From contig CACZAN010000008.1 of assembly GCA_902779165.1 (NCBI GenBank), forward strand, positions 1 through 64,000: a stretch of 64,000 nucleotides of DNA, given 5' to 3'. The notes under the pieces are model-generated. The model saw only the letters and a program-made list of their open reading frames with translations. It had not been told where the DNA came from and did not search any database. Of the stretch, positions 1 through 64,000 are shown in pieces. Position numbers and translations under genes: made by a program. Every line of letters begins with the position of its first letter. The stretch's first letter is position 1. This stretch comes from an uncultured Bacteroidales bacterium. GTDB taxonomy: Bacteria; Bacteroidota; Bacteroidia; Bacteroidales; Bacteroidaceae.

Positions 1-105
1 CTCGTCGATGGCCAGGGTTCCGCGGCTCTGGAGGAAGGCATACGCCTTCTTGGGGTCGCCCTCATGGGCGGGGTTCACGAGTAGTGCTACAGAATAGTCT
101 AACAT
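1..105 (-). CDS. HU/IHF-like DNA-binding protein, N-terminal fragment
   Basis: Only the first 35 codons lie in the window; the gene runs off the left edge. The peptide begins MLDYSVALLVNP and continues with a PKKAYAF segment. This matches the start of the Bacteroidales HU-like histone family, which carries a short N-terminal extension before the DNA-binding fold. Such genes often sit beside BT4734-type and M15-type genes, as here. The gene is transcribed leftwards, probably from the minus-strand TAnnTTTG box near 390, which would give a leader of about 280 nt containing a MITE-like element and three 22-bp repeats. The family call rests on a short fragment. Confidence 0.6.
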   Translation of the reverse strand, partial: MLDYSVALLVNPAHEGDPKKAYAFLQSRGTLAIDE

Positions 106-115
106 GGTAGTTTCA

Positions 116-371
116 GACCCACCCCCCGACCCCTCCCGTCAGGGAGGGGAGAGCTGCGCATTGTTGGCGCTGGTGGGATTTTTTTAAGGTTAATAAAAGG
201 GTTAATGGTTGTTTGGCGAGGGAACTATAGTTTGTTGCACGAGGAAGTATAGTTTGTCGTCGCAGAGACTATAGTTTGTTTTCGCCGAGGTATTAGAGCG
301 CTCTGTCATCGGGTCATTCCCACTTCCCGGAGGCCTCTCCCCTCCCTGACGGGAGGGGTCGGGGGTGGGTC
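116..371. mobile_element. MITE-like element, copy 1
   Basis: A 256-bp segment is bounded by inverted copies of GACCCACCCC, extended inwards on both sides by a GC-rich palindrome CCCTCCCGTCAGGGAGGG, so the terminal inverted repeats are nearly perfect over about 36 bp. Two more segments with the same ends occur at 6633-6871 and 44398-44587. No transposase is encoded, so it would be non-autonomous. No clear target-site duplication is visible. The interior holds three 22-bp repeats and is otherwise unlike the other copies. Confidence 0.6.
223..288. repeat. Three 22-bp phased repeats (TATAGTTTGT type)
   Basis: Three consecutive 22-bp units each contain TATAGTTTGT, starting at 226, 248 and 270, so the motif recurs every two helical turns. 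The array lies upstream of the HU-like gene, inside MITE-like copy 1. Units of the same type recur at 44951-45016. Confidence 0.7.
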
Positions 372-388
372 TGTTCCTTTTGACACTG

Positions 389-396
389 CAAAGGTA
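389..396 (-). promoter_or_regulatory. Probable Bacteroidetes -7 box for the HU-like gene
   Basis: The plus-strand CAAAGGTA reads TACCTTTG on the minus strand, a good match to the TAnnTTTG -7 consensus. The -33 TTTG about 20 nt upstream is degenerate (TTCG). It points at the HU-like gene. Confidence 0.5.
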
Positions 397-493
397 CGAC
401 ATTTCCATTGCGGTTCACGAATGTTTTGGCAATTATTTTTCATTTTTATGCTTAAATTGTTCATTTTCTTTTCTCTATATTCAACCTGCTCAA

Positions 494-718
494 GTTTCAC
501 AAATATGCTCGCTCGAACTTTGTTCGCTTCGACTCTTCGAAGAACCAGCTGTAATACAAAGCCCCAGCGGGGCGTGACAATGGTAGCCAGCCGTTTTAAC
601 GGAAATCCCTGTCGCGTACCTACGGCACGCTATCCATTAACATCCTCATTACCAGCCGTTGAAACGGCTGGCTACCCTTGTCAGATGCCTACGGCATCAC
701 TTCCGAAACTTCAATCAA
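494..718. repeat. Palindromic composite repeat, copy A
   Basis: A string of short hairpins: the two-hairpin core on the minus strand (CTTCGA at 527-532 pairing with TCGAAG at 537-542), CCCCAGCGGGG, AGCCAGCCG/CGGCTGGCT, GCGTACCTACGGCACGC, and GATGCCTACGGCATC. The same string recurs inverted at 4579-4803 and rearranged at 9089-9335. Reading frames through it only translate the palindromes and are not genes. Confidence 0.8.
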
Positions 719-746
719 CCTGAATCCCGACACGAGACGCAGTTTT

Positions 747-895
747 AGTCATTAAGTCAATAGTCATTAGTCATTAAGCATTTCTTCACTCTTAAAAATG
801 ACCGCATAGAGTATATAATATATTTATATATTATATACTCTATGAAGTCAATAACGGGACATTTCCGATTCCTTAATGACTAATGACTTAATGAT
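747..895. repeat. AT-rich hairpin nested inside inverted short-repeat arrays
   Basis: A perfect 18-bp stem (805-822 with 827-844, loop TTTA) made almost only of A and T sits between two arrays of GTCATTA-type units (about 747-778 and 872-895) that are inverted copies of each other. The same architecture with different sequences occurs at 38875-39099. Its role is unknown. Confidence 0.75.
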
Positions 896-1011
896 GGCTG
901 TCTCGTTAGCGTGCAGCTGACGCGCTTCTTCATCGCCCAGCACCCTCTCCTCTACCGTTAAATAATGTGTATTTTTAGGGGGAAAAGGGTGGTATTTCGG
1001 AGAAAAAATGG

Positions 1012-1019
1012 TATTTTTG
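1012..1019 (+). promoter_or_regulatory. Possible -7 box upstream of the WG-repeat gene
   Basis: TATTTTTG matches TAnnTTTG and lies about 165 nt before the WG-repeat gene and 11 nt before a 45-codon frame. No convincing TTTG is seen 20 nt upstream, so this is tentative. Confidence 0.35.
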
Positions 1020-1029
1020 CGGGCAGAAA

Positions 1030-1167
1030 ATGAATAATGATGGGTCTAATAGATTTCTGGAATACGTTTATTCTGGTGGCGATATCGCTCGATGCGAACG
1101 CCAATCGGCGCCATGTGCATGTGTTTCGCAAGGGCAGAAGACCATTTCTATAAATATCGGTAAATAA
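1030..1167 (+). CDS. Small 45-codon reading frame upstream of the WG-repeat gene
   Basis: An ATG-initiated frame begins MNNDGSNRFLEY and ends one codon-length before the Shine-Dalgarno-like TTGGAGG of the next gene. It follows a TAnnTTTG box, so it may be a leader peptide translated before the WG-repeat gene. No family is recognised, codon use is unremarkable, and it could be a chance frame. Confidence 0.25.
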   Translation: MNNDGSNRFLEYVYSGGDIARCERQSAPCACVSQGQKTISINIGK

Positions 1168-1182
1168 TTGGAGGACAAAGAT

Positions 1183-1872
1183 ATGTGCAAGATAAATGAA
1201 GCGACGGCCAATCGCAATGAAGAAGCAATACGGAAAGCAGAGGAGCGAAGGCAGAGAGCGGAAGACGCGCAACTGATGCGAATCCAGGAGGACGAGAAAT
1301 ACGGCTTTGCTGATGAATCAGGTAAGGTGGTGATTCCGTGTGAGTGGGACTATGCTTTTTGTTTCTACGAGGGCTTGGCGATGGTGAAGGGTGCCAACGG
1401 GAAGTTGGGCTTTATTGACAAGACGGGCAAGGTGGTGGCTCCGTGTCAGTGGGATTTTGCATGGTCGTTCTCTGAGGGCTTGGCGGCGGTGGTGGGTGCC
1501 GACGGGAAGTGGGGTTTTATCGACAAGACGGGTAAAGTAGTGATTCCGTGTCAGTGGAAGTATGGCGACACGTTCTCTGAGGGCTTGGCGAAGGTGACGG
1601 ATGCCGACGGGAAGTGTGGCTTTATCGACAAGACGGGTAAGGTGGTGATTCCGTGTCAGTGGGAGGATGCTTGTTACTTCTCCGGTGGCTTGGCGCTGGT
1701 GAAGGATGCCAACAGAAAGTGGGGCTTTATCGACAAGACGGGTAAGGTGGTGATTCCATGTCAGTGGGAGCGTGCTTGGCCGGCCTCCGAGGGCTTGGCG
1801 CAGGTGGAGGATGCCGACGGGCAGTGGTGGATAATCGACAAGACGGGCAAGGTGGTTAAGAAAGTCGAATGA
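1183..1872 (+). CDS. WG-repeat protein
   Basis: After about 45 charged residues (a run of Glu, Arg and Ala that is probably helical) come five near-identical 35-residue units of the form GFIDKTGKVVIPCQW...EGLA.V...GKW and a sixth partial unit that ends the protein. These are WG (KWG) beta repeats, a protein-interaction module common in Bacteroidetes. I chose the ATG at 1183 because TTGGAGG lies 8 nt before it; an upstream TTG at 1168 overlaps that ribosome site. There is no signal peptide, so a cytoplasmic role is likely. Near-identical DNA units suggest recent repeat expansion. The specific function is not known. Confidence 0.85.
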   Translation: MCKINEATANRNEEAIRKAEERRQRAEDAQLMRIQEDEKYGFADESGKVVIPCEWDYAFCFYEGLAMVKGANGKLGFIDKTGKVVAPCQWDFAWSFSEGLAAVVGADGKWGFIDKTGKVVIPCQWKYGDTFSEGLAKVTDADGKCGFIDKTGKVVIPCQWEDACYFSGGLALVKDANRKWGFIDKTGKVVIPCQWERAWPASEGLAQVEDADGQWWIIDKTGKVVKKVE

Positions 1873-2046
1873 TTTTTCGGCGGAATGACAGGGCCTCCTA
1901 ACTGGAGGAGAACGAATACGTTATAGAACAAACCGAAACGGACGAAAGCATTAGAACCAGCCACTTCTGAAGCGCACCCTACGTCCACACCCCTTCCAGA
2001 TTGACATCGTTCGATGTCCCTCCTCCCATATTTTTCTCCGAAAAAT

Positions 2047-2078
2047 TTTGGTGAGTAGCGCAGGAATGTGTAACTTTG
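2047..2078 (+). promoter_or_regulatory. Bacteroidetes promoter
   Basis: TTTG at 2047-2050, a 20-nt spacer and TAACTTTG at 2071-2078 form a textbook Bacteroidetes sigma-70 promoter. It lies about 80 nt upstream of the four-helix-bundle gene. Confidence 0.75.
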
Positions 2079-2110
2079 CGGCGTGAAAACGTGATAATTG
2101 TTGTCAATCT

Positions 2111-2147
2111 CGAAATGCCGAGATGTCGAGATGCCGAGATGTCGAAC
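2111..2147. repeat. Octamer array (CGAGATGT type), 5' copy
   Basis: Four 8-bp units of the type CGAAATGC/CGAGATGT occupy the leader of the four-helix-bundle gene. A longer array of the same unit follows the gene at 2914-2997, so the gene is bracketed by matching arrays. Confidence 0.8.
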
Positions 2148-2158
2148 TAAAAAAGAAA

Positions 2159-2899
2159 ATGGAAATCAGGAATTTCGGATACTACTGGATGGACACCTGG
2201 GTGATGGCGAACGTGATTCAGTTGGCGACGCAGGAGTTCTGCTCGCGCTTTCTGAACCAACGGAATGATCCGTGCGGGCGGCAGTTCGACCAGATGACGC
2301 AGGCGGCGCGGTCTGCTTCGGCAAACATTGCCGAGGGCAACTCGCGGCATTCCACGTCGCGCGAGACGGAGATGAAGCTGACGGATGTGGCGCGTGCCAG
2401 CCTGGCGGAATTGGCCAACGACTACCTGAACTGGCTTCTGCTTCACGGCCAGGCGCCCTGGTCGATGAGGTCGCAGGAGTATGCTGCCGTCAATGGCATT
2501 CAGCTGGATGGGCCCACGTACAGGGACGATGTGCAGCATCTGAGCAGCTTACATATCCTGGCGCAGAAGCGTAAGTTCGATGCGTGGCTCGGCGGCGAGG
2601 ACTCTCTGCTGGCCGCCAACTGCCTGCTGGTACTCTGCAACCGCCTGATACAGATGCTTCGTCGCCAGATAGAGCACCTGCTGGATGAATTCAAGGAGGA
2701 GGGCGGCTTCACCGAGGGGCTGACTGCCGAGCGTCTGGCACATCGCGCAGAGCAGAGCCGGCAAGCTGACGCGCCTGCCTGCCCCGTCTGCGGCAAGCCT
2801 ATGATCAAGCGGGTGGCGAAGAAGGGCATGAACAGCGGCAAGGAGTTCTGGAGCTGCAGCGGTTATCCGGAGTGCCTCGGGACGAGGAGGATTACTTGA
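2159..2899 (+). CDS. Four-helix-bundle (S23-like) protein with C-terminal zinc ribbon
   Basis: Residues about 15-190 (from this start) match the four-helix-bundle fold of S23/IVS-type proteins, with the typical ARSASANIAEG segment near residue 55. The C-terminal 40 residues form a Cys4 zinc ribbon (CPVCGKPM ... CSGYPEC) like those at the end of topoisomerase I. This is the Bacteroidetes 'four helix bundle suffix domain' architecture, whose biochemical role is not established. The bundle is related to the Avd accessory protein of diversity-generating retroelements, but no reverse transcriptase is present. I chose the ATG at 2159 because upstream codons lie in the octamer array. A promoter and a terminator flank the gene, so it is monocistronic. 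Confidence 0.8.
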   Translation: MEIRNFGYYWMDTWVMANVIQLATQEFCSRFLNQRNDPCGRQFDQMTQAARSASANIAEGNSRHSTSRETEMKLTDVARASLAELANDYLNWLLLHGQAPWSMRSQEYAAVNGIQLDGPTYRDDVQHLSSLHILAQKRKFDAWLGGEDSLLAANCLLVLCNRLIQMLRRQIEHLLDEFKEEGGFTEGLTAERLAHRAEQSRQADAPACPVCGKPMIKRVAKKGMNSGKEFWSCSGYPECLGTRRIT

Positions 2900-2913
2900 T
2901 CGAGGGGGGGATT

Positions 2914-2997
2914 CGAAATATCGAAATATCGAAATGCCGAGATGTCGATATGTCGAAATGCCGAAATGTCGATATATCGAAATTTCGAAATGTCGAC
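2914..2997. repeat. Octamer array (CGAAATGT type), 3' copy
   Basis: Ten consecutive 8-bp units vary around CGAAATGT, starting 15 nt after the stop codon of the four-helix-bundle gene. It matches the array in that gene's leader. Confidence 0.85.
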
Positions 2998-3009
2998 TTC
3001 TTTCTGATG

Positions 3010-3041
3010 GAAGCGCCTCATTTTGAGGCGCTTCTATTGTT
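3010..3041 (+). terminator. Rho-independent terminator
   Basis: A perfect 11-bp stem (GAAGCGCCTCA, loop TTT, TGAGGCGCTTC) is followed by TATTGTTTT. It lies just after the octamer array downstream of the four-helix-bundle gene. Confidence 0.75.
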
Positions 3042-3127
3042 TTGGCCATGGCTTTTCTGTGGGGCGGCATTGCTACTTCTTGATTATCAATCAATTCGAA
3101 TTTTCCTTGAAAAAAGTAGTGAAAATG

Positions 3128-3159
3128 TTTGGTGGTTTCGGGGGTAATATGTACCTTTG
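3128..3159 (+). promoter_or_regulatory. Bacteroidetes promoter
   Basis: TTTG at 3128-3131, a 20-nt spacer and TACCTTTG at 3152-3159 match the consensus exactly. It drives the gene starting at 3242. Confidence 0.8.
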
Positions 3160-3241
3160 TAGCCGATTCGCCACTATGAAAAACATGGCTGCATGGGAGG
3201 CGGACATATGTACTTCTTAACCAACTAATTTATAGGTAATT

Positions 3242-4378
3242 ATGAACACTAAAGAAATACTTAACTGCTTATTCTCGGACATAGAGAAAGTGAAGAACAG
3301 GGCTGTGTCGGCTGGGACGAAGTTCAGGCTGATGGCACTGGTGGCTGACATCGCGGAGGTGGCTGAGGGGTTGCAGCAGGAGGTGCTGCAGCGCGTGAGC
3401 CAGGAGGCGGCGGTGGATGTGGACGTGGACACGGACTTTGCTCTTCTGGCAGAGCAGGTGCTGGCGATGGAGCTGGCGGAGACGGCTGATGCCGAGGCGG
3501 TTGTACGCGAGCAGACGCAGTCCGTGAACGAGGCTCTGGGTTTGCTGAGCGGTACGCTGGCGGATGTGGACATGCAGCTGTCGCGCCACCATCGGGATGA
3601 GGAATATGCGCGCTTGTATGAGCAGGAGAAGCGCCGCTATCTGAGCTCAGGCACAGCGAGCCGGGCGAAGCGGAAGTTTGAGGAATGGAAGGATCTCGAG
3701 TGCAACGGCCAACCGCAGCTGGAGCATGTCGAGGACTACCGCACCGAGAAACTGCTTCACATGTTCGAGAAGGGTGCGCTGGCTTCGAGTGTGGAGCATA
3801 TCCAGCGTGCCAAGCGCTATGCGGGTGAGGTGGATTTCGACCAGCTGGACGACGACCATCCGCTGAAGAAGACGGCCCATAAGCACTATGCTGCGCTGCG
3901 CAAGCTGGTGGACTTCCGTGATGGCTGTCTGGTCGTTGACCCTGTGCGCGCGGGGCGTCACTTCTATGCCTGCCGCAAGGACGCCAATGCCAAGGCGAAC
4001 CGCACAAACTTCCTGAAATACATGCACAAAGTGGAGCTGGCGCAGGAGGAAATGCGGGGGTTGCTGGCGGCGCAGGAGGAGGGTGAGCGTTGTACTCTGC
4101 CCGATGTGCTGGCAACGGGTCCCGCCATGAAATACTGGCTCAGGCTGCAGGCCTCGGGTTTCGTGGACGAGACTTATCAGTTGCTGCCCGATACCACGCG
4201 CAAGCAGGCGATGTATATTGCCGATGTGTTCTCCGAGCGCCTGCAGATGCGTTCGAAATGGAAGGCGTTTCAGAACTTGTGGGGCATCAACAATCTGGCT
4301 CAGGAGAAATGGGAGATGCAGGAAACTGGCAAGCCGCCCGCCCGAGCGGATGAGATAGATGCTGTTTTTGCGGAATAG
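3242..4378 (+). CDS. Unrecognised 378-aa protein
   Basis: No family is recognised with confidence. The N-terminal 130 residues are rich in Ala, Glu, Val and Asp and look helical (AEVAEGLQQEVLQRVSQEA). A basic segment with RAKRKFEEWK follows near residue 140. The last 90 residues resemble a compact domain (LPDVLATGPAMKYW ... WKAFQNLWGINN) that I have seen at the end of other Bacteroidales accessory proteins, but I cannot name it. There is no signal peptide or membrane segment. It has its own consensus promoter and a strong terminator, so it is a single-gene unit. Plausible roles are DNA- or phage-related, judging only from context. Confidence 0.75.
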   Translation: MNTKEILNCLFSDIEKVKNRAVSAGTKFRLMALVADIAEVAEGLQQEVLQRVSQEAAVDVDVDTDFALLAEQVLAMELAETADAEAVVREQTQSVNEALGLLSGTLADVDMQLSRHHRDEEYARLYEQEKRRYLSSGTASRAKRKFEEWKDLECNGQPQLEHVEDYRTEKLLHMFEKGALASSVEHIQRAKRYAGEVDFDQLDDDHPLKKTAHKHYAALRKLVDFRDGCLVVDPVRAGRHFYACRKDANAKANRTNFLKYMHKVELAQEEMRGLLAAQEEGERCTLPDVLATGPAMKYWLRLQASGFVDETYQLLPDTTRKQAMYIADVFSERLQMRSKWKAFQNLWGINNLAQEKWEMQETGKPPARADEIDAVFAE

Positions 4379-4406
4379 ATAATCTGCTGATTATCAAAGA
4401 AAGTTA

Positions 4407-4453
4407 CCCCTATATAGGGCCTATTATAGCCCCTATATAGGGGCATTTTTTTT
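4407..4453 (+). terminator. Rho-independent terminator
   Basis: Two copies of the self-palindrome CCCCTATATAGGG pair into a 14-bp stem with an 8-nt loop (4407-4420 with 4429-4443), followed by a run of T from 4446. It ends the transcript of the preceding gene. Confidence 0.8.
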
Positions 4454-4464
4454 GCCATTGTCCG

Positions 4465-4472
4465 TACCTTTG
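4465..4472 (+). promoter_or_regulatory. Possible -7 box
   Basis: TACCTTTG matches TAnnTTTG. The only nearby TTTG is 10 nt upstream rather than 20, so the promoter is incomplete. It would transcribe through palindromic composite copy B towards the gene at 4865. Confidence 0.4.
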
Positions 4473-4578
4473 CAGCGTCAAACAAAACGAAAGCGCGTTT
4501 GGCAGCGATCTTTGACATGCTGGGTAAACAAACCGCACGGAAGGCCGTGCGCGAACAATCTTTTATTTATCATTGACG

Positions 4579-4803
4579 TTTCGCAAGTGATGCCGTAGGC
4601 ATCAGACAATGGTAGCCAGCCATTTCAATGGCTGGTAATGATGATGTTAATGGATAGCGTGCCGTAGGTACGCGACAGGGATTACCAGCCGTTAAAACGG
4701 CTGGCTACCTTTGTCACGCCCCGCTGGGGCTTTGTATTACAGCTGGTTCTTCGAAGAGTCGAAGCGAACAAAGGTCGAGCGAGCAGATTTGCGAAACTTC
4801 AAT
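4579..4803. repeat. Palindromic composite repeat, copy B (inverted relative to A)
   Basis: It contains the same ordered hairpins as 494-718 in reverse orientation, ending with the two-hairpin core (CTTCGA at 4749-4754 pairing with TCGAAG at 4759-4764, then CGAAC, AAA, GGTCG). Copies A and B therefore bracket the three accessory genes between them as long inverted repeats. Confidence 0.8.
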
Positions 4804-4864
4804 CTTTTATTTATCATCTTAAAGGTCGCATGCAAGGGTGCGACGTAAAATAAACGAAGGTATA

Positions 4865-5146
4865 ATGGAAACAAAAATTCTTAGAGTGGTGCGCCAGGGC
4901 GAGGCCTTCAGCGTACAGTCAACAAAAGCCGAGACGGGCCTGATCCAGAAGTGCAACATGGTGCTCCGGGAGCTGGGCGGCGGCAAGTACGAGAACGAAT
5001 ATGTGTGCACGATGCTGGGCAATCTGGCCGCGTGCAAGTTCTACCAAGGGGATGTGGTGGCAGCCACGCTCCGATTCACGACCCACGAATATCAGGGTCA
5101 GACGTTCCAGGAGGTGCTGGCAAGTGATATCGTTAAGTTAAGTTGA
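4865..5146 (+). CDS. Small conserved protein, possibly OB-fold
   Basis: A 93-residue protein beginning METKILRVVRQGEAFSVQST. Alternating hydrophobic residues and the ending FTTHEYQGQTFQEVLASDI suggest a small beta-barrel like the DUF3127-type OB-fold proteins of Bacteroidetes, which are thought to bind nucleic acid. This is an impression from pattern, not a firm match. Similar small proteins travel with Bacteroidales mobile modules. I chose the ATG at 4865 rather than one 27 nt upstream because it gives the compact family-like start. The stop codon lies inside the octamer array that follows. Confidence 0.65.
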   Translation: METKILRVVRQGEAFSVQSTKAETGLIQKCNMVLRELGGGKYENEYVCTMLGNLAACKFYQGDVVAATLRFTTHEYQGQTFQEVLASDIVKLS

Positions 5147-5345
5147 CAAGTTGACAAGTTGACGAGTAGACAAGTTGACAAGTTGACGAGTAGACAAGTT
5201 GACAAGTTGACAAGTTGACAAGTTCTTCAAGCGTGAAGCGTCGCCGCTCGGCCCAAAGGGACGCTTATTCGAGCAAAGCGAGTCTTAAGAAGGCGCCGAG
5301 CGGAAACATTGAGAATTGATAATTGATAATTGAAAATTAACCCTT
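5140..5345. repeat. 3'-end composite: octamer array, two-hairpin core, second array
   Basis: Ten 8-bp units (AAGTTGAC, with every third or fourth unit GAGTAGAC) run from 5140 to 5219 and include the stop codon of the preceding gene. They are followed by a hairpin CTTCA-AGCG-TGAAG (5225-5238), a GC-rich segment ending in GAGCGG near 5303, and a second array of TTGATAA-type units. The same order is seen at 23986-24130 and 36735-36832. Confidence 0.8.
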
Positions 5346-5429
5346 TGAGTTGAAGCGGAAGGGGTCTTCACGTGATTAAAGGTGGCCGCCGGATTCTGGA
5401 CACTTCTTCTCGCAAAACAACTCAAGACA

Positions 5430-6101
5430 ATGACAAACATTCCTATTTTCAACAACCAACAGACGATGACGTCGCTCGAGATTGCCGAGCTGACGGGTAA
5501 ACAACACAAAGACCTCATGAAGGCTATCAGAAAGATGGAGCCTGCATGGGAAAAAGTGCATGGGCGCAAATTTGCGCTGATGTTCCGAGAGGTAAGAATC
5601 GGCAACGGTGCCGTTCGCTGTGATCCCTACTACGAACTGACGAAGACGGAGTGCCTGTACATCGCCACGAAGTTCAACGACGAGGCTCGCGCACGGCTGG
5701 TGCTGCGCTGGGAGGAGCTGGAGCTGGAAGAGCGCAAGCGTCATCAGCAGCTCTACCTGCCCGAACCTCATGAGATCCTGGCGCTGGCCGACGAGATCAT
5801 CGGTGAGGGGCTTCGCGAGCTGAACGCCGACGCTGAGGACTCGCTGACGGCGACGCAGGTGGCGAAGACGTTCAACATGACGGTCTTTGACTTCAACGCG
5901 GTGCTGGCGGAGATGGGCATCCAGTACCGCAGCCGCGGGCACTGGAACATCGCCGACGAGCTGGCCGACCGCAACCTGGTGCGCCAGCGCACCCATGTCT
6001 CCTACTCGCTGAAGGGCGAGAAGAAGGTGAAGGTGTACATGACGTGGACGCTGGACGGCCTGCGCTATCTGAATGCCAAACTGGGATACCCTAATTTCTA
6101 A
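5430..6101 (+). CDS. Phage regulatory protein, Rha family with C-terminal KilAC/ANT-like domain
   Basis: Residues about 10-95 match the Rha phage regulatory domain: MTSLEIAELTGKQHKDLMKAI is its hallmark start, and YELTKTECLYIATKF follows. Residues about 130-220 (LTATQVAKTFNM, YRSRGHWNIADE) fit a KilAC/ANT-type DNA-binding domain. Rha proteins are carried by prophages and other mobile elements and affect lysogeny or host interference; here no structural phage genes are present. I chose the ATG at 5430 because upstream codons are not conserved in character. It precedes the BT4734/DUF3987 gene by 48 nt and may be co-transcribed with it. Confidence 0.8.
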   Translation: MTNIPIFNNQQTMTSLEIAELTGKQHKDLMKAIRKMEPAWEKVHGRKFALMFREVRIGNGAVRCDPYYELTKTECLYIATKFNDEARARLVLRWEELELEERKRHQQLYLPEPHEILALADEIIGEGLRELNADAEDSLTATQVAKTFNMTVFDFNAVLAEMGIQYRSRGHWNIADELADRNLVRQRTHVSYSLKGEKKVKVYMTWTLDGLRYLNAKLGYPNF

Positions 6102-6149
6102 TCCTGAAATCGTAAAATATACCGAATTTATTACAAGGATGGGGCGAAG

Positions 6150-8621
6150 ATGATGCGCCCCGTCCTCTCGCGCCCGGAGTACCTGACGCTGAGGAACAGC
6201 GGGGACCAGATTGCTAATGTCGGCCGCATCCGCGAGGGCGATGAGCGGCAGAAGCATAAGCTGGTGCAGATGAACTACAGCTGTCTGCCCAACGAGAACG
6301 GGAGCCTGAAAGGCTCGAAGACGATGAGCTCGACGGTGGGCATGGACATCGACCACATCGCGCCGGAGGAGATGCTGCCGCTGCGAGAGCGCATCCTGAC
6401 GAAGAAGGACGAGCTGGGGCTGCTGATGCTGGAGATGAGTGCCCGAGGGAAGGGCTACCATCTGGTGTTCCGCCGCCGCCCTGAGATGAGTCAGGAGGAG
6501 AACCTGCGCTGGGCCAGTGAACTGCTGGGCGTGGAGTTCGACAAGGGCGCCAAGGACATCACAAGGGTGTTCTTCACCACGACGGCGAGTGAGGAGGATT
6601 TGATTTATCTAAGTGATGAGATCTTCAGAGCAGACCCACCCCTCACCCAAGACCCACCCCCAACCCAAGACCCACCCCTCACCCTCCCTGTGAGGGAGGG
6701 AGTGGTATCAACTGAGCGGGCATCCGCCTCACGCGCTACTAATGTATCTACTCCCCTCCCTAACGAAGTGGCCAGGGTAGCGAGGGAAGAGGAGGTTGAC
6801 TTAATGTCAAACTCCCCGAGCGACCGAAGATTAACTCCTAATCTGAGGACGGACAGGCTGGGAGGTGGGTCTACTCCATCCCCCGCCTCGCTTACGGCCT
6901 TCGACCTCTGCGCTCAGCAGGCGGGGTTGAATGCCGGCGCGATGGATGTTTGGGGTGAGCACAACTGGCACACGAACCTGATGGCGGTGCTGTCGGTGGG
7001 TGTGGCCAAGCTGATGAGTCGCCAGCAGCTGCGGGCGGTGGTGGCCGTAAGGTTGCCGAACTACTCTGCCACTGAGGACTGCCAGAAGCTTATCGACTAT
7101 TTCTACGACAAGTACGATGCCGACAAGGGCTTTATGAACGCCTCGCTGCGCGAAATCAATGCCAAGGCGCAGAAGAAGGACGATGAGGGACGTCAGATGG
7201 AAGATGTTGAGACGGATCTGGACGAAGAGCAACTTTCAACGTTTCAACGTTTCAACTTTTCAACTCGAAAGATGCCGCAAGGGGTGAAGGAATCGATTGA
7301 TGCTGTAGGGCCTGCTTTGGCGATGCCTGTGGTGACGGCCATCTGCCCGTGTATCGGGGCGCTGGCAACGGGCGTGGTGCTCGATGTGCACAACCAGAAG
7401 AAGGGGCTGAACCTCATCAGCTACATCGCGGGCGACTTCGCAAGCGGCAAGGGCTCGATAGACCCCGTCGTCGATGCCTGGATGGGCGAGGTGAAGGCGC
7501 TGGACATCATGTACCAGCAGCAGGAAGATGAGTGGCGCGCCAAGAAACGCGCGGCCAAGAACAAGAAGGAACAGCCCGAAGAACCGAAGCTGCCGGTAAG
7601 GTGTCTGACCCTCAACAACACCGTTGCCAACCTGGCCGAGCGACTGGCCAACACGGAGGGCAAGCACGCATTTTCCTTTACACCGGAGGCTGATACGGTG
7701 GCACAGAAATGGAAGTCCACGATGAGCGATTTCTCGGTGATGCTTCGCCAGAGTTACGATGGCACCAAATACGAACGCGAGGCACGCAGTGCGGAGGCCG
7801 TGAATGTGCATATCGACCGGCTGTTGTGGAACGTGACGATGTGCGGCACTCCCGATGCCCTCTACCGCGTGGTCTCAAACTACACCGATGGTTTTCAGAG
7901 CCGTATCGCCGTAGCCCGCACCCCTGACAACACCTATGCTCCGTTGGAAGATAAACCGCCTGTGCTGACTGCTCGCCAGCAGGAACGCATCCAGCAGGTG
8001 GCCCATCTGCTGCCACTGATGCAGGGCGAGGTGGTGTTGCCGAAGTTAGAGGCCAAAGGGCGCGAGTGGTTGGAGGTCGTCCGCTTGGAGACGATGAAAA
8101 ATGACGATAAGGTGCGTGCCCGCCAGCGCTTCCGCGTGTGTGTGACGGCCCAGCGCATGACCTGCTGCCTGATGCTCTGCAAGGTGTGCGAGGGACTGAT
8201 TCAGAAGTACGGACTGAATGGTGCCGAGGCGCAGCTGAAGCAGAAGCCCAGCCTGTGGCGGGAACTGCTGCTGAAGGCGCAGACGCCCACTATGCTGGAG
8301 GTCTTCGACATCATCGCCGACTCCCTGATAGAGAACGCCCTGTACTTCTTCCGCGAACGCATAGAGAATGCCTTCGGCAGCAGGGATTATGCGGGAGGTA
8401 GCGAGCGCAGACGTAGCAGCAAGAATGATTCCATCTTCGAGCGACTGGACGTAGAGTTCAACTTTGACCAGGCTTTTCAACAGAGTGTTGCCATCAAAGG
8501 GGCTGGTGTTTCGCGAAATAGCGTGCAACAGATGCTAAAGAACTGGCGCAGACAAGGGCTAATCGTTCAAACAGAGAAGTTCCGCTACAGGAAAGAGTTG
8601 GAAATAGTCATTAGTCATTAA
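6150..8621 (+). CDS. BT4734-type N-terminal domain plus DUF3987 helicase-like protein
   Basis: The 823-residue protein starts with a BT4734/VirE-N-like primase-type domain (about residues 45-155, with VGMDIDHI and RGKGYHLVFR). A linker and a middle domain (WGEHNWHTNLMAVLS) follow. The DUF3987-like ATPase region starts near residue 370, with a Walker-A-like GDFASGKGS. The end carries a winged-helix-like segment (SRNSVQQMLKNWRRQG). Such proteins are widespread in Bacteroidales mobile and capsule-linked loci and may act in replication of an element; the activity is not proven. Two repeats are read through in frame: a MITE-like element (6633-6871) and an octamer array (7233-7264). The stop codon lies in a third array. 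Confidence 0.8.
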   Translation: MMRPVLSRPEYLTLRNSGDQIANVGRIREGDERQKHKLVQMNYSCLPNENGSLKGSKTMSSTVGMDIDHIAPEEMLPLRERILTKKDELGLLMLEMSARGKGYHLVFRRRPEMSQEENLRWASELLGVEFDKGAKDITRVFFTTTASEEDLIYLSDEIFRADPPLTQDPPPTQDPPLTLPVREGVVSTERASASRATNVSTPLPNEVARVAREEEVDLMSNSPSDRRLTPNLRTDRLGGGSTPSPASLTAFDLCAQQAGLNAGAMDVWGEHNWHTNLMAVLSVGVAKLMSRQQLRAVVAVRLPNYSATEDCQKLIDYFYDKYDADKGFMNASLREINAKAQKKDDEGRQMEDVETDLDEEQLSTFQRFNFSTRKMPQGVKESIDAVGPALAMPVVTAICPCIGALATGVVLDVHNQKKGLNLISYIAGDFASGKGSIDPVVDAWMGEVKALDIMYQQQEDEWRAKKRAAKNKKEQPEEPKLPVRCLTLNNTVANLAERLANTEGKHAFSFTPEADTVAQKWKSTMSDFSVMLRQSYDGTKYEREARSAEAVNVHIDRLLWNVTMCGTPDALYRVVSNYTDGFQSRIAVARTPDNTYAPLEDKPPVLTARQQERIQQVAHLLPLMQGEVVLPKLEAKGREWLEVVRLETMKNDDKVRARQRFRVCVTAQRMTCCLMLCKVCEGLIQKYGLNGAEAQLKQKPSLWRELLLKAQTPTMLEVFDIIADSLIENALYFFRERIENAFGSRDYAGGSERRRSSKNDSIFERLDVEFNFDQAFQQSVAIKGAGVSRNSVQQMLKNWRRQGLIVQTEKFRYRKELEIVISH
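6633..6871. mobile_element. MITE-like element, copy 2, inside a coding sequence
   Basis: The segment starts with GACCCACCCC (repeated three times as GACCCACCCCTC or CAA variants), contains CCCTCCCTGTGAGGGAGGG and a second CCCTCCC, and ends with GGTGGGTC in inverted orientation. It is read through in the BT4734/DUF3987 frame as a Pro- and Thr-rich, then Ser- and Arg-rich linker. Confidence 0.55.
7233..7264. repeat. Octamer array inside coding sequence
   Basis: Four 8-bp units (CTTTCAAC, GTTTCAAC, GTTTCAAC, TTTTCAAC) lie within the BT4734/DUF3987 gene just before its DUF3987-like part and are translated as STFQRFNFST. Confidence 0.75.
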
Positions 8622-8637
8622 GTCATTAGTCATTAAG
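8606..8637. repeat. Short-repeat array spanning a stop codon
   Basis: Alternating 7- and 8-bp units AGTCATT/AGTCATTA form an array that supplies the last codons and the stop (8619-8621) of the BT4734/DUF3987 gene. The same unit is used at 747-778 and 872-895. Confidence 0.75.
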
Positions 8638-8648
8638 GATTTTGGATT

Positions 8649-9035
8649 ATGGATATTACCAACACCCAAGAATGCTTCGTGCAGCTCTGGCTACGGTTAG
8701 AGCGCACGAGGCGCCTCCTCGGAGGTCAGTACAAGCGTTTCTGCATCAGGAACTTGCTGCGGTCGTGGTTCGGCCTCCGCGCCACCGACGACTTCATCTG
8801 GGAGGTCATCCATCGCATAGACCTCGACGATGAGGATGCCCCCTGCGGCTACGATGAACTGCCACCGCCCTCGCTCTATCCGCGCAAGCATCGCGAACTG
8901 CTGCGCGCCATCGTGTCGGTACGGCTGGGCATCAGCTATTACCGTGTGAACCTCCGTGCCCTCGACGCCGCGTACAGCGTGGCGTTTCCGAAGAGTACGG
9001 CGATAAATGTAAGTAAGAAAAGTTTAAGAGTTTAA
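8649..9035 (+). CDS. Unrecognised 128-aa protein
   Basis: It begins MDITNTQECFVQLWLRLERT and has a basic first half (GGQYKRFCIRNLLRSWF) and an acidic middle (RIDLDDEDAP). No family is recognised, and there is no signal peptide or membrane segment. It starts 28 nt after the BT4734/DUF3987 gene, across a short-repeat array, so it may share a transcript. The final residues (KKSLRV) and stop codon are encoded by the start of the GTTTAAAG array, so the true ancestral end may have been different. Confidence 0.6.
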   Translation: MDITNTQECFVQLWLRLERTRRLLGGQYKRFCIRNLLRSWFGLRATDDFIWEVIHRIDLDDEDAPCGYDELPPPSLYPRKHRELLRAIVSVRLGISYYRVNLRALDAAYSVAFPKSTAINVSKKSLRV

Positions 9036-9092
9036 AGGTTTAAGAGTTTAAAGTTTAGAGTTTGAAATTTAAAGTTTAGAGTTTAGAGTTCG
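9017..9092. repeat. Short-repeat array (GTTTAAAG type) spanning a stop codon
   Basis: Units of 7 or 8 bp around GTTTAAAG/GTTTAGA begin inside the last codons of the preceding gene and run into palindromic composite copy C. A second stretch of the same unit lies at 9338-9381 just before the M15 peptidase gene, so the composite is bracketed by matching arrays. Confidence 0.75.
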
Positions 9093-9335
9093 CAAGTGAT
9101 GCCGTAGGCATCAATTTCCAATGCCCCAGCGGCATAACAATGTGATAATAACCTTTAACGCAATGCCCCAGCGGGGCATGACAGAGGTAGCCAGCCATTT
9201 TAATGGCTGGTATAAGATGGAAAAGAATATGCGTGCCTTTAGGTACGCGACATCAAATCCCTGTCGCGTACCTACGGCACGCTATCCATTAACATCATCA
9301 TTACCAGCCATTGAAATGGCGGCATCACTTACGAA
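9089..9335. repeat. Palindromic composite repeat, copy C (rearranged)
   Basis: It contains GATGCCGTAGGCATC, two versions of the CCCCAGCGG(GG) hairpin, AGCCAGCCATTTTAATGGCTGG, and two GTACGCGACA/GCGTACCTACGG hairpins. The order resembles copy A but with a duplicated middle and without a recognisable core hairpin pair. It fills the gap between the gene ending at 9035 and the M15 gene. Confidence 0.75.
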
Positions 9336-9337
9336 GC

Positions 9338-9381
9338 TTGAGGTTTAAGGTTTAAAGTTTAAGAGTTTAAAAGTATAAAGT
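9338..9381. repeat. Short-repeat array (GTTTAAAG type), leader of the M15 gene
   Basis: Units AGGTTTAA/AGTTTAAG run up to the start codon of the M15 peptidase gene and match the array at 9017-9092. Confidence 0.7.
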
Positions 9382-9382
9382 T

Positions 9383-9850
9383 ATGCAATTGACAAAACAT
9401 TTTACATTACAGGAGTTCGAGCGGTCGGGAGCGGCCGCCCGGCTCCACATCGACAACAGGGTGCCGGCGGAGCTGGTGCCGAACATCAAGAATCTGTGCG
9501 AGGAGGTGCTGGAACCGCTGAGGGAGCACTTCGGCGAACCTGTTTATGTCAGCAGCGGCTACCGCTGTGCGGAACTGAATCGGGCCGTGGGAGGAGTAAA
9601 GAGCAGCCAGCACATGCGGGGCGAGGCGGCGGATATTTGTCCCTTTATTCTATCGAAGGAGGGGAGGCTGGTGCCCGACTCCCATAGCCCCGAGGCGCGG
9701 AAGAAGATGCGCGAGTGGGCGGAGTGGATCATGGATAACCTGCACTTCGACCAGCTGCTGCGCGAGCACAGCGGCAGCAGCTACTGGCTGCACGTGTCGC
9801 TGAAGCGGGTGGGGAGGAATCGGCAGGTGACGTTGAAAATTAGAAAATAA
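9383..9850 (+). CDS. M15-type D-Ala-D-Ala carboxypeptidase-like peptidase
   Basis: The 155-residue protein matches the Peptidase_M15_3 family: LTKHFTLQEFERS at the start, VYVSSGYRCAELNRAVGG in the middle, then SSQHMRGEAADI with the zinc-binding His and Asp, and YWLHVSLKR carrying the last zinc His. These enzymes cleave peptidoglycan stem peptides and are common in phages and Bacteroidales accessory modules near HU-like and BT4734-type genes. No signal peptide is seen, which fits a phage-endolysin-like ancestry or export by another route. The stop codon lies in a 16-bp repeated sequence. Confidence 0.9.
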   Translation: MQLTKHFTLQEFERSGAAARLHIDNRVPAELVPNIKNLCEEVLEPLREHFGEPVYVSSGYRCAELNRAVGGVKSSQHMRGEAADICPFILSKEGRLVPDSHSPEARKKMREWAEWIMDNLHFDQLLREHSGSSYWLHVSLKRVGRNRQVTLKIRK

Positions 9851-9951
9851 GGAAATTAGAAAATAAGAGATTTAGAAAATTCAAGTTTCAAGTGATGCAG
9901 TAGGCATCTGACAACGGTTCTTCAGGTATGAAGCGACCAAAGGTCGAGCGG
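9836..9951. repeat. 3'-end composite: array over a stop codon plus two-hairpin core
   Basis: Octamer pairs AAATTAGA-AAATAAGG repeat from inside the last codons of the M15 gene to about 9883. A GATGCAGTAGGCATC palindrome and the core follow: CTTCA-GGTA-TGAAG (9920-9933), then CGACC-AAA-GGTCG (9934-9946) and AGCGG. Confidence 0.75.
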
Positions 9952-9978
9952 AAATGTTGAAAAATGAAACGTTGGAGC

Positions 9979-10012
9979 TCCGCTGTGTCGAGATGACGCG
10001 GCGGGCTTTTTT
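9979..10012 (+). terminator. Rho-independent terminator
   Basis: An 11-bp stem with wobble pairs (9979-9989 with 9995-10005, loop GAGAT) is followed by CTTTTTT. It insulates the accessory region from the NRPS operon. Confidence 0.65.
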
Positions 10013-10130
10013 GTGTTCATTTTGTGTGTGGTGAGGCCAAAGGTGGGTGAAAAGATGTAAAGTTGGGCGGGTTGGCGTGCGAAAATGTTACTTTTTTGGA
10101 TTTTTTGGTGATAAATTGAATTTATTTTGG

Positions 10131-10138
10131 TACTTTTG
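10131..10138 (+). promoter_or_regulatory. Probable promoter -7 box of the NRPS operon
   Basis: TACTTTTG matches TAnnTTTG. A TTTG at 10104-10107 is 23 nt upstream, slightly longer than the usual spacing. The start codon follows within 12-33 nt, so the leader is very short. Confidence 0.6.
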
Positions 10139-10149
10139 CCGTCTGAATT

Positions 10150-12399
10150 ATGATAATAACCACAAAAAATATGCGCCATACTTTACTCTTGTTGGTCTTT
10201 GTCCCGCTGATGTCATGGGCCCAGGAAAATGATTCCACTGCTGTGGCCGACGTTCAGGGCGACGACCGCAATGTAATGCTCGATGCTTCGGCCTCAGCCA
10301 AGCCTCGCGACATTCCTATCGGTCTGCCGGGCGAGACGGGCGGCACGATGATCATGGAAGACGGTATGCCTGTGGCCTCGACATGGAGTCCTATCTACCC
10401 CTATGTTCACTGGGCAGGCGGCAGCAGCTATGCTGATGTGGGTCTGATGGGCATCGAGGAGACGGCGCTGCGTTCGGGTGTGCTGGGCTTCTCGGTCAAC
10501 AGCCATACCGCGTTGGGTTCGGACAAGTTGCACGGCACGTTCAGCGCAAAGACCAATAACGACGGCCTCATCCTCGTGGACGGCAACCTGAACGGTGCGC
10601 TGGCCAAGGGGTGGTACTTCACCGCTGGGGTGTATGCCAACCTCGACCCCACGTCGGTGCATCCGAAGCATGTGACCTTCGTCAACAACACGCAGATCTA
10701 CAAGGCGGGTGTGACCCATCGCTGGGGGCAGTCAGAGGCTTCGGTGCTGTATAAGCTCACGATGAACCGCGACGGACTGTTCGGCTGTGACCGCGCTCCC
10801 TTCATCTACAACGGCGACGGCAGCATCAGCCAGCTCAACGGCTTCCGTCTGGGGCGCGACTCATATATGCCCTCTGATGTGCGATTCAGCTATATGGACT
10901 TGGAGACGGGTCAGCTGCACGATACGGATGTCAATGACGAGAACCGCCGCCTGATCCACGACCTGACGCTGATGATGAATAATCGGCTGAACGACCGCTG
11001 GAGTCTGGACAGCCGCGTGCACCTGACGGGCACCAAGAACATGAAGATGATCGGTTTCTCTGAGACGGGCATCGACGAGATCACGAACGGCCAGGACGCC
11101 AAGGGACGCAGCATCACTACGGCCGACGGGCAGCAGTACAGCGGCCTGATGCAGCAGCGCCTGCTCTTTGCCCAGCACTTTGATTTCTTCGAGACGCTGG
11201 CCAAGACGGAACTCGTGCGCAAATGGAACGGCCGCACCACGAACCTGGGTCTGAGCTACTGGTTCTCTTACCAATATGCCCAGGCTGCCAACGTGACCAT
11301 CGCCCAGTCGGTGGAGAACAATCCTTCGAGGCTGCTGGTCAACGGCAACCGGCAATGGGACTACAACAGCTCGGCGAACTACGGTCGCGGCCGCGAACAT
11401 TTCCTCAGCCTCTATGCCATCGACGACTGGAATGTGACTCCGCGGCTGAACCTCTTCTACGGCCTGCGTGCAGAGCTGTTCCACAGCAACTATGATATCG
11501 CTGTGAACGAGGGCGCGCAGACCAACAACAAACGGCATCCGGGTTTCTATGTCAACGACGGCACCGCCAGCATCAGCACCCACAAGCGCACGAAGATGAA
11601 CATCATCGGTGTGGCGCGCGCCAACTACCAGCTGGTCTCGCGGCTGTTCCTCACGGGAGAGTATCTCTACTGCAACCAGCAGCGGCGTTTCGACCAGTTC
11701 CGCTTCGAGACCCTGCCCAGCGAGAAGCCTTACGTGAAGCAGCTGCTGCGCGCAGGCATCAGCTATGAGAACTCCTGGGTGCACGCCTCTGCGATGTTCA
11801 GCTATATCAACAGCCGCAATATCGGTTCCACGCAGTACTTCACCAAGCAGGTGGGAGGCGTCAGCGAGACGCAGGGCAAGAACACTACCTATGATATCGG
11901 CACGCTGGGCGTCACGGCCGACGCCACGTTCATGTTCGGCGATTTCTCGATGCACGTGCTCGCCACCTATCAGGAACCCAGGTACCGGAACTTCAGCGTA
12001 CCCCTGACGTTCAGCGACGGCTCGACAGAGGTGCTGGACTACAACCGCAACTACGTCACGGGCATGTCGCGGGTGCTGCTGGAGCTGGATCCCAGCTATC
12101 GGATCAAGAACTGGCGCCTGTGGGTCAGCGCCCGCTACTACAGCCGCCAGTATGCCTCGCTGGTGAACAATGTCTACTTCGACGGCCACTGGGAGACCTT
12201 CGCTGGCGTGGATTGGACGGTGAACAAGCGGCTGAAGCTGCAGCTCAGCGCCACCAATCTCTTCTTCCAGTCGGGAGCCAACGGCAGCATTGCCGCCGCC
12301 AACACCATCACCGACGACTCGCTGCTGAAGGGCTATTACACGGCGGGTACGTTCATCCGTCCGTTCACCGTCAGCCTGTCGGCCACCTATAAATTCTGA
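10150..12399 (+). CDS. TonB-receptor-like outer-membrane barrel
   Basis: A 749-residue outer-membrane protein. A signal peptide is visible (MRHTLLLLVFVPLMSWAQ, if translation starts at the second ATG, 10171). Next comes a plug-like stretch (GETGGTMIMEDGMPVAS, PYVHWAGGSSYADVGL, VNSHTALGSDKLHG), then many amphipathic strands rich in Tyr, Trp and Arg, ending in SLSATYKF with the terminal Phe typical of barrels. I see no clear TonB box and no carboxypeptidase-like N-terminal domain, so the plug is short. The NRPS gene starts 25 nt downstream. A role in uptake, sensing or release of the NRPS product or its metal complex is inferred from context. Confidence 0.8.
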   Translation: MIITTKNMRHTLLLLVFVPLMSWAQENDSTAVADVQGDDRNVMLDASASAKPRDIPIGLPGETGGTMIMEDGMPVASTWSPIYPYVHWAGGSSYADVGLMGIEETALRSGVLGFSVNSHTALGSDKLHGTFSAKTNNDGLILVDGNLNGALAKGWYFTAGVYANLDPTSVHPKHVTFVNNTQIYKAGVTHRWGQSEASVLYKLTMNRDGLFGCDRAPFIYNGDGSISQLNGFRLGRDSYMPSDVRFSYMDLETGQLHDTDVNDENRRLIHDLTLMMNNRLNDRWSLDSRVHLTGTKNMKMIGFSETGIDEITNGQDAKGRSITTADGQQYSGLMQQRLLFAQHFDFFETLAKTELVRKWNGRTTNLGLSYWFSYQYAQAANVTIAQSVENNPSRLLVNGNRQWDYNSSANYGRGREHFLSLYAIDDWNVTPRLNLFYGLRAELFHSNYDIAVNEGAQTNNKRHPGFYVNDGTASISTHKRTKMNIIGVARANYQLVSRLFLTGEYLYCNQQRRFDQFRFETLPSEKPYVKQLLRAGISYENSWVHASAMFSYINSRNIGSTQYFTKQVGGVSETQGKNTTYDIGTLGVTADATFMFGDFSMHVLATYQEPRYRNFSVPLTFSDGSTEVLDYNRNYVTGMSRVLLELDPSYRIKNWRLWVSARYYSRQYASLVNNVYFDGHWETFAGVDWTVNKRLKLQLSATNLFFQSGANGSIAAANTITDDSLLKGYYTAGTFIRPFTVSLSATYKF

Positions 12400-12424
12400 G
12401 AATAACCATTAAAAAACCTACTAT

Positions 12425-15400
12425 ATGAAAACTTCCGCACCATTATCTAAAGTACAATTCGGTCTCTACGTGGAGTGTGTGGCACATCAGGGAGAGGCTT
12501 GTTATAATCTGCCTTATCTCTATGTGCTCGACGGCACTCTGGACGAGGAGAAACTCAAGGGGGCCATCGAGACTGCTGTGGCAGCCCACCCTACCCTGTT
12601 CACCCGCATCGAACTGAACAGCGACGGCGACCCGCTGCAAACCATTGATGATGCAGAGACCTTCAGCCTCGAGGTGGAGCCGGTGGAGAACCTGAATCTC
12701 GAGGGGAAATCCTTCACCGAACAGCTGGCGGCTCTCAACTACCTCATCGTGCCCTTCGACATCTACAACGACCGGCTGTTCCATATCCGCCTGCTGAAGG
12801 ATGCAGAGCACTTCTACTTCTTCCTCGACATCCACCACATCATCGGCGACGGAACAACGCTGAAGGTGATGCTGGCCGATCTGGAGAAAGCCTACAACGG
12901 CGAGGCGCTGGAACCCGAGGCACTGACGATGGCGGAAGTGGCAACGGCAGAGGCCGAGCTGCGCAAGACGGCAGCTTTCGAGGAAGGCAAGCAATGGTAT
13001 GCCCAGAACTTCGACTGCGGCGACTGCTACACGCAGCTGATGCCCGACCTGGAGATTCCGGAACACTCGGAGGCAAGTATGGTGCGCACCCTGGGCGTGG
13101 ATATGGCCCGCGTAGATACCTTCTGCAAGGAGAAAGGTATCTTCAAGAGCAATTTCTTCACCACGGTCTACAGCTTCCTGCTGGCAAAATACAATAATGA
13201 ACAGGAGTCGCTGTTCACCACCATCTACAACGGACGCACAGACAAGCGATTCCTCCACTCTGTGGGCATGACGGTGAAGACGCTGCCCGTGTATGCGAAG
13301 TTCGACAACGAAACGAAGGTGCTGGATTACCTGAAGGCCGGGCAGGATCAGATGAGCGGTTGCCGCAAGCACGATGTCTATGCCTTCAGCGATGTGGTGA
13401 ACGACCTCGGGCTGCAGAGCAACTCGATGTTTGCCTGGCACGGAATGATGTTTGCCGACGAGAAGCTGTGCGACAAGCCCATGAAGACCATTCGCCTGTG
13501 CAACAGCACGCTGGAAGCATCGCTCTACCTGAAAGCCTTCATCCTGAACGGCAAATACCAGGTCAAGGCAGAATACAACTCCAACGAATATTCGCCCGAA
13601 ATCATCAGCCAGTATCTGGAAAGCTACGAGGCGGTGGTGGAGGGATTCCTCACCGAGGAGTATCTGCGCGATGTGGACATCACCACGCCCTCGCAGGTGG
13701 CAACGCTCGACAGCTTCAACCAGACCGAAGTGCCCTATGACGACACCCAGACCATCGTTTCGCTGTTCCGCCAGCAGGCGAAGGCTACGCCCGATAGCAT
13801 CGCTGTCGTCTACAAGGACAAGAAATATACCTATGCCGAAGTGGATGCCATCAGCGACCGCATTGCCGGGTACATCTCCAGCAAGGGACTGGGCGCAGAG
13901 GATGTGGTCTCGGTACTCATTCCCCGTTGCGAGTGGATGGCCATTGCCTCGCTGGGTGTGCTGAAAGCCGGCTGTGCCTACCAGCCCCTGGATCCCACCT
14001 ATCCGAAAGAGCGCCTGAACTTCATGATGCAGGATGCGAGCGCGAAGCTGCTGATTGCCGACGAAGAGCTGCGCCCCATCGTGGACGAGTATCAGGGCGA
14101 GGTGCTGCTGACCAAGGATTTCCTGAACCTCGAAATGACGGAATGCCTGAATGTCGAGGTGAAGCCCAGCAACTTGTTTATTCTTCTCTATACCTCCGGC
14201 TCTACGGGCGTTCCCAAGGGCTGTCAGCTGACTCACGGCAATCTCGTCTGCTTCTGCCACTGGTATCAGCGCTACTACAGCCTGCAGCACGGACACAAGG
14301 TGGCCGCCTATGCCAGCTACGGCTTCGATGCCTGCATGATGGATATGTATCCGGCTCTCACCTGTGGTGCCACCCTCTATATCGTTCCCGAGGAACTGCG
14401 CCTGGATCTGGTGGCCCTGAACGACTACTTCGAGCGCGAGGCGATCACCCATTCCTTCATGACCACCCAGGTGGCCTATCAGTTCGCTTCGAATATCGAG
14501 AACCACACGCTGCAGTACCTCTCGACAGGTGGCGAGAAGCTGGCTTCCATCACCCCGCCTAAGGGCTTTAAGCTCATGAACGTCTATGGTCCCACGGAGA
14601 CCACGGTGCTCGTGACCGTCTTCGATGTAGTGCGCAAGCTCCAGGATATTCCCATCGGCCACGCTATCGATAATATGCACCTCTATGTAGTTGACCCGCA
14701 GGGGCATCGTCTGCCCGCAGGTGCTGCCGGCGAGCTGTGGATCAGCGGCCCTCAGGTGAGTCGGGGCTATCTGAACCGTCCGGAGAAGACGGCAGAGGTG
14801 TTTATTGCCAATCCCTTTGTGGCGCAGGGAACTGAAAAGTATGATCGCGTCTATCGCACGGGCGACATCGTGCGCTACCTGCCTGACGGCAACATTCAGT
14901 TCGTGGGCCGCAGAGACGGTCAGGTGAAGATTCGCGGTTTCCGCATTGAGCTGAAGGAGGTGGAAACCGTGATCCGCGAGTTCCCCGGCATCAAGGATGT
15001 CACCGTGCAAGCCTTCGAAGAAGAAGGGGGAACGGGCAAGTTCGTGGCTGCATATATCGTCAGCGACCAGCAGATAGATATCGAGGCCCTGAACGACTTC
15101 ATCCTCGACCAGAAGCCGCCGTATATGGTGCCCGCTGTGACGATGCAGATAGATGCCATTCCCCTGAACCAGAACCAGAAGGTGAACAAGCGTGCACTGC
15201 CGAAGCCCGTGAAGGCTGCTGCGGCAGAGTCACAGCAAACGGTGCAGGCACCCATGAACGTGCTGGAACAGGAGCTGCACGAGATGATTGCCGCCATCGT
15301 GAACAACACCGAATTCAATATCACCACCGTGCTGGGCTATGCAGGCCTCACCTCGATCTCCGCCATCAAGCTCGCTGTGCAGATGAACAAGCGCTACGGC

Positions 15401-18400
15401 GTCTCGCTCGACGCGAAGAGCCTGGTGAAGAGCGGCACCCTGCAGAGTATTGAGAATGAAATCCTGAAAGGCTTCATGAATCAGGGCTCAGGAGCCGCCG
15501 TCGAAGCAAAGGCCGCGACCAGCGCATCTCTCGAGCGTGCGGCCCTCTCCTATGCACAGATGGGTGTCTACTTCGAGTGCCTGAAGAATCCTACTTCAAC
15601 GATATACAACATTCCTTATCTGCTCAGCTATCCTGCTGGAGTGGAGGCCGCGAAACTGGCAGACGGCGTGAAGAAGGTCGTGGAGGCCCATCCCGAAATG
15701 GGCGTTCACTTTACGACCGAGGGCGACGCCATCGTGCAGACCTTAGCCGACAGCGTGGCAGTAGAAGTGCCCATCACGGAGATGAGTGACGAGGCATTGG
15801 CGGCTTACAAGAATGAGTTTGTGCGCCCGTTCAATCTGCAGAAAGCACCCCTCTACCGCTTTGAGGTGGTGAAGACCGAGAGCGGAGTGCACCTGTTGAT
15901 GGACGTGCATCACCTCGTCTTCGACGGCGGATCTGCCGACCTGCTGATACGTCAGATAAGTGCAGCCCTCGAAGGAAAGCCCGTAGAGAAGGAGGCCTAT
16001 ACCTATCTCAACTTCGTGAGCGACCAGCAGCAGGCTCAGGAGAGCGACACCTTCGAGTCCGCCCGGCAGTTCTTTGCCGAAAAGCTGCAGACCTGCGAGG
16101 GAGCCAGCGAGATTCCTGCCGACCTGCCCAAAACCGAGCAGCAGGGCTTCATCGGCGAGGCCGTATGCCCGGCAGATTACGACAAGGCAGCAGCCTTCTG
16201 TCGTCAGCAGGAAATCACTCCTGCCCACCTCTTCCTGGCTGCCACGAGCTATGTCATCTCGCGCTACACCAACAACCGCGAGGTCTATCTCAGCACCATC
16301 AGCAGCGGGCGCTCGAACCTGAAGATTGCAGACACGGTGGGCATGTTCGTGAATACCCTTGCCCTCGGACTGAATATCGACGACGTGACCGTTGCCGAGT
16401 ATCTGCATCAGGTCTGCAACACCTTCGATGAGACGTTGCGCCATGAGGACTATCCCTTTGCCCGCATCGCTACAGACTTCGGTTTCCAGCCCGCCATCGC
16501 ATACGCCTATCAGGTGGGCGTGCTCTCGCAGTACATGGTCAATGGCCAGCCCATTCATCAGGAACTGCTGGAACTGAATGTGCCGAAGTTCAAGATCAAT
16601 ATCAAGATAGAGTCGCGTGGCGTGCTGGTGCAGTACGACGACTCGCTCTATTCCCAACGTCTGGGCAACGCCCTGGCAGAGAGCATCGTGGCCGTAGCCG
16701 AACGTATGATTGCCCAACCGCAGATGAAGGTGCGCCAGCTGTCGATTGTCAGCAAGAATCAGGAAGAGGAACTGAGCCACCTGCGCCAGACGGCAACCGG
16801 AGAAGCACCTTTCAAGCTGTTCCATGAGTGCATCGGCCATTTCGCAGAGCAACAACCGGACCAGGAGGCACTGGTCGCTTGCGATGCCACCTACACCTAT
16901 CGTGAGATGGACGAACTGACGAACCGCATTGCCAATGGTCTTCGCCAGCGTGGCGTAGAGACTGGTGACCGTGTGGCCTTGTTGCTGCCGCGCACCAGCC
17001 GCCTCATCCTCTCGCTCTTCGGTGTGCTGAAAGCCGGTGCTGCCTACATCCCCTGCGATCCCGACTATCCTGCCGACCGCGTGAAGCTGATTCTTGAAGA
17101 CAGCGAGGCGAAGCTGATCATCACACCCGAGCTGGCCGAGGAACTCCTGAAGACAGCCGAAACCGAACAGCCCGCTACAAACGTCACTCCAGACGACCTT
17201 GCATACCTGATCTATACCAGTGGTTCCACAGGTCGTCCCAAGGGCGTGATGTTGCGCCACGAGGGCATCTGCAACTACCTCTATGGTCATCCGGCGAATG
17301 TCTTTGCCCATGCTGTGATGACCGATGCCAAGCGGATGCTGAGTGTGACCACTATTTCGTTTGATGCAGCACTGCAGGATATCGGCATGTGTTACTTCAA
17401 TGGTAAGACCCTGATTCTGGCAACAGAGGAACAGGCCAACAATCCCATCGACCTGGCACATCTGATGCAGGAGCAACAAATCAATATGGTCAGCGGAACA
17501 CCTTCGCGCTGGCAAACATGGCTCACCAGCCCCGATTTCTGCGATGCCATTGCAAAGGTGAATATCTGCCGCGCTGGTGGCGAGAAGTTCAGCGACCAGC
17601 TGCTCTCACAGATGCGCAGTGTCACGAAGGCACGCATCTTCAACTGCTATGGTCCCACGGAGATTACGGTGGCATCGAACAATGCAGAACTGACAGACGT
17701 GAAGCTGGTGACTGTCGGCAAGCCGCAGCTGAATGTCAAGGAGTTCATCGTGGATGCCGATGGGAATGAATTGCCTGCTGGCGTGGTGGGTGAACTATAT
17801 ATCGGAGGTCGCGGCGTAGCCCGAGGCTATAACAACCTCGATGAGATGACCCGCGAACGCTTTGTGGAGTATCACGGCACACGTATCTACAAGTCGGGCG
17901 ACTATGCCAAGTGGCTGCCCGATGGAAATGTAGTCATCCTCGGACGTACTGACCATCAGATCAAGCTGCGTGGTCTGCGTATAGAGCTGGGCGAGATCGA
18001 AAACGTCATGCTGAAGGTCGAGGGCGTGAAGAAAGTGGTTATCCTCATCCGCAAGCTGAACGACAAGGAGCACCTCTGTGCATACTATACTGCCGACCGC
18101 GACATTGCACCCGATGTGCTGAAAACTGAAATCTCGAAGAGCCTGACACAATACATGGTGCCAACGGCTTATCTGCAGCTCAAGGAAATGCCGATGACCC
18201 CCAACGGCAAGACAGACGTGAAGGCACTGCCCGAGCCTCAGCTGGCTCTCAGCGGAGAGTATGAGGCACCGGCCAACGACACGGAACGCACCTTCTGTGA
18301 CATCTTCGCCAAAATCCTTCAGATGGATAAGGTGGGAGCCACCGACAACTTCTTTGACCTCGGAGGAACATCACTGGTCGTCACGCGTGTCATCATCGAA

Positions 18401-19696
18401 GCCGACAAGGCTGGAGTGCATGTGGCCTACGGCGATGTCTTCGCCAACCCGACACCGCGCAAGTTAGCAGAACTGGTTACTGGCGAGACGGTCGAGACGG
18501 GTGCTGATGAGATCACGGGCTTCGACTATACCGCCATCAACAACCTGCTGCAGCGCAACACCCTTGCCAACTTCCGAAAGGGCGAGCGCCAACAGCTGGG
18601 CAATGTCCTGCTGACAGGTGCTACAGGTTATCTGGGCATCCACATCCTGCGTGAACTTATCGACTCGGATGCAGCGAATATCTACTGTCTGGTTCGAGGA
18701 AAGACCCAGGAGGCAGCAGAGAACCGTTTGCGCAGTCTGCTCTATTACTACTTCTCCGACTCTTTCAAGAGCCTCTTCGGCAACCGCCTGCATATCATCT
18801 TGGGTGATGTGACAGAAGACTTGACAGAGAAATTGTCAGGAGTAGACTGTCAGCTGTCAACGGTCTTCAACTGCGCAGCCATCGTGAAGCACTTCTCCGA
18901 GGGAACGGAGATTGAAGACGTGAACATCGGCGGTGCCAAACGTTGTGTGGAATTCTGCATCCAGACTGGTGCCAAACTCGTGCATATATCCACAGCCAGT
19001 ACCCGTGGTATGTGGGCTGGCGACATCAAGGACGACATCTTCACAGAGCAGCGTCTCTACATGGGGCAGTATCTGGGCAACAAGTACATCTACTCGAAGT
19101 TCATGGCCGAGCGGCTCATCCTCGATGCGATAGCCCTGCATGGGCTGAATGCAAAGATTATGCGTGTCGGTAATCTGGCAGCCCGCTCCACAGACGGTGA
19201 GTTCCAGGCAAACTTCAGCACCAACTCGTTCATGGGCCGCATCAAGGTCTACAATATGTTGGGTTGCTGCCCGTATTCCATGCGTAACAAACGGGTGGAG
19301 TTCTCGCCCATCAACGAAGTGAGCAGCGCCATTGTGCTGTTGGCCACCACGCCTAAGGAGTGCGTTGTCTTCCATCCATACAACATTCACGGTCAGTTCC
19401 TGGGCGATGTGCTTATGGGTCTGAAGAGTGTGGGCGAAGGTATCCGTTTCGTGGAACAAGAGGAGTTCGCACAGGCTATGGATGAGGCCAAGAGTGATCC
19501 GCAGAAGGCACGCCAGATGGCTTCGCTGTTGGCTTATCAGGATATGGCTCATGGCCAGAAGACGGCAGATGTCGCTCGCGACAACGACTACACCACTCAG
19601 GTGCTATATCGCCTCGGCTTCGCCTTCTCGCCCACTTCGTGGGACTATGTTGAACGCATGCTCACCACGATTGGTGGATTCGGTTTCTTTGAGTAA
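12425..19696 (+). CDS. Dimodular nonribosomal peptide synthetase, C-A-T-C-A-T-R
   Basis: The 2423-residue enzyme has condensation domain 1 (HHIIGDG near residue 137), adenylation 1 (YTSGSTGVPKG near 590, VYGPTETT), carrier 1 (GLTSI near 975), condensation 2 (HHLVFDG near 1162), adenylation 2 (YTSGSTGRPKG near 1597), carrier 2 (LGGTSL near 1980) and a thioester reductase (GATGYLG near 2064; YIYSK near 2220). All catalytic motifs look intact. Known relatives of this layout couple two amino acids and release a dipeptide aldehyde with NADPH; these can cyclise to imines or pyrazinones. A first condensation domain may add an acyl cap. No phosphopantetheinyl transferase or MbtH gene lies nearby. It is co-directional with a barrel and a MATE exporter. 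Confidence 0.92.
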   Translation: MKTSAPLSKVQFGLYVECVAHQGEACYNLPYLYVLDGTLDEEKLKGAIETAVAAHPTLFTRIELNSDGDPLQTIDDAETFSLEVEPVENLNLEGKSFTEQLAALNYLIVPFDIYNDRLFHIRLLKDAEHFYFFLDIHHIIGDGTTLKVMLADLEKAYNGEALEPEALTMAEVATAEAELRKTAAFEEGKQWYAQNFDCGDCYTQLMPDLEIPEHSEASMVRTLGVDMARVDTFCKEKGIFKSNFFTTVYSFLLAKYNNEQESLFTTIYNGRTDKRFLHSVGMTVKTLPVYAKFDNETKVLDYLKAGQDQMSGCRKHDVYAFSDVVNDLGLQSNSMFAWHGMMFADEKLCDKPMKTIRLCNSTLEASLYLKAFILNGKYQVKAEYNSNEYSPEIISQYLESYEAVVEGFLTEEYLRDVDITTPSQVATLDSFNQTEVPYDDTQTIVSLFRQQAKATPDSIAVVYKDKKYTYAEVDAISDRIAGYISSKGLGAEDVVSVLIPRCEWMAIASLGVLKAGCAYQPLDPTYPKERLNFMMQDASAKLLIADEELRPIVDEYQGEVLLTKDFLNLEMTECLNVEVKPSNLFILLYTSGSTGVPKGCQLTHGNLVCFCHWYQRYYSLQHGHKVAAYASYGFDACMMDMYPALTCGATLYIVPEELRLDLVALNDYFEREAITHSFMTTQVAYQFASNIENHTLQYLSTGGEKLASITPPKGFKLMNVYGPTETTVLVTVFDVVRKLQDIPIGHAIDNMHLYVVDPQGHRLPAGAAGELWISGPQVSRGYLNRPEKTAEVFIANPFVAQGTEKYDRVYRTGDIVRYLPDGNIQFVGRRDGQVKIRGFRIELKEVETVIREFPGIKDVTVQAFEEEGGTGKFVAAYIVSDQQIDIEALNDFILDQKPPYMVPAVTMQIDAIPLNQNQKVNKRALPKPVKAAAAESQQTVQAPMNVLEQELHEMIAAIVNNTEFNITTVLGYAGLTSISAIKLAVQMNKRYGVSLDAKSLVKSGTLQSIENEILKGFMNQGSGAAVEAKAATSASLERAALSYAQMGVYFECLKNPTSTIYNIPYLLSYPAGVEAAKLADGVKKVVEAHPEMGVHFTTEGDAIVQTLADSVAVEVPITEMSDEALAAYKNEFVRPFNLQKAPLYRFEVVKTESGVHLLMDVHHLVFDGGSADLLIRQISAALEGKPVEKEAYTYLNFVSDQQQAQESDTFESARQFFAEKLQTCEGASEIPADLPKTEQQGFIGEAVCPADYDKAAAFCRQQEITPAHLFLAATSYVISRYTNNREVYLSTISSGRSNLKIADTVGMFVNTLALGLNIDDVTVAEYLHQVCNTFDETLRHEDYPFARIATDFGFQPAIAYAYQVGVLSQYMVNGQPIHQELLELNVPKFKINIKIESRGVLVQYDDSLYSQRLGNALAESIVAVAERMIAQPQMKVRQLSIVSKNQEEELSHLRQTATGEAPFKLFHECIGHFAEQQPDQEALVACDATYTYREMDELTNRIANGLRQRGVETGDRVALLLPRTSRLILSLFGVLKAGAAYIPCDPDYPADRVKLILEDSEAKLIITPELAEELLKTAETEQPATNVTPDDLAYLIYTSGSTGRPKGVMLRHEGICNYLYGHPANVFAHAVMTDAKRMLSVTTISFDAALQDIGMCYFNGKTLILATEEQANNPIDLAHLMQEQQINMVSGTPSRWQTWLTSPDFCDAIAKVNICRAGGEKFSDQLLSQMRSVTKARIFNCYGPTEITVASNNAELTDVKLVTVGKPQLNVKEFIVDADGNELPAGVVGELYIGGRGVARGYNNLDEMTRERFVEYHGTRIYKSGDYAKWLPDGNVVILGRTDHQIKLRGLRIELGEIENVMLKVEGVKKVVILIRKLNDKEHLCAYYTADRDIAPDVLKTEISKSLTQYMVPTAYLQLKEMPMTPNGKTDVKALPEPQLALSGEYEAPANDTERTFCDIFAKILQMDKVGATDNFFDLGGTSLVVTRVIIEADKAGVHVAYGDVFANPTPRKLAELVTGETVETGADEITGFDYTAINNLLQRNTLANFRKGERQQLGNVLLTGATGYLGIHILRELIDSDAANIYCLVRGKTQEAAENRLRSLLYYYFSDSFKSLFGNRLHIILGDVTEDLTEKLSGVDCQLSTVFNCAAIVKHFSEGTEIEDVNIGGAKRCVEFCIQTGAKLVHISTASTRGMWAGDIKDDIFTEQRLYMGQYLGNKYIYSKFMAERLILDAIALHGLNAKIMRVGNLAARSTDGEFQANFSTNSFMGRIKVYNMLGCCPYSMRNKRVEFSPINEVSSAIVLLATTPKECVVFHPYNIHGQFLGDVLMGLKSVGEGIRFVEQEEFAQAMDEAKSDPQKARQMASLLAYQDMAHGQKTADVARDNDYTTQVLYRLGFAFSPTSWDYVERMLTTIGGFGFFE

Positions 19697-19720
19697 ACGA
19701 TATGCAATAGCAATAAGTAT

Positions 19721-21052
19721 ATGAATCAAGCAGAAAGAAAAGCATTCAACAGCCAGTTCTGGCGTTTCCTGTGGTCGGCAATCCTTATCGCCCTTTCCGG
19801 CTGTCTGGGTAATGTCGTGGATGCGATTATCGTAGGCAATCTCATTGGCGAGGATGCTGTCAGCGCCATCAACCTGACACGTCCGGTGGTACAGTTCATG
19901 TTCACGCTGAACATGCTTCTGGCCGCAGGAGCAGGTATGCTGGTGGGAGTGGAAATAGGCAAGAAGAACATGTCGCGCGCTGCCTATTTTTATACGCTGT
20001 CCTTGACGTCATGCCTGATAGTTGGACTGCTGTTTACCCTGACAGGTTTGTTCTGTCCGGATACGGTCACCGGTCTGTTGTGCAACAACGAGCACCTCTT
20101 TCAGCCTACATACAAGTATTTAAGTATTATGCTGATAGGCTCACCTGCCTACATGCTCATGTGGGCCCTCTCTACGATGGTGGGGGTTGATGGCAGCCCG
20201 AGGCTTGTTTCCATTGCCATACTGATAGACAACGCTGTCAACCTGTCGCTCGACATCGTCTTTATTCAGCTCTTAGGCTGGGGCATCGGAGGCTCTTCAA
20301 CGGCGACCATTGTAGGACACATTGTGGGTATTGCCATTATGTGCTGGCATTTCCGCTACAAGGACAACCACCTGCGGCTGCTGTTCCAGGACGTAGAGCT
20401 GAAGTTCAGGAACGCCCTATCACAAATCATCTCCCAGGGTGCACCGCTGGCTATTGCTTCTGTCTGTCTTACGCTGCTGCTGTTCAGTGCCAACAACATT
20501 GTGCTGTCGTCATTAGGGCGCACGGGTATCTTTGCCTTCGCCGTATGTATGAACCTTCTGCAGATCTACAACCTCTTCCTGGCTGGCGTCTGCCGGACCA
20601 TTCAGTCCTTAGGAGCCATTCAGGTGGGAAAAGGTGACAACGAGGCTTTCAGGCTGGTGCTGACAAAGTCGTTCGGCTTCATTACCATAGCGATGATCAT
20701 CACCTGTGTCTTTGTCTGGATCGACCCCCAGGTCATCACCCGTTTCTTCGGAGCCAGTGAGGCAGGCATGATTGCCGAGGGAAGTAGGGCACTGCGCATC
20801 TTCGCCCTGAGCTTCATTCCCTTCTGCTACATCTATGCGCTGATGATTGTCTACAAGCTGTATGGCTGCCACCGCATGGCGCTGTTCCTGTCCTTCGCTT
20901 TGTCGCTGACCGTCATCCCCGTTCTATGGATTGTTTCCAAAGTCGCTCCTGACTATTTGTGGTACAGCTATCTGATTGCCTACATCATCGAGGCTCTGCT
21001 CATCCTGCTGTTCCACCGTCTGGGGCATATCAAATGGGAACTCAGCAACTGA
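19721..21052 (+). CDS. MATE-family multidrug exporter
   Basis: A 443-residue integral membrane protein with about 12 hydrophobic segments and the MATE pattern near the N-terminus (GCLGNVVDAIIVGNLIGEDA) plus AVSAINLTRPV. MATE carriers exchange cations for small organic molecules across the inner membrane. It starts 25 nt after the NRPS gene in the same direction, so it is very likely the exporter of the peptide product or a self-protection pump. Length is normal for the family. Confidence 0.88.
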   Translation: MNQAERKAFNSQFWRFLWSAILIALSGCLGNVVDAIIVGNLIGEDAVSAINLTRPVVQFMFTLNMLLAAGAGMLVGVEIGKKNMSRAAYFYTLSLTSCLIVGLLFTLTGLFCPDTVTGLLCNNEHLFQPTYKYLSIMLIGSPAYMLMWALSTMVGVDGSPRLVSIAILIDNAVNLSLDIVFIQLLGWGIGGSSTATIVGHIVGIAIMCWHFRYKDNHLRLLFQDVELKFRNALSQIISQGAPLAIASVCLTLLLFSANNIVLSSLGRTGIFAFAVCMNLLQIYNLFLAGVCRTIQSLGAIQVGKGDNEAFRLVLTKSFGFITIAMIITCVFVWIDPQVITRFFGASEAGMIAEGSRALRIFALSFIPFCYIYALMIVYKLYGCHRMALFLSFALSLTVIPVLWIVSKVAPDYLWYSYLIAYIIEALLILLFHRLGHIKWELSN

Positions 21053-21100
21053 TGTAATTACGAATTGGTCATTTTTTACGGATAATAGAGTCCTGAGCCT

Positions 21101-23983
21101 ATGAAACTATTTTTGCTCGATGCCTATGCACTCATCTATCGTGCGTACTACGGTCTCATCAAGAACCCGCGGATCAACAGCCGTGGGGAGAATGTCTCGG
21201 CCATCTTCGGTTTCTTCAACACGCTGGAAGATGTGCTGGCAAAGGAACAGCCCACGCATATAGGAGTCGCCTTCGATCCTCACGGCGGTACGTTCCGCCA
21301 TGAGCGCTATCCCCTCTATAAGGCGCAGCGCGATGAGACCCCCGAGGCCATTCGTTTCGGGGTGCCTGTCATCAAGGAAATCCTTGCGGCATATCGCATT
21401 CCCGTGCTGGAGGTGGAAGGCTACGAGGCTGACGATGTCATAGGAACGCTGGCGGCGCAGGCTGAGGTCGCTGGAATCGATACGTATATGATGACTCCAG
21501 ACAAGGACTACGGACAGCTGGTGTCGCCCCATGTGCGGCAGTTCAAACCGAAGACGATGGGCGCGGGCTTCGATATCCTCGGCCCCGATGAGATCTGCGC
21601 GAAGTGGGGCATAGAGAATCCAGAACAAGTGGTAGATATCCTTGGGCTGATGGGTGATGCGGCAGACAACATTCCAGGATGTCCAGGCGTAGGAGAGAAA
21701 ACGGCCTCGCAGCTTATACAGCAGTTCGGAAGCATCGCGAACCTGCTGGCAAATACCAACCAGCTGAAGGGCAAACTGAAGGAACGCGTGGAGGGCAATC
21801 GCGAGCAGATAGAGCTCTCGCGCTGGCTGGCAAAGATTATCACAGATGTGCCTATTCAACTGGATATGGAGGCGCTGGCCACCAGTGAGCCAGACATCCC
21901 ACAGCTGGTGCGGAAATTCGAAGAGCTGGAGATGAGGAGTCTGGCAAGAAGGAGAATGCAGCCTTCTTCCTCACCCGCAGGAACGAACCCGCCGACGAAG
22001 ACTGCCGAGCGGCAGCAGAACCCGTCCGGCACAGACGGACAAATGGATATGTTCTCCGCGAATGATGGACAGCTCGACCTCTTCGCCGAACCCCAATCCG
22101 CACAGGTCTTCGACCCCTCTCAATCAGGAAGTAGTGAGGGAGTGGAGTTTGCTTCTGCATCCACCTGTGGCTCTCGTTATATCCTTTGTGCCACCCCTGA
22201 TTCCCGCTCGAACCTGATAAAGATTCTTCTGGCTGCGAAAGAGGTTTGCCTGGACACAGAAACAACATCAAAAGAAGCAATCGATGCGGAGCTGGTGGGG
22301 TTGAGCTTTGCCGTCAAGGAACGTGAGGCTTACTATGTCCCGATTCCCGAAGATCGTGCAGAGGCTCAGGCTATTGTCGATGAATTCAGACCCGTGTATG
22401 AGCACAAGGGTATTCTCAAGATAGGACAGAACCTGAAGTATGACTTCACCGTCCTGCAGAACTACGGCGTGAGGCTTGCAGAACCTATGTTTGACACGAT
22501 GATAGCTCACTATCTTCTGCAACCTGAAATGCATCACGGAATGGACTATCTTGCTGAGGCGTATCTGCGTTATAAGACCATCCACATCGAAGAACTGATT
22601 GGTAAGAAAGAGCGCGGTAAGACACAGAAGACGATGCGCGAGGTGCCGGTGGAAGAGGTCTGTACTTATGCCGCTGAGGATGCTGACATCACGTTGCGCC
22701 TGAAGAATGTCTTCCTTCCACTGCTCGAAGCCGAAGGTGCCCTGCATCTGTTCGAAGAGATAGAAATGCCGCTGATGCCTGTTTTGGCAGATATGGAGCG
22801 TGCGGGTGTCTGTCTGGATACAGAGGCCCTGCGCCAGAGCAGTGAACTGCTGACGAATCAGCTCTCTGACCTCGAGAAGGAGATTCACGAGCTGGCAGGT
22901 GAAGCCTTCAATATCAATTCTCCGAAACAGGTGGGAGAAGTGCTCTTCGACCGCCTGAGGCTGCTGCCCAACGCGAAGAAAACCAAGGCAGGAGCCTATT
23001 CCACGAACGAGGAGATCCTGCAGCGCATCCGTACTAAGCATCCCATTGTGGACAAGATTCTCGAGTATCGCGGCAAGAAGAAGCTCATCAGCACCTACCT
23101 CGATGCGTTGCCCCAACTCATCAATCCTCGTACGGGCCGCATCCACACCAACTTCAATCAAACGATAACTGCCACCGGTCGCCTCTCCAGCAGCGATCCG
23201 AATCTGCAGAATATCCCTGTGCGCACAGAAGACGGCAAGGAGATTCGCAAAGCCTTCATCCCAGCACCAGGGCAGCTGTTCTTCTCGGCGGACTATTCCC
23301 AGATAGAACTCCGCATCATGGCTCATCTCAGTGGCGATGAAGGGCTTATTGAGGACTTTCGCCTTGGTCATGATATTCATGCTGCCACTGCCGCCAAGAT
23401 TTTCCACAAGGGCGAAGATCTGACAGAAGGTATAAAAAGGGTTACGCGTGAGGAACGTGGCCGCGCCAAGACTGCCAACTTCGGCATCATCTATGGAATC
23501 ACCGCCTTCGGCCTCACAGAACGTTTGGGTATCAGCCGGTCGGAGTCCAAGCAGCTTATTGACGACTATTTTGCCACCTATCCGCGTGTTCATGCTTTTA
23601 TGCAGGAGAGTATCGATAAGGCGCGGCAGTTGGGCTACACCGAGACCATCTGTCACCGCCGTTGCTACCTGCGTGATATCAATTCGGCGAATGCTACTGT
23701 TCGTGGCTTTGCTGAGCGCAATGCCATCAATTCTCCCATCCAGGGGTCTGCGGCCGATATCATCAAGATTGCGATGGTGCATATCTATCGTCGTTTCCGC
23801 GAAGAGGGATTGCAGTCACAAATGATTCTGCAGGTGCACGACGAACTGAACTTCTCTGTCCTTCCAGAGGAACGGGAGCGTGTGGAGCAAATCGTGATGG
23901 ATGAGATGCAGAAGGCTGTAGAGCTACGGGTGCCGCTGATTGCGGATGCAGGATGGGGCTCGAACTGGCTGGAAGCACATTGA
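21101..23983 (+). CDS. polA: DNA polymerase I
   Basis: A 960-residue protein with all three parts: 5'-3' exonuclease (MKLFLLDAYALIYRAYYG; GVGEKTASQL), a 3'-5' proofreading domain with intact DTETT near residue 383, GQNLKYD and YAAEDAD motifs, and the polymerase (DYSQIELRIMAHLSGDE, the finger helix with KTANFGIIYG, and VHDELNF). It fills Okazaki gaps and repairs DNA. A variable Ser/Pro/Gln-rich linker (residues about 285-350) joins the first two domains. The gene has its own short leader after the MATE gene and is followed 2 nt after its stop by an octamer array. Confidence 0.97.
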   Translation: MKLFLLDAYALIYRAYYGLIKNPRINSRGENVSAIFGFFNTLEDVLAKEQPTHIGVAFDPHGGTFRHERYPLYKAQRDETPEAIRFGVPVIKEILAAYRIPVLEVEGYEADDVIGTLAAQAEVAGIDTYMMTPDKDYGQLVSPHVRQFKPKTMGAGFDILGPDEICAKWGIENPEQVVDILGLMGDAADNIPGCPGVGEKTASQLIQQFGSIANLLANTNQLKGKLKERVEGNREQIELSRWLAKIITDVPIQLDMEALATSEPDIPQLVRKFEELEMRSLARRRMQPSSSPAGTNPPTKTAERQQNPSGTDGQMDMFSANDGQLDLFAEPQSAQVFDPSQSGSSEGVEFASASTCGSRYILCATPDSRSNLIKILLAAKEVCLDTETTSKEAIDAELVGLSFAVKEREAYYVPIPEDRAEAQAIVDEFRPVYEHKGILKIGQNLKYDFTVLQNYGVRLAEPMFDTMIAHYLLQPEMHHGMDYLAEAYLRYKTIHIEELIGKKERGKTQKTMREVPVEEVCTYAAEDADITLRLKNVFLPLLEAEGALHLFEEIEMPLMPVLADMERAGVCLDTEALRQSSELLTNQLSDLEKEIHELAGEAFNINSPKQVGEVLFDRLRLLPNAKKTKAGAYSTNEEILQRIRTKHPIVDKILEYRGKKKLISTYLDALPQLINPRTGRIHTNFNQTITATGRLSSSDPNLQNIPVRTEDGKEIRKAFIPAPGQLFFSADYSQIELRIMAHLSGDEGLIEDFRLGHDIHAATAAKIFHKGEDLTEGIKRVTREERGRAKTANFGIIYGITAFGLTERLGISRSESKQLIDDYFATYPRVHAFMQESIDKARQLGYTETICHRRCYLRDINSANATVRGFAERNAINSPIQGSAADIIKIAMVHIYRRFREEGLQSQMILQVHDELNFSVLPEERERVEQIVMDEMQKAVELRVPLIADAGWGSNWLEAH

Positions 23984-23985
23984 TA

Positions 23986-24130
23986 AAGTTGAAATGTTGA
24001 AAAGTTGAAATGTTGAAAAGTTGAAATATTGAAAAGTTGAAAAGTTCTTGAAGTGTCAAGCGACCAGAGGTCGAGCGGAAAAGTTGAAAGATTGAAATTA
24101 CCCATTAGACCCATTAGGCCTATTGGCCCC
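23986..24130. repeat. 3'-end composite: octamer array, two-hairpin core, second array
   Basis: Seven units AAGTTGAA/ATGTTGAA run from 23986 directly after the polA stop. They are followed by the hairpins CTTGA-AGTG-TCAAG (24047-24060) and CGACC-AGA-GGTCG (24061-24073), then AGCGG and more AAGTTGAA-type units. The first stem differs from the other copies by a paired change (G-C for C-G). Confidence 0.85.
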
Positions 24131-24155
24131 ATTGATAATTAAAAATTGAAAGATA

Positions 24156-25157
24156 ATGTCAGAGTATAATCCATCTCCCTCTCGCTACGACGGGATGACC
24201 TATCGCCGCTGCGGACGGTCGGGAGTACTGTTGCCTGCGCTGTCGTTGGGCTTTTGGCATAACTTCGGCGAAGTGACTCCTGAGGAACAGAGCCGCGCCA
24301 TCGTGCGTGCTGCCTTCGATGCTGGCATCACCCATTTCGACCTCGCCAACAACTACGGCCCACAGCCAGGTGCTGCAGAGTCGCGACTGGGCAAGTTCCT
24401 GCACGACGACTTTGCTGCTCATCGCGATGAACTCTTCATCGCTACGAAGGCTGCCTATGATATGTGGGCAGGTCCTTATGGTTCCTGGGCTTCGCGCAAG
24501 CATCTGATGGCCAGTCTCGATCAGAGTCTGGAACGCCTTCAGCTGGACTATGTGGACCTCTTCTATTGTCATCGCTACGATCCCGCTACGCCGCTGGACG
24601 AGACGTTGCAGGCACTTGTTGACATAGTGCATAGCGGCAAGGCTCTGTACGTGGGCCTCTCGCGCTGGCCGCTGGAGGCCGCCCGCTTTGGCTTTGATTA
24701 CCTGCGTCGCCATGATGTCCCCTGTCTGATTTACCAAGGACGCATGAACCTCTTCGATCAAGCACCCAAGGCAGAGGGAACGTTGGCCGCTGCCCACGAG
24801 TCGGGCGCAGGATTCATCAGTTTCTCGCCCCTGGCCCAGGGGTTGCTGACCGACCGCTATCTCAATGGGATTCCTGCAGACAGCCGTATTGCTCACGACC
24901 CGCGTTTCCTGAAGGCAGATATGCTGACACCTGAGACATTGAGCCGCATTCATGCATTGAATGACCTTGCAGCCCAGCGGGGCGAGGCTTTGGCAACAAT
25001 GGCTCTCTCGTGGATTCTCCACCACTCGGAGGTCACCAGCGTCATCATCGGTGCCAGTTCGCCCGAACAGCTGAGGCGCAACCTGGCTTGCCTCGACAGC
25101 CCTGACTTCACGGAAGAGGAGATGGAGGCTATACAAAACATTCTGAATCATTCCTAA
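24156..25157 (+). CDS. Aldo/keto reductase, YghZ-like
   Basis: A 333-residue TIM-barrel oxidoreductase. The start [21 protein letters not shown], the catalytic Asp/Tyr region ([19 protein letters not shown]), the Lys in FIATKA and the His in LFYCHRYD match the AKR14-like (YghZ, L-glyceraldehyde 3-phosphate reductase) group, which reduces small aldehydes such as methylglyoxal with NADPH. It is 172 nt after polA, separated by a repeat composite. It lies only 3 kb from an aldehyde-producing NRPS, but nothing shows a functional link. Confidence 0.88.
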
Positions 25158-25189
25158 CAATACAAACAATCATCCCTAAAAAAAACACA

Positions 25190-26089
25190 ATGAAGAAAAT
25201 TCGTGCAGCCGTAGTTGGTTACGGCAACATTGGAAAGTACACGTTGGAGGCTCTTGTCGAGGCTCCTGATTTCGAAATCGCCGGTATCGTACGACGTCGT
25301 GGCGCAGAGGACCTGCCGAAAGAACTGGAGGGCTATCAGGTCGTGAAGGATATTCGCGAACTGGAAGCCGTGGATGTGGCCATCCTCGCAACTCCCACCC
25401 GCAGCGTAGAGGCTTATGCGAAGGATATCCTGGCATTGGGAATCAACACAGTAGACTCCTTCGACATCCACACAAAGATTGTTGAGCTGCGCCGTACGTT
25501 GGATGCAGCTGCCAAGGCTGGCAACGCCGTGAGCATCATCAGTGCTGGATGGGATCCGGGTTCCGACAGCGTAGTCCGCACGCTGATGGAGAGCCTTGCG
25601 CCCAAAGGTATCAGTTACACCAACTTTGGTCCTGGCCGTTCGATGGGACACAGCGTAGCCGTTCGTGCTATTGCTGGCGTTCGCGATGCCCTCAGTGTCA
25701 CCATCCCTCTTGGAACAGGCATACATCGTCGTATGGTTTATGTTGAGTTGGAAGAGGGCGCAGATTTCGAGACCGTGAAGCAGGCCATCCTCACAGATCC
25801 GTATTTCGTCAACGACGAGACGCACGTCAACCAGGTGCCTTGCGTCAAGGACCTGAATGATGTGGGTCACGGAGTGAATCTGGTCCGCAAGGGCGTCTCG
25901 GGTCAGACCCACAACCAGCTCTTCGAGTTCAATATGAAAATCAACAACCCCGCCCTCACCGCTCAGGTTCTGGTCAATGTAGCTCGTGCCTCGATGCGTC
26001 AGCAGCCCGGCTGCTACACGATGATTGAAATCCCAGTTATCGACCTGCTGCCAGGCGATAGGGAGGAGATTGTAGGACATCTGGTATAA
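25190..26089 (+). CDS. ddh: meso-Diaminopimelate dehydrogenase
   Basis: A 299-residue NADPH-dependent enzyme that makes meso-diaminopimelate from tetrahydrodipicolinate in one step, for lysine and peptidoglycan. Visible features are the nucleotide-binding GYGNIGKY near the N-terminus, the [12 protein letters not shown] segment, [12 protein letters not shown] and a substrate-binding [12 protein letters not shown] region. The one-step route is common in Bacteroidales. The last base of its stop codon is the first base of the next start codon (26089), indicating translational coupling with ribF. Confidence 0.93.
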
Positions 26090-26997
26090 TGTATGTAGCA
26101 ACCATCGGCTTCTTCGATGGCGTCCACCTCGGCCATCAGTGCCTCATCCGCCAAGTGCAGGATGAGGCATTGCGCCGTGGGGCACGTTCGCTGCTCATTA
26201 CTTTTGACCGGCATCCCCGTTCGGTCTTTGCGCCAGCCAGTGCGCCTCCTCTGCTGACTACGGCTGAAGAGAAGATGCTGCAGCTGCGAGCCACAGGAGT
26301 TGATGAGATATTCGTGTTGCCTTTCGACCGAGCTATGGCCACCCTCACAGCCCGTGAGTTTATGAACCAGGTGCTGAAGGAGCAGCTGAACGTCACAACG
26401 CTCGTGATAGGCTATGACCACCATTTCGGTCGTCCGCAAGGAGAAACCTTCGAGGACTATCAGGTCCTGGGACGCGAAGTGGGCATCGATGTCCTTCTGG
26501 CTCATGAACTCGAGGGCGAACACGTCAGCAGCTCTGCTATCCGCCGGGCTCTGCAGGCAGGTGACATAACGACAGCCAACCGCTTGCTAGGTCGTCCGTA
26601 CTCCTGGTCAGGACGTGTCGTTCATGGCCGCGCCGTAGGTCGCCAGCTCGGCTTCCCCACAGCAAATCTCGAAGCTGTGGAGCCCGATCAGCAGCGGCCG
26701 GCTCGGGGAGCTTATGCCGTTGAGGTACTTGCAGCGTCCGAGAACTCTTTGGTGGGCAGGAAAAAGGTGGGTGCGATGCTGAATATCGGCTGCCGTCCGA
26801 CTCTGGACAACGGCAGCGATACTTCCATAGAGGCACACCTCTTCGACTTCGAGGGCAATCTCTACGGTCAGACCCTTACCTTATTCTTTCTTGCACGCCT
26901 GCGCGCAGAATACCGTTTCACCAGCGAGGAAGCCTTGGCTCAGCAATTGCTACTCGACAAGCAGGCGGCCCTTCAGGTGCTCTCGTCCTGTCGGTAG
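26089..26997 (+). CDS. ribF: Bifunctional riboflavin kinase / FAD synthetase
   Basis: A 302-residue enzyme that makes FMN and FAD. The N-terminal adenylyltransferase has the nucleotide-binding GFFDGVHLGHQ and ITFDRHPR motifs, and SSSAIRRAL closes the domain. The C-terminal kinase shows GRVVHGRAVGRQLGFPTANL and GCRPTLDNG. Start ATG overlaps the ddh stop by one base. The last codons (VLSSCR) and the stop lie in a partial unit of the 22-bp repeat array that follows, so the natural C-terminus may have been altered by repeat growth. Confidence 0.94.
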   Translation: MYVATIGFFDGVHLGHQCLIRQVQDEALRRGARSLLITFDRHPRSVFAPASAPPLLTTAEEKMLQLRATGVDEIFVLPFDRAMATLTAREFMNQVLKEQLNVTTLVIGYDHHFGRPQGETFEDYQVLGREVGIDVLLAHELEGEHVSSSAIRRALQAGDITTANRLLGRPYSWSGRVVHGRAVGRQLGFPTANLEAVEPDQQRPARGAYAVEVLAASENSLVGRKKVGAMLNIGCRPTLDNGSDTSIEAHLFDFEGNLYGQTLTLFFLARLRAEYRFTSEEALAQQLLLDKQAALQVLSSCR

Positions 26998-27183
26998 CCG
27001 CAAGATGTCCTGCCGTTGGCTGTAAGATGTCCTGTCGTTAGCCGCAGGATGTCCTGTCGTTATCTCCAAGCCGACCAGTCGTTGGCTTCCCCACGTCCCT
27101 TCGTAAGCGCCCACACATATATACGTCTCGGCCTTTACGTATATACATCTCGGCCTTTACGTCAGTATGTCTTCTTACTAATG
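26976..27183. repeat. 22-bp phased repeat array
   Basis: Five 22-bp units (AGATGTCCTGTCGTTA type) run from 26997 to 27106, preceded by a partial unit inside ribF. Exactly 11 bp (half a unit) follows, then two units TATATACxTCTCGGCCTTTACG-like (27118-27161) and a degenerate one. The whole ribF-CPBP gap is thus filled by 22-bp periodic sequence. Related TATATAC units occur at 44825-44912. Confidence 0.8.
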
Positions 27184-27224
27184 TCTATCACCCTATTTTA
27201 AACCCTGCTAATAACCAATTACTC

Positions 27225-28025
27225 ATGTCAAATCAAGTTCGCCGCCGCTCTTGGTGGGTTTATGTTCTCTTTTTTCTGTTCACTCAACTGATAGCAGGTG
27301 TCATCGTTGTTGCGTTGAGTCGTTTTGACCTTGGCATATTGATGTCCAACCAAAATACGTTGGCTCCAGCAATGCTCATCGGCAACCTGCTGGGCATCCT
27401 CCTCTTTTTCTGTTTCCGCCCACAAAGCATCACTTGGTCCAGCACACTCGCAGGCGTCAAAGGCAGGAAAGGTCGCCGCAGTTTACTCATCTTCCTGTTG
27501 GCTCTGCCTGTTATCATGCTGGTGAACCTCACGCAGGAAGTCTTCTTCCCCGACCTTCCGGATATGGTGGGCGAGGAGCAGTTCAAGCAATTGATGTATC
27601 ATCCCTTGGGACTGCTAACCATCAGTCTGGTGGGGCCGCTGTGTGAAGAGCTGTTGTTCCGTGGCGGCGTACAGACAGACCTCTCTTTGCACCACTCCAA
27701 CCAAGGATGGTTTGTGCCCATCGCCTTCAGCAGCATCCTCTTTGCGGTAGTGCATCTCAATCCTGCCCAGATGCCTATGGCTCTTATCCTCGGACTGCTG
27801 CTCGGTTTCGCCTATTGGTGGACGGGTTCGCTGGTAGCCTCTGTCGGCATCCACGTTTTCAACAATTCTTTCGCCTGTATTCTGGTATTCATTTCGCCCG
27901 AAGAAGACAGTCTTGTTCATCTTTTAGGTGGACGAACATCGGCGGGGATTATTGCCATTGTATGTCTCTTTTGTATCTATTTAGCCATCCGCGCAGTGCA
28001 AAAAGAGGGGTTAAGAAAGGCATAA
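27225..28025 (+). CDS. CPBP-family intramembrane metalloprotease
   Basis: A 266-residue membrane protein with about seven hydrophobic segments. The conserved CPBP motifs are present: CEELLFRG (the EExxxR glutamates), FAVVHLNP with the motif-2 His, and HVFNNSFA with the motif-3 His and Asn. Members cleave or process peptides in the membrane and some give self-immunity to bacteriocins; the substrate here is unknown. It is a single gene after the 22-bp repeat region and before topA. Confidence 0.88.
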   Translation: MSNQVRRRSWWVYVLFFLFTQLIAGVIVVALSRFDLGILMSNQNTLAPAMLIGNLLGILLFFCFRPQSITWSSTLAGVKGRKGRRSLLIFLLALPVIMLVNLTQEVFFPDLPDMVGEEQFKQLMYHPLGLLTISLVGPLCEELLFRGGVQTDLSLHHSNQGWFVPIAFSSILFAVVHLNPAQMPMALILGLLLGFAYWWTGSLVASVGIHVFNNSFACILVFISPEEDSLVHLLGGRTSAGIIAIVCLFCIYLAIRAVQKEGLRKA

Positions 28026-28082
28026 TTCATGAAAATAACATTTTTTTTCTTATATTATAATGTGTAGTTCGCATTTTTTGTG

Positions 28083-28090
28083 TAGTTTTG
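28083..28090 (+). promoter_or_regulatory. Probable -7 box of topA
   Basis: TAGTTTTG fits TAnnTTTG and lies 30 nt before the topA start codon. No perfect TTTG is seen 20 nt upstream. Confidence 0.5.
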
Positions 28091-28119
28091 CGCCCGAATT
28101 TTCACATTAACGCAAGACT

Positions 28120-30465
28120 ATGTCAAAAAATCTCGTTATCGTAGAGTCCCCAGCCAAGGCAAAAACCATCGAGAAGTTCCTTGGTAAGGAATACAAGGTA
28201 ATGTCCTCCTATGGGCACATCCGCGACCTGAAGAAACGCAGTTTCAGTGTCGACCTCGACACGTTCCGCCCACAATACGAGGTGCCATCAGACAAGGCAC
28301 ACATCGTGGCTCAGTTGAAACAGAACGCCAAGAAGGTGGACACCGTATGGCTCGCCTCCGATGAAGACCGCGAGGGAGAAGCCATCTCGTGGCACCTGCA
28401 GGAAGTCCTGAAACTGAGTCCCGAAACCACTCGTCGCATCGTTTTCCACGAAATCACCAAACCCGCAATCCTCGAAGCCATCGAGCATCCGCGGCAGGTA
28501 GATATGGGGTTGGTCAATGCCCAGCAGGCTCGGCGTGTCCTCGACCGCATCGTGGGCTTCAAGCTCTCGCCCGTTCTCTGGCGCAAGGTGAAACCCAGCT
28601 TGAGTGCCGGTCGTGTGCAGAGCGTAGCGGTTCGTCTGATCGTAGAACGTGAGCGTGAAGTGCAATCCTTCGTGAGCGAAGCCTATTATCGTGTCAGTGC
28701 TATATTCTCTGTGGCTGACGGCAGTCAGCTGAAAGCAGAGCTGAACTGTCGCTTCCAGAGTCGTGAGGATGCTGAGGCATTCCTGAAATCAGTAGAGAAG
28801 TCCACGTTCACAATTGATGATATCCAGACGCGACCCGTTCATCGTTCGCCAGCTCCCCCCTTCACCACCAGCACCCTGCAGCAGGAGGCCGCTCATAAAC
28901 TCGGACTCCCCGTGGCCCAAACGATGCTGATTGCCCAGCACCTCTACGAGAGCGGACTTATCACCTATATGAGAACTGATAGTGTAAATCTCTCTCAGCT
29001 GGCCCTCGGCACCAGTCGGGATGTCATCAAGGAACAGATGGGCGAGGAGTACGTGAAGACCCGCCAGTTCCACACCTCCAGCAAAGGAGCCCAGGAGGCA
29101 CACGAAGCTATCCGTCCCACTTATATGGACCGCACCGAGATTCCTGGCTACAGCACCCAGGAACGCCGCCTCTACGACCTTATCTGGAAGCGTACGATTG
29201 CCAGCCAGATGGCAGATGCCGAAATCGAGAAGACACAGGCTACCATCAGTATCAGCGGTCGCGATGAGCAGTTCCTGGCCACGGGTGAGGTAGTGCGCTT
29301 CGACGGCTTCCTGAAAGTCTATCGCGAGACCACCGAAGAGGGTGAGAATGGTGAGAATACCGAAGGCACAGCCATCCTGCCGCCACTGACCGTGGGCGAG
29401 CAGCTGCAGCGCTTAGAAGTACAGGCTATAGAGCGCTTCACCCAGCGCCCGCCGCGTTTCAACGAAGCCAGTCTGGTGCGTAAGCTGGAAGAACTGGGCA
29501 TCGGTCGTCCGTCAACTTATGCTCCCACCATCAGCACCATTCAGCAGCGCGAGTACGTACAGCGTGCTGACAAGCCTGGCGAGGAGCGTTCGTTCATCGT
29601 ACTGACGCTGACGGACAAGGGCCTTAAGGCAGAAGAGCGTTCAGCTATTTTCGGTGCAGAACGCGGACGACTGCTGCCAACAGATACTGGCATGGTGGTC
29701 AACGATTTCCTGATGGACTACTTCCCCTCTATTATGGACTATAACTTTACGGCAGACGTCGAAAAAGAATTTGATGCCATTGCAGAGGGAAAGGAAGAGT
29801 GGACCGGCATGATCCGCAAATTCTGGGAAGACTTTGAACCCATGGTCGAAGATACGCTCAATGCCAAGAACGAGCTGCGCGCCGGCGAACGTGTTTTAGG
29901 CGTGGAGCCTGGAACGGGGAAAACCGTAAGCGTGAAGATCGGTCGTTTCGGTCCTGTCGTTCAGGTGGGTACGGCTGATGATAACGATAAACCCCGTTTC
30001 GCTCAGCTGAGAAAAGGCCAGAGTCTGGAGACCATCACCCTTGAAGAGGCGCTTCAGCTCTTCAGCCTGCCTCGCACTTTGGGAGACTTCGAAGGCGAAC
30101 CCGTCGTAGTCGGAACTGGCCGCTATGGCGACTATCTCAGCTATCAGAAGAAATACATTACCCTGCCTTCTGAGACCGACCCGCTGAATATCACCTTCGA
30201 GGAAGCCGTTGAGGTCATTATGGAACGTCGTCGTGCTGAGGCTGACCGCCACATCAAGTCCTTTGCCGATGAACCCGCACTGGAAATCGTTAAGGGGCGC
30301 TTCGGACCTTATATCATCTATAAGGAGCAGAACTACCGCATGCCCAAGGCCATGCAGGAAAGGGCTGAGGACCTGACGCTGGCTGAGTGTATGGAGATTG
30401 TCAAGGATCAGGATAGTAAATCCAAGAGCGCTTCCAGCGGACGTCGTGTCAGCAAGCGTAAATGA
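28120..30465 (+). CDS. topA: DNA topoisomerase I
   Basis: A 781-residue type IA topoisomerase that relaxes negative supercoils. The Toprim domain is at the N-terminus (LVIVESPAKAKTIEKFLG; DEDREGEAISWHL), the active-site Tyr is in GLITYMRTDS near residue 287, and IGRPSTYAPTI follows. Instead of Cys4 zinc ribbons the C-terminus has Toprim_Crpt-type repeats (GRFGPVVQVG, GRFGPYIIYKE) and a basic tail, usual for Bacteroidetes. Confidence 0.96.
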   Translation: MSKNLVIVESPAKAKTIEKFLGKEYKVMSSYGHIRDLKKRSFSVDLDTFRPQYEVPSDKAHIVAQLKQNAKKVDTVWLASDEDREGEAISWHLQEVLKLSPETTRRIVFHEITKPAILEAIEHPRQVDMGLVNAQQARRVLDRIVGFKLSPVLWRKVKPSLSAGRVQSVAVRLIVEREREVQSFVSEAYYRVSAIFSVADGSQLKAELNCRFQSREDAEAFLKSVEKSTFTIDDIQTRPVHRSPAPPFTTSTLQQEAAHKLGLPVAQTMLIAQHLYESGLITYMRTDSVNLSQLALGTSRDVIKEQMGEEYVKTRQFHTSSKGAQEAHEAIRPTYMDRTEIPGYSTQERRLYDLIWKRTIASQMADAEIEKTQATISISGRDEQFLATGEVVRFDGFLKVYRETTEEGENGENTEGTAILPPLTVGEQLQRLEVQAIERFTQRPPRFNEASLVRKLEELGIGRPSTYAPTISTIQQREYVQRADKPGEERSFIVLTLTDKGLKAEERSAIFGAERGRLLPTDTGMVVNDFLMDYFPSIMDYNFTADVEKEFDAIAEGKEEWTGMIRKFWEDFEPMVEDTLNAKNELRAGERVLGVEPGTGKTVSVKIGRFGPVVQVGTADDNDKPRFAQLRKGQSLETITLEEALQLFSLPRTLGDFEGEPVVVGTGRYGDYLSYQKKYITLPSETDPLNITFEEAVEVIMERRRAEADRHIKSFADEPALEIVKGRFGPYIIYKEQNYRMPKAMQERAEDLTLAECMEIVKDQDSKSKSASSGRRVSKRK

Positions 30466-30523
30466 CTCATCTGAAATCCGTAGGACCATTCATTTCTCAT
30501 TCCGTTAATTCCCCAAACGCGCT

Positions 30524-31051
30524 ATGGTACGTATTATCCTTTTAGGATATATGGGAGCAGGTAAGACGACTGTCGGCAAGGCGCTGGCAGCCAGCCTTGG
30601 TGTCCCGTTCTATGACCTCGACTGGTTCATCACCACCCGTTATCGCCGCAGTGTGCCGGAGATCTTTGCCGAGCGTGGCGAAGCGGGCTTCCGCGAACTT
30701 GAGAAGCGCATGCTTCACGAGGCCGCAGAATTCGAGGACATCGTTCTCAGTTGTGGCGGCGGCACTCCTTGCTTCTTCGATAATATGGAGTATATGAATT
30801 CACTTGCCGACACGATCTATCTGAAGGCAACTCCCGAGGTGCTGGCGATGCATCTGCGGATGGGCAAAGGCAAGCGCCCGCTGCTTGAGGGCAAGTCGCC
30901 CGAGGAACTGGAGGACTATATCCGCGAGATGCTGGTCACCCGCGAACCCTTCTATTCTAAGGCGAAGTACACCCTCGACGTTTCGCTGCTCGATACTGCC
31001 GTCAAGATCCAGGAGAGTGTGAAGTTGATAAAAGAGATGCTTAATCTTTAA
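30524..31051 (+). CDS. aroK: Shikimate kinase
   Basis: A 175-residue P-loop kinase of the chorismate pathway that phosphorylates shikimate. GYMGAGKTTVGK is the Walker A motif, FYDLDWFI carries the Mg/shikimate Asp residues, and LSCGGGTPC and KRPLLEG (lid Arg) complete the set. Located 58 nt after topA and 17 nt before speA, so probably co-transcribed with speA. Confidence 0.94.
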   Translation: MVRIILLGYMGAGKTTVGKALAASLGVPFYDLDWFITTRYRRSVPEIFAERGEAGFRELEKRMLHEAAEFEDIVLSCGGGTPCFFDNMEYMNSLADTIYLKATPEVLAMHLRMGKGKRPLLEGKSPEELEDYIREMLVTREPFYSKAKYTLDVSLLDTAVKIQESVKLIKEMLNL

Positions 31052-31068
31052 TAGTAAATATCCTAACA

Positions 31069-32961
31069 ATGAAAAAATGGCGCATTGAAGACTCTGAGGA
31101 ACTCTATAACATCAAGGGTTGGGGAGTCAGCTACTTCGGCATCAACGAGAAAGGTCACGTCTACGTCAGTCCTAAGAAGAATGGCGTGCAGGTGGACCTG
31201 AAAGAAGTCTTGGACGAATTATCCACCCGCCACGTCACCGCTCCCGTTCTATTGCGTTTTCCGGATATTCTCGACAATCGTATCGAGAAGACCGACGAGT
31301 GCTTCCGTAAGGCGGCTAAGGAGTATGAGTATCAGGCAGAGCATTTCATCATCTTCCCCGTGAAGGTCAATCAGATGCGCCCTGTTGTTGAGGAAATCAT
31401 CAGCCACGGCAAGCGCTATAACCTCGGTCTCGAAGCCGGTTCCAAGCCAGAATTGCATGCCGTGCTTGCCACGAATATGGACTCCGACAGTCTCATCATC
31501 TGCAATGGCCATAAGGACCAGAACTTCATAGAGTTGGCATTGTTGGCGCAGAAAATGGGCAAGCGTGTGTTCCTCGTCATCGAGAAATTGCCAGAGCTGA
31601 AGATTATAGCCGAGACGGCCAAACGTTTGGGCGTTCGTCCGAATCTGGGTATCCGCATAAAACTGGCAGCCAACGGCTCCGGCAAGTGGAGTGAAAGTGG
31701 CGGCGATGCATCAAAGTTCGGGCTGAACAGCTCAGAACTGCTGATGGCACTTCAGCTGCTGGACGAAATGGGGCTGCGTGATTGCCTGAAGCTCCTGCAC
31801 TTCCATATCGGCAGTCAGATTACAAAAATTCGCCGCATCAGCACTGCCCTGCGCGAGGCCGCTCAGTTCTATGTGCAGCTTCACGCTATGGGCTTCAATA
31901 TTGAATTTATCGATTGCGGTGGCGGACTGGGTGTGGACTACGACGGCACACGATCCAGCAATAGCGAGTCCAGTGTCAACTACAGCATCCAGGAGTATGT
32001 CAACGACTGCGTCTATACCCTGGTGGAAGCGGCTAATGCCAACAACATTCCCCACCCGAATATCATTACGGAGGGAGGTCGCTCGCTGACGGCTCACCAC
32101 AGCGTACTCATTGTTGATGTGCTTGAGAGTGTATGTGCTCCTCAGATGCCAGAGGACTTCCAGCCCACGGAATCAGATCATAAGCTCGTTCACGACCTGA
32201 CAGAAATCTGGGACAAGCTTTCCAGCCGTTCGTTACTGGAGGACTGGCATGATGCAGAAGATATCCGCGAAGAGGCGTTGGACCTCTTCCGCCATGGAAT
32301 CATCGACCTGAAGACACGCGCCCAAATAGAATCCATCTATTGGGCCATCAGCCACGAGGTCGCAGAACTGGCTCACCACCAGAAGCACGTGCCCGATGAG
32401 TTGCGAGCTCTGGATAAGCAGATGGCCGACAAATACTTCTGCAACTTCTCGCTCTTCCAGTCATTGCCCGACAGTTGGGCTCTGGATCAGCTTTTTCCCA
32501 TTATGCCGATTGCCCGATTGAGCGAACAGCCTACTCGCAGCGCCACGTTGCAGGACATCACCTGCGATTCAGACGGCAAGATCACCACTTATGTCAATGG
32601 CGGTCACCAGACGAACTATATTCCCTTGCATCCTGTGAAGGCTGATGAACATTACTATATTGGTGTGTTCCTCGTTGGGGCCTACCAGGAAATCCTGGGC
32701 AATATGCACAACCTCTTCGGCGACACCAACGCCGTGCATATCAGCGTTAATCGCGACGGCTATGAAATAGAACAGATAATCGATGGCGAAACGGTAGCAG
32801 ATGTGCTGGAATATGTGCAGTACGATCCTAAGAAGCTGGTACGCCGACTCGAAATCTGGGTTAGCCGCGCTATCAAGGACGGCAAGATTACGGAGGCCGA
32901 GGGCAAAGAATTTATCAGTAACTACAGAGCCGGACTCTACGGTTATACCTATCTGGAATAA
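31069..32961 (+). CDS. speA: Biosynthetic arginine decarboxylase
   Basis: A 630-residue PLP enzyme that converts arginine to agmatine for polyamine synthesis. The PLP Lys is in FPVKVNQMRPVV near residue 105, with LGLEAGSKPEL, HFHIGSQI and the glycine-rich DCGGGLGVDYDG loop following. Size and motifs fit SpeA rather than the acid-inducible enzyme. It starts 17 nt after aroK and is followed by argB after 51 nt that contain a CCCCG...CGGGG hairpin. Confidence 0.95.
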   Translation: MKKWRIEDSEELYNIKGWGVSYFGINEKGHVYVSPKKNGVQVDLKEVLDELSTRHVTAPVLLRFPDILDNRIEKTDECFRKAAKEYEYQAEHFIIFPVKVNQMRPVVEEIISHGKRYNLGLEAGSKPELHAVLATNMDSDSLIICNGHKDQNFIELALLAQKMGKRVFLVIEKLPELKIIAETAKRLGVRPNLGIRIKLAANGSGKWSESGGDASKFGLNSSELLMALQLLDEMGLRDCLKLLHFHIGSQITKIRRISTALREAAQFYVQLHAMGFNIEFIDCGGGLGVDYDGTRSSNSESSVNYSIQEYVNDCVYTLVEAANANNIPHPNIITEGGRSLTAHHSVLIVDVLESVCAPQMPEDFQPTESDHKLVHDLTEIWDKLSSRSLLEDWHDAEDIREEALDLFRHGIIDLKTRAQIESIYWAISHEVAELAHHQKHVPDELRALDKQMADKYFCNFSLFQSLPDSWALDQLFPIMPIARLSEQPTRSATLQDITCDSDGKITTYVNGGHQTNYIPLHPVKADEHYYIGVFLVGAYQEILGNMHNLFGDTNAVHISVNRDGYEIEQIIDGETVADVLEYVQYDPKKLVRRLEIWVSRAIKDGKITEAEGKEFISNYRAGLYGYTYLE

Positions 32962-33012
32962 ACGTTTATCCCCGCCTTACAAGGGAGGACGGGGCATATA
33001 TCCTAAAAGCAA

Positions 33013-33846
33013 ATGGAAGGAAATGACAATCAAGTAAGAAAGGCTTCTCCCACTGACAGACCAGAGACCGGGTGGGGCGCTTCCATTATCAAGGTCGGTG
33101 GTGCCGTGGTCGAGGATTCTTCCCAACTCGCAGTGCTGCTCGACAATTTCGTGAAAGTTCCAGGCCCCAAGGTACTTGTGCATGGTGGTGGCCGCTCTGC
33201 CACGAAAATCGCCTCGCAACTCGGCATCGAGAGCCAGATGGTCGGTGGACGTCGTATCACAGATGCAGCAACGCTACGCGTGGTGACAATGGTTTATGGC
33301 GGACTCGTTAACAAGAACCTCGTTGCGCAACTGCAAGCTCTTGGCATCAACGCTCTCGGTCTCACGGGTGCCGACTTGAACCTCATTCGTGCCCATCGCC
33401 GTCCTGTCACTCCTGAAGGCATCGATTTCGGCTTTGTGGGCGACGTGGACAGTGCCGACGGCAAGCGCCTTTTGGAACTCATGCAGGCTGGAGTCACCCC
33501 TGTTATTGCTCCCCTTACCCACGACGGGCAGGGAAATATGTTGAATACCAATGCAGATACGATGGCGCAAACCGTTGCTACTGCGATTGCTGCGCTCACC
33601 CGCGTTTCCCTCACCTTCTGCTTTGAGCTTCCAGGTGTCCTTCGCGACCCTTCAGACCCCTCAACCCTCATCCCTCATATTACGGAGAAGGATTTTCCCG
33701 CTCTCATTGCCGACGGCGTCATCGCAGGCGGCATGATTCCTAAGTTGGAGAACGCCTTTGCCGCCATTCATGCGGGCGTTGCCGCAGTCCGCATCACTTC
33801 CATCCACGATATTACAGGCGGCACGTTGATAACTATTGACCCTTAA
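33013..33846 (+). CDS. argB: Acetylglutamate kinase
   Basis: A 277-residue amino-acid kinase of arginine biosynthesis. SIIKVGGAVVED is the phosphate loop, VLVHGGGRSATKIASQLG binds the substrate, and LNTNADTMAQTVA and GGMIPKLENAF close the active site. The ATG used gives about 23 residues before the usual start of the fold. A second ATG at 33024 in another frame reads MTIK and stops at once, so the extension may be the result of an old frameshift or simply poorly conserved. The sigma factor gene follows after 3 nt. Confidence 0.9.
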   Translation: MEGNDNQVRKASPTDRPETGWGASIIKVGGAVVEDSSQLAVLLDNFVKVPGPKVLVHGGGRSATKIASQLGIESQMVGGRRITDAATLRVVTMVYGGLVNKNLVAQLQALGINALGLTGADLNLIRAHRRPVTPEGIDFGFVGDVDSADGKRLLELMQAGVTPVIAPLTHDGQGNMLNTNADTMAQTVATAIAALTRVSLTFCFELPGVLRDPSDPSTLIPHITEKDFPALIADGVIAGGMIPKLENAFAAIHAGVAAVRITSIHDITGGTLITIDP

Positions 33847-33849
33847 ATA

Positions 33850-34356
33850 TTGGATTTCCGCACTCATATCCTTCCTCATCGCGACCGCTTATATCGCTTG
33901 GCCCTCGGTATCGTTGTTCACACAGCCGAGGCGGAGGATATTGTGCAAGATACGATGCTGCGCGCCTGGGAACGTCGCGATGAGTGGAGCGGCATACGGA
34001 ATATCGAAGCATGGCTGATGCAGATCTGTCGCAACATGGCTCTTGACAGGAAAAAGAAGATAGTGCCGGCGGATTTCTCTGAGACGGAATACAAGCACCC
34101 TTCCACTGACCTCGGTGCTGCCCTTGATGCGCGCGAGTCCCTTTCTTTTCTCTCCCAGCTTATCAGTCAGTTGCCTCCACCTCAAGATGATATCGTGCGA
34201 TTGCGTGATATCGAGGGGCTCAGTTATCATGAGATTGCCGACCAGCTGTCCCTGAGCGAGACCCAGGTGCGCGTCTATCTCCATCGTGCCCGCCAAAAGT
34301 TGCGCGAGCAGTATCAGCAACTTCAGAACTACGGCTTGTCCCCAATCGCTCATTAA
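33850..34356 (+). CDS. RNA polymerase sigma factor, ECF type
   Basis: A 168-residue sigma-70 family protein. Region 2 (ALGIVVHTAEAEDIVQDTML, RNIEAWLMQICRN) and region 4 (LRDIEGLSYHEIADQLSLSE, VRVYLHRARQKLRE) are both visible. The start is most likely the TTG at 33850, since no ATG or GTG fits upstream of region 2; only 3 nt separate it from argB, so translational coupling is likely. No anti-sigma gene is adjacent: the next gene converges from the other strand. Target genes are unknown. Confidence 0.87.
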   Translation: MDFRTHILPHRDRLYRLALGIVVHTAEAEDIVQDTMLRAWERRDEWSGIRNIEAWLMQICRNMALDRKKKIVPADFSETEYKHPSTDLGAALDARESLSFLSQLISQLPPPQDDIVRLRDIEGLSYHEIADQLSLSETQVRVYLHRARQKLREQYQQLQNYGLSPIAH

Positions 34357-34378
34357 TTGGGTTTATCCCGATGGGGAT

Positions 34379-36211
34379 TTATAACTGCTGCATGTCGTTG
34401 AGGTGCTTGTAGTAGCCTCCTAATGCCAGCAGCTCTTCGTGTGTGCCGCTTTCTACGATGCGCCCCTCGTGGAGAACGCATATTCGGTCTGCATTCTTGA
34501 TCGTGCTCAGCCGGTGTGCGATGGCAATGGTAGTGCGCGAGCGCATGAGCCGTTCCAGTGCTTCCTGCACCAGCCGTTCACTCTCTGTATCGAGGGCGCT
34601 GGTGGCCTCGTCGAGGATGAGTATAGGCGGATTCTTTAGGATGGCACGAGCGATGCTTATGCGTTGGCGCTGTCCTCCGCTGAGCCGACAGCCGCGGTCG
34701 CCTACATAAGTATCGTATCCATGCTCGCTTTGGAGGATGAATTCGTGGGCATTGGCAATCTTCGCAGCTTCTATGACTTGTTCCATCGTGGCGTCAGGCA
34801 CGCCGAAAGCGATGTTGTTGAAGAACGTGTCGTTGAAGAGAATGGCTTCCTGGTTGACATTGCCAATAAGCGAACGCAGGTCGTGGATGCGGAAGTTCCT
34901 GATATCTACGCCGTCGATGCAGATGCTGCCTTCAGTGACATCGTGGTAGCGAGGCAGCAGATCAACGAGTGTGCTCTTTCCCGATCCCGACTGCCCCACG
35001 AGGGCAATGGTCTTTCCGCGCGGCACCATCAGGTCCACGCCGCGAATGACCTCCTGCGGACTGTTGCTGTAGGTGAAATGTACATTGTGGAACTCGATGT
35101 TCTCGTGGAGTCCGCTGAGGGGCACCGGCTCTACGGGTTCCTGAATGGGATTCTTGGCATTCAGAATCTTATCGATACGTTCCATCGAGGCCAGTCCCTT
35201 GGGAACTGCATAGCTGGCGCGCGATAGGTTCTTCAATGGGTCGATGAGGCTGTAGAGGATGACCATATAAAAGATGAACGTGGGCGCGTCGATAGGCGAA
35301 TGGTCGCTGAAGATCAGTGTGCCGCCGAACCAGAGTACGAGGACGATGAGGCAGGTGCCCAGAAACTCGCTGACGGGGTGTGCCGAAGCTTGGCGGACAG
35401 CCACACGGTTGGAGGCATTGCGGTATTCGTTGCTGACGCGGCGGAAACGAGCCAGCATCTTGTCCTCGGCGATGAAGGCTTTGACGATTCGCAGTCCGCC
35501 CAGCATCTCGTCGAGCTGGGCCATCGTCTCGCTCCACTTGTTCTGCGCCGTCAGGCTCTGTGCCTTCAGTTTGCGTCCGAGGGCTCCCATGCCCCAGCCC
35601 AGAGCGGGAATGGTGAGGAGGACGAAGAGTGTCAGCTGCCACGAGACGAAGACGAGGGTGGCGAAGTAGAAGATGATGAGAATGGGATGACGGATGAGCA
35701 TCTCCAGCGATGCAGTGATGCTCGTCTCCACCTCCATCACATCACCACTCATTCGGGCGATGATGTCGCCACGGCGTTCTTCGCTGACGAAAGCCAATGG
35801 GAGGTGTAGCACCTTGTCATACACCAAGATGCGTATGTCGCGAACGATGCCGGTGCGCAGAGGCACCATCACAGCAGAAGCGAGGAAGTAGCAGGAGGTC
35901 TTCAGGAAGGTGGTCACTGCCAGGAACACGCCAATGAGCAGCAAGGTCGTCTGATGACCGAAGCGTCCGATGAGAACCGTGGTATAGTAGTAGATGTTAT
36001 TGATGGCGATATCTTTAATGCCGTCGAGCTGCCACTCCTGGTAGGCGTAGGCCGTGGTGTCCATGCCGAAAAGCATATTCAGCATGGGCATGATACTCAT
36101 GAACGAGAATACGTTGAGCACTGCCGACAGCAGATTGGCGAATATGGCACCAATCATATAGCTCTTGTACGGCAGCGCAAAACGGCGCAGGACTTTCAGG
36201 AATTCTTTCAT
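34379..36211 (-). CDS. ABCB-type exporter, MsbA-like
   Basis: A 610-residue half-transporter: six membrane helices in residues about 1-320, then an ATPase with Walker A GQSGSGKST, Q-loop NVNQEAILF, signature LSGGQRQRIS, Walker B ILILDEATSALD and His in IAHRLST. Such homodimers export lipids (MsbA flips lipid A) or drugs. No neighbouring gene specifies the substrate. It converges with the ECF sigma gene and lies 57 nt downstream of the RNase H gene. Confidence 0.9.
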   Translation of the reverse strand: MKEFLKVLRRFALPYKSYMIGAIFANLLSAVLNVFSFMSIMPMLNMLFGMDTTAYAYQEWQLDGIKDIAINNIYYYTTVLIGRFGHQTTLLLIGVFLAVTTFLKTSCYFLASAVMVPLRTGIVRDIRILVYDKVLHLPLAFVSEERRGDIIARMSGDVMEVETSITASLEMLIRHPILIIFYFATLVFVSWQLTLFVLLTIPALGWGMGALGRKLKAQSLTAQNKWSETMAQLDEMLGGLRIVKAFIAEDKMLARFRRVSNEYRNASNRVAVRQASAHPVSEFLGTCLIVLVLWFGGTLIFSDHSPIDAPTFIFYMVILYSLIDPLKNLSRASYAVPKGLASMERIDKILNAKNPIQEPVEPVPLSGLHENIEFHNVHFTYSNSPQEVIRGVDLMVPRGKTIALVGQSGSGKSTLVDLLPRYHDVTEGSICIDGVDIRNFRIHDLRSLIGNVNQEAILFNDTFFNNIAFGVPDATMEQVIEAAKIANAHEFILQSEHGYDTYVGDRGCRLSGGQRQRISIARAILKNPPILILDEATSALDTESERLVQEALERLMRSRTTIAIAHRLSTIKNADRICVLHEGRIVESGTHEELLALGGYYKHLNDMQQL

Positions 36212-36268
36212 AAGACCTTTTCTTTCAATTCATGAGGACAACGTTACTGCGATGGCCAGATTCTCAAT

Positions 36269-36733
36269 TTACTTCCTTCCGAAATCTGCAGGCACCTCGC
36301 CCCAGCGTTCCGTTTCCCACTTGATGAGGGGGAAGGGGATTCCGTTCTGCCGTAGCCACGTCTCTGCACGGGCAACGAGAGCGAGCAGAGGTGCGTTCTC
36401 CGGAGTGGGCGCGAGGGTAGTCTTGGCCTTACGCTTTTGTACCCAGATGATGGCGGTACGGCTGTCGCTGTACACGGGCATCGAGAGTCCTTTCTGCTTC
36501 AGCAGTGCCATTGCATGTACGATAGCCAGGAACTCTCCTATATTATTTGTTCCGTGTACGGGTCCGTAGTGGAATATCTCCTGTCCCGTCTTCAGATAGA
36601 TACCACGATACTCCATGGGGCCAGGATTACCTGAGCAGGCAGCATCCACAGCTATTGCCTCAGCTGCTACTTCCATAGGAAGCGGCAACACCGTATCGTG
36701 CCGATAGTCAGGAGGATTTACGAGTGCAGCCAA
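36269..36733 (-). CDS. Ribonuclease H
   Basis: A 154-residue RNase H fold protein. The acidic catalytic set appears as AVDAACSGNPGP (Asp), NNIGEFLAIVHA (Glu), YSDSRTAI (Asp) and a C-terminal Asp in VPADFG. It degrades RNA in RNA-DNA hybrids. A Bacteroidetes-type RNase HI rather than the classic E. coli sequence. Its start codon is separated from the argS end by a repeat composite. Confidence 0.85.
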   Translation of the reverse strand: MAALVNPPDYRHDTVLPLPMEVAAEAIAVDAACSGNPGPMEYRGIYLKTGQEIFHYGPVHGTNNIGEFLAIVHAMALLKQKGLSMPVYSDSRTAIIWVQKRKAKTTLAPTPENAPLLALVARAETWLRQNGIPFPLIKWETERWGEVPADFGRK

Positions 36734-36734
36734 T

Positions 36735-36832
36735 TCTCAATTCTCAATTTTCAATATCTCAATATTTCAACTTTTCCGCTCGGCGCCTTGCGACGCTTCA
36801 CGCTTGAAGAACTTTTCAACTTTTCAACTTGG
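36735..36832. repeat. 3'-end composite after argS (minus orientation)
   Basis: Read on the minus strand, AAGTTGAA units begin just after the argS stop, followed by CTTCA-AGCG-TGAAG (36796-36809), a GC-rich hairpin ending GAGCGG, and a second array of TTGAGATA/TTGAGAA units. Same order as at 5140 and 23986. Confidence 0.8.
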
Positions 36833-38650
36833 TCACATCCTCTCTGGCACCTCAATGCCCAGCAGTCCCATTCCCGTCTTAATGACTTTGGCTACAGCAT
36901 CGCAGAGTGCGAGACGCACGGCACGCTTCTGCTCGTCCTCTTCCTTCAGGATGGGGAAGTCGTGGTAGAAGCCATTGAACTCCTTGGCCAGGTCGTAGCA
37001 ATAGTTGGCGATGACGCTGACATTGTAGTCCGTGCCAGCCTGCTTGACAGCAGTGCCGAAGGCTGCCAGCTGCTGAATAAGGGCAATCTCCTTTTCAGAA
37101 AGCCCATTCTCTGCGATGGAATCGCAGAGCACACGACTTCCTTCTGCTTTCCTGAGAATACTCCGGATGCGAGCATAAGTGTATTGGATGAAGGGACCCG
37201 TGTTGCCGTTGAAGTCGATGCTCTCTTCTGGATTGAAGAGCATATTCTTGCGGGCATCCACCTTCAGGATGAAGTATTTCAGGGCTCCCATTCCTACAAT
37301 GCGGGCGATTTCCTGTGCCTCTTCTTCCGTGAGGTCTTCGAGCTTATTCACCTTGTCGCGACTCATCTCGCGAGCGTCGCCTATCATCTTCTGAATCAGG
37401 TCGTCGGCATCTACTACAGTACCTTCGCGCGACTTCATCTTACCGTTGGGCAGTTCCACCATTCCGTAGGAGAAGTGAACGAGGTCCTTGCCCCACTTGA
37501 ATCCCAACTTGTCTAATAGGATGGAGAGCACTTGGAAGTGGTAGTTCTGCTCATTGCCAACGACATAAATCATCTTGTCGATGGGGAAATCCTGAAAGCG
37601 CAGCTTAGCCGTTCCGATGTCCTGCGTCATATAAACACTGGTGCCATCGGCGCGCAGCAGCAGCTTCTCGTCCAATCCCTCGCCCGTGAGGTCTGCCCAC
37701 ACGCTGCCATCGTCGCGGCGATAGAAGATGCCTTTCTTCAGGCCCTCTTCCACCTTTTCCTTGCCTTCGAGGTAGGTCTGGCTCTCGTAGTAAATCTTGT
37801 CGAAGCCCACGCCCAGAGCCTTATACGTCTCGTCGAAACCCGCATAGACCCAGTCGTTCATCTTCTTCCACAGCGCCCTCACCTCCGGATCGTTCTGTTC
37901 CCACTTGACCAGCATCGCACGAGCCTCCTGCATCAGCGTGCTCTCCTTCTCGGCGCGCTCCTTGGCGGCTTCCTCCTCCATGCCTTCGGCCATGAATTTC
38001 TCTGTCAGCTCCTTCAGTTCGGCACGGTAGTGCTTGTCGAATGCCACATAGTAGTCGCCAATCAGGTGGTCGCCCTTCTTGCCCGTGCTCTCGGGTGTCT
38101 CGCCGTTACCCCACTTCAGCCAGGCCAGCATCGACTTGCAGATATGGATGCCGCGGTCGTTGACGATGTTGGTCTTCACGACCTTGTTGCCATTGGCCTG
38201 CATCACCTGTGCCAGCGCCCAACCGAGGAGGTTGTTGCGCACGTGCCCCAGGTGCAGCGGCTTGTTCGTGTTGGGCGAGGAGTATTCTATCATCACCAGT
38301 GGCGAAGCCTCCGTTACGGGTGTCAGCCCCCAGCTCTCGTCCTGCTGGATCTCGCTCAGCAGGCTCACCCAGCACGCATCAGCAATGACCAGGTTCAGGA
38401 AACCCTTGATGACATTGAAGCGGGCGACCACATCCGACAGGTGCTCCACCAGATACTGTCCGATCTCCTGTGCGGTGTCCTCCGGCTTCTTGCGGCTCAT
38501 CTTCAGGAAGGGGAACACGACGAGTGTCAGCTGTCCCTCGAATTCCTTCTTTGTGGCACCTAACTGCACCATCGACTGAGGCACCTCCTGCCCATATAAT
38601 TCCTTGATGGCGGCTACCACCGCCTCTGTGATTTTCTGTTCTATCTGCAT
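36833..38650 (-). CDS. argS: Arginyl-tRNA synthetase
   Basis: A 605-residue class I synthetase. The HIGH-type motif is HLGHVRNN in SSPNTNKPLHLGHVRNN, the KMSKS equivalent is KMKSREGT, and the C-terminal anticodon-binding helices end the protein. It charges tRNA-Arg. Length is normal. Transcribed alone from a TAnnTTTG promoter, with a repeat composite at its 3' end. Confidence 0.96.
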   Translation of the reverse strand: MQIEQKITEAVVAAIKELYGQEVPQSMVQLGATKKEFEGQLTLVVFPFLKMSRKKPEDTAQEIGQYLVEHLSDVVARFNVIKGFLNLVIADACWVSLLSEIQQDESWGLTPVTEASPLVMIEYSSPNTNKPLHLGHVRNNLLGWALAQVMQANGNKVVKTNIVNDRGIHICKSMLAWLKWGNGETPESTGKKGDHLIGDYYVAFDKHYRAELKELTEKFMAEGMEEEAAKERAEKESTLMQEARAMLVKWEQNDPEVRALWKKMNDWVYAGFDETYKALGVGFDKIYYESQTYLEGKEKVEEGLKKGIFYRRDDGSVWADLTGEGLDEKLLLRADGTSVYMTQDIGTAKLRFQDFPIDKMIYVVGNEQNYHFQVLSILLDKLGFKWGKDLVHFSYGMVELPNGKMKSREGTVVDADDLIQKMIGDAREMSRDKVNKLEDLTEEEAQEIARIVGMGALKYFILKVDARKNMLFNPEESIDFNGNTGPFIQYTYARIRSILRKAEGSRVLCDSIAENGLSEKEIALIQQLAAFGTAVKQAGTDYNVSVIANYCYDLAKEFNGFYHDFPILKEEDEQKRAVRLALCDAVAKVIKTGMGLLGIEVPERM

Positions 38651-38683
38651 ACCTCTTAAAGTATATTATTCGAATTTCGGGGG

Positions 38684-38691
38684 CAAAGATA
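38684..38691 (-). promoter_or_regulatory. Probable -7 box of argS
   Basis: The minus strand reads TATCTTTG, matching TAnnTTTG, 34 nt before the argS start codon. A clear -33 TTTG at the usual distance is not seen. Confidence 0.5.
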
Positions 38692-38874
38692 CGGAATAAA
38701 CTTCATATTTCACCCTTTAGCCCTCAAAGATTGCTGATTTTCCCCGTGCAGTTTAATGTTTTTAAGTTTTTTCTCGCGCGAAATACATTTGTTACAGCGA
38801 AAAAGACCTCTCCAGTGAAAGTAGTCAACTGTACTCAGACGAGGCAGTCAACAAAATCCGTACGGGTGGCACCG

Positions 38875-39099
38875 CGTCTACGCACCTACGCATCTACGCG
38901 CCTTCATTTGATACTTGGATAGGTAACGACAGAAAGGTGGAAATTATCTTATATTATATATATTATATATATATTAATATATATATATAATATATATAAT
39001 ATAAGATTTCATCCCTGTTTTTTCGGGGAAAGGGAAGCGCTCAATGCAGAATGCAAAAACACAAATGAAGACGCGTAGATGCGTAGATGCGTAGATGTG
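38875..39099. repeat. 28-bp AT-rich hairpin nested inside inverted octamer arrays
   Basis: A perfect 28-bp stem of A and T (38946-38973 with 38980-39007, loop TTAATA) lies between CATCTACG-type octamers (38875-38910) and GCGTAGAT-type octamers (39061-39099). The two arrays are near-perfect inverted copies over about 36 bp. The architecture matches 747-895 though no base sequence is shared. The rest of the argS-nucleotidyltransferase gap (39110-39300) shows nothing recognisable. Confidence 0.85.
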
Positions 39100-39306
39100 T
39101 CAATGGCTCAATCTGCACAGCTATCTCCTCTGCGCCTCACAAATATCTGTAAATGGTTTTGCTCCCATCTGTAGTCCCTTCGGCGGAAAGCTGTGCGCCA
39201 GCGGGTACGAATCGGTGCATTTGGGGGCTTTTCTTTGCACCAAGCAGGCCACAAACCCCAAACTTTGCTGATTTTCTGTTCGTAATTGAAAATTTACAGC
39301 CATTTC

Positions 39307-39338
39307 TTTGCACTTTTCAAAGAAAAGAGTTACTTTTG
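39307..39338 (+). promoter_or_regulatory. Bacteroidetes promoter
   Basis: TTTG at 39307-39310, a 20-nt spacer and TACTTTTG at 39331-39338 match the consensus. The start codon of the nucleotidyltransferase is 29 nt downstream. Confidence 0.8.
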
Positions 39339-39366
39339 CGGCATCGAATCCCATAAAACGTATATC

Positions 39367-39687
39367 ATGACGGCCAAAAAGAAGGAAATAATGCAAGCTA
39401 TCGCGCGCAGAGCGCACGAGGTGGTCCCTCCCGGTTCCACCATCCTCCTCTTTGGCTCACAGGCACGTGGCGATGCTCGTCCAGATTCCGACTGGGACAT
39501 CCTCATCCTTCTCGACAAAGACAAGATCACCAACGAAGACGAAGACAATATCAGTTGGCCCATCCACACCTTGGGATGGGATCTTAATGAGATAATTAAT
39601 CCCATACTTTATACAAAGCAAGAGTGGAGTGATAATAGAATCGCTCCTTTCCGACATAATGTTTTAGAAGACGCTATTACACTATGA
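39367..39687 (+). CDS. MNT-type nucleotidyltransferase-domain protein
   Basis: A 106-residue protein with the minimal nucleotidyltransferase signature: LLFGSQARGDARPDSDWDILI, including the two catalytic Asp residues. Such proteins usually act as antitoxin with an adjacent HEPN RNase, which they modify. I chose the ATG at 39367 because the promoter -7 box lies just upstream; longer frames would start before the transcript. The expected HEPN partner is missing: only a 15-codon frame overlaps the stop. Confidence 0.85.
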   Translation: MTAKKKEIMQAIARRAHEVVPPGSTILLFGSQARGDARPDSDWDILILLDKDKITNEDEDNISWPIHTLGWDLNEIINPILYTKQEWSDNRIAPFRHNVLEDAITL

Positions 39688-39731
39688 ACTCGCACTACAA
39701 ACCATCTCTCAAGATAACCAGTAACTTCTAA
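39684..39731 (+). pseudogene. Possible 5' remnant of a HEPN partner gene
   Basis: An ATG overlaps the nucleotidyltransferase stop by 4 nt (ATGA), the classic coupling in MNT-HEPN pairs, and opens a frame MNSHYKPSLKITSNF before a stop. It is too short to be a HEPN domain. It may be a truncated partner, or chance. Confidence 0.25.
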
Positions 39732-39756
39732 CTATAACTATTAAAATTTAAAACTT

Positions 39757-42700
39757 ATGAAACATTTACTACTACGCAATGCGTTTACGCTCAAAGCGCT
39801 CCTGCTCGTCAGCATGATTGTTGGCGCGGTCAGTGGGGCGTGGGCAGAAGATGTGACCAGTACGCTGACCTTCGCTGCTAAGTGCAATGGTTCTGGTATC
39901 GCCGACGACGGTGTCACATGGACCGTCTCATCTGATGGTACTGAATCTAATTACGAAAGCACAAGGGGCATCCATTATGGAACCAGTAGTGCTCAAGTTC
40001 AGTATATCAAACTGTCAACCTCAGAAATCGAAGGTACCATCACGAAGGTCGTGGTAAATGCTTCCACGGCCTCTGGCGTGTCTGCTACAGTTGGTGTATC
40101 CGTCGGCGACGAGGCCTTTGGCGGCGCAGCAAAAACTCTCTCAACGACAGCTACTGACTACACCTTTGAAGGCTCCGCAGAAGGCGAGATTATCGTCACC
40201 GTGACAAAGCCGTCACAGGCAGCAAAGGCACTCTTTGTGAAGAGCGTTGCAGTGACATACACTACAGGTGGTGGCTCAACGCCCATAAAGGAAGATTGCG
40301 ACCTCGCCCTCACGGATGCTCCTATCGCTCTCACCTTCGACATGTACAACAACAGTACAGCCCAATACATCAGCTACACCACCAGCAGTACGGGAGAAAT
40401 TACAGCTGAGAGTAATGCAGCAGTCAGTTGTTACGCAGACCCTGAAACCAAGACGATTTCCGTCACACCGTTTGCCTCCACCAACGGCAAACCACTGGTG
40501 ATCACCCTCAACCAGGCTGCTGACGAGAACTACAAGGCAGGCTCTGTAACATTCACCGTCACGGTTACTGATAGCACGCCTGAAGACCCCAGTAAAGTGA
40601 CAATCTGGTCAGAAGACTTTTCCTCATTTTCAGCAAGCGATGTACCTACCAAGGGTACTAATGCAACATACACATGTACAAATGGAGGCTCTGATACCAA
40701 AATTTATGAAGAAGCGAGAGCTGGTGGAACATCTCCCGAGTTACTTGTAAGTAAGAATAATGGTGTCTTCTCTGTTGTGATTACTGATTTGAAAGGGTGC
40801 GATGGAGAGATGTCCCTATCGTTTATTACCAATAGAACAGATCTTGTTGTAACTATAAAACCAGATAAATCGTGGGGTACTACTACGTCAGGAACAATAA
40901 AATCAGGAACTACTTCAACCCTGACCTTTGACATTCCTTCAGGAACTAAAAAGTTGACCATTGATTTTTCAATGACGAATAGTTCCAATGCCCGTTTAGA
41001 TGATATCGTTCTCATTGGTAAAAGCGACGGAAAAGAAGATAATGGTTTATCTTTCTCCTCAGAAACCGCATCAGCTGTTATAGGTGGTGAGAGCAGCATA
41101 TTCCCAACACTGACAAACCCCAATGACCTCGCTGTTACCTATTCCAGTAGCGATGAAAAAGTTGCAGTGATAAATGAGGAGGGCGTTATAACACTCGTCG
41201 CCGCTGGTGAAACCACTATCACCGCAACCTTTGCAGGCAATGATGACTACAAGGCAGGCAGCGCCAGCTATGTGCTGACTGTCACTGCAGCCAACCAGGT
41301 TGCCACTCCCGTCATTGCCTTTGGCGCAACAACCTTTTTCGAAAGCACGACGGCAACGATTACCTGTGCAACAGAAGGTGCCGCCATTCTCTATTCTACT
41401 GACAATGGAGAAAACTGGCAGACTTACTCAGAAGCCATCATACTGACTGAGACCACCACGATCATTGCTAAGGCAACGAAGGAAGGAGCTACGGACAGCC
41501 AAGTCAGTGAGGCTGTGACTGCTTCGAAGTACAGCGTTCTCGAAGGACTGGCTGGTATGGCAGCCAATGCAACCTCTAAATCGCAGACTTCTTATGTCAA
41601 GCTCAGCAACGCGCAGGTGACCGCAAGAGCTCAAAGCGGCAATGGCGGTGAGATGCAAGATGCTACTACGGGTGTGCTCCTGTATAATTCAAGCTTTGTT
41701 GCCGGTAAATTATATAATGGTATTTTCAGCGTTACCTATGTTCTTTTTCAGGGTAACCCGGAGATTACTGCAATCGAGGCTGTCGAAGGCGAGGGCACCA
41801 TCACAGACGCCTCCTCTGAGGTTGAGCCTGCTCTGGTTACTTTGCAGGAACTGGCAGAAAATTTCTCGACCTATTTACACAAGAAGATAATCATTGTTGG
41901 AGCTACTGTTACTACTGCTTTGGAGAACAAAGACGCCACAATCAAGCAGAACGGTGTGGAAATGGCTCTTCGTGAGAATAATTCCACAAGTGTAATTAAC
42001 AAACTGACAAAAGATGCAGAAGTGAATGTGGTCGGTTATCCTGCTATCTATAGTTCTAAGCAGCAGATTTACATCTACAGTGATGATGATATCTCAGCAA
42101 TCGTTGACCAGCGCGCTGACAGCAAACTTGCACTCGGCGCTCTGAATTCCACTACGCTTAACGTGGGTGATAAGATCCAACTGAACTACACCAGCGATAG
42201 CAACGGTGACATTACATGGTCGACCAGCAATGAAAATGTCCTCACGGTGGATCAGCAGGGTAATGTGGAGGCTGTGGCCGTTGGCGAGGCTACCATTACT
42301 GTTGCACAAAGCGAGACAGAATCCTACAAGGCTGGTGAGGCCTCAATCAAGTTGACCGTTGTGGATCCCAACCAGGGTCAATACTTGTGGCTGCTGTCTG
42401 AAGCTTCCTATAGCAGCGCAAGTACAGACGCAGTCACTTGGACAAGCGACTACGCAACGATGGTCATCGAAAAGGATAATGCTGGCACAAACGCCAACAA
42501 CTATCTTGGCGGTGATAAATACACCAGCTCGCGCTTCTATGCGAATTCTATCCTTACCATCGCTCGCGTTGAGGGATATAGGATAGCATCTGTTTTATTC
42601 CAGGCTACCACAAGTGGTTATGCAACGACGTTCAAGAATAGCACTTGGACGAATGCTGCAGAGGTCGTTATTTCTGGAGAAAAGGATGTCACCATAACTC

Positions 42701-44394
42701 CTACGGATGGTATGGAAGCTATCGTGGCAACCATCGGCGGCACCTGCGGCTTCGATAAAGTGCTTGTCACCTACGTGAAGACAGACGAAGTGGTGAAGCC
42801 TGTGCCTTCGCTCGCTTTCGTGGATGCTGCCAATATGCCCATTACGAAAATCGAACTGGTTAAGGACGATACCTTCATGGCAACGCTCAGCACGGACCTT
42901 TCTTCAACAGACGATATCCTTATCAGTATCCAGCCCGAGGGCATCGTAAGCTACGATAACAACATCATCACAGCTTTGGATGCTGGCGAGGCTACCATCA
43001 CCGCTACCTTTGCAGGCAACGACAGCTACAAGCCCGCTTCTGCACAACTGAAGGTGGTCGTCAGCAATCCCGCCGAGCCCGTTAACATCTGCGAGATTAA
43101 TGGCATCAACCCCACATCACTGACAATCAGTGAGACGGCTCAGTTCACGCTCGATGCCACCTTTGTTGAAGGTCTGACAATTGGTGTAGACTATGAAATC
43201 CTGTGGGAATCCAGCGATCCCACCATCCTCGACGTACATAGTAATGGCCTCGCTGTGGCCAATGGCGTAGGCACAGCAGAAGTTACCGTGAAAGTCAAGG
43301 AGATTGTCAAGAACGAAGCCGACAAGCGCTTCATTGACATGGAGAAGACATTCACCGTGACGGTTTATGGTCCGGCAACACAAGTTCAGGGGGCACTGAT
43401 TGCTAAACTGGCAGATGGCACCTATCGTGCTGTCACCAATGATGCAACGACCAAGAAGAACTGGTTAGTGGGTCGTGAAGTGACGGTCATCAACGGAAAG
43501 GTGCTGGCTTCAGAAAATGACTCAGACATCAGCTGGACAATTACGACAAGAGGTGACGTAGCCACCTTCCAGGACTTGGATGGGAATTTCATCAGCGCAC
43601 CCGCATCTGGTAATAACATTGGACTTGCAGACGCAGCAAGTGAAAGCACCCAGTGGACAGTCAATGGTGATACCTGGACAAAACTTCAAGGTGATACTGA
43701 AAAGACGATTTTATGGAATAATGGTGAAAATTACCAGGCCTTTAGGTACTATGATATTTTACATATTGATGAAACCAACTACTCCAGCGCTATTACTTAC
43801 AGCGAGATTGTTCCCGGCTGCACTCGCACCCTCTCAAACACTTGGGGCACCGTATGCTTCAGCCGTCAGGTATTAGTCGAGAACACCGTGAATGCTCGCT
43901 TCTACTGGGTTGCCGGTAAGGTGCTGAACGAAGCAGGCGAACCCGTTAAGTTGATTCTTCGCGAGGAAGATTATGCACTGAAGACCGGTTATCCGTTCAT
44001 CGTTGAGGCCATCGATCCCACGGCTCCTGTGATCATGCTCTTTGAGGAGGGTGAACTTGTTGAACATGCCCTGCACAAGAACGGCCTCTACGGCACACAC
44101 ACCGAAACAGAAGTTCCTGAAGGTGCTTATATCCTCAGCGGCGGTCAGTTCGTGCAGTGTGGCACGGGTTGCACCGTTGCTGCCGACCGTGCTTACCTCA
44201 AGATGGAAGAAGTGCGCGAGTACCAAGGTGACGAAGCTGGTGTCAAGGTCTTCAACCTCGGCGGCGAAGACGGCATCAGCAGCCTGGATGCAGCTTCTGA
44301 GGGCGCTGTCATCTATGACCTCAGCGGACGTCGCGTCAGCAAGACTGCCAAGGGCCTCTACATCGTCAATGGTAAAAAGGTAAGTGTAAAATAA
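39757..44394 (+). CDS. Giant secreted multidomain surface protein, 1545 aa
   Basis: A signal peptide is clear (cleavage likely after SGAWA, near residue 30). Several Ig-like BIG2-type domains follow (for example NDLAVTYSSSDEKVAVINEE near 445 and WSTSNENVLTVDQQGN near 825), a chitobiase-type C-terminal-like domain near 515-590 (AAILYSTDNGENW), and an OB-like region near 595-785. The last residues (YDLSGRRVSKTAKGLYIVNG then KKVSVK) form the short Prevotella C-terminal sorting segment, suggesting type IX secretion or surface attachment. No catalytic domain is recognised; adhesion or glycan binding is an inference. A MITE-like element begins 4 nt after the stop. Confidence 0.8.
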   Translation: MKHLLLRNAFTLKALLLVSMIVGAVSGAWAEDVTSTLTFAAKCNGSGIADDGVTWTVSSDGTESNYESTRGIHYGTSSAQVQYIKLSTSEIEGTITKVVVNASTASGVSATVGVSVGDEAFGGAAKTLSTTATDYTFEGSAEGEIIVTVTKPSQAAKALFVKSVAVTYTTGGGSTPIKEDCDLALTDAPIALTFDMYNNSTAQYISYTTSSTGEITAESNAAVSCYADPETKTISVTPFASTNGKPLVITLNQAADENYKAGSVTFTVTVTDSTPEDPSKVTIWSEDFSSFSASDVPTKGTNATYTCTNGGSDTKIYEEARAGGTSPELLVSKNNGVFSVVITDLKGCDGEMSLSFITNRTDLVVTIKPDKSWGTTTSGTIKSGTTSTLTFDIPSGTKKLTIDFSMTNSSNARLDDIVLIGKSDGKEDNGLSFSSETASAVIGGESSIFPTLTNPNDLAVTYSSSDEKVAVINEEGVITLVAAGETTITATFAGNDDYKAGSASYVLTVTAANQVATPVIAFGATTFFESTTATITCATEGAAILYSTDNGENWQTYSEAIILTETTTIIAKATKEGATDSQVSEAVTASKYSVLEGLAGMAANATSKSQTSYVKLSNAQVTARAQSGNGGEMQDATTGVLLYNSSFVAGKLYNGIFSVTYVLFQGNPEITAIEAVEGEGTITDASSEVEPALVTLQELAENFSTYLHKKIIIVGATVTTALENKDATIKQNGVEMALRENNSTSVINKLTKDAEVNVVGYPAIYSSKQQIYIYSDDDISAIVDQRADSKLALGALNSTTLNVGDKIQLNYTSDSNGDITWSTSNENVLTVDQQGNVEAVAVGEATITVAQSETESYKAGEASIKLTVVDPNQGQYLWLLSEASYSSASTDAVTWTSDYATMVIEKDNAGTNANNYLGGDKYTSSRFYANSILTIARVEGYRIASVLFQATTSGYATTFKNSTWTNAAEVVISGEKDVTITPTDGMEAIVATIGGTCGFDKVLVTYVKTDEVVKPVPSLAFVDAANMPITKIELVKDDTFMATLSTDLSSTDDILISIQPEGIVSYDNNIITALDAGEATITATFAGNDSYKPASAQLKVVVSNPAEPVNICEINGINPTSLTISETAQFTLDATFVEGLTIGVDYEILWESSDPTILDVHSNGLAVANGVGTAEVTVKVKEIVKNEADKRFIDMEKTFTVTVYGPATQVQGALIAKLADGTYRAVTNDATTKKNWLVGREVTVINGKVLASENDSDISWTITTRGDVATFQDLDGNFISAPASGNNIGLADAASESTQWTVNGDTWTKLQGDTEKTILWNNGENYQAFRYYDILHIDETNYSSAITYSEIVPGCTRTLSNTWGTVCFSRQVLVENTVNARFYWVAGKVLNEAGEPVKLILREEDYALKTGYPFIVEAIDPTAPVIMLFEEGELVEHALHKNGLYGTHTETEVPEGAYILSGGQFVQCGTGCTVAADRAYLKMEEVREYQGDEAGVKVFNLGGEDGISSLDAASEGAVIYDLSGRRVSKTAKGLYIVNGKKVSVK

Positions 44395-44397
44395 TAA

Positions 44398-44587
44398 GAC
44401 CCACCCCGAACCCCTCCCGTTAGGGAGGGGAGGGGCCTGCGGGCAGCCAACACTAAAAGTGAGGGAGCCTGCGGGGTGGAAGTCAAAGAGAGAAGTAACG
44501 TGAAATTTAACTATTAAAAGAATGACCCTATGAGCCCTCAAGCGCAAGCCGCTTCCCTCTATCATAGAAGGGTTTCGGGGGTGGGTC
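44398..44587. mobile_element. MITE-like element, copy 3
   Basis: GACCCACCCC and CCCTCCCGTTAGGGAGGG at the left end, with an inverted GGGGGTGGGTC at the right end, enclose 190 bp. It fills the gap between the 1545-aa gene and the 59-aa gene, so it supplies the leader of the latter. Confidence 0.6.
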
Positions 44588-44594
44588 TATAGTT

Positions 44595-44774
44595 ATGAAA
44601 AAGATATATCAGCAGCCCGCCATCACGGTGGTGTCGGTGGCAGAGAGCCTGCCCATCGCAGCGAGTATAAGGATTGACAATACGCCTCAGAATGGAATCC
44701 AAGGCGACGTGAAAGCCGAATGGAGCGATATCTGGGATGATCCCAGCGAAGACGTCGAAGACGACGATTTCTAA
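44595..44774 (+). CDS. Small 59-aa Prevotella-type peptide
   Basis: A frame that begins MKKIYQQPAITVVSVAES and ends in an acidic tail (SDIWDDPSEDVEDDDF). This start and layout match a family of 50-70-residue proteins frequent in Prevotella and often found beside large secreted proteins; their function is unknown. It is supported by the family-like start and by a strong terminator 11 nt after its stop codon. No typical signal peptide is seen. Confidence 0.7.
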   Translation: MKKIYQQPAITVVSVAESLPIAASIRIDNTPQNGIQGDVKAEWSDIWDDPSEDVEDDDF

Positions 44775-44785
44775 TCCTCAATACC

Positions 44786-44819
44786 CCGCCGCAGGCAACA
44801 CCGCCTGCGGCGGTTCTTT
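44786..44819 (+). terminator. Rho-independent terminator
   Basis: A perfect 11-bp stem (CCGCCGCAGGC, loop AACACC, GCCTGCGGCGG) is followed by TTCTTTTTC. It lies 11 nt after the 59-aa gene. Confidence 0.9.
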
Positions 44820-44824
44820 TTCTA

Positions 44825-44912
44825 TACATACGTCTCGGCTCTGACGTATATACATAAACGCCCTCAGGTATATACATAAACTCCTTCACGTATATATGTC
44901 TCCGCCAGTTCC
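44825..44912. repeat. 22-bp phased repeat array (TATATACATA type)
   Basis: Four 22-bp units begin TACATAC, TATATAC, TATATAC and TATATAT, with ends such as CTGACG and TTCACG. They share ATACGTCTCGGC and ACGTATATACAT with the array after ribF. No open frame is present here. Confidence 0.75.
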
Positions 44913-44950
44913 ACCGCCGGAATTCGGGTGACTGACTTCCATCGACAAGT

Positions 44951-45016
44951 AACTACTACTTTCTCGCCCGACAAAGTATAGTTCCTAAGGCGTGGAACTA
45001 CTACTTCCTTTTCTCA
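44951..45016. repeat. 22-bp phased repeat array (AGTATAGTT type)
   Basis: Three 22-bp units start AACTACTACTT, AAAGTATAGTT and GAACTACTACTT. The middle one resembles the TATAGTTTGT units at 223-288. The remaining 280 nt up to the next gene are AT-rich and show no recognisable feature. Confidence 0.6.
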
Positions 45017-45296
45017 GAAAAACAAATCTTGTCAAATGAAAAGTGAGGAAAAACCAATGATCTGTCTTTTGGATACAAAAAGTGTGCTAATTCTGCTAAT
45101 TTTGTAATGTATAGTTAGCAATTATTCTATTAAAATAGTATTATTTTGTATTTTTTTATGTTTCTCGACATATTTTGAGGCAATAGTCTTGGAGCGAATA
45201 CTAAAAATCACTTACTTCGTGGTGTCAACCGTATAAACTCTGCGTTTTTCGTAGTCTTGCGTTTACTTTACGTATCAAACCTTAGTTACATATTTT

Positions 45297-46352
45297 GTGG
45301 TTTTTAGCTTGTTAAGTCCATATTTGTGCATGTTTGTGCTTTTGTTGCTGTTGGTGTATCCCTATCGTGTCGCCAACGAGCAATATCGGCGTGTACTTAT
45401 GTGGGTGCTTTTTGGGCTTTTCACGCTATTTTTCGGATTGCGCGGCAACGTGGGAGATGACTACTCCCACTACCTTGCCATCTATGAGCATCCTGAGTTC
45501 CACTTCCTCACTATGCCGGCATTTGCCTTGGCTATCGCGCTGTTCAAGGCTCTGCACATTCCGTTCCATGGTTTCCTCTTTGCTTGTTCGCTCGTTATCA
45601 ATGGTTTGCTTTTCCGTTTTCTTGTGCGCAGGAAGTTCAATCTGCCATTTGCCCTCAGTCTCTTCCTCGGCTTCAGCGGTGTCGTTAACGAGATAGATTT
45701 CGTGCGCAACAGCATCAGCATCCTGCTCTTCGCCAACTCGTGGGAGTACCTCAGTAGGAGAGAGGTGCGGAAGTATTTGGTTGTCAATATAGTAGGTGCT
45801 CTTTTCCATTATTCGGCCTTGCTCTATCTTCCTTTCTACTTCTTTGTGAGGCGTGAGCTGCCAAGGCGAGTCTTTCTGGGCATAGTTCTCGCGGGCATAG
45901 TCCTGTTCATCCTCCGTCCGCCCTTCCTGGACCTCATCCCCTGCCTGTTGGCATCTGACAGCGACACCACATCACATCTTTACACCTATATCAATACGTA
46001 CACGCGCGAGATGGGCTTCACTATTGCTTCCGTGGAACGTCTGCTGACGGCAGCCGTCGTTTTTTGCCTCTATGAGCGGTTGAATGAGGTCGAGCTGGGC
46101 CGCTATGCCATTGTGGCCTTCCTGATGTTCTTCGTCTGCTACTCGCTGTTCAGCAACTACGCCGTCCTCGGCACCCGCCTGGCCAACCTCTTCGTTCCCT
46201 GCTACTGGATTCTGTGGCCTGCCCTCTTCCTTTGCATGGAGGCGCGTAGTGCCAAGGCCGCTGCTGCGCTTTCCATGAGCTCCTATATGGTCATCCGCCT
46301 CGTCAGTCTCAATTCCATGCCCCAGTGGCACTACAACACGCTGTGGTCCTGA
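45297..46352 (+). CDS. EpsG/Wzy-like polysaccharide membrane protein
   Basis: A 351-residue protein with about ten membrane helices and the EpsG-family pattern FFGLRGNVGDDYSHY after the second helix. EpsG/Wzy proteins polymerise exopolysaccharide or O-antigen repeat units. The start is uncertain: GTG at 45297 or ATG at 45330. No glycosyltransferase or other polysaccharide gene lies nearby, so it is isolated among surface-protein genes. It could glycosylate or build a matrix for them, but that is only suggested by position. Confidence 0.75.
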   Translation: MVFSLLSPYLCMFVLLLLLVYPYRVANEQYRRVLMWVLFGLFTLFFGLRGNVGDDYSHYLAIYEHPEFHFLTMPAFALAIALFKALHIPFHGFLFACSLVINGLLFRFLVRRKFNLPFALSLFLGFSGVVNEIDFVRNSISILLFANSWEYLSRREVRKYLVVNIVGALFHYSALLYLPFYFFVRRELPRRVFLGIVLAGIVLFILRPPFLDLIPCLLASDSDTTSHLYTYINTYTREMGFTIASVERLLTAAVVFCLYERLNEVELGRYAIVAFLMFFVCYSLFSNYAVLGTRLANLFVPCYWILWPALFLCMEARSAKAAAALSMSSYMVIRLVSLNSMPQWHYNTLWS

Positions 46353-46438
46353 CCTCCTCTTTTTGCTGAATACTTTCAAGTACGAACATAGATAAATTTT
46401 ATTCATTAACATCATTTACAAACTAAAACAAAATCATT

Positions 46439-49400
46439 ATGAAACGAAAAGTACAAAAATTCCGCCTACTTCTTGTAGGTCTTGCCATCTTCATCGGTGG
46501 CAGTATTGCTTGGGCTTCGACCGTAGGGTCGGGACTTGCCCAGCAATTCGGCTTCTTTTCTGAAGCCGAAGAGGTGGCTGTCTCTTATTCCGAAGGGAAG
46601 TCCCTTTTGGAGGTTATCTTCGATGGCAGCACAGATAAGTATGGCGACACCACTGCTGGCGAGCAGACTATTGTCAAGGACGGAATATCATTGACCGTAT
46701 CTAATGGTATCCTGGGTTCCGATTATGGTGAGTACCGCATTTACAAAGGTCAAACTTTGACGGTAGCTTCTACTGTGGGTAAAATCACCAAGGTGGTGTT
46801 TACCTGTAAAGCAGAAGGTGATGAACAGTATGGTCCTGGATGTTTTGAGGCACCAGAGACTTATTATTATGAAGGAAATGTGGGCACGTGGACAGGTGAA
46901 AGCGACATCCTCGTTTTCACAGCCTCTACAAATCAGGTGCGTGCAACATCTATTGTTGTTACCATTGCTGGCGAAGAGCCAACAGAAGAATATACGGATT
47001 TGACAGCCCAATACTTGGTCAACGCCGGTTTCGACGAAGACCTCACGTGGATCTCTGATGGTTCCAAGAAAGGCGAGGCTGTAAGAACAACAGAACTGAG
47101 CGACCGTTCTATTGCTTATGTGACGGAAGACGGTTCGCTCTACGCTACCGTGAATCCGAATACACCCAAGTCTCGTTCCGACGGTCGCACCTTCGATGCC
47201 ACCAATGGTTTTGTTGGTCAGGTTAAGGGTTGGAGTTGGGTCACCGAACGAGAGAATGACGCTTGCGAATGGATTTATTTCGGTACTTTACCCTATGACC
47301 TCGAAGCAGAGGCAATACCTATTTCCGATGACGGCACTACGTATTTGTCTGTGCCATCGAAGCCAGAAGAAATCGACGATGATAATAATGTAGGTGTTAT
47401 GTATCTCCGTGCCGGTTGGGGTGGCAGTTGTGCTTATAGACAGGAGTTTAGTTTGCCTGCTGGTAATTATGAACTAACGTATCAGGCTTGTAATGTCAAT
47501 GTGAATACTTCTTTATCAGGCACAAACCTTTGCAATGTTCAAGTTACAAGTTCTGATGGTGAGACAGTCACTTTTGCTGATTCGGAGCCTTTCGATGTAA
47601 TAGGTCAATGGACAAAGCATGTCATTCCTTTTTCTGTGGAAGGCGAAGGTCTTTGTGTGGTGGAACTTGGATTCCAGTCAGCCAATGGCAGCTCTAATAT
47701 TAATCCGTGGGTATGTTTTGATGATGTCCGTTTGTTCTCTGGAAAACAGGGCAGTGAGCCTGTTGTACCTAGCAAATGGGATGAACCCGAGTACCCGACG
47801 CCTGTTATCGAACCAGTCGATATCGAGGACGGTGGAGCCTACTACATTTATAATGTCGGATGCAAACAGTATCTGACAGGTGCCAATAATTGGGGCACTC
47901 AGATTTCCGTGACTCAGGACGGTGCGCCGAATATGAGTGTTGTTGCTGAAGCCGCGCAGATAGAGTCTGATGGCACCATCGTATCTGGCTACAGACTCCG
48001 GATTAATGGTACATTCGAAAATGGACAAGGCCGTACCTTCACCGAGACCTATTTGTTCCGCGACGGGGAGGAAAGTGGATTCATAGACTGGAATAATCAG
48101 AATCGTAATAAAATCTTTATCTTCACTAAGGACAATAGTGGTTATTATCGCATCCAGACCACGACGGAATACGACATGTTCCCCGATGCTTCCGTACAAT
48201 ATGCTTGTGCATACAATCCTGGTGGCGCAGTGCAATTCAATGTCTGGGAGACGGATGTGGAGGATGTCAAGTATATTGAATGGGCTTTTGTAGCATACGA
48301 TGCAGATAATCAAGAAGCTCTGCAGATATACGATGCCCGCTTAGAACTCTACGAACTGTTGAATAGCGCCGATGCAGTGGGTGTTGATACTGATGTCGCT
48401 GGTGCCGTGTATACCAATGATCAGGCTACGTTAGAGGAGATTGAGAACGCCATTGCGACCTTGAAGACAGAAATTAACCGGGCCATCTTCGAAAAAGAGT
48501 GGGCAGAAGCTTCGGAAGACAATCCTTTGGATGTCACGGAGTATTGCATGCAGAATGCAGACTTCAGTGAAGGCAATATTAACGGCTGGACCTGCACCTT
48601 CAAGAATGGCACTACAGCTACGAACGTTGGTTTCCAATCGGCCTATTATTCCAATAATGGCGAGGCCCTGACGGGTGCTATCTACAATGAATATGGTGAT
48701 TATGCCTATCTTGATAATTTCATCGAGGCTTGGTCACAATCCAGTTTCAATAATGGCATCTTAGGTAATGCTGAACTCAGTCAAACCATTTATGGTCTGC
48801 CTGCTGGCGAATACATGCTTGTCTGTGATGCCATAGCTACCGATCAGTATCGCGATAATAATCCCGTTTCGGGCGTGCAGATATTCCTCGCTAATGCATC
48901 GGGCATGGAGTCCGTTCAGGAGATTGCCACCTATAATGGTAATCCAGAGCATTTCACTGTCCGCTTTATCAGCGATGGGTCTGGTAGTCTCACCTGTGGT
49001 TTGCGTACGAAGAACACGAATGCCAACTGGATTGCCGCTGACAACTTCCGTATCTTCTTCTACGGAAAGGCACTGTCGCCAGGAGCTGCCTATCTGAAAT
49101 TGACCCTTGAATCTACGGTCATCGATTATGAAGGCGTCGCTTGTAATGCTGTTCTGAAGGAGGCATACATTGAGGCATTTGGCACAGCTACTGAGTTGGT
49201 AGGGAATGAAGAAGCCACTTCTGAAGAATGCGCAGCACAAGCCGAGAAACTCAAGGCTGCGTATGAGGCCTTGAAGACCTCCATTGCTGACTATGCAACG
49301 GTGCCTGCAATTATCTCCGAGCTCAACAAGCAGCTGGAGATTGTCAAGGAATTGAATAAGGAGGCTCTAACGGAAGCTGCTACGACTTTCATCCAGAACT

Positions 49401-52400
49401 TCGCCGCAGCATACGAGCAGTCCACACTGATATCCGAAGACATCACATCTGCCAAGCAGAACTTCAAGGCCGTTGTCAGCGAGGCTCTGACTGCCAATAT
49501 GGAACCTGGCGACGATCTGACGCTCCTGATAACCAATCCCACCTTCGACACAGACGGCACAGGTTGGAATCAGGAAGGAACGGCAACGGTGAACTATAGT
49601 TTTGGTACTGCCGAAGTCTATCACCAGGCCTTCGACTTCTATCAGGTGATTCCTGCTGCCGCTCCCGGTGTCTATCGCCTGAGTTGCACCGCCTTCAACC
49701 GCATGGACGGCACTACTCGCACCGCCAAGCTCTATGGTGGTATCTCTGAGGAACGCCTGAAGCTCATTACAGACGAAACCAGTGCTTACGCCCTGTATAG
49801 TGACACAGAAGAAACCCATGGCGACGGTACGATGTTCCCATCGTCCACTGGTGATTGGCCTTACGACACAAGAAGAGTCGTCAATGGTCAAATCTGTTTC
49901 ACGCCCAACTCCATGGAAGGTGCCAACATCTATTTCGGCACGCTGAATCCGATGACTGAACAGCCTTATTACTCCGTCTCCACTCAGATTGTACTGCCTG
50001 AGCAAGGCGACCTCCGCATCGGTATCAAGTGCGAAGGTAATGCGGAATGGGTGCTGTGGGATAACTTCAAGTTGGAATATGTCGGCAGCAACGACGACGT
50101 GCTGGCAGACTATCTTGCCCAGCTGAAGCCCTATCTGAGCGACGATGTTTACTATCAGGCTGCACTTCGCGAGGACGCTACGACCATCGTTGCTACGGCC
50201 GAGTCCGGCACCCTCAGTGATGCCGAGGCCTACCAGGTGATTGGCACTATGGGCAACCTCATCGATATGATTCAGGAATCTGTAGAGGCCTACGCTACGC
50301 TGACCAATGCCATCACAATAGCAGAAGAGCGACTGGCCACGACTGAGAACATCAGCGAGGATATCGCCACAGAATTGCAGACCTTGCTGGATGAAGCCAA
50401 GGGGGCACGTAATGCCGGTTCTTACACAAACGAAGAAGCCAAGGCCAAGGCCGCAGAGATCTCAGCCCTCAGCCGCCGTCTGCAATACGACTACCTCATC
50501 ATCGAGATGACGCAGGCCGGAACCTTAGGCGACCTCGTACTAGATCTGGTCGAGAACTTCTCTGATGTTAAGGGAATCACCATCATCGGTCCGATGAACG
50601 ACACTGATATTGAGCGTGTTGCCAATATGGCTAATCTGGAGTATATGGATTTGAGCAATGCACAGCTTAGCAGGATAGAGAGTGATCTATTCCAAAATCA
50701 CGATGCTCTGCAAACCGCTCGTCTGCCTAAGACCTTGACATATTTGGGCTACAGGGCGTTCTCCGATTGCGATGGTTTAACTTCTGTGACCATTTCTGGT
50801 ACTTTATCTACTGATAATGATAGCTGGAACGGAGAAGAGGCATTCTATAGCTGCGATGCTTTGGAAGAGGTGATTGTTGAAGAGGGAGTTCGAGCCATTG
50901 GCTATGAAATGTTCGAGAATTGCTATCGTCTGTCAAAACTGACTCTTCCCCTGTCCTTGACAACTATAAGAAATGAGGCCTTCCGTAATTGCTATAGCCT
51001 ATCGGCTATTCCTCTGCCTGGAAATTTGCAATCTATAGATTCTTATGCATTCTATCGTGATAATAGTGAAGGTTATTTATATAACGGTCGCTATGCGTAT
51101 GATGAGTATGGCAACTATCTCGGTTATCGTTATGATACAATCCCCAACCTCTGCCCGAAGCAGATAGAGATTCCTGCTAAGGTCACGAGTATTGGTGCAT
51201 ACGCATTCTGCAACCTTGGAGGCCTCGAAAGCGTAACGTTGAATGAAGGCCTGACCTCTATCGGTTCTCAGGCATTCAACAACACCGCAATCCGCACCGC
51301 AACCTTCCCGAGCACCCTGACCAGTGTAGGCAATTCTATTTTCAATAGCGGTACGCACTACACTTGCTTGGCTCTGAATCCTCCCACCGCAAGTAATGGT
51401 TGCCCCGTTCAAAGTCCCGACACCCTGTATGTGCCGATGTTGGTGACCAAGGCTTACAAGCAGGCAACGGGATGGAGCCAGTTCAAGATTGTGGGTGCAG
51501 ATATCATGCCGAATGATATTACGGTCAACAAGCAGATGAGACTTGATTTCGCCAGTGCAACGATTCCTGAAGGCTACAAACCCAATATCACCATCCAGCA
51601 TACGAATGTTTCTGTCAGCAGTACCTCTAACCCCACGACACTTGGCGCTTTGGAGGTGAAAAATGGTGGTACCTTCTCTGCTGGAATGCTCACACTGCAT
51701 GGTTACAATCATGCACAGCGTAACTACTATTATTACAACTGGGGGATAAACAACGGATATGTTCCACAATATGCCACGTTGATGACTGACGGCACCATGC
51801 GTGCAGACAACATTGACATCACAATGTCATTGACAGATGGCTATTGGAACTTCATTAGCACGCCGTATGATGTTCGCGTGGGTGACATCACCTGTGAGAC
51901 TGCCGGCACCAACTGGGTCATCCGTCGTTACGACGGCGAAGCCCGTGCTGCCGTGAACCTAAACAACACGTGGGTCAATATGGGTGAAGACGACATCCTC
52001 GAAGCTGGTAAGGGCTATATCATGCACTGCAGCTATTCTAATTCGAGGTACAACTATTGTGTCTTCCACTTCCCAGCTCTGAACAATCAGAACAAGAACC
52101 TCATCTTCAGTGCTTCCGATCGCACCATCCAACTGGCAGAGTATCAGAGTGAGTATGCTCACAACCGCAGTTGGAACCTCATCGGTAACCCCTATCCTGC
52201 CTATATCGAAATCGGCAGCATGAACCTTGAAGCACCCATCACGGTTTGGGATGGCTACAGTGGCTACAATGCCTTCTCGCCCATTGATGACTACTATGTC
52301 CTCTGTCCGGGTGAAGCCTTCTTCGTGCAGCGTCCTCTGGATCAGGGTAGCGTCACCTTCCCTGCTTCCGCTCGCCAGAGCTACTACGATGTCACAGGTA

Positions 52401-52993
52401 CATCGAATCGCGTGAAGGGTGAGATTCGTCAGGGCGACACCAACCGCAGCGTCTTCAACCTCTTCCTCTCCGATGGCGAGAAGAGCGACCGCACCCGCGT
52501 GGTCATCAATCCCGAAGCAGGAATGGAGTACGAGGTCAACCGCGATGCTGCCAAGTTTGCTGCTATGGATGCTTCTGCTCTGCAGTTGAGCAGCACAGCC
52601 GCTGGCGTGGAATACGCCATCAACGAGCGTCCGCTCTCTGATGGTAGCGTGCAGTTGCAGGCTCGCTTCGGTAAGTCGGGTGACTACACCCTGCGTTTGG
52701 AGACCAAGGCTACTGAGAGTGTCATACTCATTGACGAACTCACCGGAACGGCCATGGAACTGAACGGCAGCGAGGGTTATACCTTCGCCGCTGAAGCTGG
52801 TGTCGCCGACAAGCGCTTCCGCCTGCTCATCAGCAGCACTGCCGATGGCATCGCAGAAGTCTCTGCCAACGAATTGGCTGGTGCCCGCGTCTACACGCTC
52901 GACGGCAAGCTTCTGCCTGCTGGCAAGCCCGCCACTTCCGGTATCTATCTGATTCAGCAGAACGGTAGCGTCCGCAAGGTATCTGTAAAATAA
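46439..52993 (+). CDS. Giant secreted BspA-like leucine-rich-repeat protein, 2184 aa
   Basis: An N-terminal signal/anchor (LLLVGLAIFIGGSIAWAS) is followed by a beta module with ITKVVFTCKAEG and then at least three jelly-roll-like modules, each opening with a phrase of the type NAGFDEDLTW, NADFSEGNINGW or NPTFDTDGTGW (probable carbohydrate binding). Residues about 1375-1680 carry BspA-like LRR_5 repeats (AFYSCDALEEVIVEEGVRAI). The C-terminus ends with a sorting-type segment (VYTLDGKLLPAGKPATSG then IYLIQQNGSVRKVSVK). BspA-like proteins bind host or glycan surfaces. No enzymatic domain is seen. The leader (AAATCATTATGA) resembles that of the next giant gene. Confidence 0.82.
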   Translation: MKRKVQKFRLLLVGLAIFIGGSIAWASTVGSGLAQQFGFFSEAEEVAVSYSEGKSLLEVIFDGSTDKYGDTTAGEQTIVKDGISLTVSNGILGSDYGEYRIYKGQTLTVASTVGKITKVVFTCKAEGDEQYGPGCFEAPETYYYEGNVGTWTGESDILVFTASTNQVRATSIVVTIAGEEPTEEYTDLTAQYLVNAGFDEDLTWISDGSKKGEAVRTTELSDRSIAYVTEDGSLYATVNPNTPKSRSDGRTFDATNGFVGQVKGWSWVTERENDACEWIYFGTLPYDLEAEAIPISDDGTTYLSVPSKPEEIDDDNNVGVMYLRAGWGGSCAYRQEFSLPAGNYELTYQACNVNVNTSLSGTNLCNVQVTSSDGETVTFADSEPFDVIGQWTKHVIPFSVEGEGLCVVELGFQSANGSSNINPWVCFDDVRLFSGKQGSEPVVPSKWDEPEYPTPVIEPVDIEDGGAYYIYNVGCKQYLTGANNWGTQISVTQDGAPNMSVVAEAAQIESDGTIVSGYRLRINGTFENGQGRTFTETYLFRDGEESGFIDWNNQNRNKIFIFTKDNSGYYRIQTTTEYDMFPDASVQYACAYNPGGAVQFNVWETDVEDVKYIEWAFVAYDADNQEALQIYDARLELYELLNSADAVGVDTDVAGAVYTNDQATLEEIENAIATLKTEINRAIFEKEWAEASEDNPLDVTEYCMQNADFSEGNINGWTCTFKNGTTATNVGFQSAYYSNNGEALTGAIYNEYGDYAYLDNFIEAWSQSSFNNGILGNAELSQTIYGLPAGEYMLVCDAIATDQYRDNNPVSGVQIFLANASGMESVQEIATYNGNPEHFTVRFISDGSGSLTCGLRTKNTNANWIAADNFRIFFYGKALSPGAAYLKLTLESTVIDYEGVACNAVLKEAYIEAFGTATELVGNEEATSEECAAQAEKLKAAYEALKTSIADYATVPAIISELNKQLEIVKELNKEALTEAATTFIQNFAAAYEQSTLISEDITSAKQNFKAVVSEALTANMEPGDDLTLLITNPTFDTDGTGWNQEGTATVNYSFGTAEVYHQAFDFYQVIPAAAPGVYRLSCTAFNRMDGTTRTAKLYGGISEERLKLITDETSAYALYSDTEETHGDGTMFPSSTGDWPYDTRRVVNGQICFTPNSMEGANIYFGTLNPMTEQPYYSVSTQIVLPEQGDLRIGIKCEGNAEWVLWDNFKLEYVGSNDDVLADYLAQLKPYLSDDVYYQAALREDATTIVATAESGTLSDAEAYQVIGTMGNLIDMIQESVEAYATLTNAITIAEERLATTENISEDIATELQTLLDEAKGARNAGSYTNEEAKAKAAEISALSRRLQYDYLIIEMTQAGTLGDLVLDLVENFSDVKGITIIGPMNDTDIERVANMANLEYMDLSNAQLSRIESDLFQNHDALQTARLPKTLTYLGYRAFSDCDGLTSVTISGTLSTDNDSWNGEEAFYSCDALEEVIVEEGVRAIGYEMFENCYRLSKLTLPLSLTTIRNEAFRNCYSLSAIPLPGNLQSIDSYAFYRDNSEGYLYNGRYAYDEYGNYLGYRYDTIPNLCPKQIEIPAKVTSIGAYAFCNLGGLESVTLNEGLTSIGSQAFNNTAIRTATFPSTLTSVGNSIFNSGTHYTCLALNPPTASNGCPVQSPDTLYVPMLVTKAYKQATGWSQFKIVGADIMPNDITVNKQMRLDFASATIPEGYKPNITIQHTNVSVSSTSNPTTLGALEVKNGGTFSAGMLTLHGYNHAQRNYYYYNWGINNGYVPQYATLMTDGTMRADNIDITMSLTDGYWNFISTPYDVRVGDITCETAGTNWVIRRYDGEARAAVNLNNTWVNMGEDDILEAGKGYIMHCSYSNSRYNYCVFHFPALNNQNKNLIFSASDRTIQLAEYQSEYAHNRSWNLIGNPYPAYIEIGSMNLEAPITVWDGYSGYNAFSPIDDYYVLCPGEAFFVQRPLDQGSVTFPASARQSYYDVTGTSNRVKGEIRQGDTNRSVFNLFLSDGEKSDRTRVVINPEAGMEYEVNRDAAKFAAMDASALQLSSTAAGVEYAINERPLSDGSVQLQARFGKSGDYTLRLETKATESVILIDELTGTAMELNGSEGYTFAAEAGVADKRFRLLISSTADGIAEVSANELAGARVYTLDGKLLPAGKPATSGIYLIQQNGSVRKVSVK

Positions 52994-53007
52994 ATAAGGT
53001 GTAGAGT

Positions 53008-53035
53008 CCCCCTCAGGCCGCAATCCCTGAGGGGG
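53008..53035 (+). terminator. Intergenic hairpin between giant genes
   Basis: A perfect 10-bp stem (CCCCCTCAGG, loop CCGCAAT, CCTGAGGGGG) lies in the 88-nt gap. There is no T run, so it may act as an attenuator or mRNA-stability element rather than a full terminator. Confidence 0.55.
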
Positions 53036-53081
53036 CGCACCCCACATGTTTCAGATAAGCAAACCCTAAAACGTTATCATT

Positions 53082-56000
53082 ATGATCCGAAAATCATTCA
53101 GCATATTATTCCTGTGGCTGTGTGCGATGGGGCTGATGGCGCAGACGGATGGCTACGACCCCGTCAATCCGCCAAACCCTGAAGTTCCGGCTGTGACCTA
53201 CTTGCTGGTCACGTCGGCTCAACCAGCACAGGCAGGCTCGGCGAATGTGTCGGGCAGTAAATATACGGCAGGTTCCAGTGTGTATGTCTATACCTATAAT
53301 AATAATGGATATGTCTTCAAGCACTGGACCGATGGAACGAACATCGTTTCTACCAGCAGTAGTTTCTACTATACGATGCCCGCAGCCAACACCAGGCTGA
53401 CCGCCGTTTATGAGTATGACCCCGCCTCGCCGGATAACCCTAGTGGCGACTACACGAAGCCGCATACCTTGGCACTGAAGGCTTCACCCTCTCAGGGAGG
53501 TTACTTCAACTACAGCAGTAACCAGCAGTTCAAGCAGGGCCAGCAGCTCTCGCTCTACGCGTACTCAAACAACAACTATCAGTTCAAGCACTGGGAGTAT
53601 CAGGGTAAGATTGTGAGCACGGACAGACGTTACTACTACACGATGCCCGATGTGAACGTGGAGCTGGTAGCCGTCTTCGAGTACAACCCCGCCAGTCCGC
53701 AGGATCCAGGCACAAACTCCTGGAATCCTGAAACCGGAGAACTCATCATGGACGCCTTCCAGAAGGATAATCTTTCCAATGCAATCTACAATGTCACGGG
53801 AGGCAATACCGAGAATGTGCAGACTCTGATTGTCAATGGCGAAATCAGCGACTACGACATAGGCAATATGGGAGGATACGACTTCTCAATTATTGACTTC
53901 AGTCGTTGTGCTGGGGCAACCTATGTCCCCTCATGGAGTTTTGAGAACAACACGACGCTGACCTCTATCTCCCTGCCGAGCAGTATCACCAGCATTGGTT
54001 ATTATTCGTTCTACAACTGCGAGAGCCTGACCAGTGTCAGTTGCTATGCCACCGTTCCTCCCACTTTGGAGAGCTATGTCTTCGAAGGCATCAAGGACAA
54101 CCTCGTCATCTTCGTGCCTGCTGAAAGCATCGACCTCTATCAGGAAGCCAACGGTTGGAAGGATATGACCATCCTGCCGCTGCAGAGTCAGGTGAACGCC
54201 CTCGAAGTAAACCTGCCTGCTGGTAGCGAGGACGGCCGCTTCAAGAATATGTTCATCGAATTGGTGAATACCAACAGCGGCCAGCGTATGCGCTATGTTA
54301 TCAGTGACCGCACGGCCTACACCTTCCAGAACCTGATGCACGACACTAAGTGGAACGTCTATGTGAAGAATGCCGCAGGCCAAGTACTTGGTCAGATGGA
54401 AAATATTGAGATGCAGACCAGCGATCGCAGTGTGACCTTCTCCAGCCTCGTTGAGCCACAGACCGTCAAGGCCGTTGTTCTCGCTCCCAACGGCACGGAC
54501 ATTACCGGTCAGTTGTCCTTCACCTGGATGAATGCCGACGGCACGTATCTCGGTCAGGGCACCAGCGTCAGCGGTATCCTGCCCATTGACAACGCCGCCG
54601 TCATCCTGCGTGCCACCTTGCCACAAGCGTTGGCTATGCAATACCAAATGCTTGCCGACACGACCTACGTGGTTCAGGATTCAGAGAACGTCATCAAACA
54701 GACGCTTACCATGCTACCCACAGCCAAGCTGAAGGGTCTGGTGCGTGATGTGCTGACGAATGTTGCTCTTGAAGACGCTACCGTGACGGTCAGCCAGACT
54801 CTGAACGGCAAATACAGCAAGGCTTTCACTGCGATTACCAACGCTCAAGGTGTCTACAACATCGATGCGTTCGATGCTCCCACGAGCATCACAGCTGTAG
54901 CTGAGGACTACATCAGTAAGACCGTTCAGTATGAGGTACTTCCGACGGAAGAAGGTGTGGCAACTCTGGAAGACATCACCTTGAAGAGTATCAATGGTGC
55001 AACCATCACGGTCGGTTTCACTTACACCCAGAGTGCTGTAGCTGGAACGCAAGGCGAGTCGCAGGAGTACTATGCAGACTACCAGAACGTCGCTTATACT
55101 ATCCGCGACATCACCGCAGGACGTGACATCCGTGAGTTCAACGTGCAGTACCCGCAGATTGTATTGCTCGAAGATGTAGATCTCGGAGACAGCCTCCAGC
55201 TCACCGCCACCAGCAAGACGGGTGCATTCCTGCCCGTGGTTGCCAAGGGGCAGGTGGATGAGTTGAACCGTGCTTCTGTCACCTTCAATATCAAGCAACT
55301 CGGACAAATCTCTGCCACCTTTGTTACTACAGAGAATCCTACCGTCAACGGCATCCTCTACGATGCTAAGGGCAAGTTTGTGAAGAATGGCACCTACTCC
55401 AATGCGTCCCTTAGTTTCAAGGACCTGACAGATGGTGACTATACCCTCGTCACCATGGGTAACAGCAAGCTTTTCAACACTGTCTATGACCTGAATAAGT
55501 TCAGTCAGGCCGGTCTCGTGGACGGCACGGACTATGTAACGTCTAAGGTCACAGTGAAGAGTGGTGCTATCTCAACTGTGAAAATGGCATACGTCCCCTT
55601 CTTCGACGAGAGCAAGCTCTACTACACAGGCGACAATACCAGCTTCACGGTGAACAAGACGCAAATCACAGCGGGCAACTACCTGACCCTGAACGGCCGC
55701 ATCGACTTCAAGTCACTTTATGCCGCTGGGGTCTCCGACGTGAAGCTCATTGTTGATATGCCTGAGTCGTGCTCATTGGTGGATAACTCCGTCATGGTCG
55801 GCAATAGCCTTGCTACCTATCTCTCCGTACCTGGCCGCGTCACTATCCCAGTCACAACTATCGGCGAACGCATTCGCTTCTGCATCATCCCGACTGCAGG
55901 TGGTGACTATGCCCCGAGTGCCAGTGTTCAGTTTACCTACAACGGTCAGGAAGTCACCCAGCCCATAGGACAGGCGAACTTCTCCGTGAAGGATTTGAGC

Positions 56001-59000
56001 ATTAGTGTTCCAAACGTGGTGGCAAAGACGAGCATTTCTGTCAGTGGTATGGCCGTAGCTAAGAGCCAAGTAGAGGTCTATGATGGTGAGAAGTTAATAG
56101 GTCAGACAATGGCATTAGCTAATGGTTCTTGGTACACTACTTGTCAACTGGAGAATCCTTCCAATTTGTCCAAGCACCAAATATATGCAAAAGTCGTGAC
56201 GCCACAAGGACTGCAGATGCAATCAGAGACCAAGGAATGCATGTATGACCGATTTGCTTTGGAAGCAAAATCTGTGAAGATGTCATTCTACAATGGTTGG
56301 CTGAGAAAGACCGTTGAGGTGAATTTCGACTTGCAGAACAAGACCATTGACGCTTCGTCATATATGTTCTATACAGGAACGGACATTACGTTTATTGCCG
56401 ATCTGACCAACAATGACCCAAGTGTGATCCAAAGCGTTACTATTAAAGTTTATACGGACAGGAACAACTGGCGTGATCTTGAAGCAACGTACAATAAGAA
56501 TATGGACCGCTGGGTTGCTGTAGAACGATTTGAGTCTGATGAACTGCCGATTGGCGTCAAAGTCGAATTTGAAGCGGAACATGATTACCTGCCCGATATG
56601 CAGGAAGGTCTCGCAGAAGCTGCTAACATTGAACAGCTGGTAAGCGAATACAAGTCGAAGATGGAGCTTCTGGAGACGTTGTTTGCACAGATGGATACTT
56701 CCGATGAATCTGATCAGGCATTAAAGGCGATTGCTGAAAGCCTCGGATTAGAATACACGTATGAAGAAGTGATTGATGAGAATACCATCGGAAAGACGGA
56801 AGAAGAGATAGAAGAATATCTTGATGGTATCTATGATCAGGTTATCCAAGAGGATGATGAGCTTCTGGCAACCGTGGAAGGATTCGCTGCATGGTTTGAT
56901 TTACAAAAGACGTTTGAAGATACCTTTGGTAATGGAACGACCTATAAGCTATCAAATTGTAATGGTCTGACTCCTGAGAGCCTTTTGGCAGATGGCTTTG
57001 AAGCCACTTTGATGGCCGATAATACTACCGTCTATACTAAAGCCAGCGAGGAAGCTATCACTTTTGTAAACTTTGATCAAAACTTAGTCGTTACAATAAA
57101 CCTGCCCGAAGAAATTGCACAACTCTACCGTGTAAGAAGAAATGTGACAGCACAGGAGTTTGCACAGAAGGTACAGGAAGTTTATAGTAAGATTAAAGAT
57201 ACGATCGAGACCATCAACAACATCTTCGATGACATCACCAAGACAGCTCAGAAACCCATTGAAGCTATTGAGGAAGCCATCAAGAGTCTGGAAAGCAGAT
57301 CGAATCAGGTACGTAATTGGAAGAATCTTTGTACCAATAGCAAAACAAAATGGTGGAAATGGCGCCTTGAAGAGTTCCGCCTCCAAAAGGCTCTGTTCTC
57401 CGCACGTATTGCACGTGGCATTTGCAAGCCCATTGTCAAAGGTCTGTTAAAGTGCCTCCCCGTAGCTGATTACATTTCTACCTTATATGATTGCTATAAA
57501 GATGCAGACAAGATTTGGGCAGTATATAATACGATTCCTGATCCTTGCAAGGATGATCAGGCTAAGGCTACTCAATGTCAGGTGAAGTGCTATGGCGCCC
57601 TTACGACAGTGGCGACCTTTGCCATCGCTGATGTCTTAGGTAATTTCACCGCAGATGCGGAAATCGTGGGTGGTGCATTAGCTTCCGTGGCAACAGCAGG
57701 AACTTCGTTAACTGCAGTTGCATGGGGTATTGTACAAAAAGTCGCTGTTCAAATCGGTAAATTAGTTGTCAAGAACCTCATAACCGATGGTCTTGTTGAT
57801 AGTGCAAAGAAACAAATAGCGACTCTTAAATGTAAGAAGAAGAAAAAGGATGATGATGATGATGATAAGCCTTACCCGACAATCGATCCTATACATGATC
57901 CCTCCGGCTATGTCTATGAAGGTGTGCCTTCCAACCGCCTGCAAGGCGTAACGGCTACTTGCTACTACAAGGAAACTGGTGAGGATATGTATGGCGACCC
58001 GTATGAAAAAGAAGTGTTGTGGGATGCTGAAGAGTATGCTCAGGAGAACCCGCTGTTCACCGATGAATACGGAATGTATCAGTGGGATGTCCCACAGGGA
58101 CTCTGGCGTGTGAAGTTTGAGAAAGAAGGCTATCAGACGACTTACTCCGAGTGGCTGCCCGTGCCTCCGCCTCAGCTTGACGTGAATATTGCCATGACTC
58201 AGGCCCGTCAGCCTGAAGTAAAAGAAGCCAAGGCTTATGAGGATGGCGTGGAAGTCGAATTCGACAAGTACATGCTGCCTGAGAGTTTGATGACCGATAA
58301 CATCATCGTCAAGAAGAATGGCGAGAAGATTGACGGTACCATCCAGTTGCTCAACAGCGAAAGCACTGATGAGGACAATGAAGACGGTCCGAAACTCGCC
58401 TCCCGCGTGAAGTTCGCTACACCCGAAGGTGTACAGCTACTCAGCACCGACGAGGTGACGGTGATAGTCACTACGAGCGTGAAGAGTTATGCCGGCGTGC
58501 CCTTGCAGGAGACCTACTCGCAGACCTTCGACGTGGAGAAGGCTGTCCGCAAGATTGCTGCAGACTCCCTGTTTACCGTCCTCTATGAAGGAACGCGTAC
58601 CTTGCAGGTTGCAGCCCTTCCCGCAGATGCAGCTGTCGGCAAGACGCTCCGTGTACGTGCTCTCTCCACCCTCATTGCTGACATCTCCGGCGAAGGCCTG
58701 ACTCCGCAGGAAGACGGAACCGCCATCATCAAGCTCAACGACGAAGGACAGGCCACGCTGACCGTCAGCGGCGAGCTGCCTGGCTCCACAGCTCTGCAAT
58801 TCAGTATTGATGACACCAAGATTACCGGACAGACCCTCGTGAAGGTTGATAAGGCCGCTTCGCTGGTGACACCCAATCCGCGTGCTTCTCGTGCTTCGGG
58901 CAGTGCTGTTTACCGCGGCACGCTCATCAGCTTGAGTTGCGAGAACGAGAATGCCAAGATATGGTACACGCTTGACGGCACTTGCCCCTGCGATCCTGCT

Positions 59001-60236
59001 ACGGCTCTCGTCTATAGCAAGCCCATCGCCATCAACGATGACGCAGTGACCATTAAGGCCATGGCTCAGGCTGAAGGCTTCGAGGAGAGCGAAGTGGTGA
59101 CTTTCGAGTACACTGCCAAGCAGAATACTCAAGAACTGGCACTCAGCGAGGGCTGGACTTGGATTTCACACAACGTAGCTACCAACCTTACGCTGGAGAA
59201 ATTCTCCGAAAAGACGTTAGAGGTGAAGAGCCAGACACGCGCCGTCATCCGCGACGAGGTCTTAGGTCTCTTTGGTAACCTGACGGAACTGATACCCACC
59301 GAAGCTTATAAGGTGAAGATGTCTGAAGCTGCGAAACTTGCTGTCAGCGGCGATGCCTTCAATGCTACAAAGGGTGTCATCAGCCTCAGTAAGGGTTGGA
59401 ACTGGATTGGCTACCCGATGGATCAGATTATGACTCCCACGGAGGCCCTGACAAATCTCTCCGCATCGGATGGTGATATGCTGGTCGGTCTCTCAGGGTC
59501 GGCAGATTACATCGATGGTGAATGGATTGGCGATCTCGAAGTCATGACACCGGGTCAGGGCTACATGCTCAAGACAGGTGCTTCTTCAGACCTGCTCTAC
59601 AATACCAGCATCGTATCGAAGGCCGCATCACTGATTCACGGACGACTGTTTATAAACGATTCTCCGTGGAGTGTGGACGAACACGCTTATTCCAATGTTA
59701 TGCCGATGCGTGCCCAGCTCTACCGTGAAGAGATCTTGACTGACGACGATGAGTTCACTGTGGCAGCATTCAACGGTACGGAGTGCCGTGGTATCGGAAA
59801 GTACGTGAAAGGCGTTATCTTCATGAATGTTCACGGCGAAGGCTCGGAAGACATTACCTTCCTCGCTGCTCATAACGAGAAGGACTACATCGTGGATATT
59901 CAAGAGTCTCTGTCCTTCCAAGCTGATGCTGTTGGCAGCTACCGTGCTCCCTTCGCCTTGCATCTCGGCGATGAGACGGTAGGTGTTGAAGAACGTTACA
60001 GTCAGTTGGGTGTATGGCCTACTTTGGCAACGACAGAAATTACCGTTAGCCTCGGTGGCAAGCCTATCGAACGCCTGACCCTGACGAGTGCAGATGGAAG
60101 GATGCAGCGCATCCAGGCTACTGGTGCTACTCAGCAGGTGGTTAACGTGTCGAATCTGCCTGCGGGCATTTACATTGTAGCAGCCCAAAGTGGCGGCGAG
60201 TACTTCTATAAGAAGATAATGAAAGTGAACAACTAA
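53082..60236 (+). CDS. Giant secreted multidomain protein with canonical T9SS C-terminal domain, 2384 aa
   Basis: Signal peptide (ILFLWLCAMGLMAQ). Two InlB-type repeats (about 40-115 and 125-205), an LRR_5 patch near 290-360, carboxypeptidase-regulatory-like folds near 545-630, then a long, partly helical, Cys-rich region (about 1190-1580) with a hydrophobic stretch near 1500-1565. A run of five Lys and six Asp at about 1585-1596 is followed by a PSGYVYEG beta-fold, a chitobiase-type repeat (IWYTLDGTCPCDPAT) and GWTWISHNV/GWNWIGYPM modules. A DEFTVAAFNGTECRGIG module sits near 2225. The end has a full type IX sorting domain (LPAGIYIVAAQSGG ... KKIMKVNN). It is 20 nt before the dockerin-like gene. 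Confidence 0.82.
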   Translation: MIRKSFSILFLWLCAMGLMAQTDGYDPVNPPNPEVPAVTYLLVTSAQPAQAGSANVSGSKYTAGSSVYVYTYNNNGYVFKHWTDGTNIVSTSSSFYYTMPAANTRLTAVYEYDPASPDNPSGDYTKPHTLALKASPSQGGYFNYSSNQQFKQGQQLSLYAYSNNNYQFKHWEYQGKIVSTDRRYYYTMPDVNVELVAVFEYNPASPQDPGTNSWNPETGELIMDAFQKDNLSNAIYNVTGGNTENVQTLIVNGEISDYDIGNMGGYDFSIIDFSRCAGATYVPSWSFENNTTLTSISLPSSITSIGYYSFYNCESLTSVSCYATVPPTLESYVFEGIKDNLVIFVPAESIDLYQEANGWKDMTILPLQSQVNALEVNLPAGSEDGRFKNMFIELVNTNSGQRMRYVISDRTAYTFQNLMHDTKWNVYVKNAAGQVLGQMENIEMQTSDRSVTFSSLVEPQTVKAVVLAPNGTDITGQLSFTWMNADGTYLGQGTSVSGILPIDNAAVILRATLPQALAMQYQMLADTTYVVQDSENVIKQTLTMLPTAKLKGLVRDVLTNVALEDATVTVSQTLNGKYSKAFTAITNAQGVYNIDAFDAPTSITAVAEDYISKTVQYEVLPTEEGVATLEDITLKSINGATITVGFTYTQSAVAGTQGESQEYYADYQNVAYTIRDITAGRDIREFNVQYPQIVLLEDVDLGDSLQLTATSKTGAFLPVVAKGQVDELNRASVTFNIKQLGQISATFVTTENPTVNGILYDAKGKFVKNGTYSNASLSFKDLTDGDYTLVTMGNSKLFNTVYDLNKFSQAGLVDGTDYVTSKVTVKSGAISTVKMAYVPFFDESKLYYTGDNTSFTVNKTQITAGNYLTLNGRIDFKSLYAAGVSDVKLIVDMPESCSLVDNSVMVGNSLATYLSVPGRVTIPVTTIGERIRFCIIPTAGGDYAPSASVQFTYNGQEVTQPIGQANFSVKDLSISVPNVVAKTSISVSGMAVAKSQVEVYDGEKLIGQTMALANGSWYTTCQLENPSNLSKHQIYAKVVTPQGLQMQSETKECMYDRFALEAKSVKMSFYNGWLRKTVEVNFDLQNKTIDASSYMFYTGTDITFIADLTNNDPSVIQSVTIKVYTDRNNWRDLEATYNKNMDRWVAVERFESDELPIGVKVEFEAEHDYLPDMQEGLAEAANIEQLVSEYKSKMELLETLFAQMDTSDESDQALKAIAESLGLEYTYEEVIDENTIGKTEEEIEEYLDGIYDQVIQEDDELLATVEGFAAWFDLQKTFEDTFGNGTTYKLSNCNGLTPESLLADGFEATLMADNTTVYTKASEEAITFVNFDQNLVVTINLPEEIAQLYRVRRNVTAQEFAQKVQEVYSKIKDTIETINNIFDDITKTAQKPIEAIEEAIKSLESRSNQVRNWKNLCTNSKTKWWKWRLEEFRLQKALFSARIARGICKPIVKGLLKCLPVADYISTLYDCYKDADKIWAVYNTIPDPCKDDQAKATQCQVKCYGALTTVATFAIADVLGNFTADAEIVGGALASVATAGTSLTAVAWGIVQKVAVQIGKLVVKNLITDGLVDSAKKQIATLKCKKKKKDDDDDDKPYPTIDPIHDPSGYVYEGVPSNRLQGVTATCYYKETGEDMYGDPYEKEVLWDAEEYAQENPLFTDEYGMYQWDVPQGLWRVKFEKEGYQTTYSEWLPVPPPQLDVNIAMTQARQPEVKEAKAYEDGVEVEFDKYMLPESLMTDNIIVKKNGEKIDGTIQLLNSESTDEDNEDGPKLASRVKFATPEGVQLLSTDEVTVIVTTSVKSYAGVPLQETYSQTFDVEKAVRKIAADSLFTVLYEGTRTLQVAALPADAAVGKTLRVRALSTLIADISGEGLTPQEDGTAIIKLNDEGQATLTVSGELPGSTALQFSIDDTKITGQTLVKVDKAASLVTPNPRASRASGSAVYRGTLISLSCENENAKIWYTLDGTCPCDPATALVYSKPIAINDDAVTIKAMAQAEGFEESEVVTFEYTAKQNTQELALSEGWTWISHNVATNLTLEKFSEKTLEVKSQTRAVIRDEVLGLFGNLTELIPTEAYKVKMSEAAKLAVSGDAFNATKGVISLSKGWNWIGYPMDQIMTPTEALTNLSASDGDMLVGLSGSADYIDGEWIGDLEVMTPGQGYMLKTGASSDLLYNTSIVSKAASLIHGRLFINDSPWSVDEHAYSNVMPMRAQLYREEILTDDDEFTVAAFNGTECRGIGKYVKGVIFMNVHGEGSEDITFLAAHNEKDYIVDIQESLSFQADAVGSYRAPFALHLGDETVGVEERYSQLGVWPTLATTEITVSLGGKPIERLTLTSADGRMQRIQATGATQQVVNVSNLPAGIYIVAAQSGGEYFYKKIMKVNN

Positions 60237-60256
60237 TGTAAAGAAAGGAATCCCCT

Positions 60257-60949
60257 ATGAAAAAGAAGATTCTCTTTACCCTGCTTAGTATCCTCCTGCC
60301 GCTCGGAATCCGAGCGCAGGAGGCACACTGGCAGTGCGACGAACATGACTTCCAGTATGATAAGACTATTTATGTGTCTTTGGAACTGGAAGACCAACGA
60401 ATAACTGACTTGTCGAATTATGACATTGCTGCCTTTTGTGGAAATGAATGTCGCGGATTCGTGGATGTGAAAAAGAATGAGATATTGGATACCCCTTCGG
60501 GGCAGGTCGCGATACTTCGTGTCCGCACCAATAATCTTTCTGCATCTGAGATTATCACCTTCAAGGTCTATGACAAAACCGAAGAGGAAGAAATCAATGT
60601 CGCGAATACAAAAATCACCTTCTCAGATGAAACGGCCGTTGGGTCGGGCAGTTCTCCCTTCAAACTCGACATCACCATACGGTATACACCTGGTGATACG
60701 AATGACGATGGCGAAATCGATTTAACCGATGCCTCACTGGTCTTTAGGTATTATACAGAATTTGATGAAGACATCGAGGCCATGACAGAAGCTGGTCTGG
60801 TATATAATATACAAGCAGCAGATGTGAATGGTGACGGCGAAATCGATTTGACCGATGCTTCACTGATTTTCAGGTATTATACCGAATTTGATGAAGACGT
60901 TGATGCCATGAATGAAGCAGGACTCACGGTCTTGATTCCTTCAAAATAA
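60257..60949 (+). CDS. Secreted dockerin-like protein
   Basis: A 230-residue exported protein: signal peptide (LLSILLPLGIRAQ, residues 1-20), then a beta-domain with the motif YDIAAFCGNECRGFV at 55-69, the same module as near residue 2225 of the upstream 2384-aa protein. The C-terminus has two calcium-binding repeats, GDTNDDGEIDLTDASLVF (146-163) and ADVNGDGEIDLTDASLIF (188-205), 42 residues apart. The DxNxDGxIDxxD loops are those of type I dockerins, which bind cohesins. The next gene encodes a cohesin-like domain, 28 nt away. Lacks a T9SS-type end, so it may be tethered through cohesin binding. Confidence 0.8.
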   Translation: MKKKILFTLLSILLPLGIRAQEAHWQCDEHDFQYDKTIYVSLELEDQRITDLSNYDIAAFCGNECRGFVDVKKNEILDTPSGQVAILRVRTNNLSASEIITFKVYDKTEEEEINVANTKITFSDETAVGSGSSPFKLDITIRYTPGDTNDDGEIDLTDASLVFRYYTEFDEDIEAMTEAGLVYNIQAADVNGDGEIDLTDASLIFRYYTEFDEDVDAMNEAGLTVLIPSK

Positions 60950-60977
60950 GAACGATAATAATCACAACTTTTTTCCT

Positions 60978-63611
60978 ATGAAAAAATATTTTTCTTTCTT
61001 TATTTTGACGCTTGTGGCAATGATGTCGCAAGCTGCAGATGTATTTGTCGTGGACAAGGTTGACATCAAAGTAGGAGAGGAAAAGACAATTCCCGTCAGC
61101 CTCACGAATGAGCAAGAAACACAAGGCGTTAATATCGACATTTATTTGCCAGAAGGACTCTCATTTGTTGGTACAGATGCAGGTGTTGTGTTTGCCGACA
61201 GAACATCGGGCTTTGCTCAGAAATCCAAGAAGATTCAGAAATCTGGAGCTTTGCGAGTATCTATGACTTTTGGTGAGATGGAAGCTGGAACTGGTCAACT
61301 TTTCACCTTTAAAGTTAAAGCTGCTGAGAATGCTTCTTTAGGTGTAGTAAAACTTTCTTATAAAGAGCAGAAAATAACCTATGGAAGTACTACTTCTAAG
61401 CTCTCCGATATGGAATCCGATGTCAACATCTATCAGACCTATAAGGTGACTGTTGTTGCCAACGATGCAAATATGGGTATTGTATCTGGTGGTAATGACG
61501 AAGCAATGTCTGGAACTCCTCTGACCGTCACCGCTGCCCCCAACACAGGTTATGACTTTGTGGCCTGGATGGAGGGTGAGACGCAGGTGACGACGAATGC
61601 TTCCTACACCTTCACCCCGACCAAGGACATTACGCTGACGGCAACCTTCAAGGCTCATGTCTACAAGGCAACCTTCAAGAGCGAAGGCAAGTCGGAGGAT
61701 AAGGAAATCGCTTTCGGCACTGCTGTTGAGGCTCCCACGCCTGGTGCCAAGACGGGTTCTACTTTCAGCGGATGGGACAACCTGCCTGAGACGATGCCTG
61801 CTCAGGACATTACCATCAATGCCTTGTACACCATCAATCAGTACACCATGACGTTCAAACTCGCCAATGGTGAGGCTGACGTGGTGAAGAAGCAGGACTA
61901 TGACAGCGAACTGACGGCTCCCGTAGATTTCACCAGGATGGGCTACACCTTCACGGGATGGGATGCTGAAATCCCCGCTAAGATTCCTGCCGAAGACAAG
62001 ACGTTCACGGCCCAGTGGAAGATTAATCAGTATACCATAACTTTCAAACTAGGTAATGGTGAGGACGATGTGGTGAAGAAGCAGGATTATGATACCGCTT
62101 TAGAAACTCCTACACCAACCCGAACAGGTTACACCTTCAAGGGTTGGGACGAGACCGTTCCTTCCAAGATTCCAGCCGCCGATAAAACTTTCACGGCACA
62201 ATGGGAAATCAATCAGTACACCATGACGTTCAAACTCGCTAATGGCGAGGCTGACGTGGTGAAGAAGCAGGACTATGACAGCGAACTGACGGCTCCTGCA
62301 GATTTCACCAAGACGGGCTATACTTTCACGGGATGGGATGCAGAAATCCCCGCTAAGATTCCTGCCGAAGACAAAACGTTCACGGCTCAGTGGAAGATTA
62401 ATCAGTACACGGTGAAGTTTGTTGCCGATGGTACGGATGTCTATAATCAGAAACAGGATTACAACTCAGCAATCACAGCTCCAGAAGCTCCGGCCAAGGA
62501 AGGTCATACCTTCAAGGAATGGACTCCAGGAGTTGCTGCCACGGTCCCTGCTGAAGATGTTACTTATACGGCGGTCTACACCGTGAACACGTATAAGGTA
62601 TTCTATAAGGTGGATGATGCCGACTACAAGACCGTAGAGGTGAAGTATGGCGAGAAGATTCCATCCGAGTCCGCTCCGGAGAAGGAGGGTATGCCTGCCA
62701 GCGATGTCACCATTACGGGATCGTTCGCCATCAATCAGTACAAGGTGAAATTCGTCATCGGCGAAGAGGTTATCTCAGAGCAGACACTAGACTATGGTAC
62801 TACCATCAATGCTCCCGAGGCTCCATTGAAGGAGGGCTACACCTTCGCTGGATGGGGTGAGGTCGCAGCTACCGTTCCTGCCAAGGATGTCACCTATACA
62901 GGCTCTTATACCGTGAACACGTACAAGGTGTTCTATAAGGTGGATGACGCAGACTACAAGACCGTAGAGGTGAAGTATGGCGAAGAGATTCCATCCGAGT
63001 CCGCACCAGAGAAGGAGGGTTACACCTTTAGCGGCTGGAGTGAGGCTCCCGTCACGATGCCTGCCAGCGATGTCACAATTACGGGATCGTTCTCCATCAA
63101 TCAGTACACGGTGAAGTTCATCATCGGCGAGGAGGTTATCTCTGAGCAGACACTGGATTATGGTTCCCCCATTAATGCTCCAGAGGCTCCGCTTAAGGAG
63201 GGCTACACCTTCGCTGGCTGGGGTGAGGTCGCAGCTACCGTTCCTGCCAAGGATGTCACCTATACAGGCTCTTATACTGTCAATGTGTACGTCATCCGCT
63301 ATTATGTAAATGGTGAGCTGGTTGCTGAGGATAAAGTGGAGTACGGTGCACCTGTCGTGCTTCGCGGCTATGAGCCCGAGGATCCCAATCGCTATACCTT
63401 CATAGGTTGGATTGGCGAAACTTTCGAGACCATGCCGGCTCACGATCTGGAGTATCAGGCAGACATCACCGATGGTATTAGCGCCGTTAGCACCGATGGC
63501 GCTCTCCAGCCAATCTATCGTCTGGATGGCACTCGGGTAAATGCCCGCAACCTTCGTAATCTTCCCGCAGGATCCTATATCATCGGCGGTAAGAAGGTCG
63601 TGAAGAAGTAA
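60978..63611 (+). CDS. Secreted protein with N-terminal cohesin-like domain and ten InlB-type repeats
   Basis: An 877-residue protein: signal peptide (residues 1-19), then residues about 20-152 with the beta-sandwich pattern of cohesins (VDIKVGEEKTIPVSLTNEQ, GVNIDIYLPEGLSFV, LFTFKVKAAENASLGVVKL). One divergent repeat near 153-225 leads into ten 60-62-residue InlB/Flg_new-type repeats (GYTFTGWDAEIPAKIPAEDK type), alternating INQYT and VNTYK starts. The sixth repeat lacks a 12-residue block (see findings). The end (YRLDGTRVNARNLRNLPAGS then YIIGGKKVVKK) is the Prevotella sorting segment, so it should be surface-bound. It would display a cohesin for the upstream dockerin. Confidence 0.75.
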   Translation: MKKYFSFFILTLVAMMSQAADVFVVDKVDIKVGEEKTIPVSLTNEQETQGVNIDIYLPEGLSFVGTDAGVVFADRTSGFAQKSKKIQKSGALRVSMTFGEMEAGTGQLFTFKVKAAENASLGVVKLSYKEQKITYGSTTSKLSDMESDVNIYQTYKVTVVANDANMGIVSGGNDEAMSGTPLTVTAAPNTGYDFVAWMEGETQVTTNASYTFTPTKDITLTATFKAHVYKATFKSEGKSEDKEIAFGTAVEAPTPGAKTGSTFSGWDNLPETMPAQDITINALYTINQYTMTFKLANGEADVVKKQDYDSELTAPVDFTRMGYTFTGWDAEIPAKIPAEDKTFTAQWKINQYTITFKLGNGEDDVVKKQDYDTALETPTPTRTGYTFKGWDETVPSKIPAADKTFTAQWEINQYTMTFKLANGEADVVKKQDYDSELTAPADFTKTGYTFTGWDAEIPAKIPAEDKTFTAQWKINQYTVKFVADGTDVYNQKQDYNSAITAPEAPAKEGHTFKEWTPGVAATVPAEDVTYTAVYTVNTYKVFYKVDDADYKTVEVKYGEKIPSESAPEKEGMPASDVTITGSFAINQYKVKFVIGEEVISEQTLDYGTTINAPEAPLKEGYTFAGWGEVAATVPAKDVTYTGSYTVNTYKVFYKVDDADYKTVEVKYGEEIPSESAPEKEGYTFSGWSEAPVTMPASDVTITGSFSINQYTVKFIIGEEVISEQTLDYGSPINAPEAPLKEGYTFAGWGEVAATVPAKDVTYTGSYTVNVYVIRYYVNGELVAEDKVEYGAPVVLRGYEPEDPNRYTFIGWIGETFETMPAHDLEYQADITDGISAVSTDGALQPIYRLDGTRVNARNLRNLPAGSYIIGGKKVVKK
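61652..63465. repeat. InlB-type coding repeats
   Basis: Ten units of about 180-186 bp. Units 2 and 4 are nearly identical at DNA level, and the pair 6-7 is nearly identical to the pair 8-9, showing duplication by recombination within the gene. Confidence 0.85.
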
Positions 63612-63653
63612 AAGCCCTTTGTGGTTATTTAATTTTTCTCTACTATTTTGGGG

Positions 63654-63699
63654 CTTCCTCCCATCTCTTGCTCGCAAAGACTTGGGGGGAAGTTTTTTT
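63654..63699 (+). terminator. Rho-independent terminator of the dockerin/cohesin-like unit
   Basis: CTTCCTCCC (63654-63662) pairs with GGGGGGAAG (63684-63692) and is followed by seven T residues. Confidence 0.65.
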
Positions 63700-63714
63700 A
63701 AAAGAACAAATAAG

Positions 63715-63753
63715 AATCGCCCCGCTGTTAATCCGAGACAGCGAGGCGATTTT
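63715..63753. terminator. Hairpin between convergent genes
   Basis: AATCGCC-C-CGCTGT pairs with ACAGCG-A-GGCGATT (one C/A mismatch, 9-nt loop) followed by TTTG. Position between convergent genes suggests a bidirectional terminator. Confidence 0.7.
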
Positions 63754-63848
63754 GTGTAGTGTGTAGTGTTTTTGAAAAAATTCTCTGTTTTTTCTACAAT
63801 ACTCAAGCTGTAGTTTTATTGTACCTAAATGTGATACTTTCAATGCAG

Positions 63849-64000
63849 CTATTGTTGGGTTTGTAGATGCAGGACGAGGTATTCAGAGCGGGTGCCGATG
63901 CGTATCTTGGGACCCCAAATGCCGAGTCCGGAGCTGATGTAATAGCGGGTGTTGCCGCGCTGATGATGCCCCCAAGACTTCTCGTAGAGAGCATCTGTGA
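63849..64000 (-). CDS. Metallophosphoesterase, C-terminal fragment
   Basis: The last 49 codons of a leftward gene cut by the window edge. The peptide has GHHQRGNTRYYISSGLGIWG followed by PKIRIGTRSEYLVLHL, which is the C-terminus of calcineurin-like metallophosphoesterases of the YkuE/YaeI type, including the metal-binding His of GHxH (here GHHQ). These hydrolyse phosphoesters such as lipid A precursors. Other frames here are shadows. Confidence 0.75.
   Translation of the reverse strand, partial: TDALYEKSWGHHQRGNTRYYISSGLGIWGPKIRIGTRSEYLVLHLQTQQ

What the first reader, a model, noticed from the sequence alone, without database searches (positions are those of the whole stretch)
10131..21052. 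Self-contained operon predicted to make, recognise and export a dipeptide aldehyde
A TonB-receptor-like barrel, a C-A-T-C-A-T-R NRPS with all catalytic motifs intact and a MATE exporter are packed with 25-nt gaps behind one promoter. Dimodular NRPSs with terminal reductases from gut bacteria are known to release dipeptide aldehydes that inhibit proteases and form pyrazinones. The added barrel suggests the product is also sensed or taken back up, perhaps as a surface-acting protease inhibitor or signal. The barrel-NRPS-MATE combination in a Prevotella-type genome is unusual to me.
Basis: partly seen in the sequence, partly recalled or inferred. Interest (0 to 1): 0.85.

Follow-up and report, generated by a model that had tools for sequence, protein, structure and literature searches.

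The report
Rumen peptide-aldehyde operon with borrowed barrel
A rumen-type bacterium carries a rearranged copy of a common gene set that probably makes and exports a small peptide aldehyde, with an unusual outer-membrane barrel beside it that few relatives share and whose job is not yet known.

Summary
The three genes are as described: a TonB-receptor-like barrel (10150-12399), a C-A-T-C-A-T-R NRPS with intact motifs (12425-19696) and a MATE exporter (19721-21052), 25 and 24 nt apart. The NRPS belongs to a cluster common in rumen Bacteroidales. In 49 of 68 relatives with enough upstream DNA, a sensor-SpoIIE fusion, a STAS protein and an AlgE-like outer-membrane porin lie directly upstream; a similar phosphatase-STAS-NRPS-MatE layout was published for Methanobrevibacter ruminantium in 2010. 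The barrel is rare: 1 of 80 NRPS loci, and a close copy in 1 of 138 other genus genomes. The three close barrels (79-84% identical) all lie beside an NRPS, in three arrangements; a fourth (62%, shortened) is in a genome where no such NRPS was found; more distant ones often lie near sugar-use genes. The window lacks the usual regulators and porin; a cluster-type regulator survives on another contig. The N-terminal C domain favours an N-acylated aldehyde over a pyrazinone.

The parts
10104..10138 (+). Bacteroidetes-type promoter-like site: TTTG at 10104, TACTTTTG (TAnnTTTG) at 10131
   Evidence: 5 such full matches on the + strand of 64 kb, spacing 23 nt; consensus recalled, function not tested
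10150..12399 (+). TonB-receptor-like outer-membrane barrel, 749 aa (possible true start 10171)
   Evidence: family of 17 aligned members; PF00593 in 5 of 17 (best 7.9e-6), not in the window member; family profile hits PiuA (5fok) at E 0.0039; dN/dS 0.066-0.108 among the three close barrels (synonymous sites near saturation)
12425..19696 (+). NRPS, 2423 aa, C-A-T-C-A-T-R
12425..13714 (+). first condensation domain (HHIIGDG), candidate N-acylating starter domain
   Evidence: starter class not resolved
13829..15181 (+). first adenylation domain, pocket code DAMFSGVVLK (approximate bounds)
   Evidence: code positions recalled from GrsA; 69 of 89 aligned rows begin DAMFSG
16841..18211 (+). second adenylation domain, pocket code DAQSRGCVAK (approximate bounds)
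   Evidence: same code in 64 of 89 aligned rows
18530..19693 (+). terminal thioester reductase domain
   Evidence: 6vtj 230 bits, AusA reductase 4f6c 123 bits; GATGYLG and YIYSK motifs
19721..21052 (+). MATE-family exporter, 443 aa
   Evidence: homologue in 65 of 80 related NRPS loci, directly after the NRPS in 49 of 69

Best explanation
A rearranged member of a peptide-aldehyde gene cluster that is common in rumen Bacteroidales. Inferred working: the NRPS joins two amino acids, probably after N-acylation by the first C domain; the reductase releases the product as a C-terminal aldehyde; MATE moves it across the inner membrane. In most relatives an AlgE-like porin in the same operon would carry it across the outer membrane, and a dCache-SpoIIE-HATPase protein with a STAS protein would switch expression. 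In the window these genes are not beside the NRPS; a cluster-type SpoIIE protein lies on another contig. The barrel is a rare accessory from a TonB-receptor-like family often found near sugar-use genes; most likely it is an energised outer-membrane transporter, and its ligand is not shown to be the product. Shown: gene content, order, motifs, conservation, rarity of the barrel, its linkage to NRPSs in three genomes. Inferred: product, export route, regulation, barrel ligand.
For: Anatomy and intact motifs. 80 NRPS loci by tblastn at bit-score cut-offs I set: SpoIIE fusion 65, STAS 70, AlgE-like porin 61, MATE 65, PPTase 36, barrel 1; among the 55 with at least 5 kb upstream and 3 kb downstream 51, 52, 48, 50, 32, 1 (anywhere in the locus). 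Directly adjacent order SpoIIE-STAS-porin upstream: 49 of 68; with MATE directly after as well: 37 of 68. Porin: AF2 mean pLDDT 81.5, the 17 best PDB matches all AlgE (TM about 0.6), Alginate_exp in 54 of 57 members. NRPS tree: window and L046 sisters (support 99), nested among loci with regulators and porin (quick method). Own-genome C29 SpoIIE protein, 59.7% to L054's, groups with five cluster-borne ones (support 100). No MATE match upstream of polA in 12 of 12 other genomes where at least 1.2 kb upstream could be read. 58 of 138 other genus genomes carry the reductase at E<=1e-50. Published like layout in M. ruminantium.
Against: I found no product, transcript or mutant. Genomes are draft MAGs (the window's 86% complete), so absence of the porin (no positive control in that call) is weak. 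Pocket codes rest on recalled positions. The starter class of the first C domain was not resolved. Barrel structure prediction failed (mean pLDDT 25.5). Linkage of all three close barrels could also mean the barrel is a true cluster part lost in most relatives.
Confidence: 0.72

Rival explanations
1. One reading: the barrel senses or takes back the cluster's own product, so that make, export and re-uptake form one loop.
For: The three close barrels (79-84% identity) lie beside an NRPS in three different orders: barrel-NRPS-MATE (window), NRPS-ligase-like gene-MATE-barrel (L046), STAS-barrel-NRPS (G447). Purifying selection, dN/dS 0.066-0.108.
Against: 79 of 80 NRPS loci show no such barrel. 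Barrel 79.6% identical between window and G447 while the NRPS is 58.4% and both pocket codes differ. A 62% barrel lies in a genome where no such NRPS was found. Of 15 loci with distant homologues none has the NRPS.
Confidence: 0.25
2. The barrel imports a nutrient, most likely a sugar or glycoside, and shares the operon only because both functions help in the same niche.
For: Of 15 Bacteroidales loci with 28-33% homologues, 5 hold a GH32-type cluster with fructokinase/sugar-MFS genes among them and 5 others a Nudix regulator of NrtR/AraR-like type (by clustering; one or two members of each cluster checked by Pfam). The barrel is more conserved than its NRPS partners.
Against: No sugar-use gene was seen in the window operon or in the L046 and G447 operons themselves; the sugar link of the distant homologues is by neighbourhood only.
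Confidence: 0.35
3. The barrel is the outer-membrane exit for the product and replaces the AlgE-like porin.
For: The porin was not found in the window genome and the barrel takes the porin's usual place directly upstream of the NRPS.
Against: L046 and G447 have both barrel and porin. TonB-receptor-like proteins normally import (established knowledge). The window genome is 86% complete.
Confidence: 0.15
4. A siderophore-like system: the NRPS product chelates metal and the TonB-type barrel brings it back.
For: The barrel family profile's only PDB hit is the iron receptor PiuA (E 0.0039); one of 17 members hits TIGR01783 (7.1e-07).
Against: No aryl-acid loading domain and no uptake gene in the three-gene operon; in relatives the usual outer-membrane partner is a porin.
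Confidence: 0.07

Closest known systems
Methanobrevibacter ruminantium M1 mru0066-0071 cluster (PMC2812497, passages read)
   Same: Serine phosphatases, anti-sigma factor antagonist, two-module NRPS beginning with a C domain, MatE exporter; rumen organism.
   Different: Archaeon, so no outer-membrane porin or barrel. The text says thioesterase, the Fig. S8 legend says thioester reductase. The window has no phosphatase or STAS gene beside its NRPS. Its sequence was not compared here.
Ruminopeptin and clostridial N-acyl dipeptide aldehydes (PMC8518294 and PMC12327764, passages read)
   Same: Gut NRPS lines releasing acylated dipeptide aldehydes (N-acyl Leu-Glu; N-octanoyl-Met-Phe-H) that inhibit proteases.
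   Different: Ruminococcus and Clostridium, so no outer-membrane parts. Window substrates not established. The original papers (Guo 2017, Schneider 2018) were not held and are recalled only.
AusA, aureusimine/phevalin synthetase
   Same: Dimodular NRPS with terminal reductase; NCBIfam's best model for the window NRPS (1123 bits) and the second-best reductase structure.
   Different: 1123 bits is below the model's cut-off of 2500; AusA (recalled) has no N-terminal C domain, so its dipeptide aldehyde can cyclise.
TonB-dependent receptors, e.g. PiuA (5fok)
   Same: Signal-peptide-like start, long barrel-like C-terminal part ending in F, weak family-profile match.
   Different: No Plug match; the window protein itself matches no model.

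Membership tests
Dipeptide-aldehyde NRPS | two modules and a terminal reductase with intact motifs | tested here: met
Dipeptide-aldehyde NRPS | aldehyde product | not testable with these tools
   needs expression and mass spectrometry
AusA equivalog (NF047350) | score over the curated cut-off | tested here: not met
   1123.2 against 2500
Rumen SpoIIE-STAS-porin-NRPS-MATE cluster | NRPS and MATE homologous to those of the 80 loci | tested here: met
Rumen SpoIIE-STAS-porin-NRPS-MATE cluster | regulators and porin beside the NRPS | tested here: not met
   no tblastn match in the window; porin not found in the genome; a cluster-type SpoIIE protein on contig C29
TonB-dependent receptor | barrel domain | tested here: inconclusive
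   PF00593 in 5 of 17 family members, not in the window member; structure prediction failed
TonB-dependent receptor | plug domain and TonB box | tested here: inconclusive
   no Plug match in 17 members; a conserved stretch near the mature N-terminus (window residues 41-60) reads like a plug start, by eye only
Siderophore receptor-NRPS pair | siderophore-specific biosynthesis or uptake genes in the operon | tested here: not met
   none among the three genes by Pfam and NCBIfam; metal binding of the product itself not testable

The most novel reading that the evidence does not exclude
A subset of rumen Bacteroidales has added a dedicated TonB-type receptor to a peptide-aldehyde cluster, so that the acylated aldehyde is pulled back through the outer membrane as a signal or to spare the producer's own envelope; the receptor recognises the constant acyl-aldehyde end, which would explain why it stays about 80% identical while the NRPS pocket codes change.
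Probability: 0.15. Interest if true: 0.75.

Novelty: new variant of a known kind. Interest (0 to 1): 0.45.

Why it matters
Rumen NRPS clusters are counted in thousands (5,346 in PMC8241843, passages), and I met no product for this one. The comparison gives a defined, testable cluster family: NRPS-reductase, MATE, an AlgE-like outer-membrane porin and a SpoIIE/STAS switch, which together suggest how a Gram-negative gut bacterium could make a peptide aldehyde and pass it through two membranes. The barrel variant would tell whether such a product is also taken up. Peptide aldehydes inhibit proteases, and proteolysis in the rumen matters for the animal's nitrogen economy (general knowledge).

Tried and rejected
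Barrel as conserved partner of the NRPS: rejected, 1 of 80 loci; in the genus 1 of 138 other genomes has a close copy and 9 more have only short weak matches of 24 bits or less. Barrel as recent transfer between clusters: not supported, synonymous sites are near saturation between the three close barrels (pS 0.62-0.65). Replacement of the porin by the barrel: weakened because L046 and G447 have both. Starter class of the first C domain from PDB neighbours: not resolved. Barrel fold from two sequences: failed. Porin profile against PDB sequences gave nothing useful; the fold search did. The gene-order tables rest on my own ORF caller, which lost some STAS genes to overlapping ORFs; the counts cited are therefore by tblastn. 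I saw no published description of the Bacteroidales cluster in the listings (titles and abstract starts only, apart from the papers named); that library lacks most subscription journals.

Rows left out: barrel alignment A1 holds 17 sequences, without the copy L038; porin alignment A3 holds 57 of 60 (L091, L103, L104 left out); the NRPS tree has 77 of 89 rows (one per locus, over 2150 aa). Of 24 polA neighbourhoods fetched, 12 had too little upstream DNA to count.

Full report
Observation. Pfam confirms C, A, T and reductase domains and MatE, and the motifs are intact. The genome shows no other Condensation domain. A Bacteroidetes-type promoter-like site lies directly upstream of the barrel. 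The unit may run on: polA follows MATE after 48 nt on the same strand.

The NRPS belongs to a common rumen family. In the window's genus 58 of 138 other genomes have its reductase at E<=1e-50 (counted from the listed rows; 11 more have weak matches); in the order, 6 of 392 others at E<=1e-60. By tblastn over the 80 loci (cut-offs mine, anywhere in the locus) 65 have a dCache-SpoIIE-HATPase protein, 70 a STAS protein, 61 a ~450-residue outer-membrane protein, 65 the MATE exporter and 36 a PPTase. SpoIIE-STAS-porin lie directly upstream of the NRPS in 49 of 68 loci with enough DNA, and MATE directly follows in 37 of these 68; MATE starts within 200 nt of the NRPS end in 49 of 69. The ~450-residue protein is predicted with mean pLDDT 81.5, its 17 best PDB matches are all the alginate exporter AlgE at TM about 0.6, and 54 of 57 members match Alginate_exp.

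The barrel. The window protein matches no Pfam or NCBIfam model, but its family profile finds the iron receptor PiuA at E 0.0039 and 5 of 17 members match the TonB barrel model. A search of 393 Bacteroidales genomes gave 16 others with a match, 14 of them with more than a short piece, at 28-40% identity. Of 15 loci read (up to 20 kb each) none held the NRPS; 5 held the GH32 cluster and 5 others the Nudix-regulator cluster. In the family search 62 of 398 other genomes matched at E<=1e-20; all listed matches but one were at 41% or less. Of 28 family loci read with flanks up to 1.5 kb, none held NRPS, MATE or the regulators.

Close barrels. Three genomes have barrels at 79-84% identity to one another: the window, L046 (SpoIIE-STAS-porin-NRPS-ligase-like gene-MATE-barrel) and G447 (SpoIIE-STAS-barrel-NRPS-small NRPS-MATE-porin). 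All three lie beside an NRPS. The fourth closest, G853 at 62%, is shortened at its C-terminus and lies on a 5.1-kb contig without NRPS (only 0.4 kb upstream could be read); its genome (89% complete) has no match better than 148 bits to the C2-to-reductase part of the NRPS. So linkage of close barrels is real, but the barrel is neither general nor strictly bound to this NRPS.

Does the barrel track the product? Between window and G447 the barrel is 79.6% identical, MATE 63.4%, NRPS 58.4% of aligned positions (54% by BLAST), and the ten-residue pocket codes differ in both modules (DAMFSGVVLK/DAQSRGCVAK against DVEFSAGIIK/DVSAVGGCGK; positions recalled). This speaks against recognition of the amino-acid side chains; a shared acyl or aldehyde end, or an unrelated ligand, remains possible. 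With three barrels this is a weak test.

Rearrangement. In the NRPS tree window and L046 are sisters inside loci that have regulators and porin, so the window's lack of them is probably derived. The window's genome keeps a SpoIIE protein on contig C29 that groups with five cluster-borne ones (59.7% to L054's); the porin was not found. Upstream of the barrel are phage-type genes. Twelve other genomes in which at least 1.2 kb upstream of polA could be read show no MATE there. A move of the NRPS unit to this place is the simplest reading; how it happened is not shown.

Product. The reductase is closest to 6vtj (230 bits) and the AusA reductase (123 bits). I recall 6vtj as an M. ruminantium carrier-reductase structure; the tool names only an NRPS and the paper was not held. 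With a C domain in front, an N-acylated dipeptide aldehyde like ruminopeptin (N-acyl Leu-Glu) is likelier than a pyrazinone. The arginine in the second pocket would suit an acidic residue; this is inference.

Verdict. The cluster type was foreshadowed in 2010 for a rumen methanogen, and rumen Bacteroidaceae NRPS clusters have been counted (934, PMC8241843, passages). New here, as far as I searched, are the AlgE-like porin as usual partner and the rare barrel variant.

Noticed in passing
L039-L118, e.g. L046:5869-7215 and L043:8603-9958: An AlgE-like outer-membrane porin is part of most of these NRPS operons: a possible dedicated outer-membrane exit for a small peptide in Gram-negatives.
   Followed up: partly
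L046:3314-5866: The usual operon begins with a dCache-SpoIIE-HATPase fusion and a STAS protein, a partner-switching module beside an NRPS.
   Followed up: partly
L148:5528-7732 (window genome contig C29): A cluster-type SpoIIE fusion protein sits far from the NRPS, with no STAS, porin or NRPS match on the 13 kb read.
   Followed up: yes
L052, L087, L090, L108, L097, L117: A second or larger NRPS gene beside the two-module one, so the family has longer assembly lines.
   Followed up: no
L046:14612-15964, also in L057 and L083: A ~450-residue ligase-like gene (AMP-binding match below the cut-off) close after the NRPS, possibly supplying the acyl group.
   Followed up: no
window 5382-9850: Phage-type genes (Rha/antirepressor, DUF3987, M15 endolysin-like) directly upstream of the operon.
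   Followed up: partly
window 39757-63611: Several large genes with Big_2 repeats, BspA-type leucine-rich repeats and Listeria-Bacteroides repeats, an EpsG-family gene and a dockerin-bearing gene; the 2384-residue ORF at 53082 was not scanned.
   Followed up: no
L205 (G853:C104): A 62% barrel, shortened at its C-terminus, in a genome where this NRPS was not found.
   Followed up: yes
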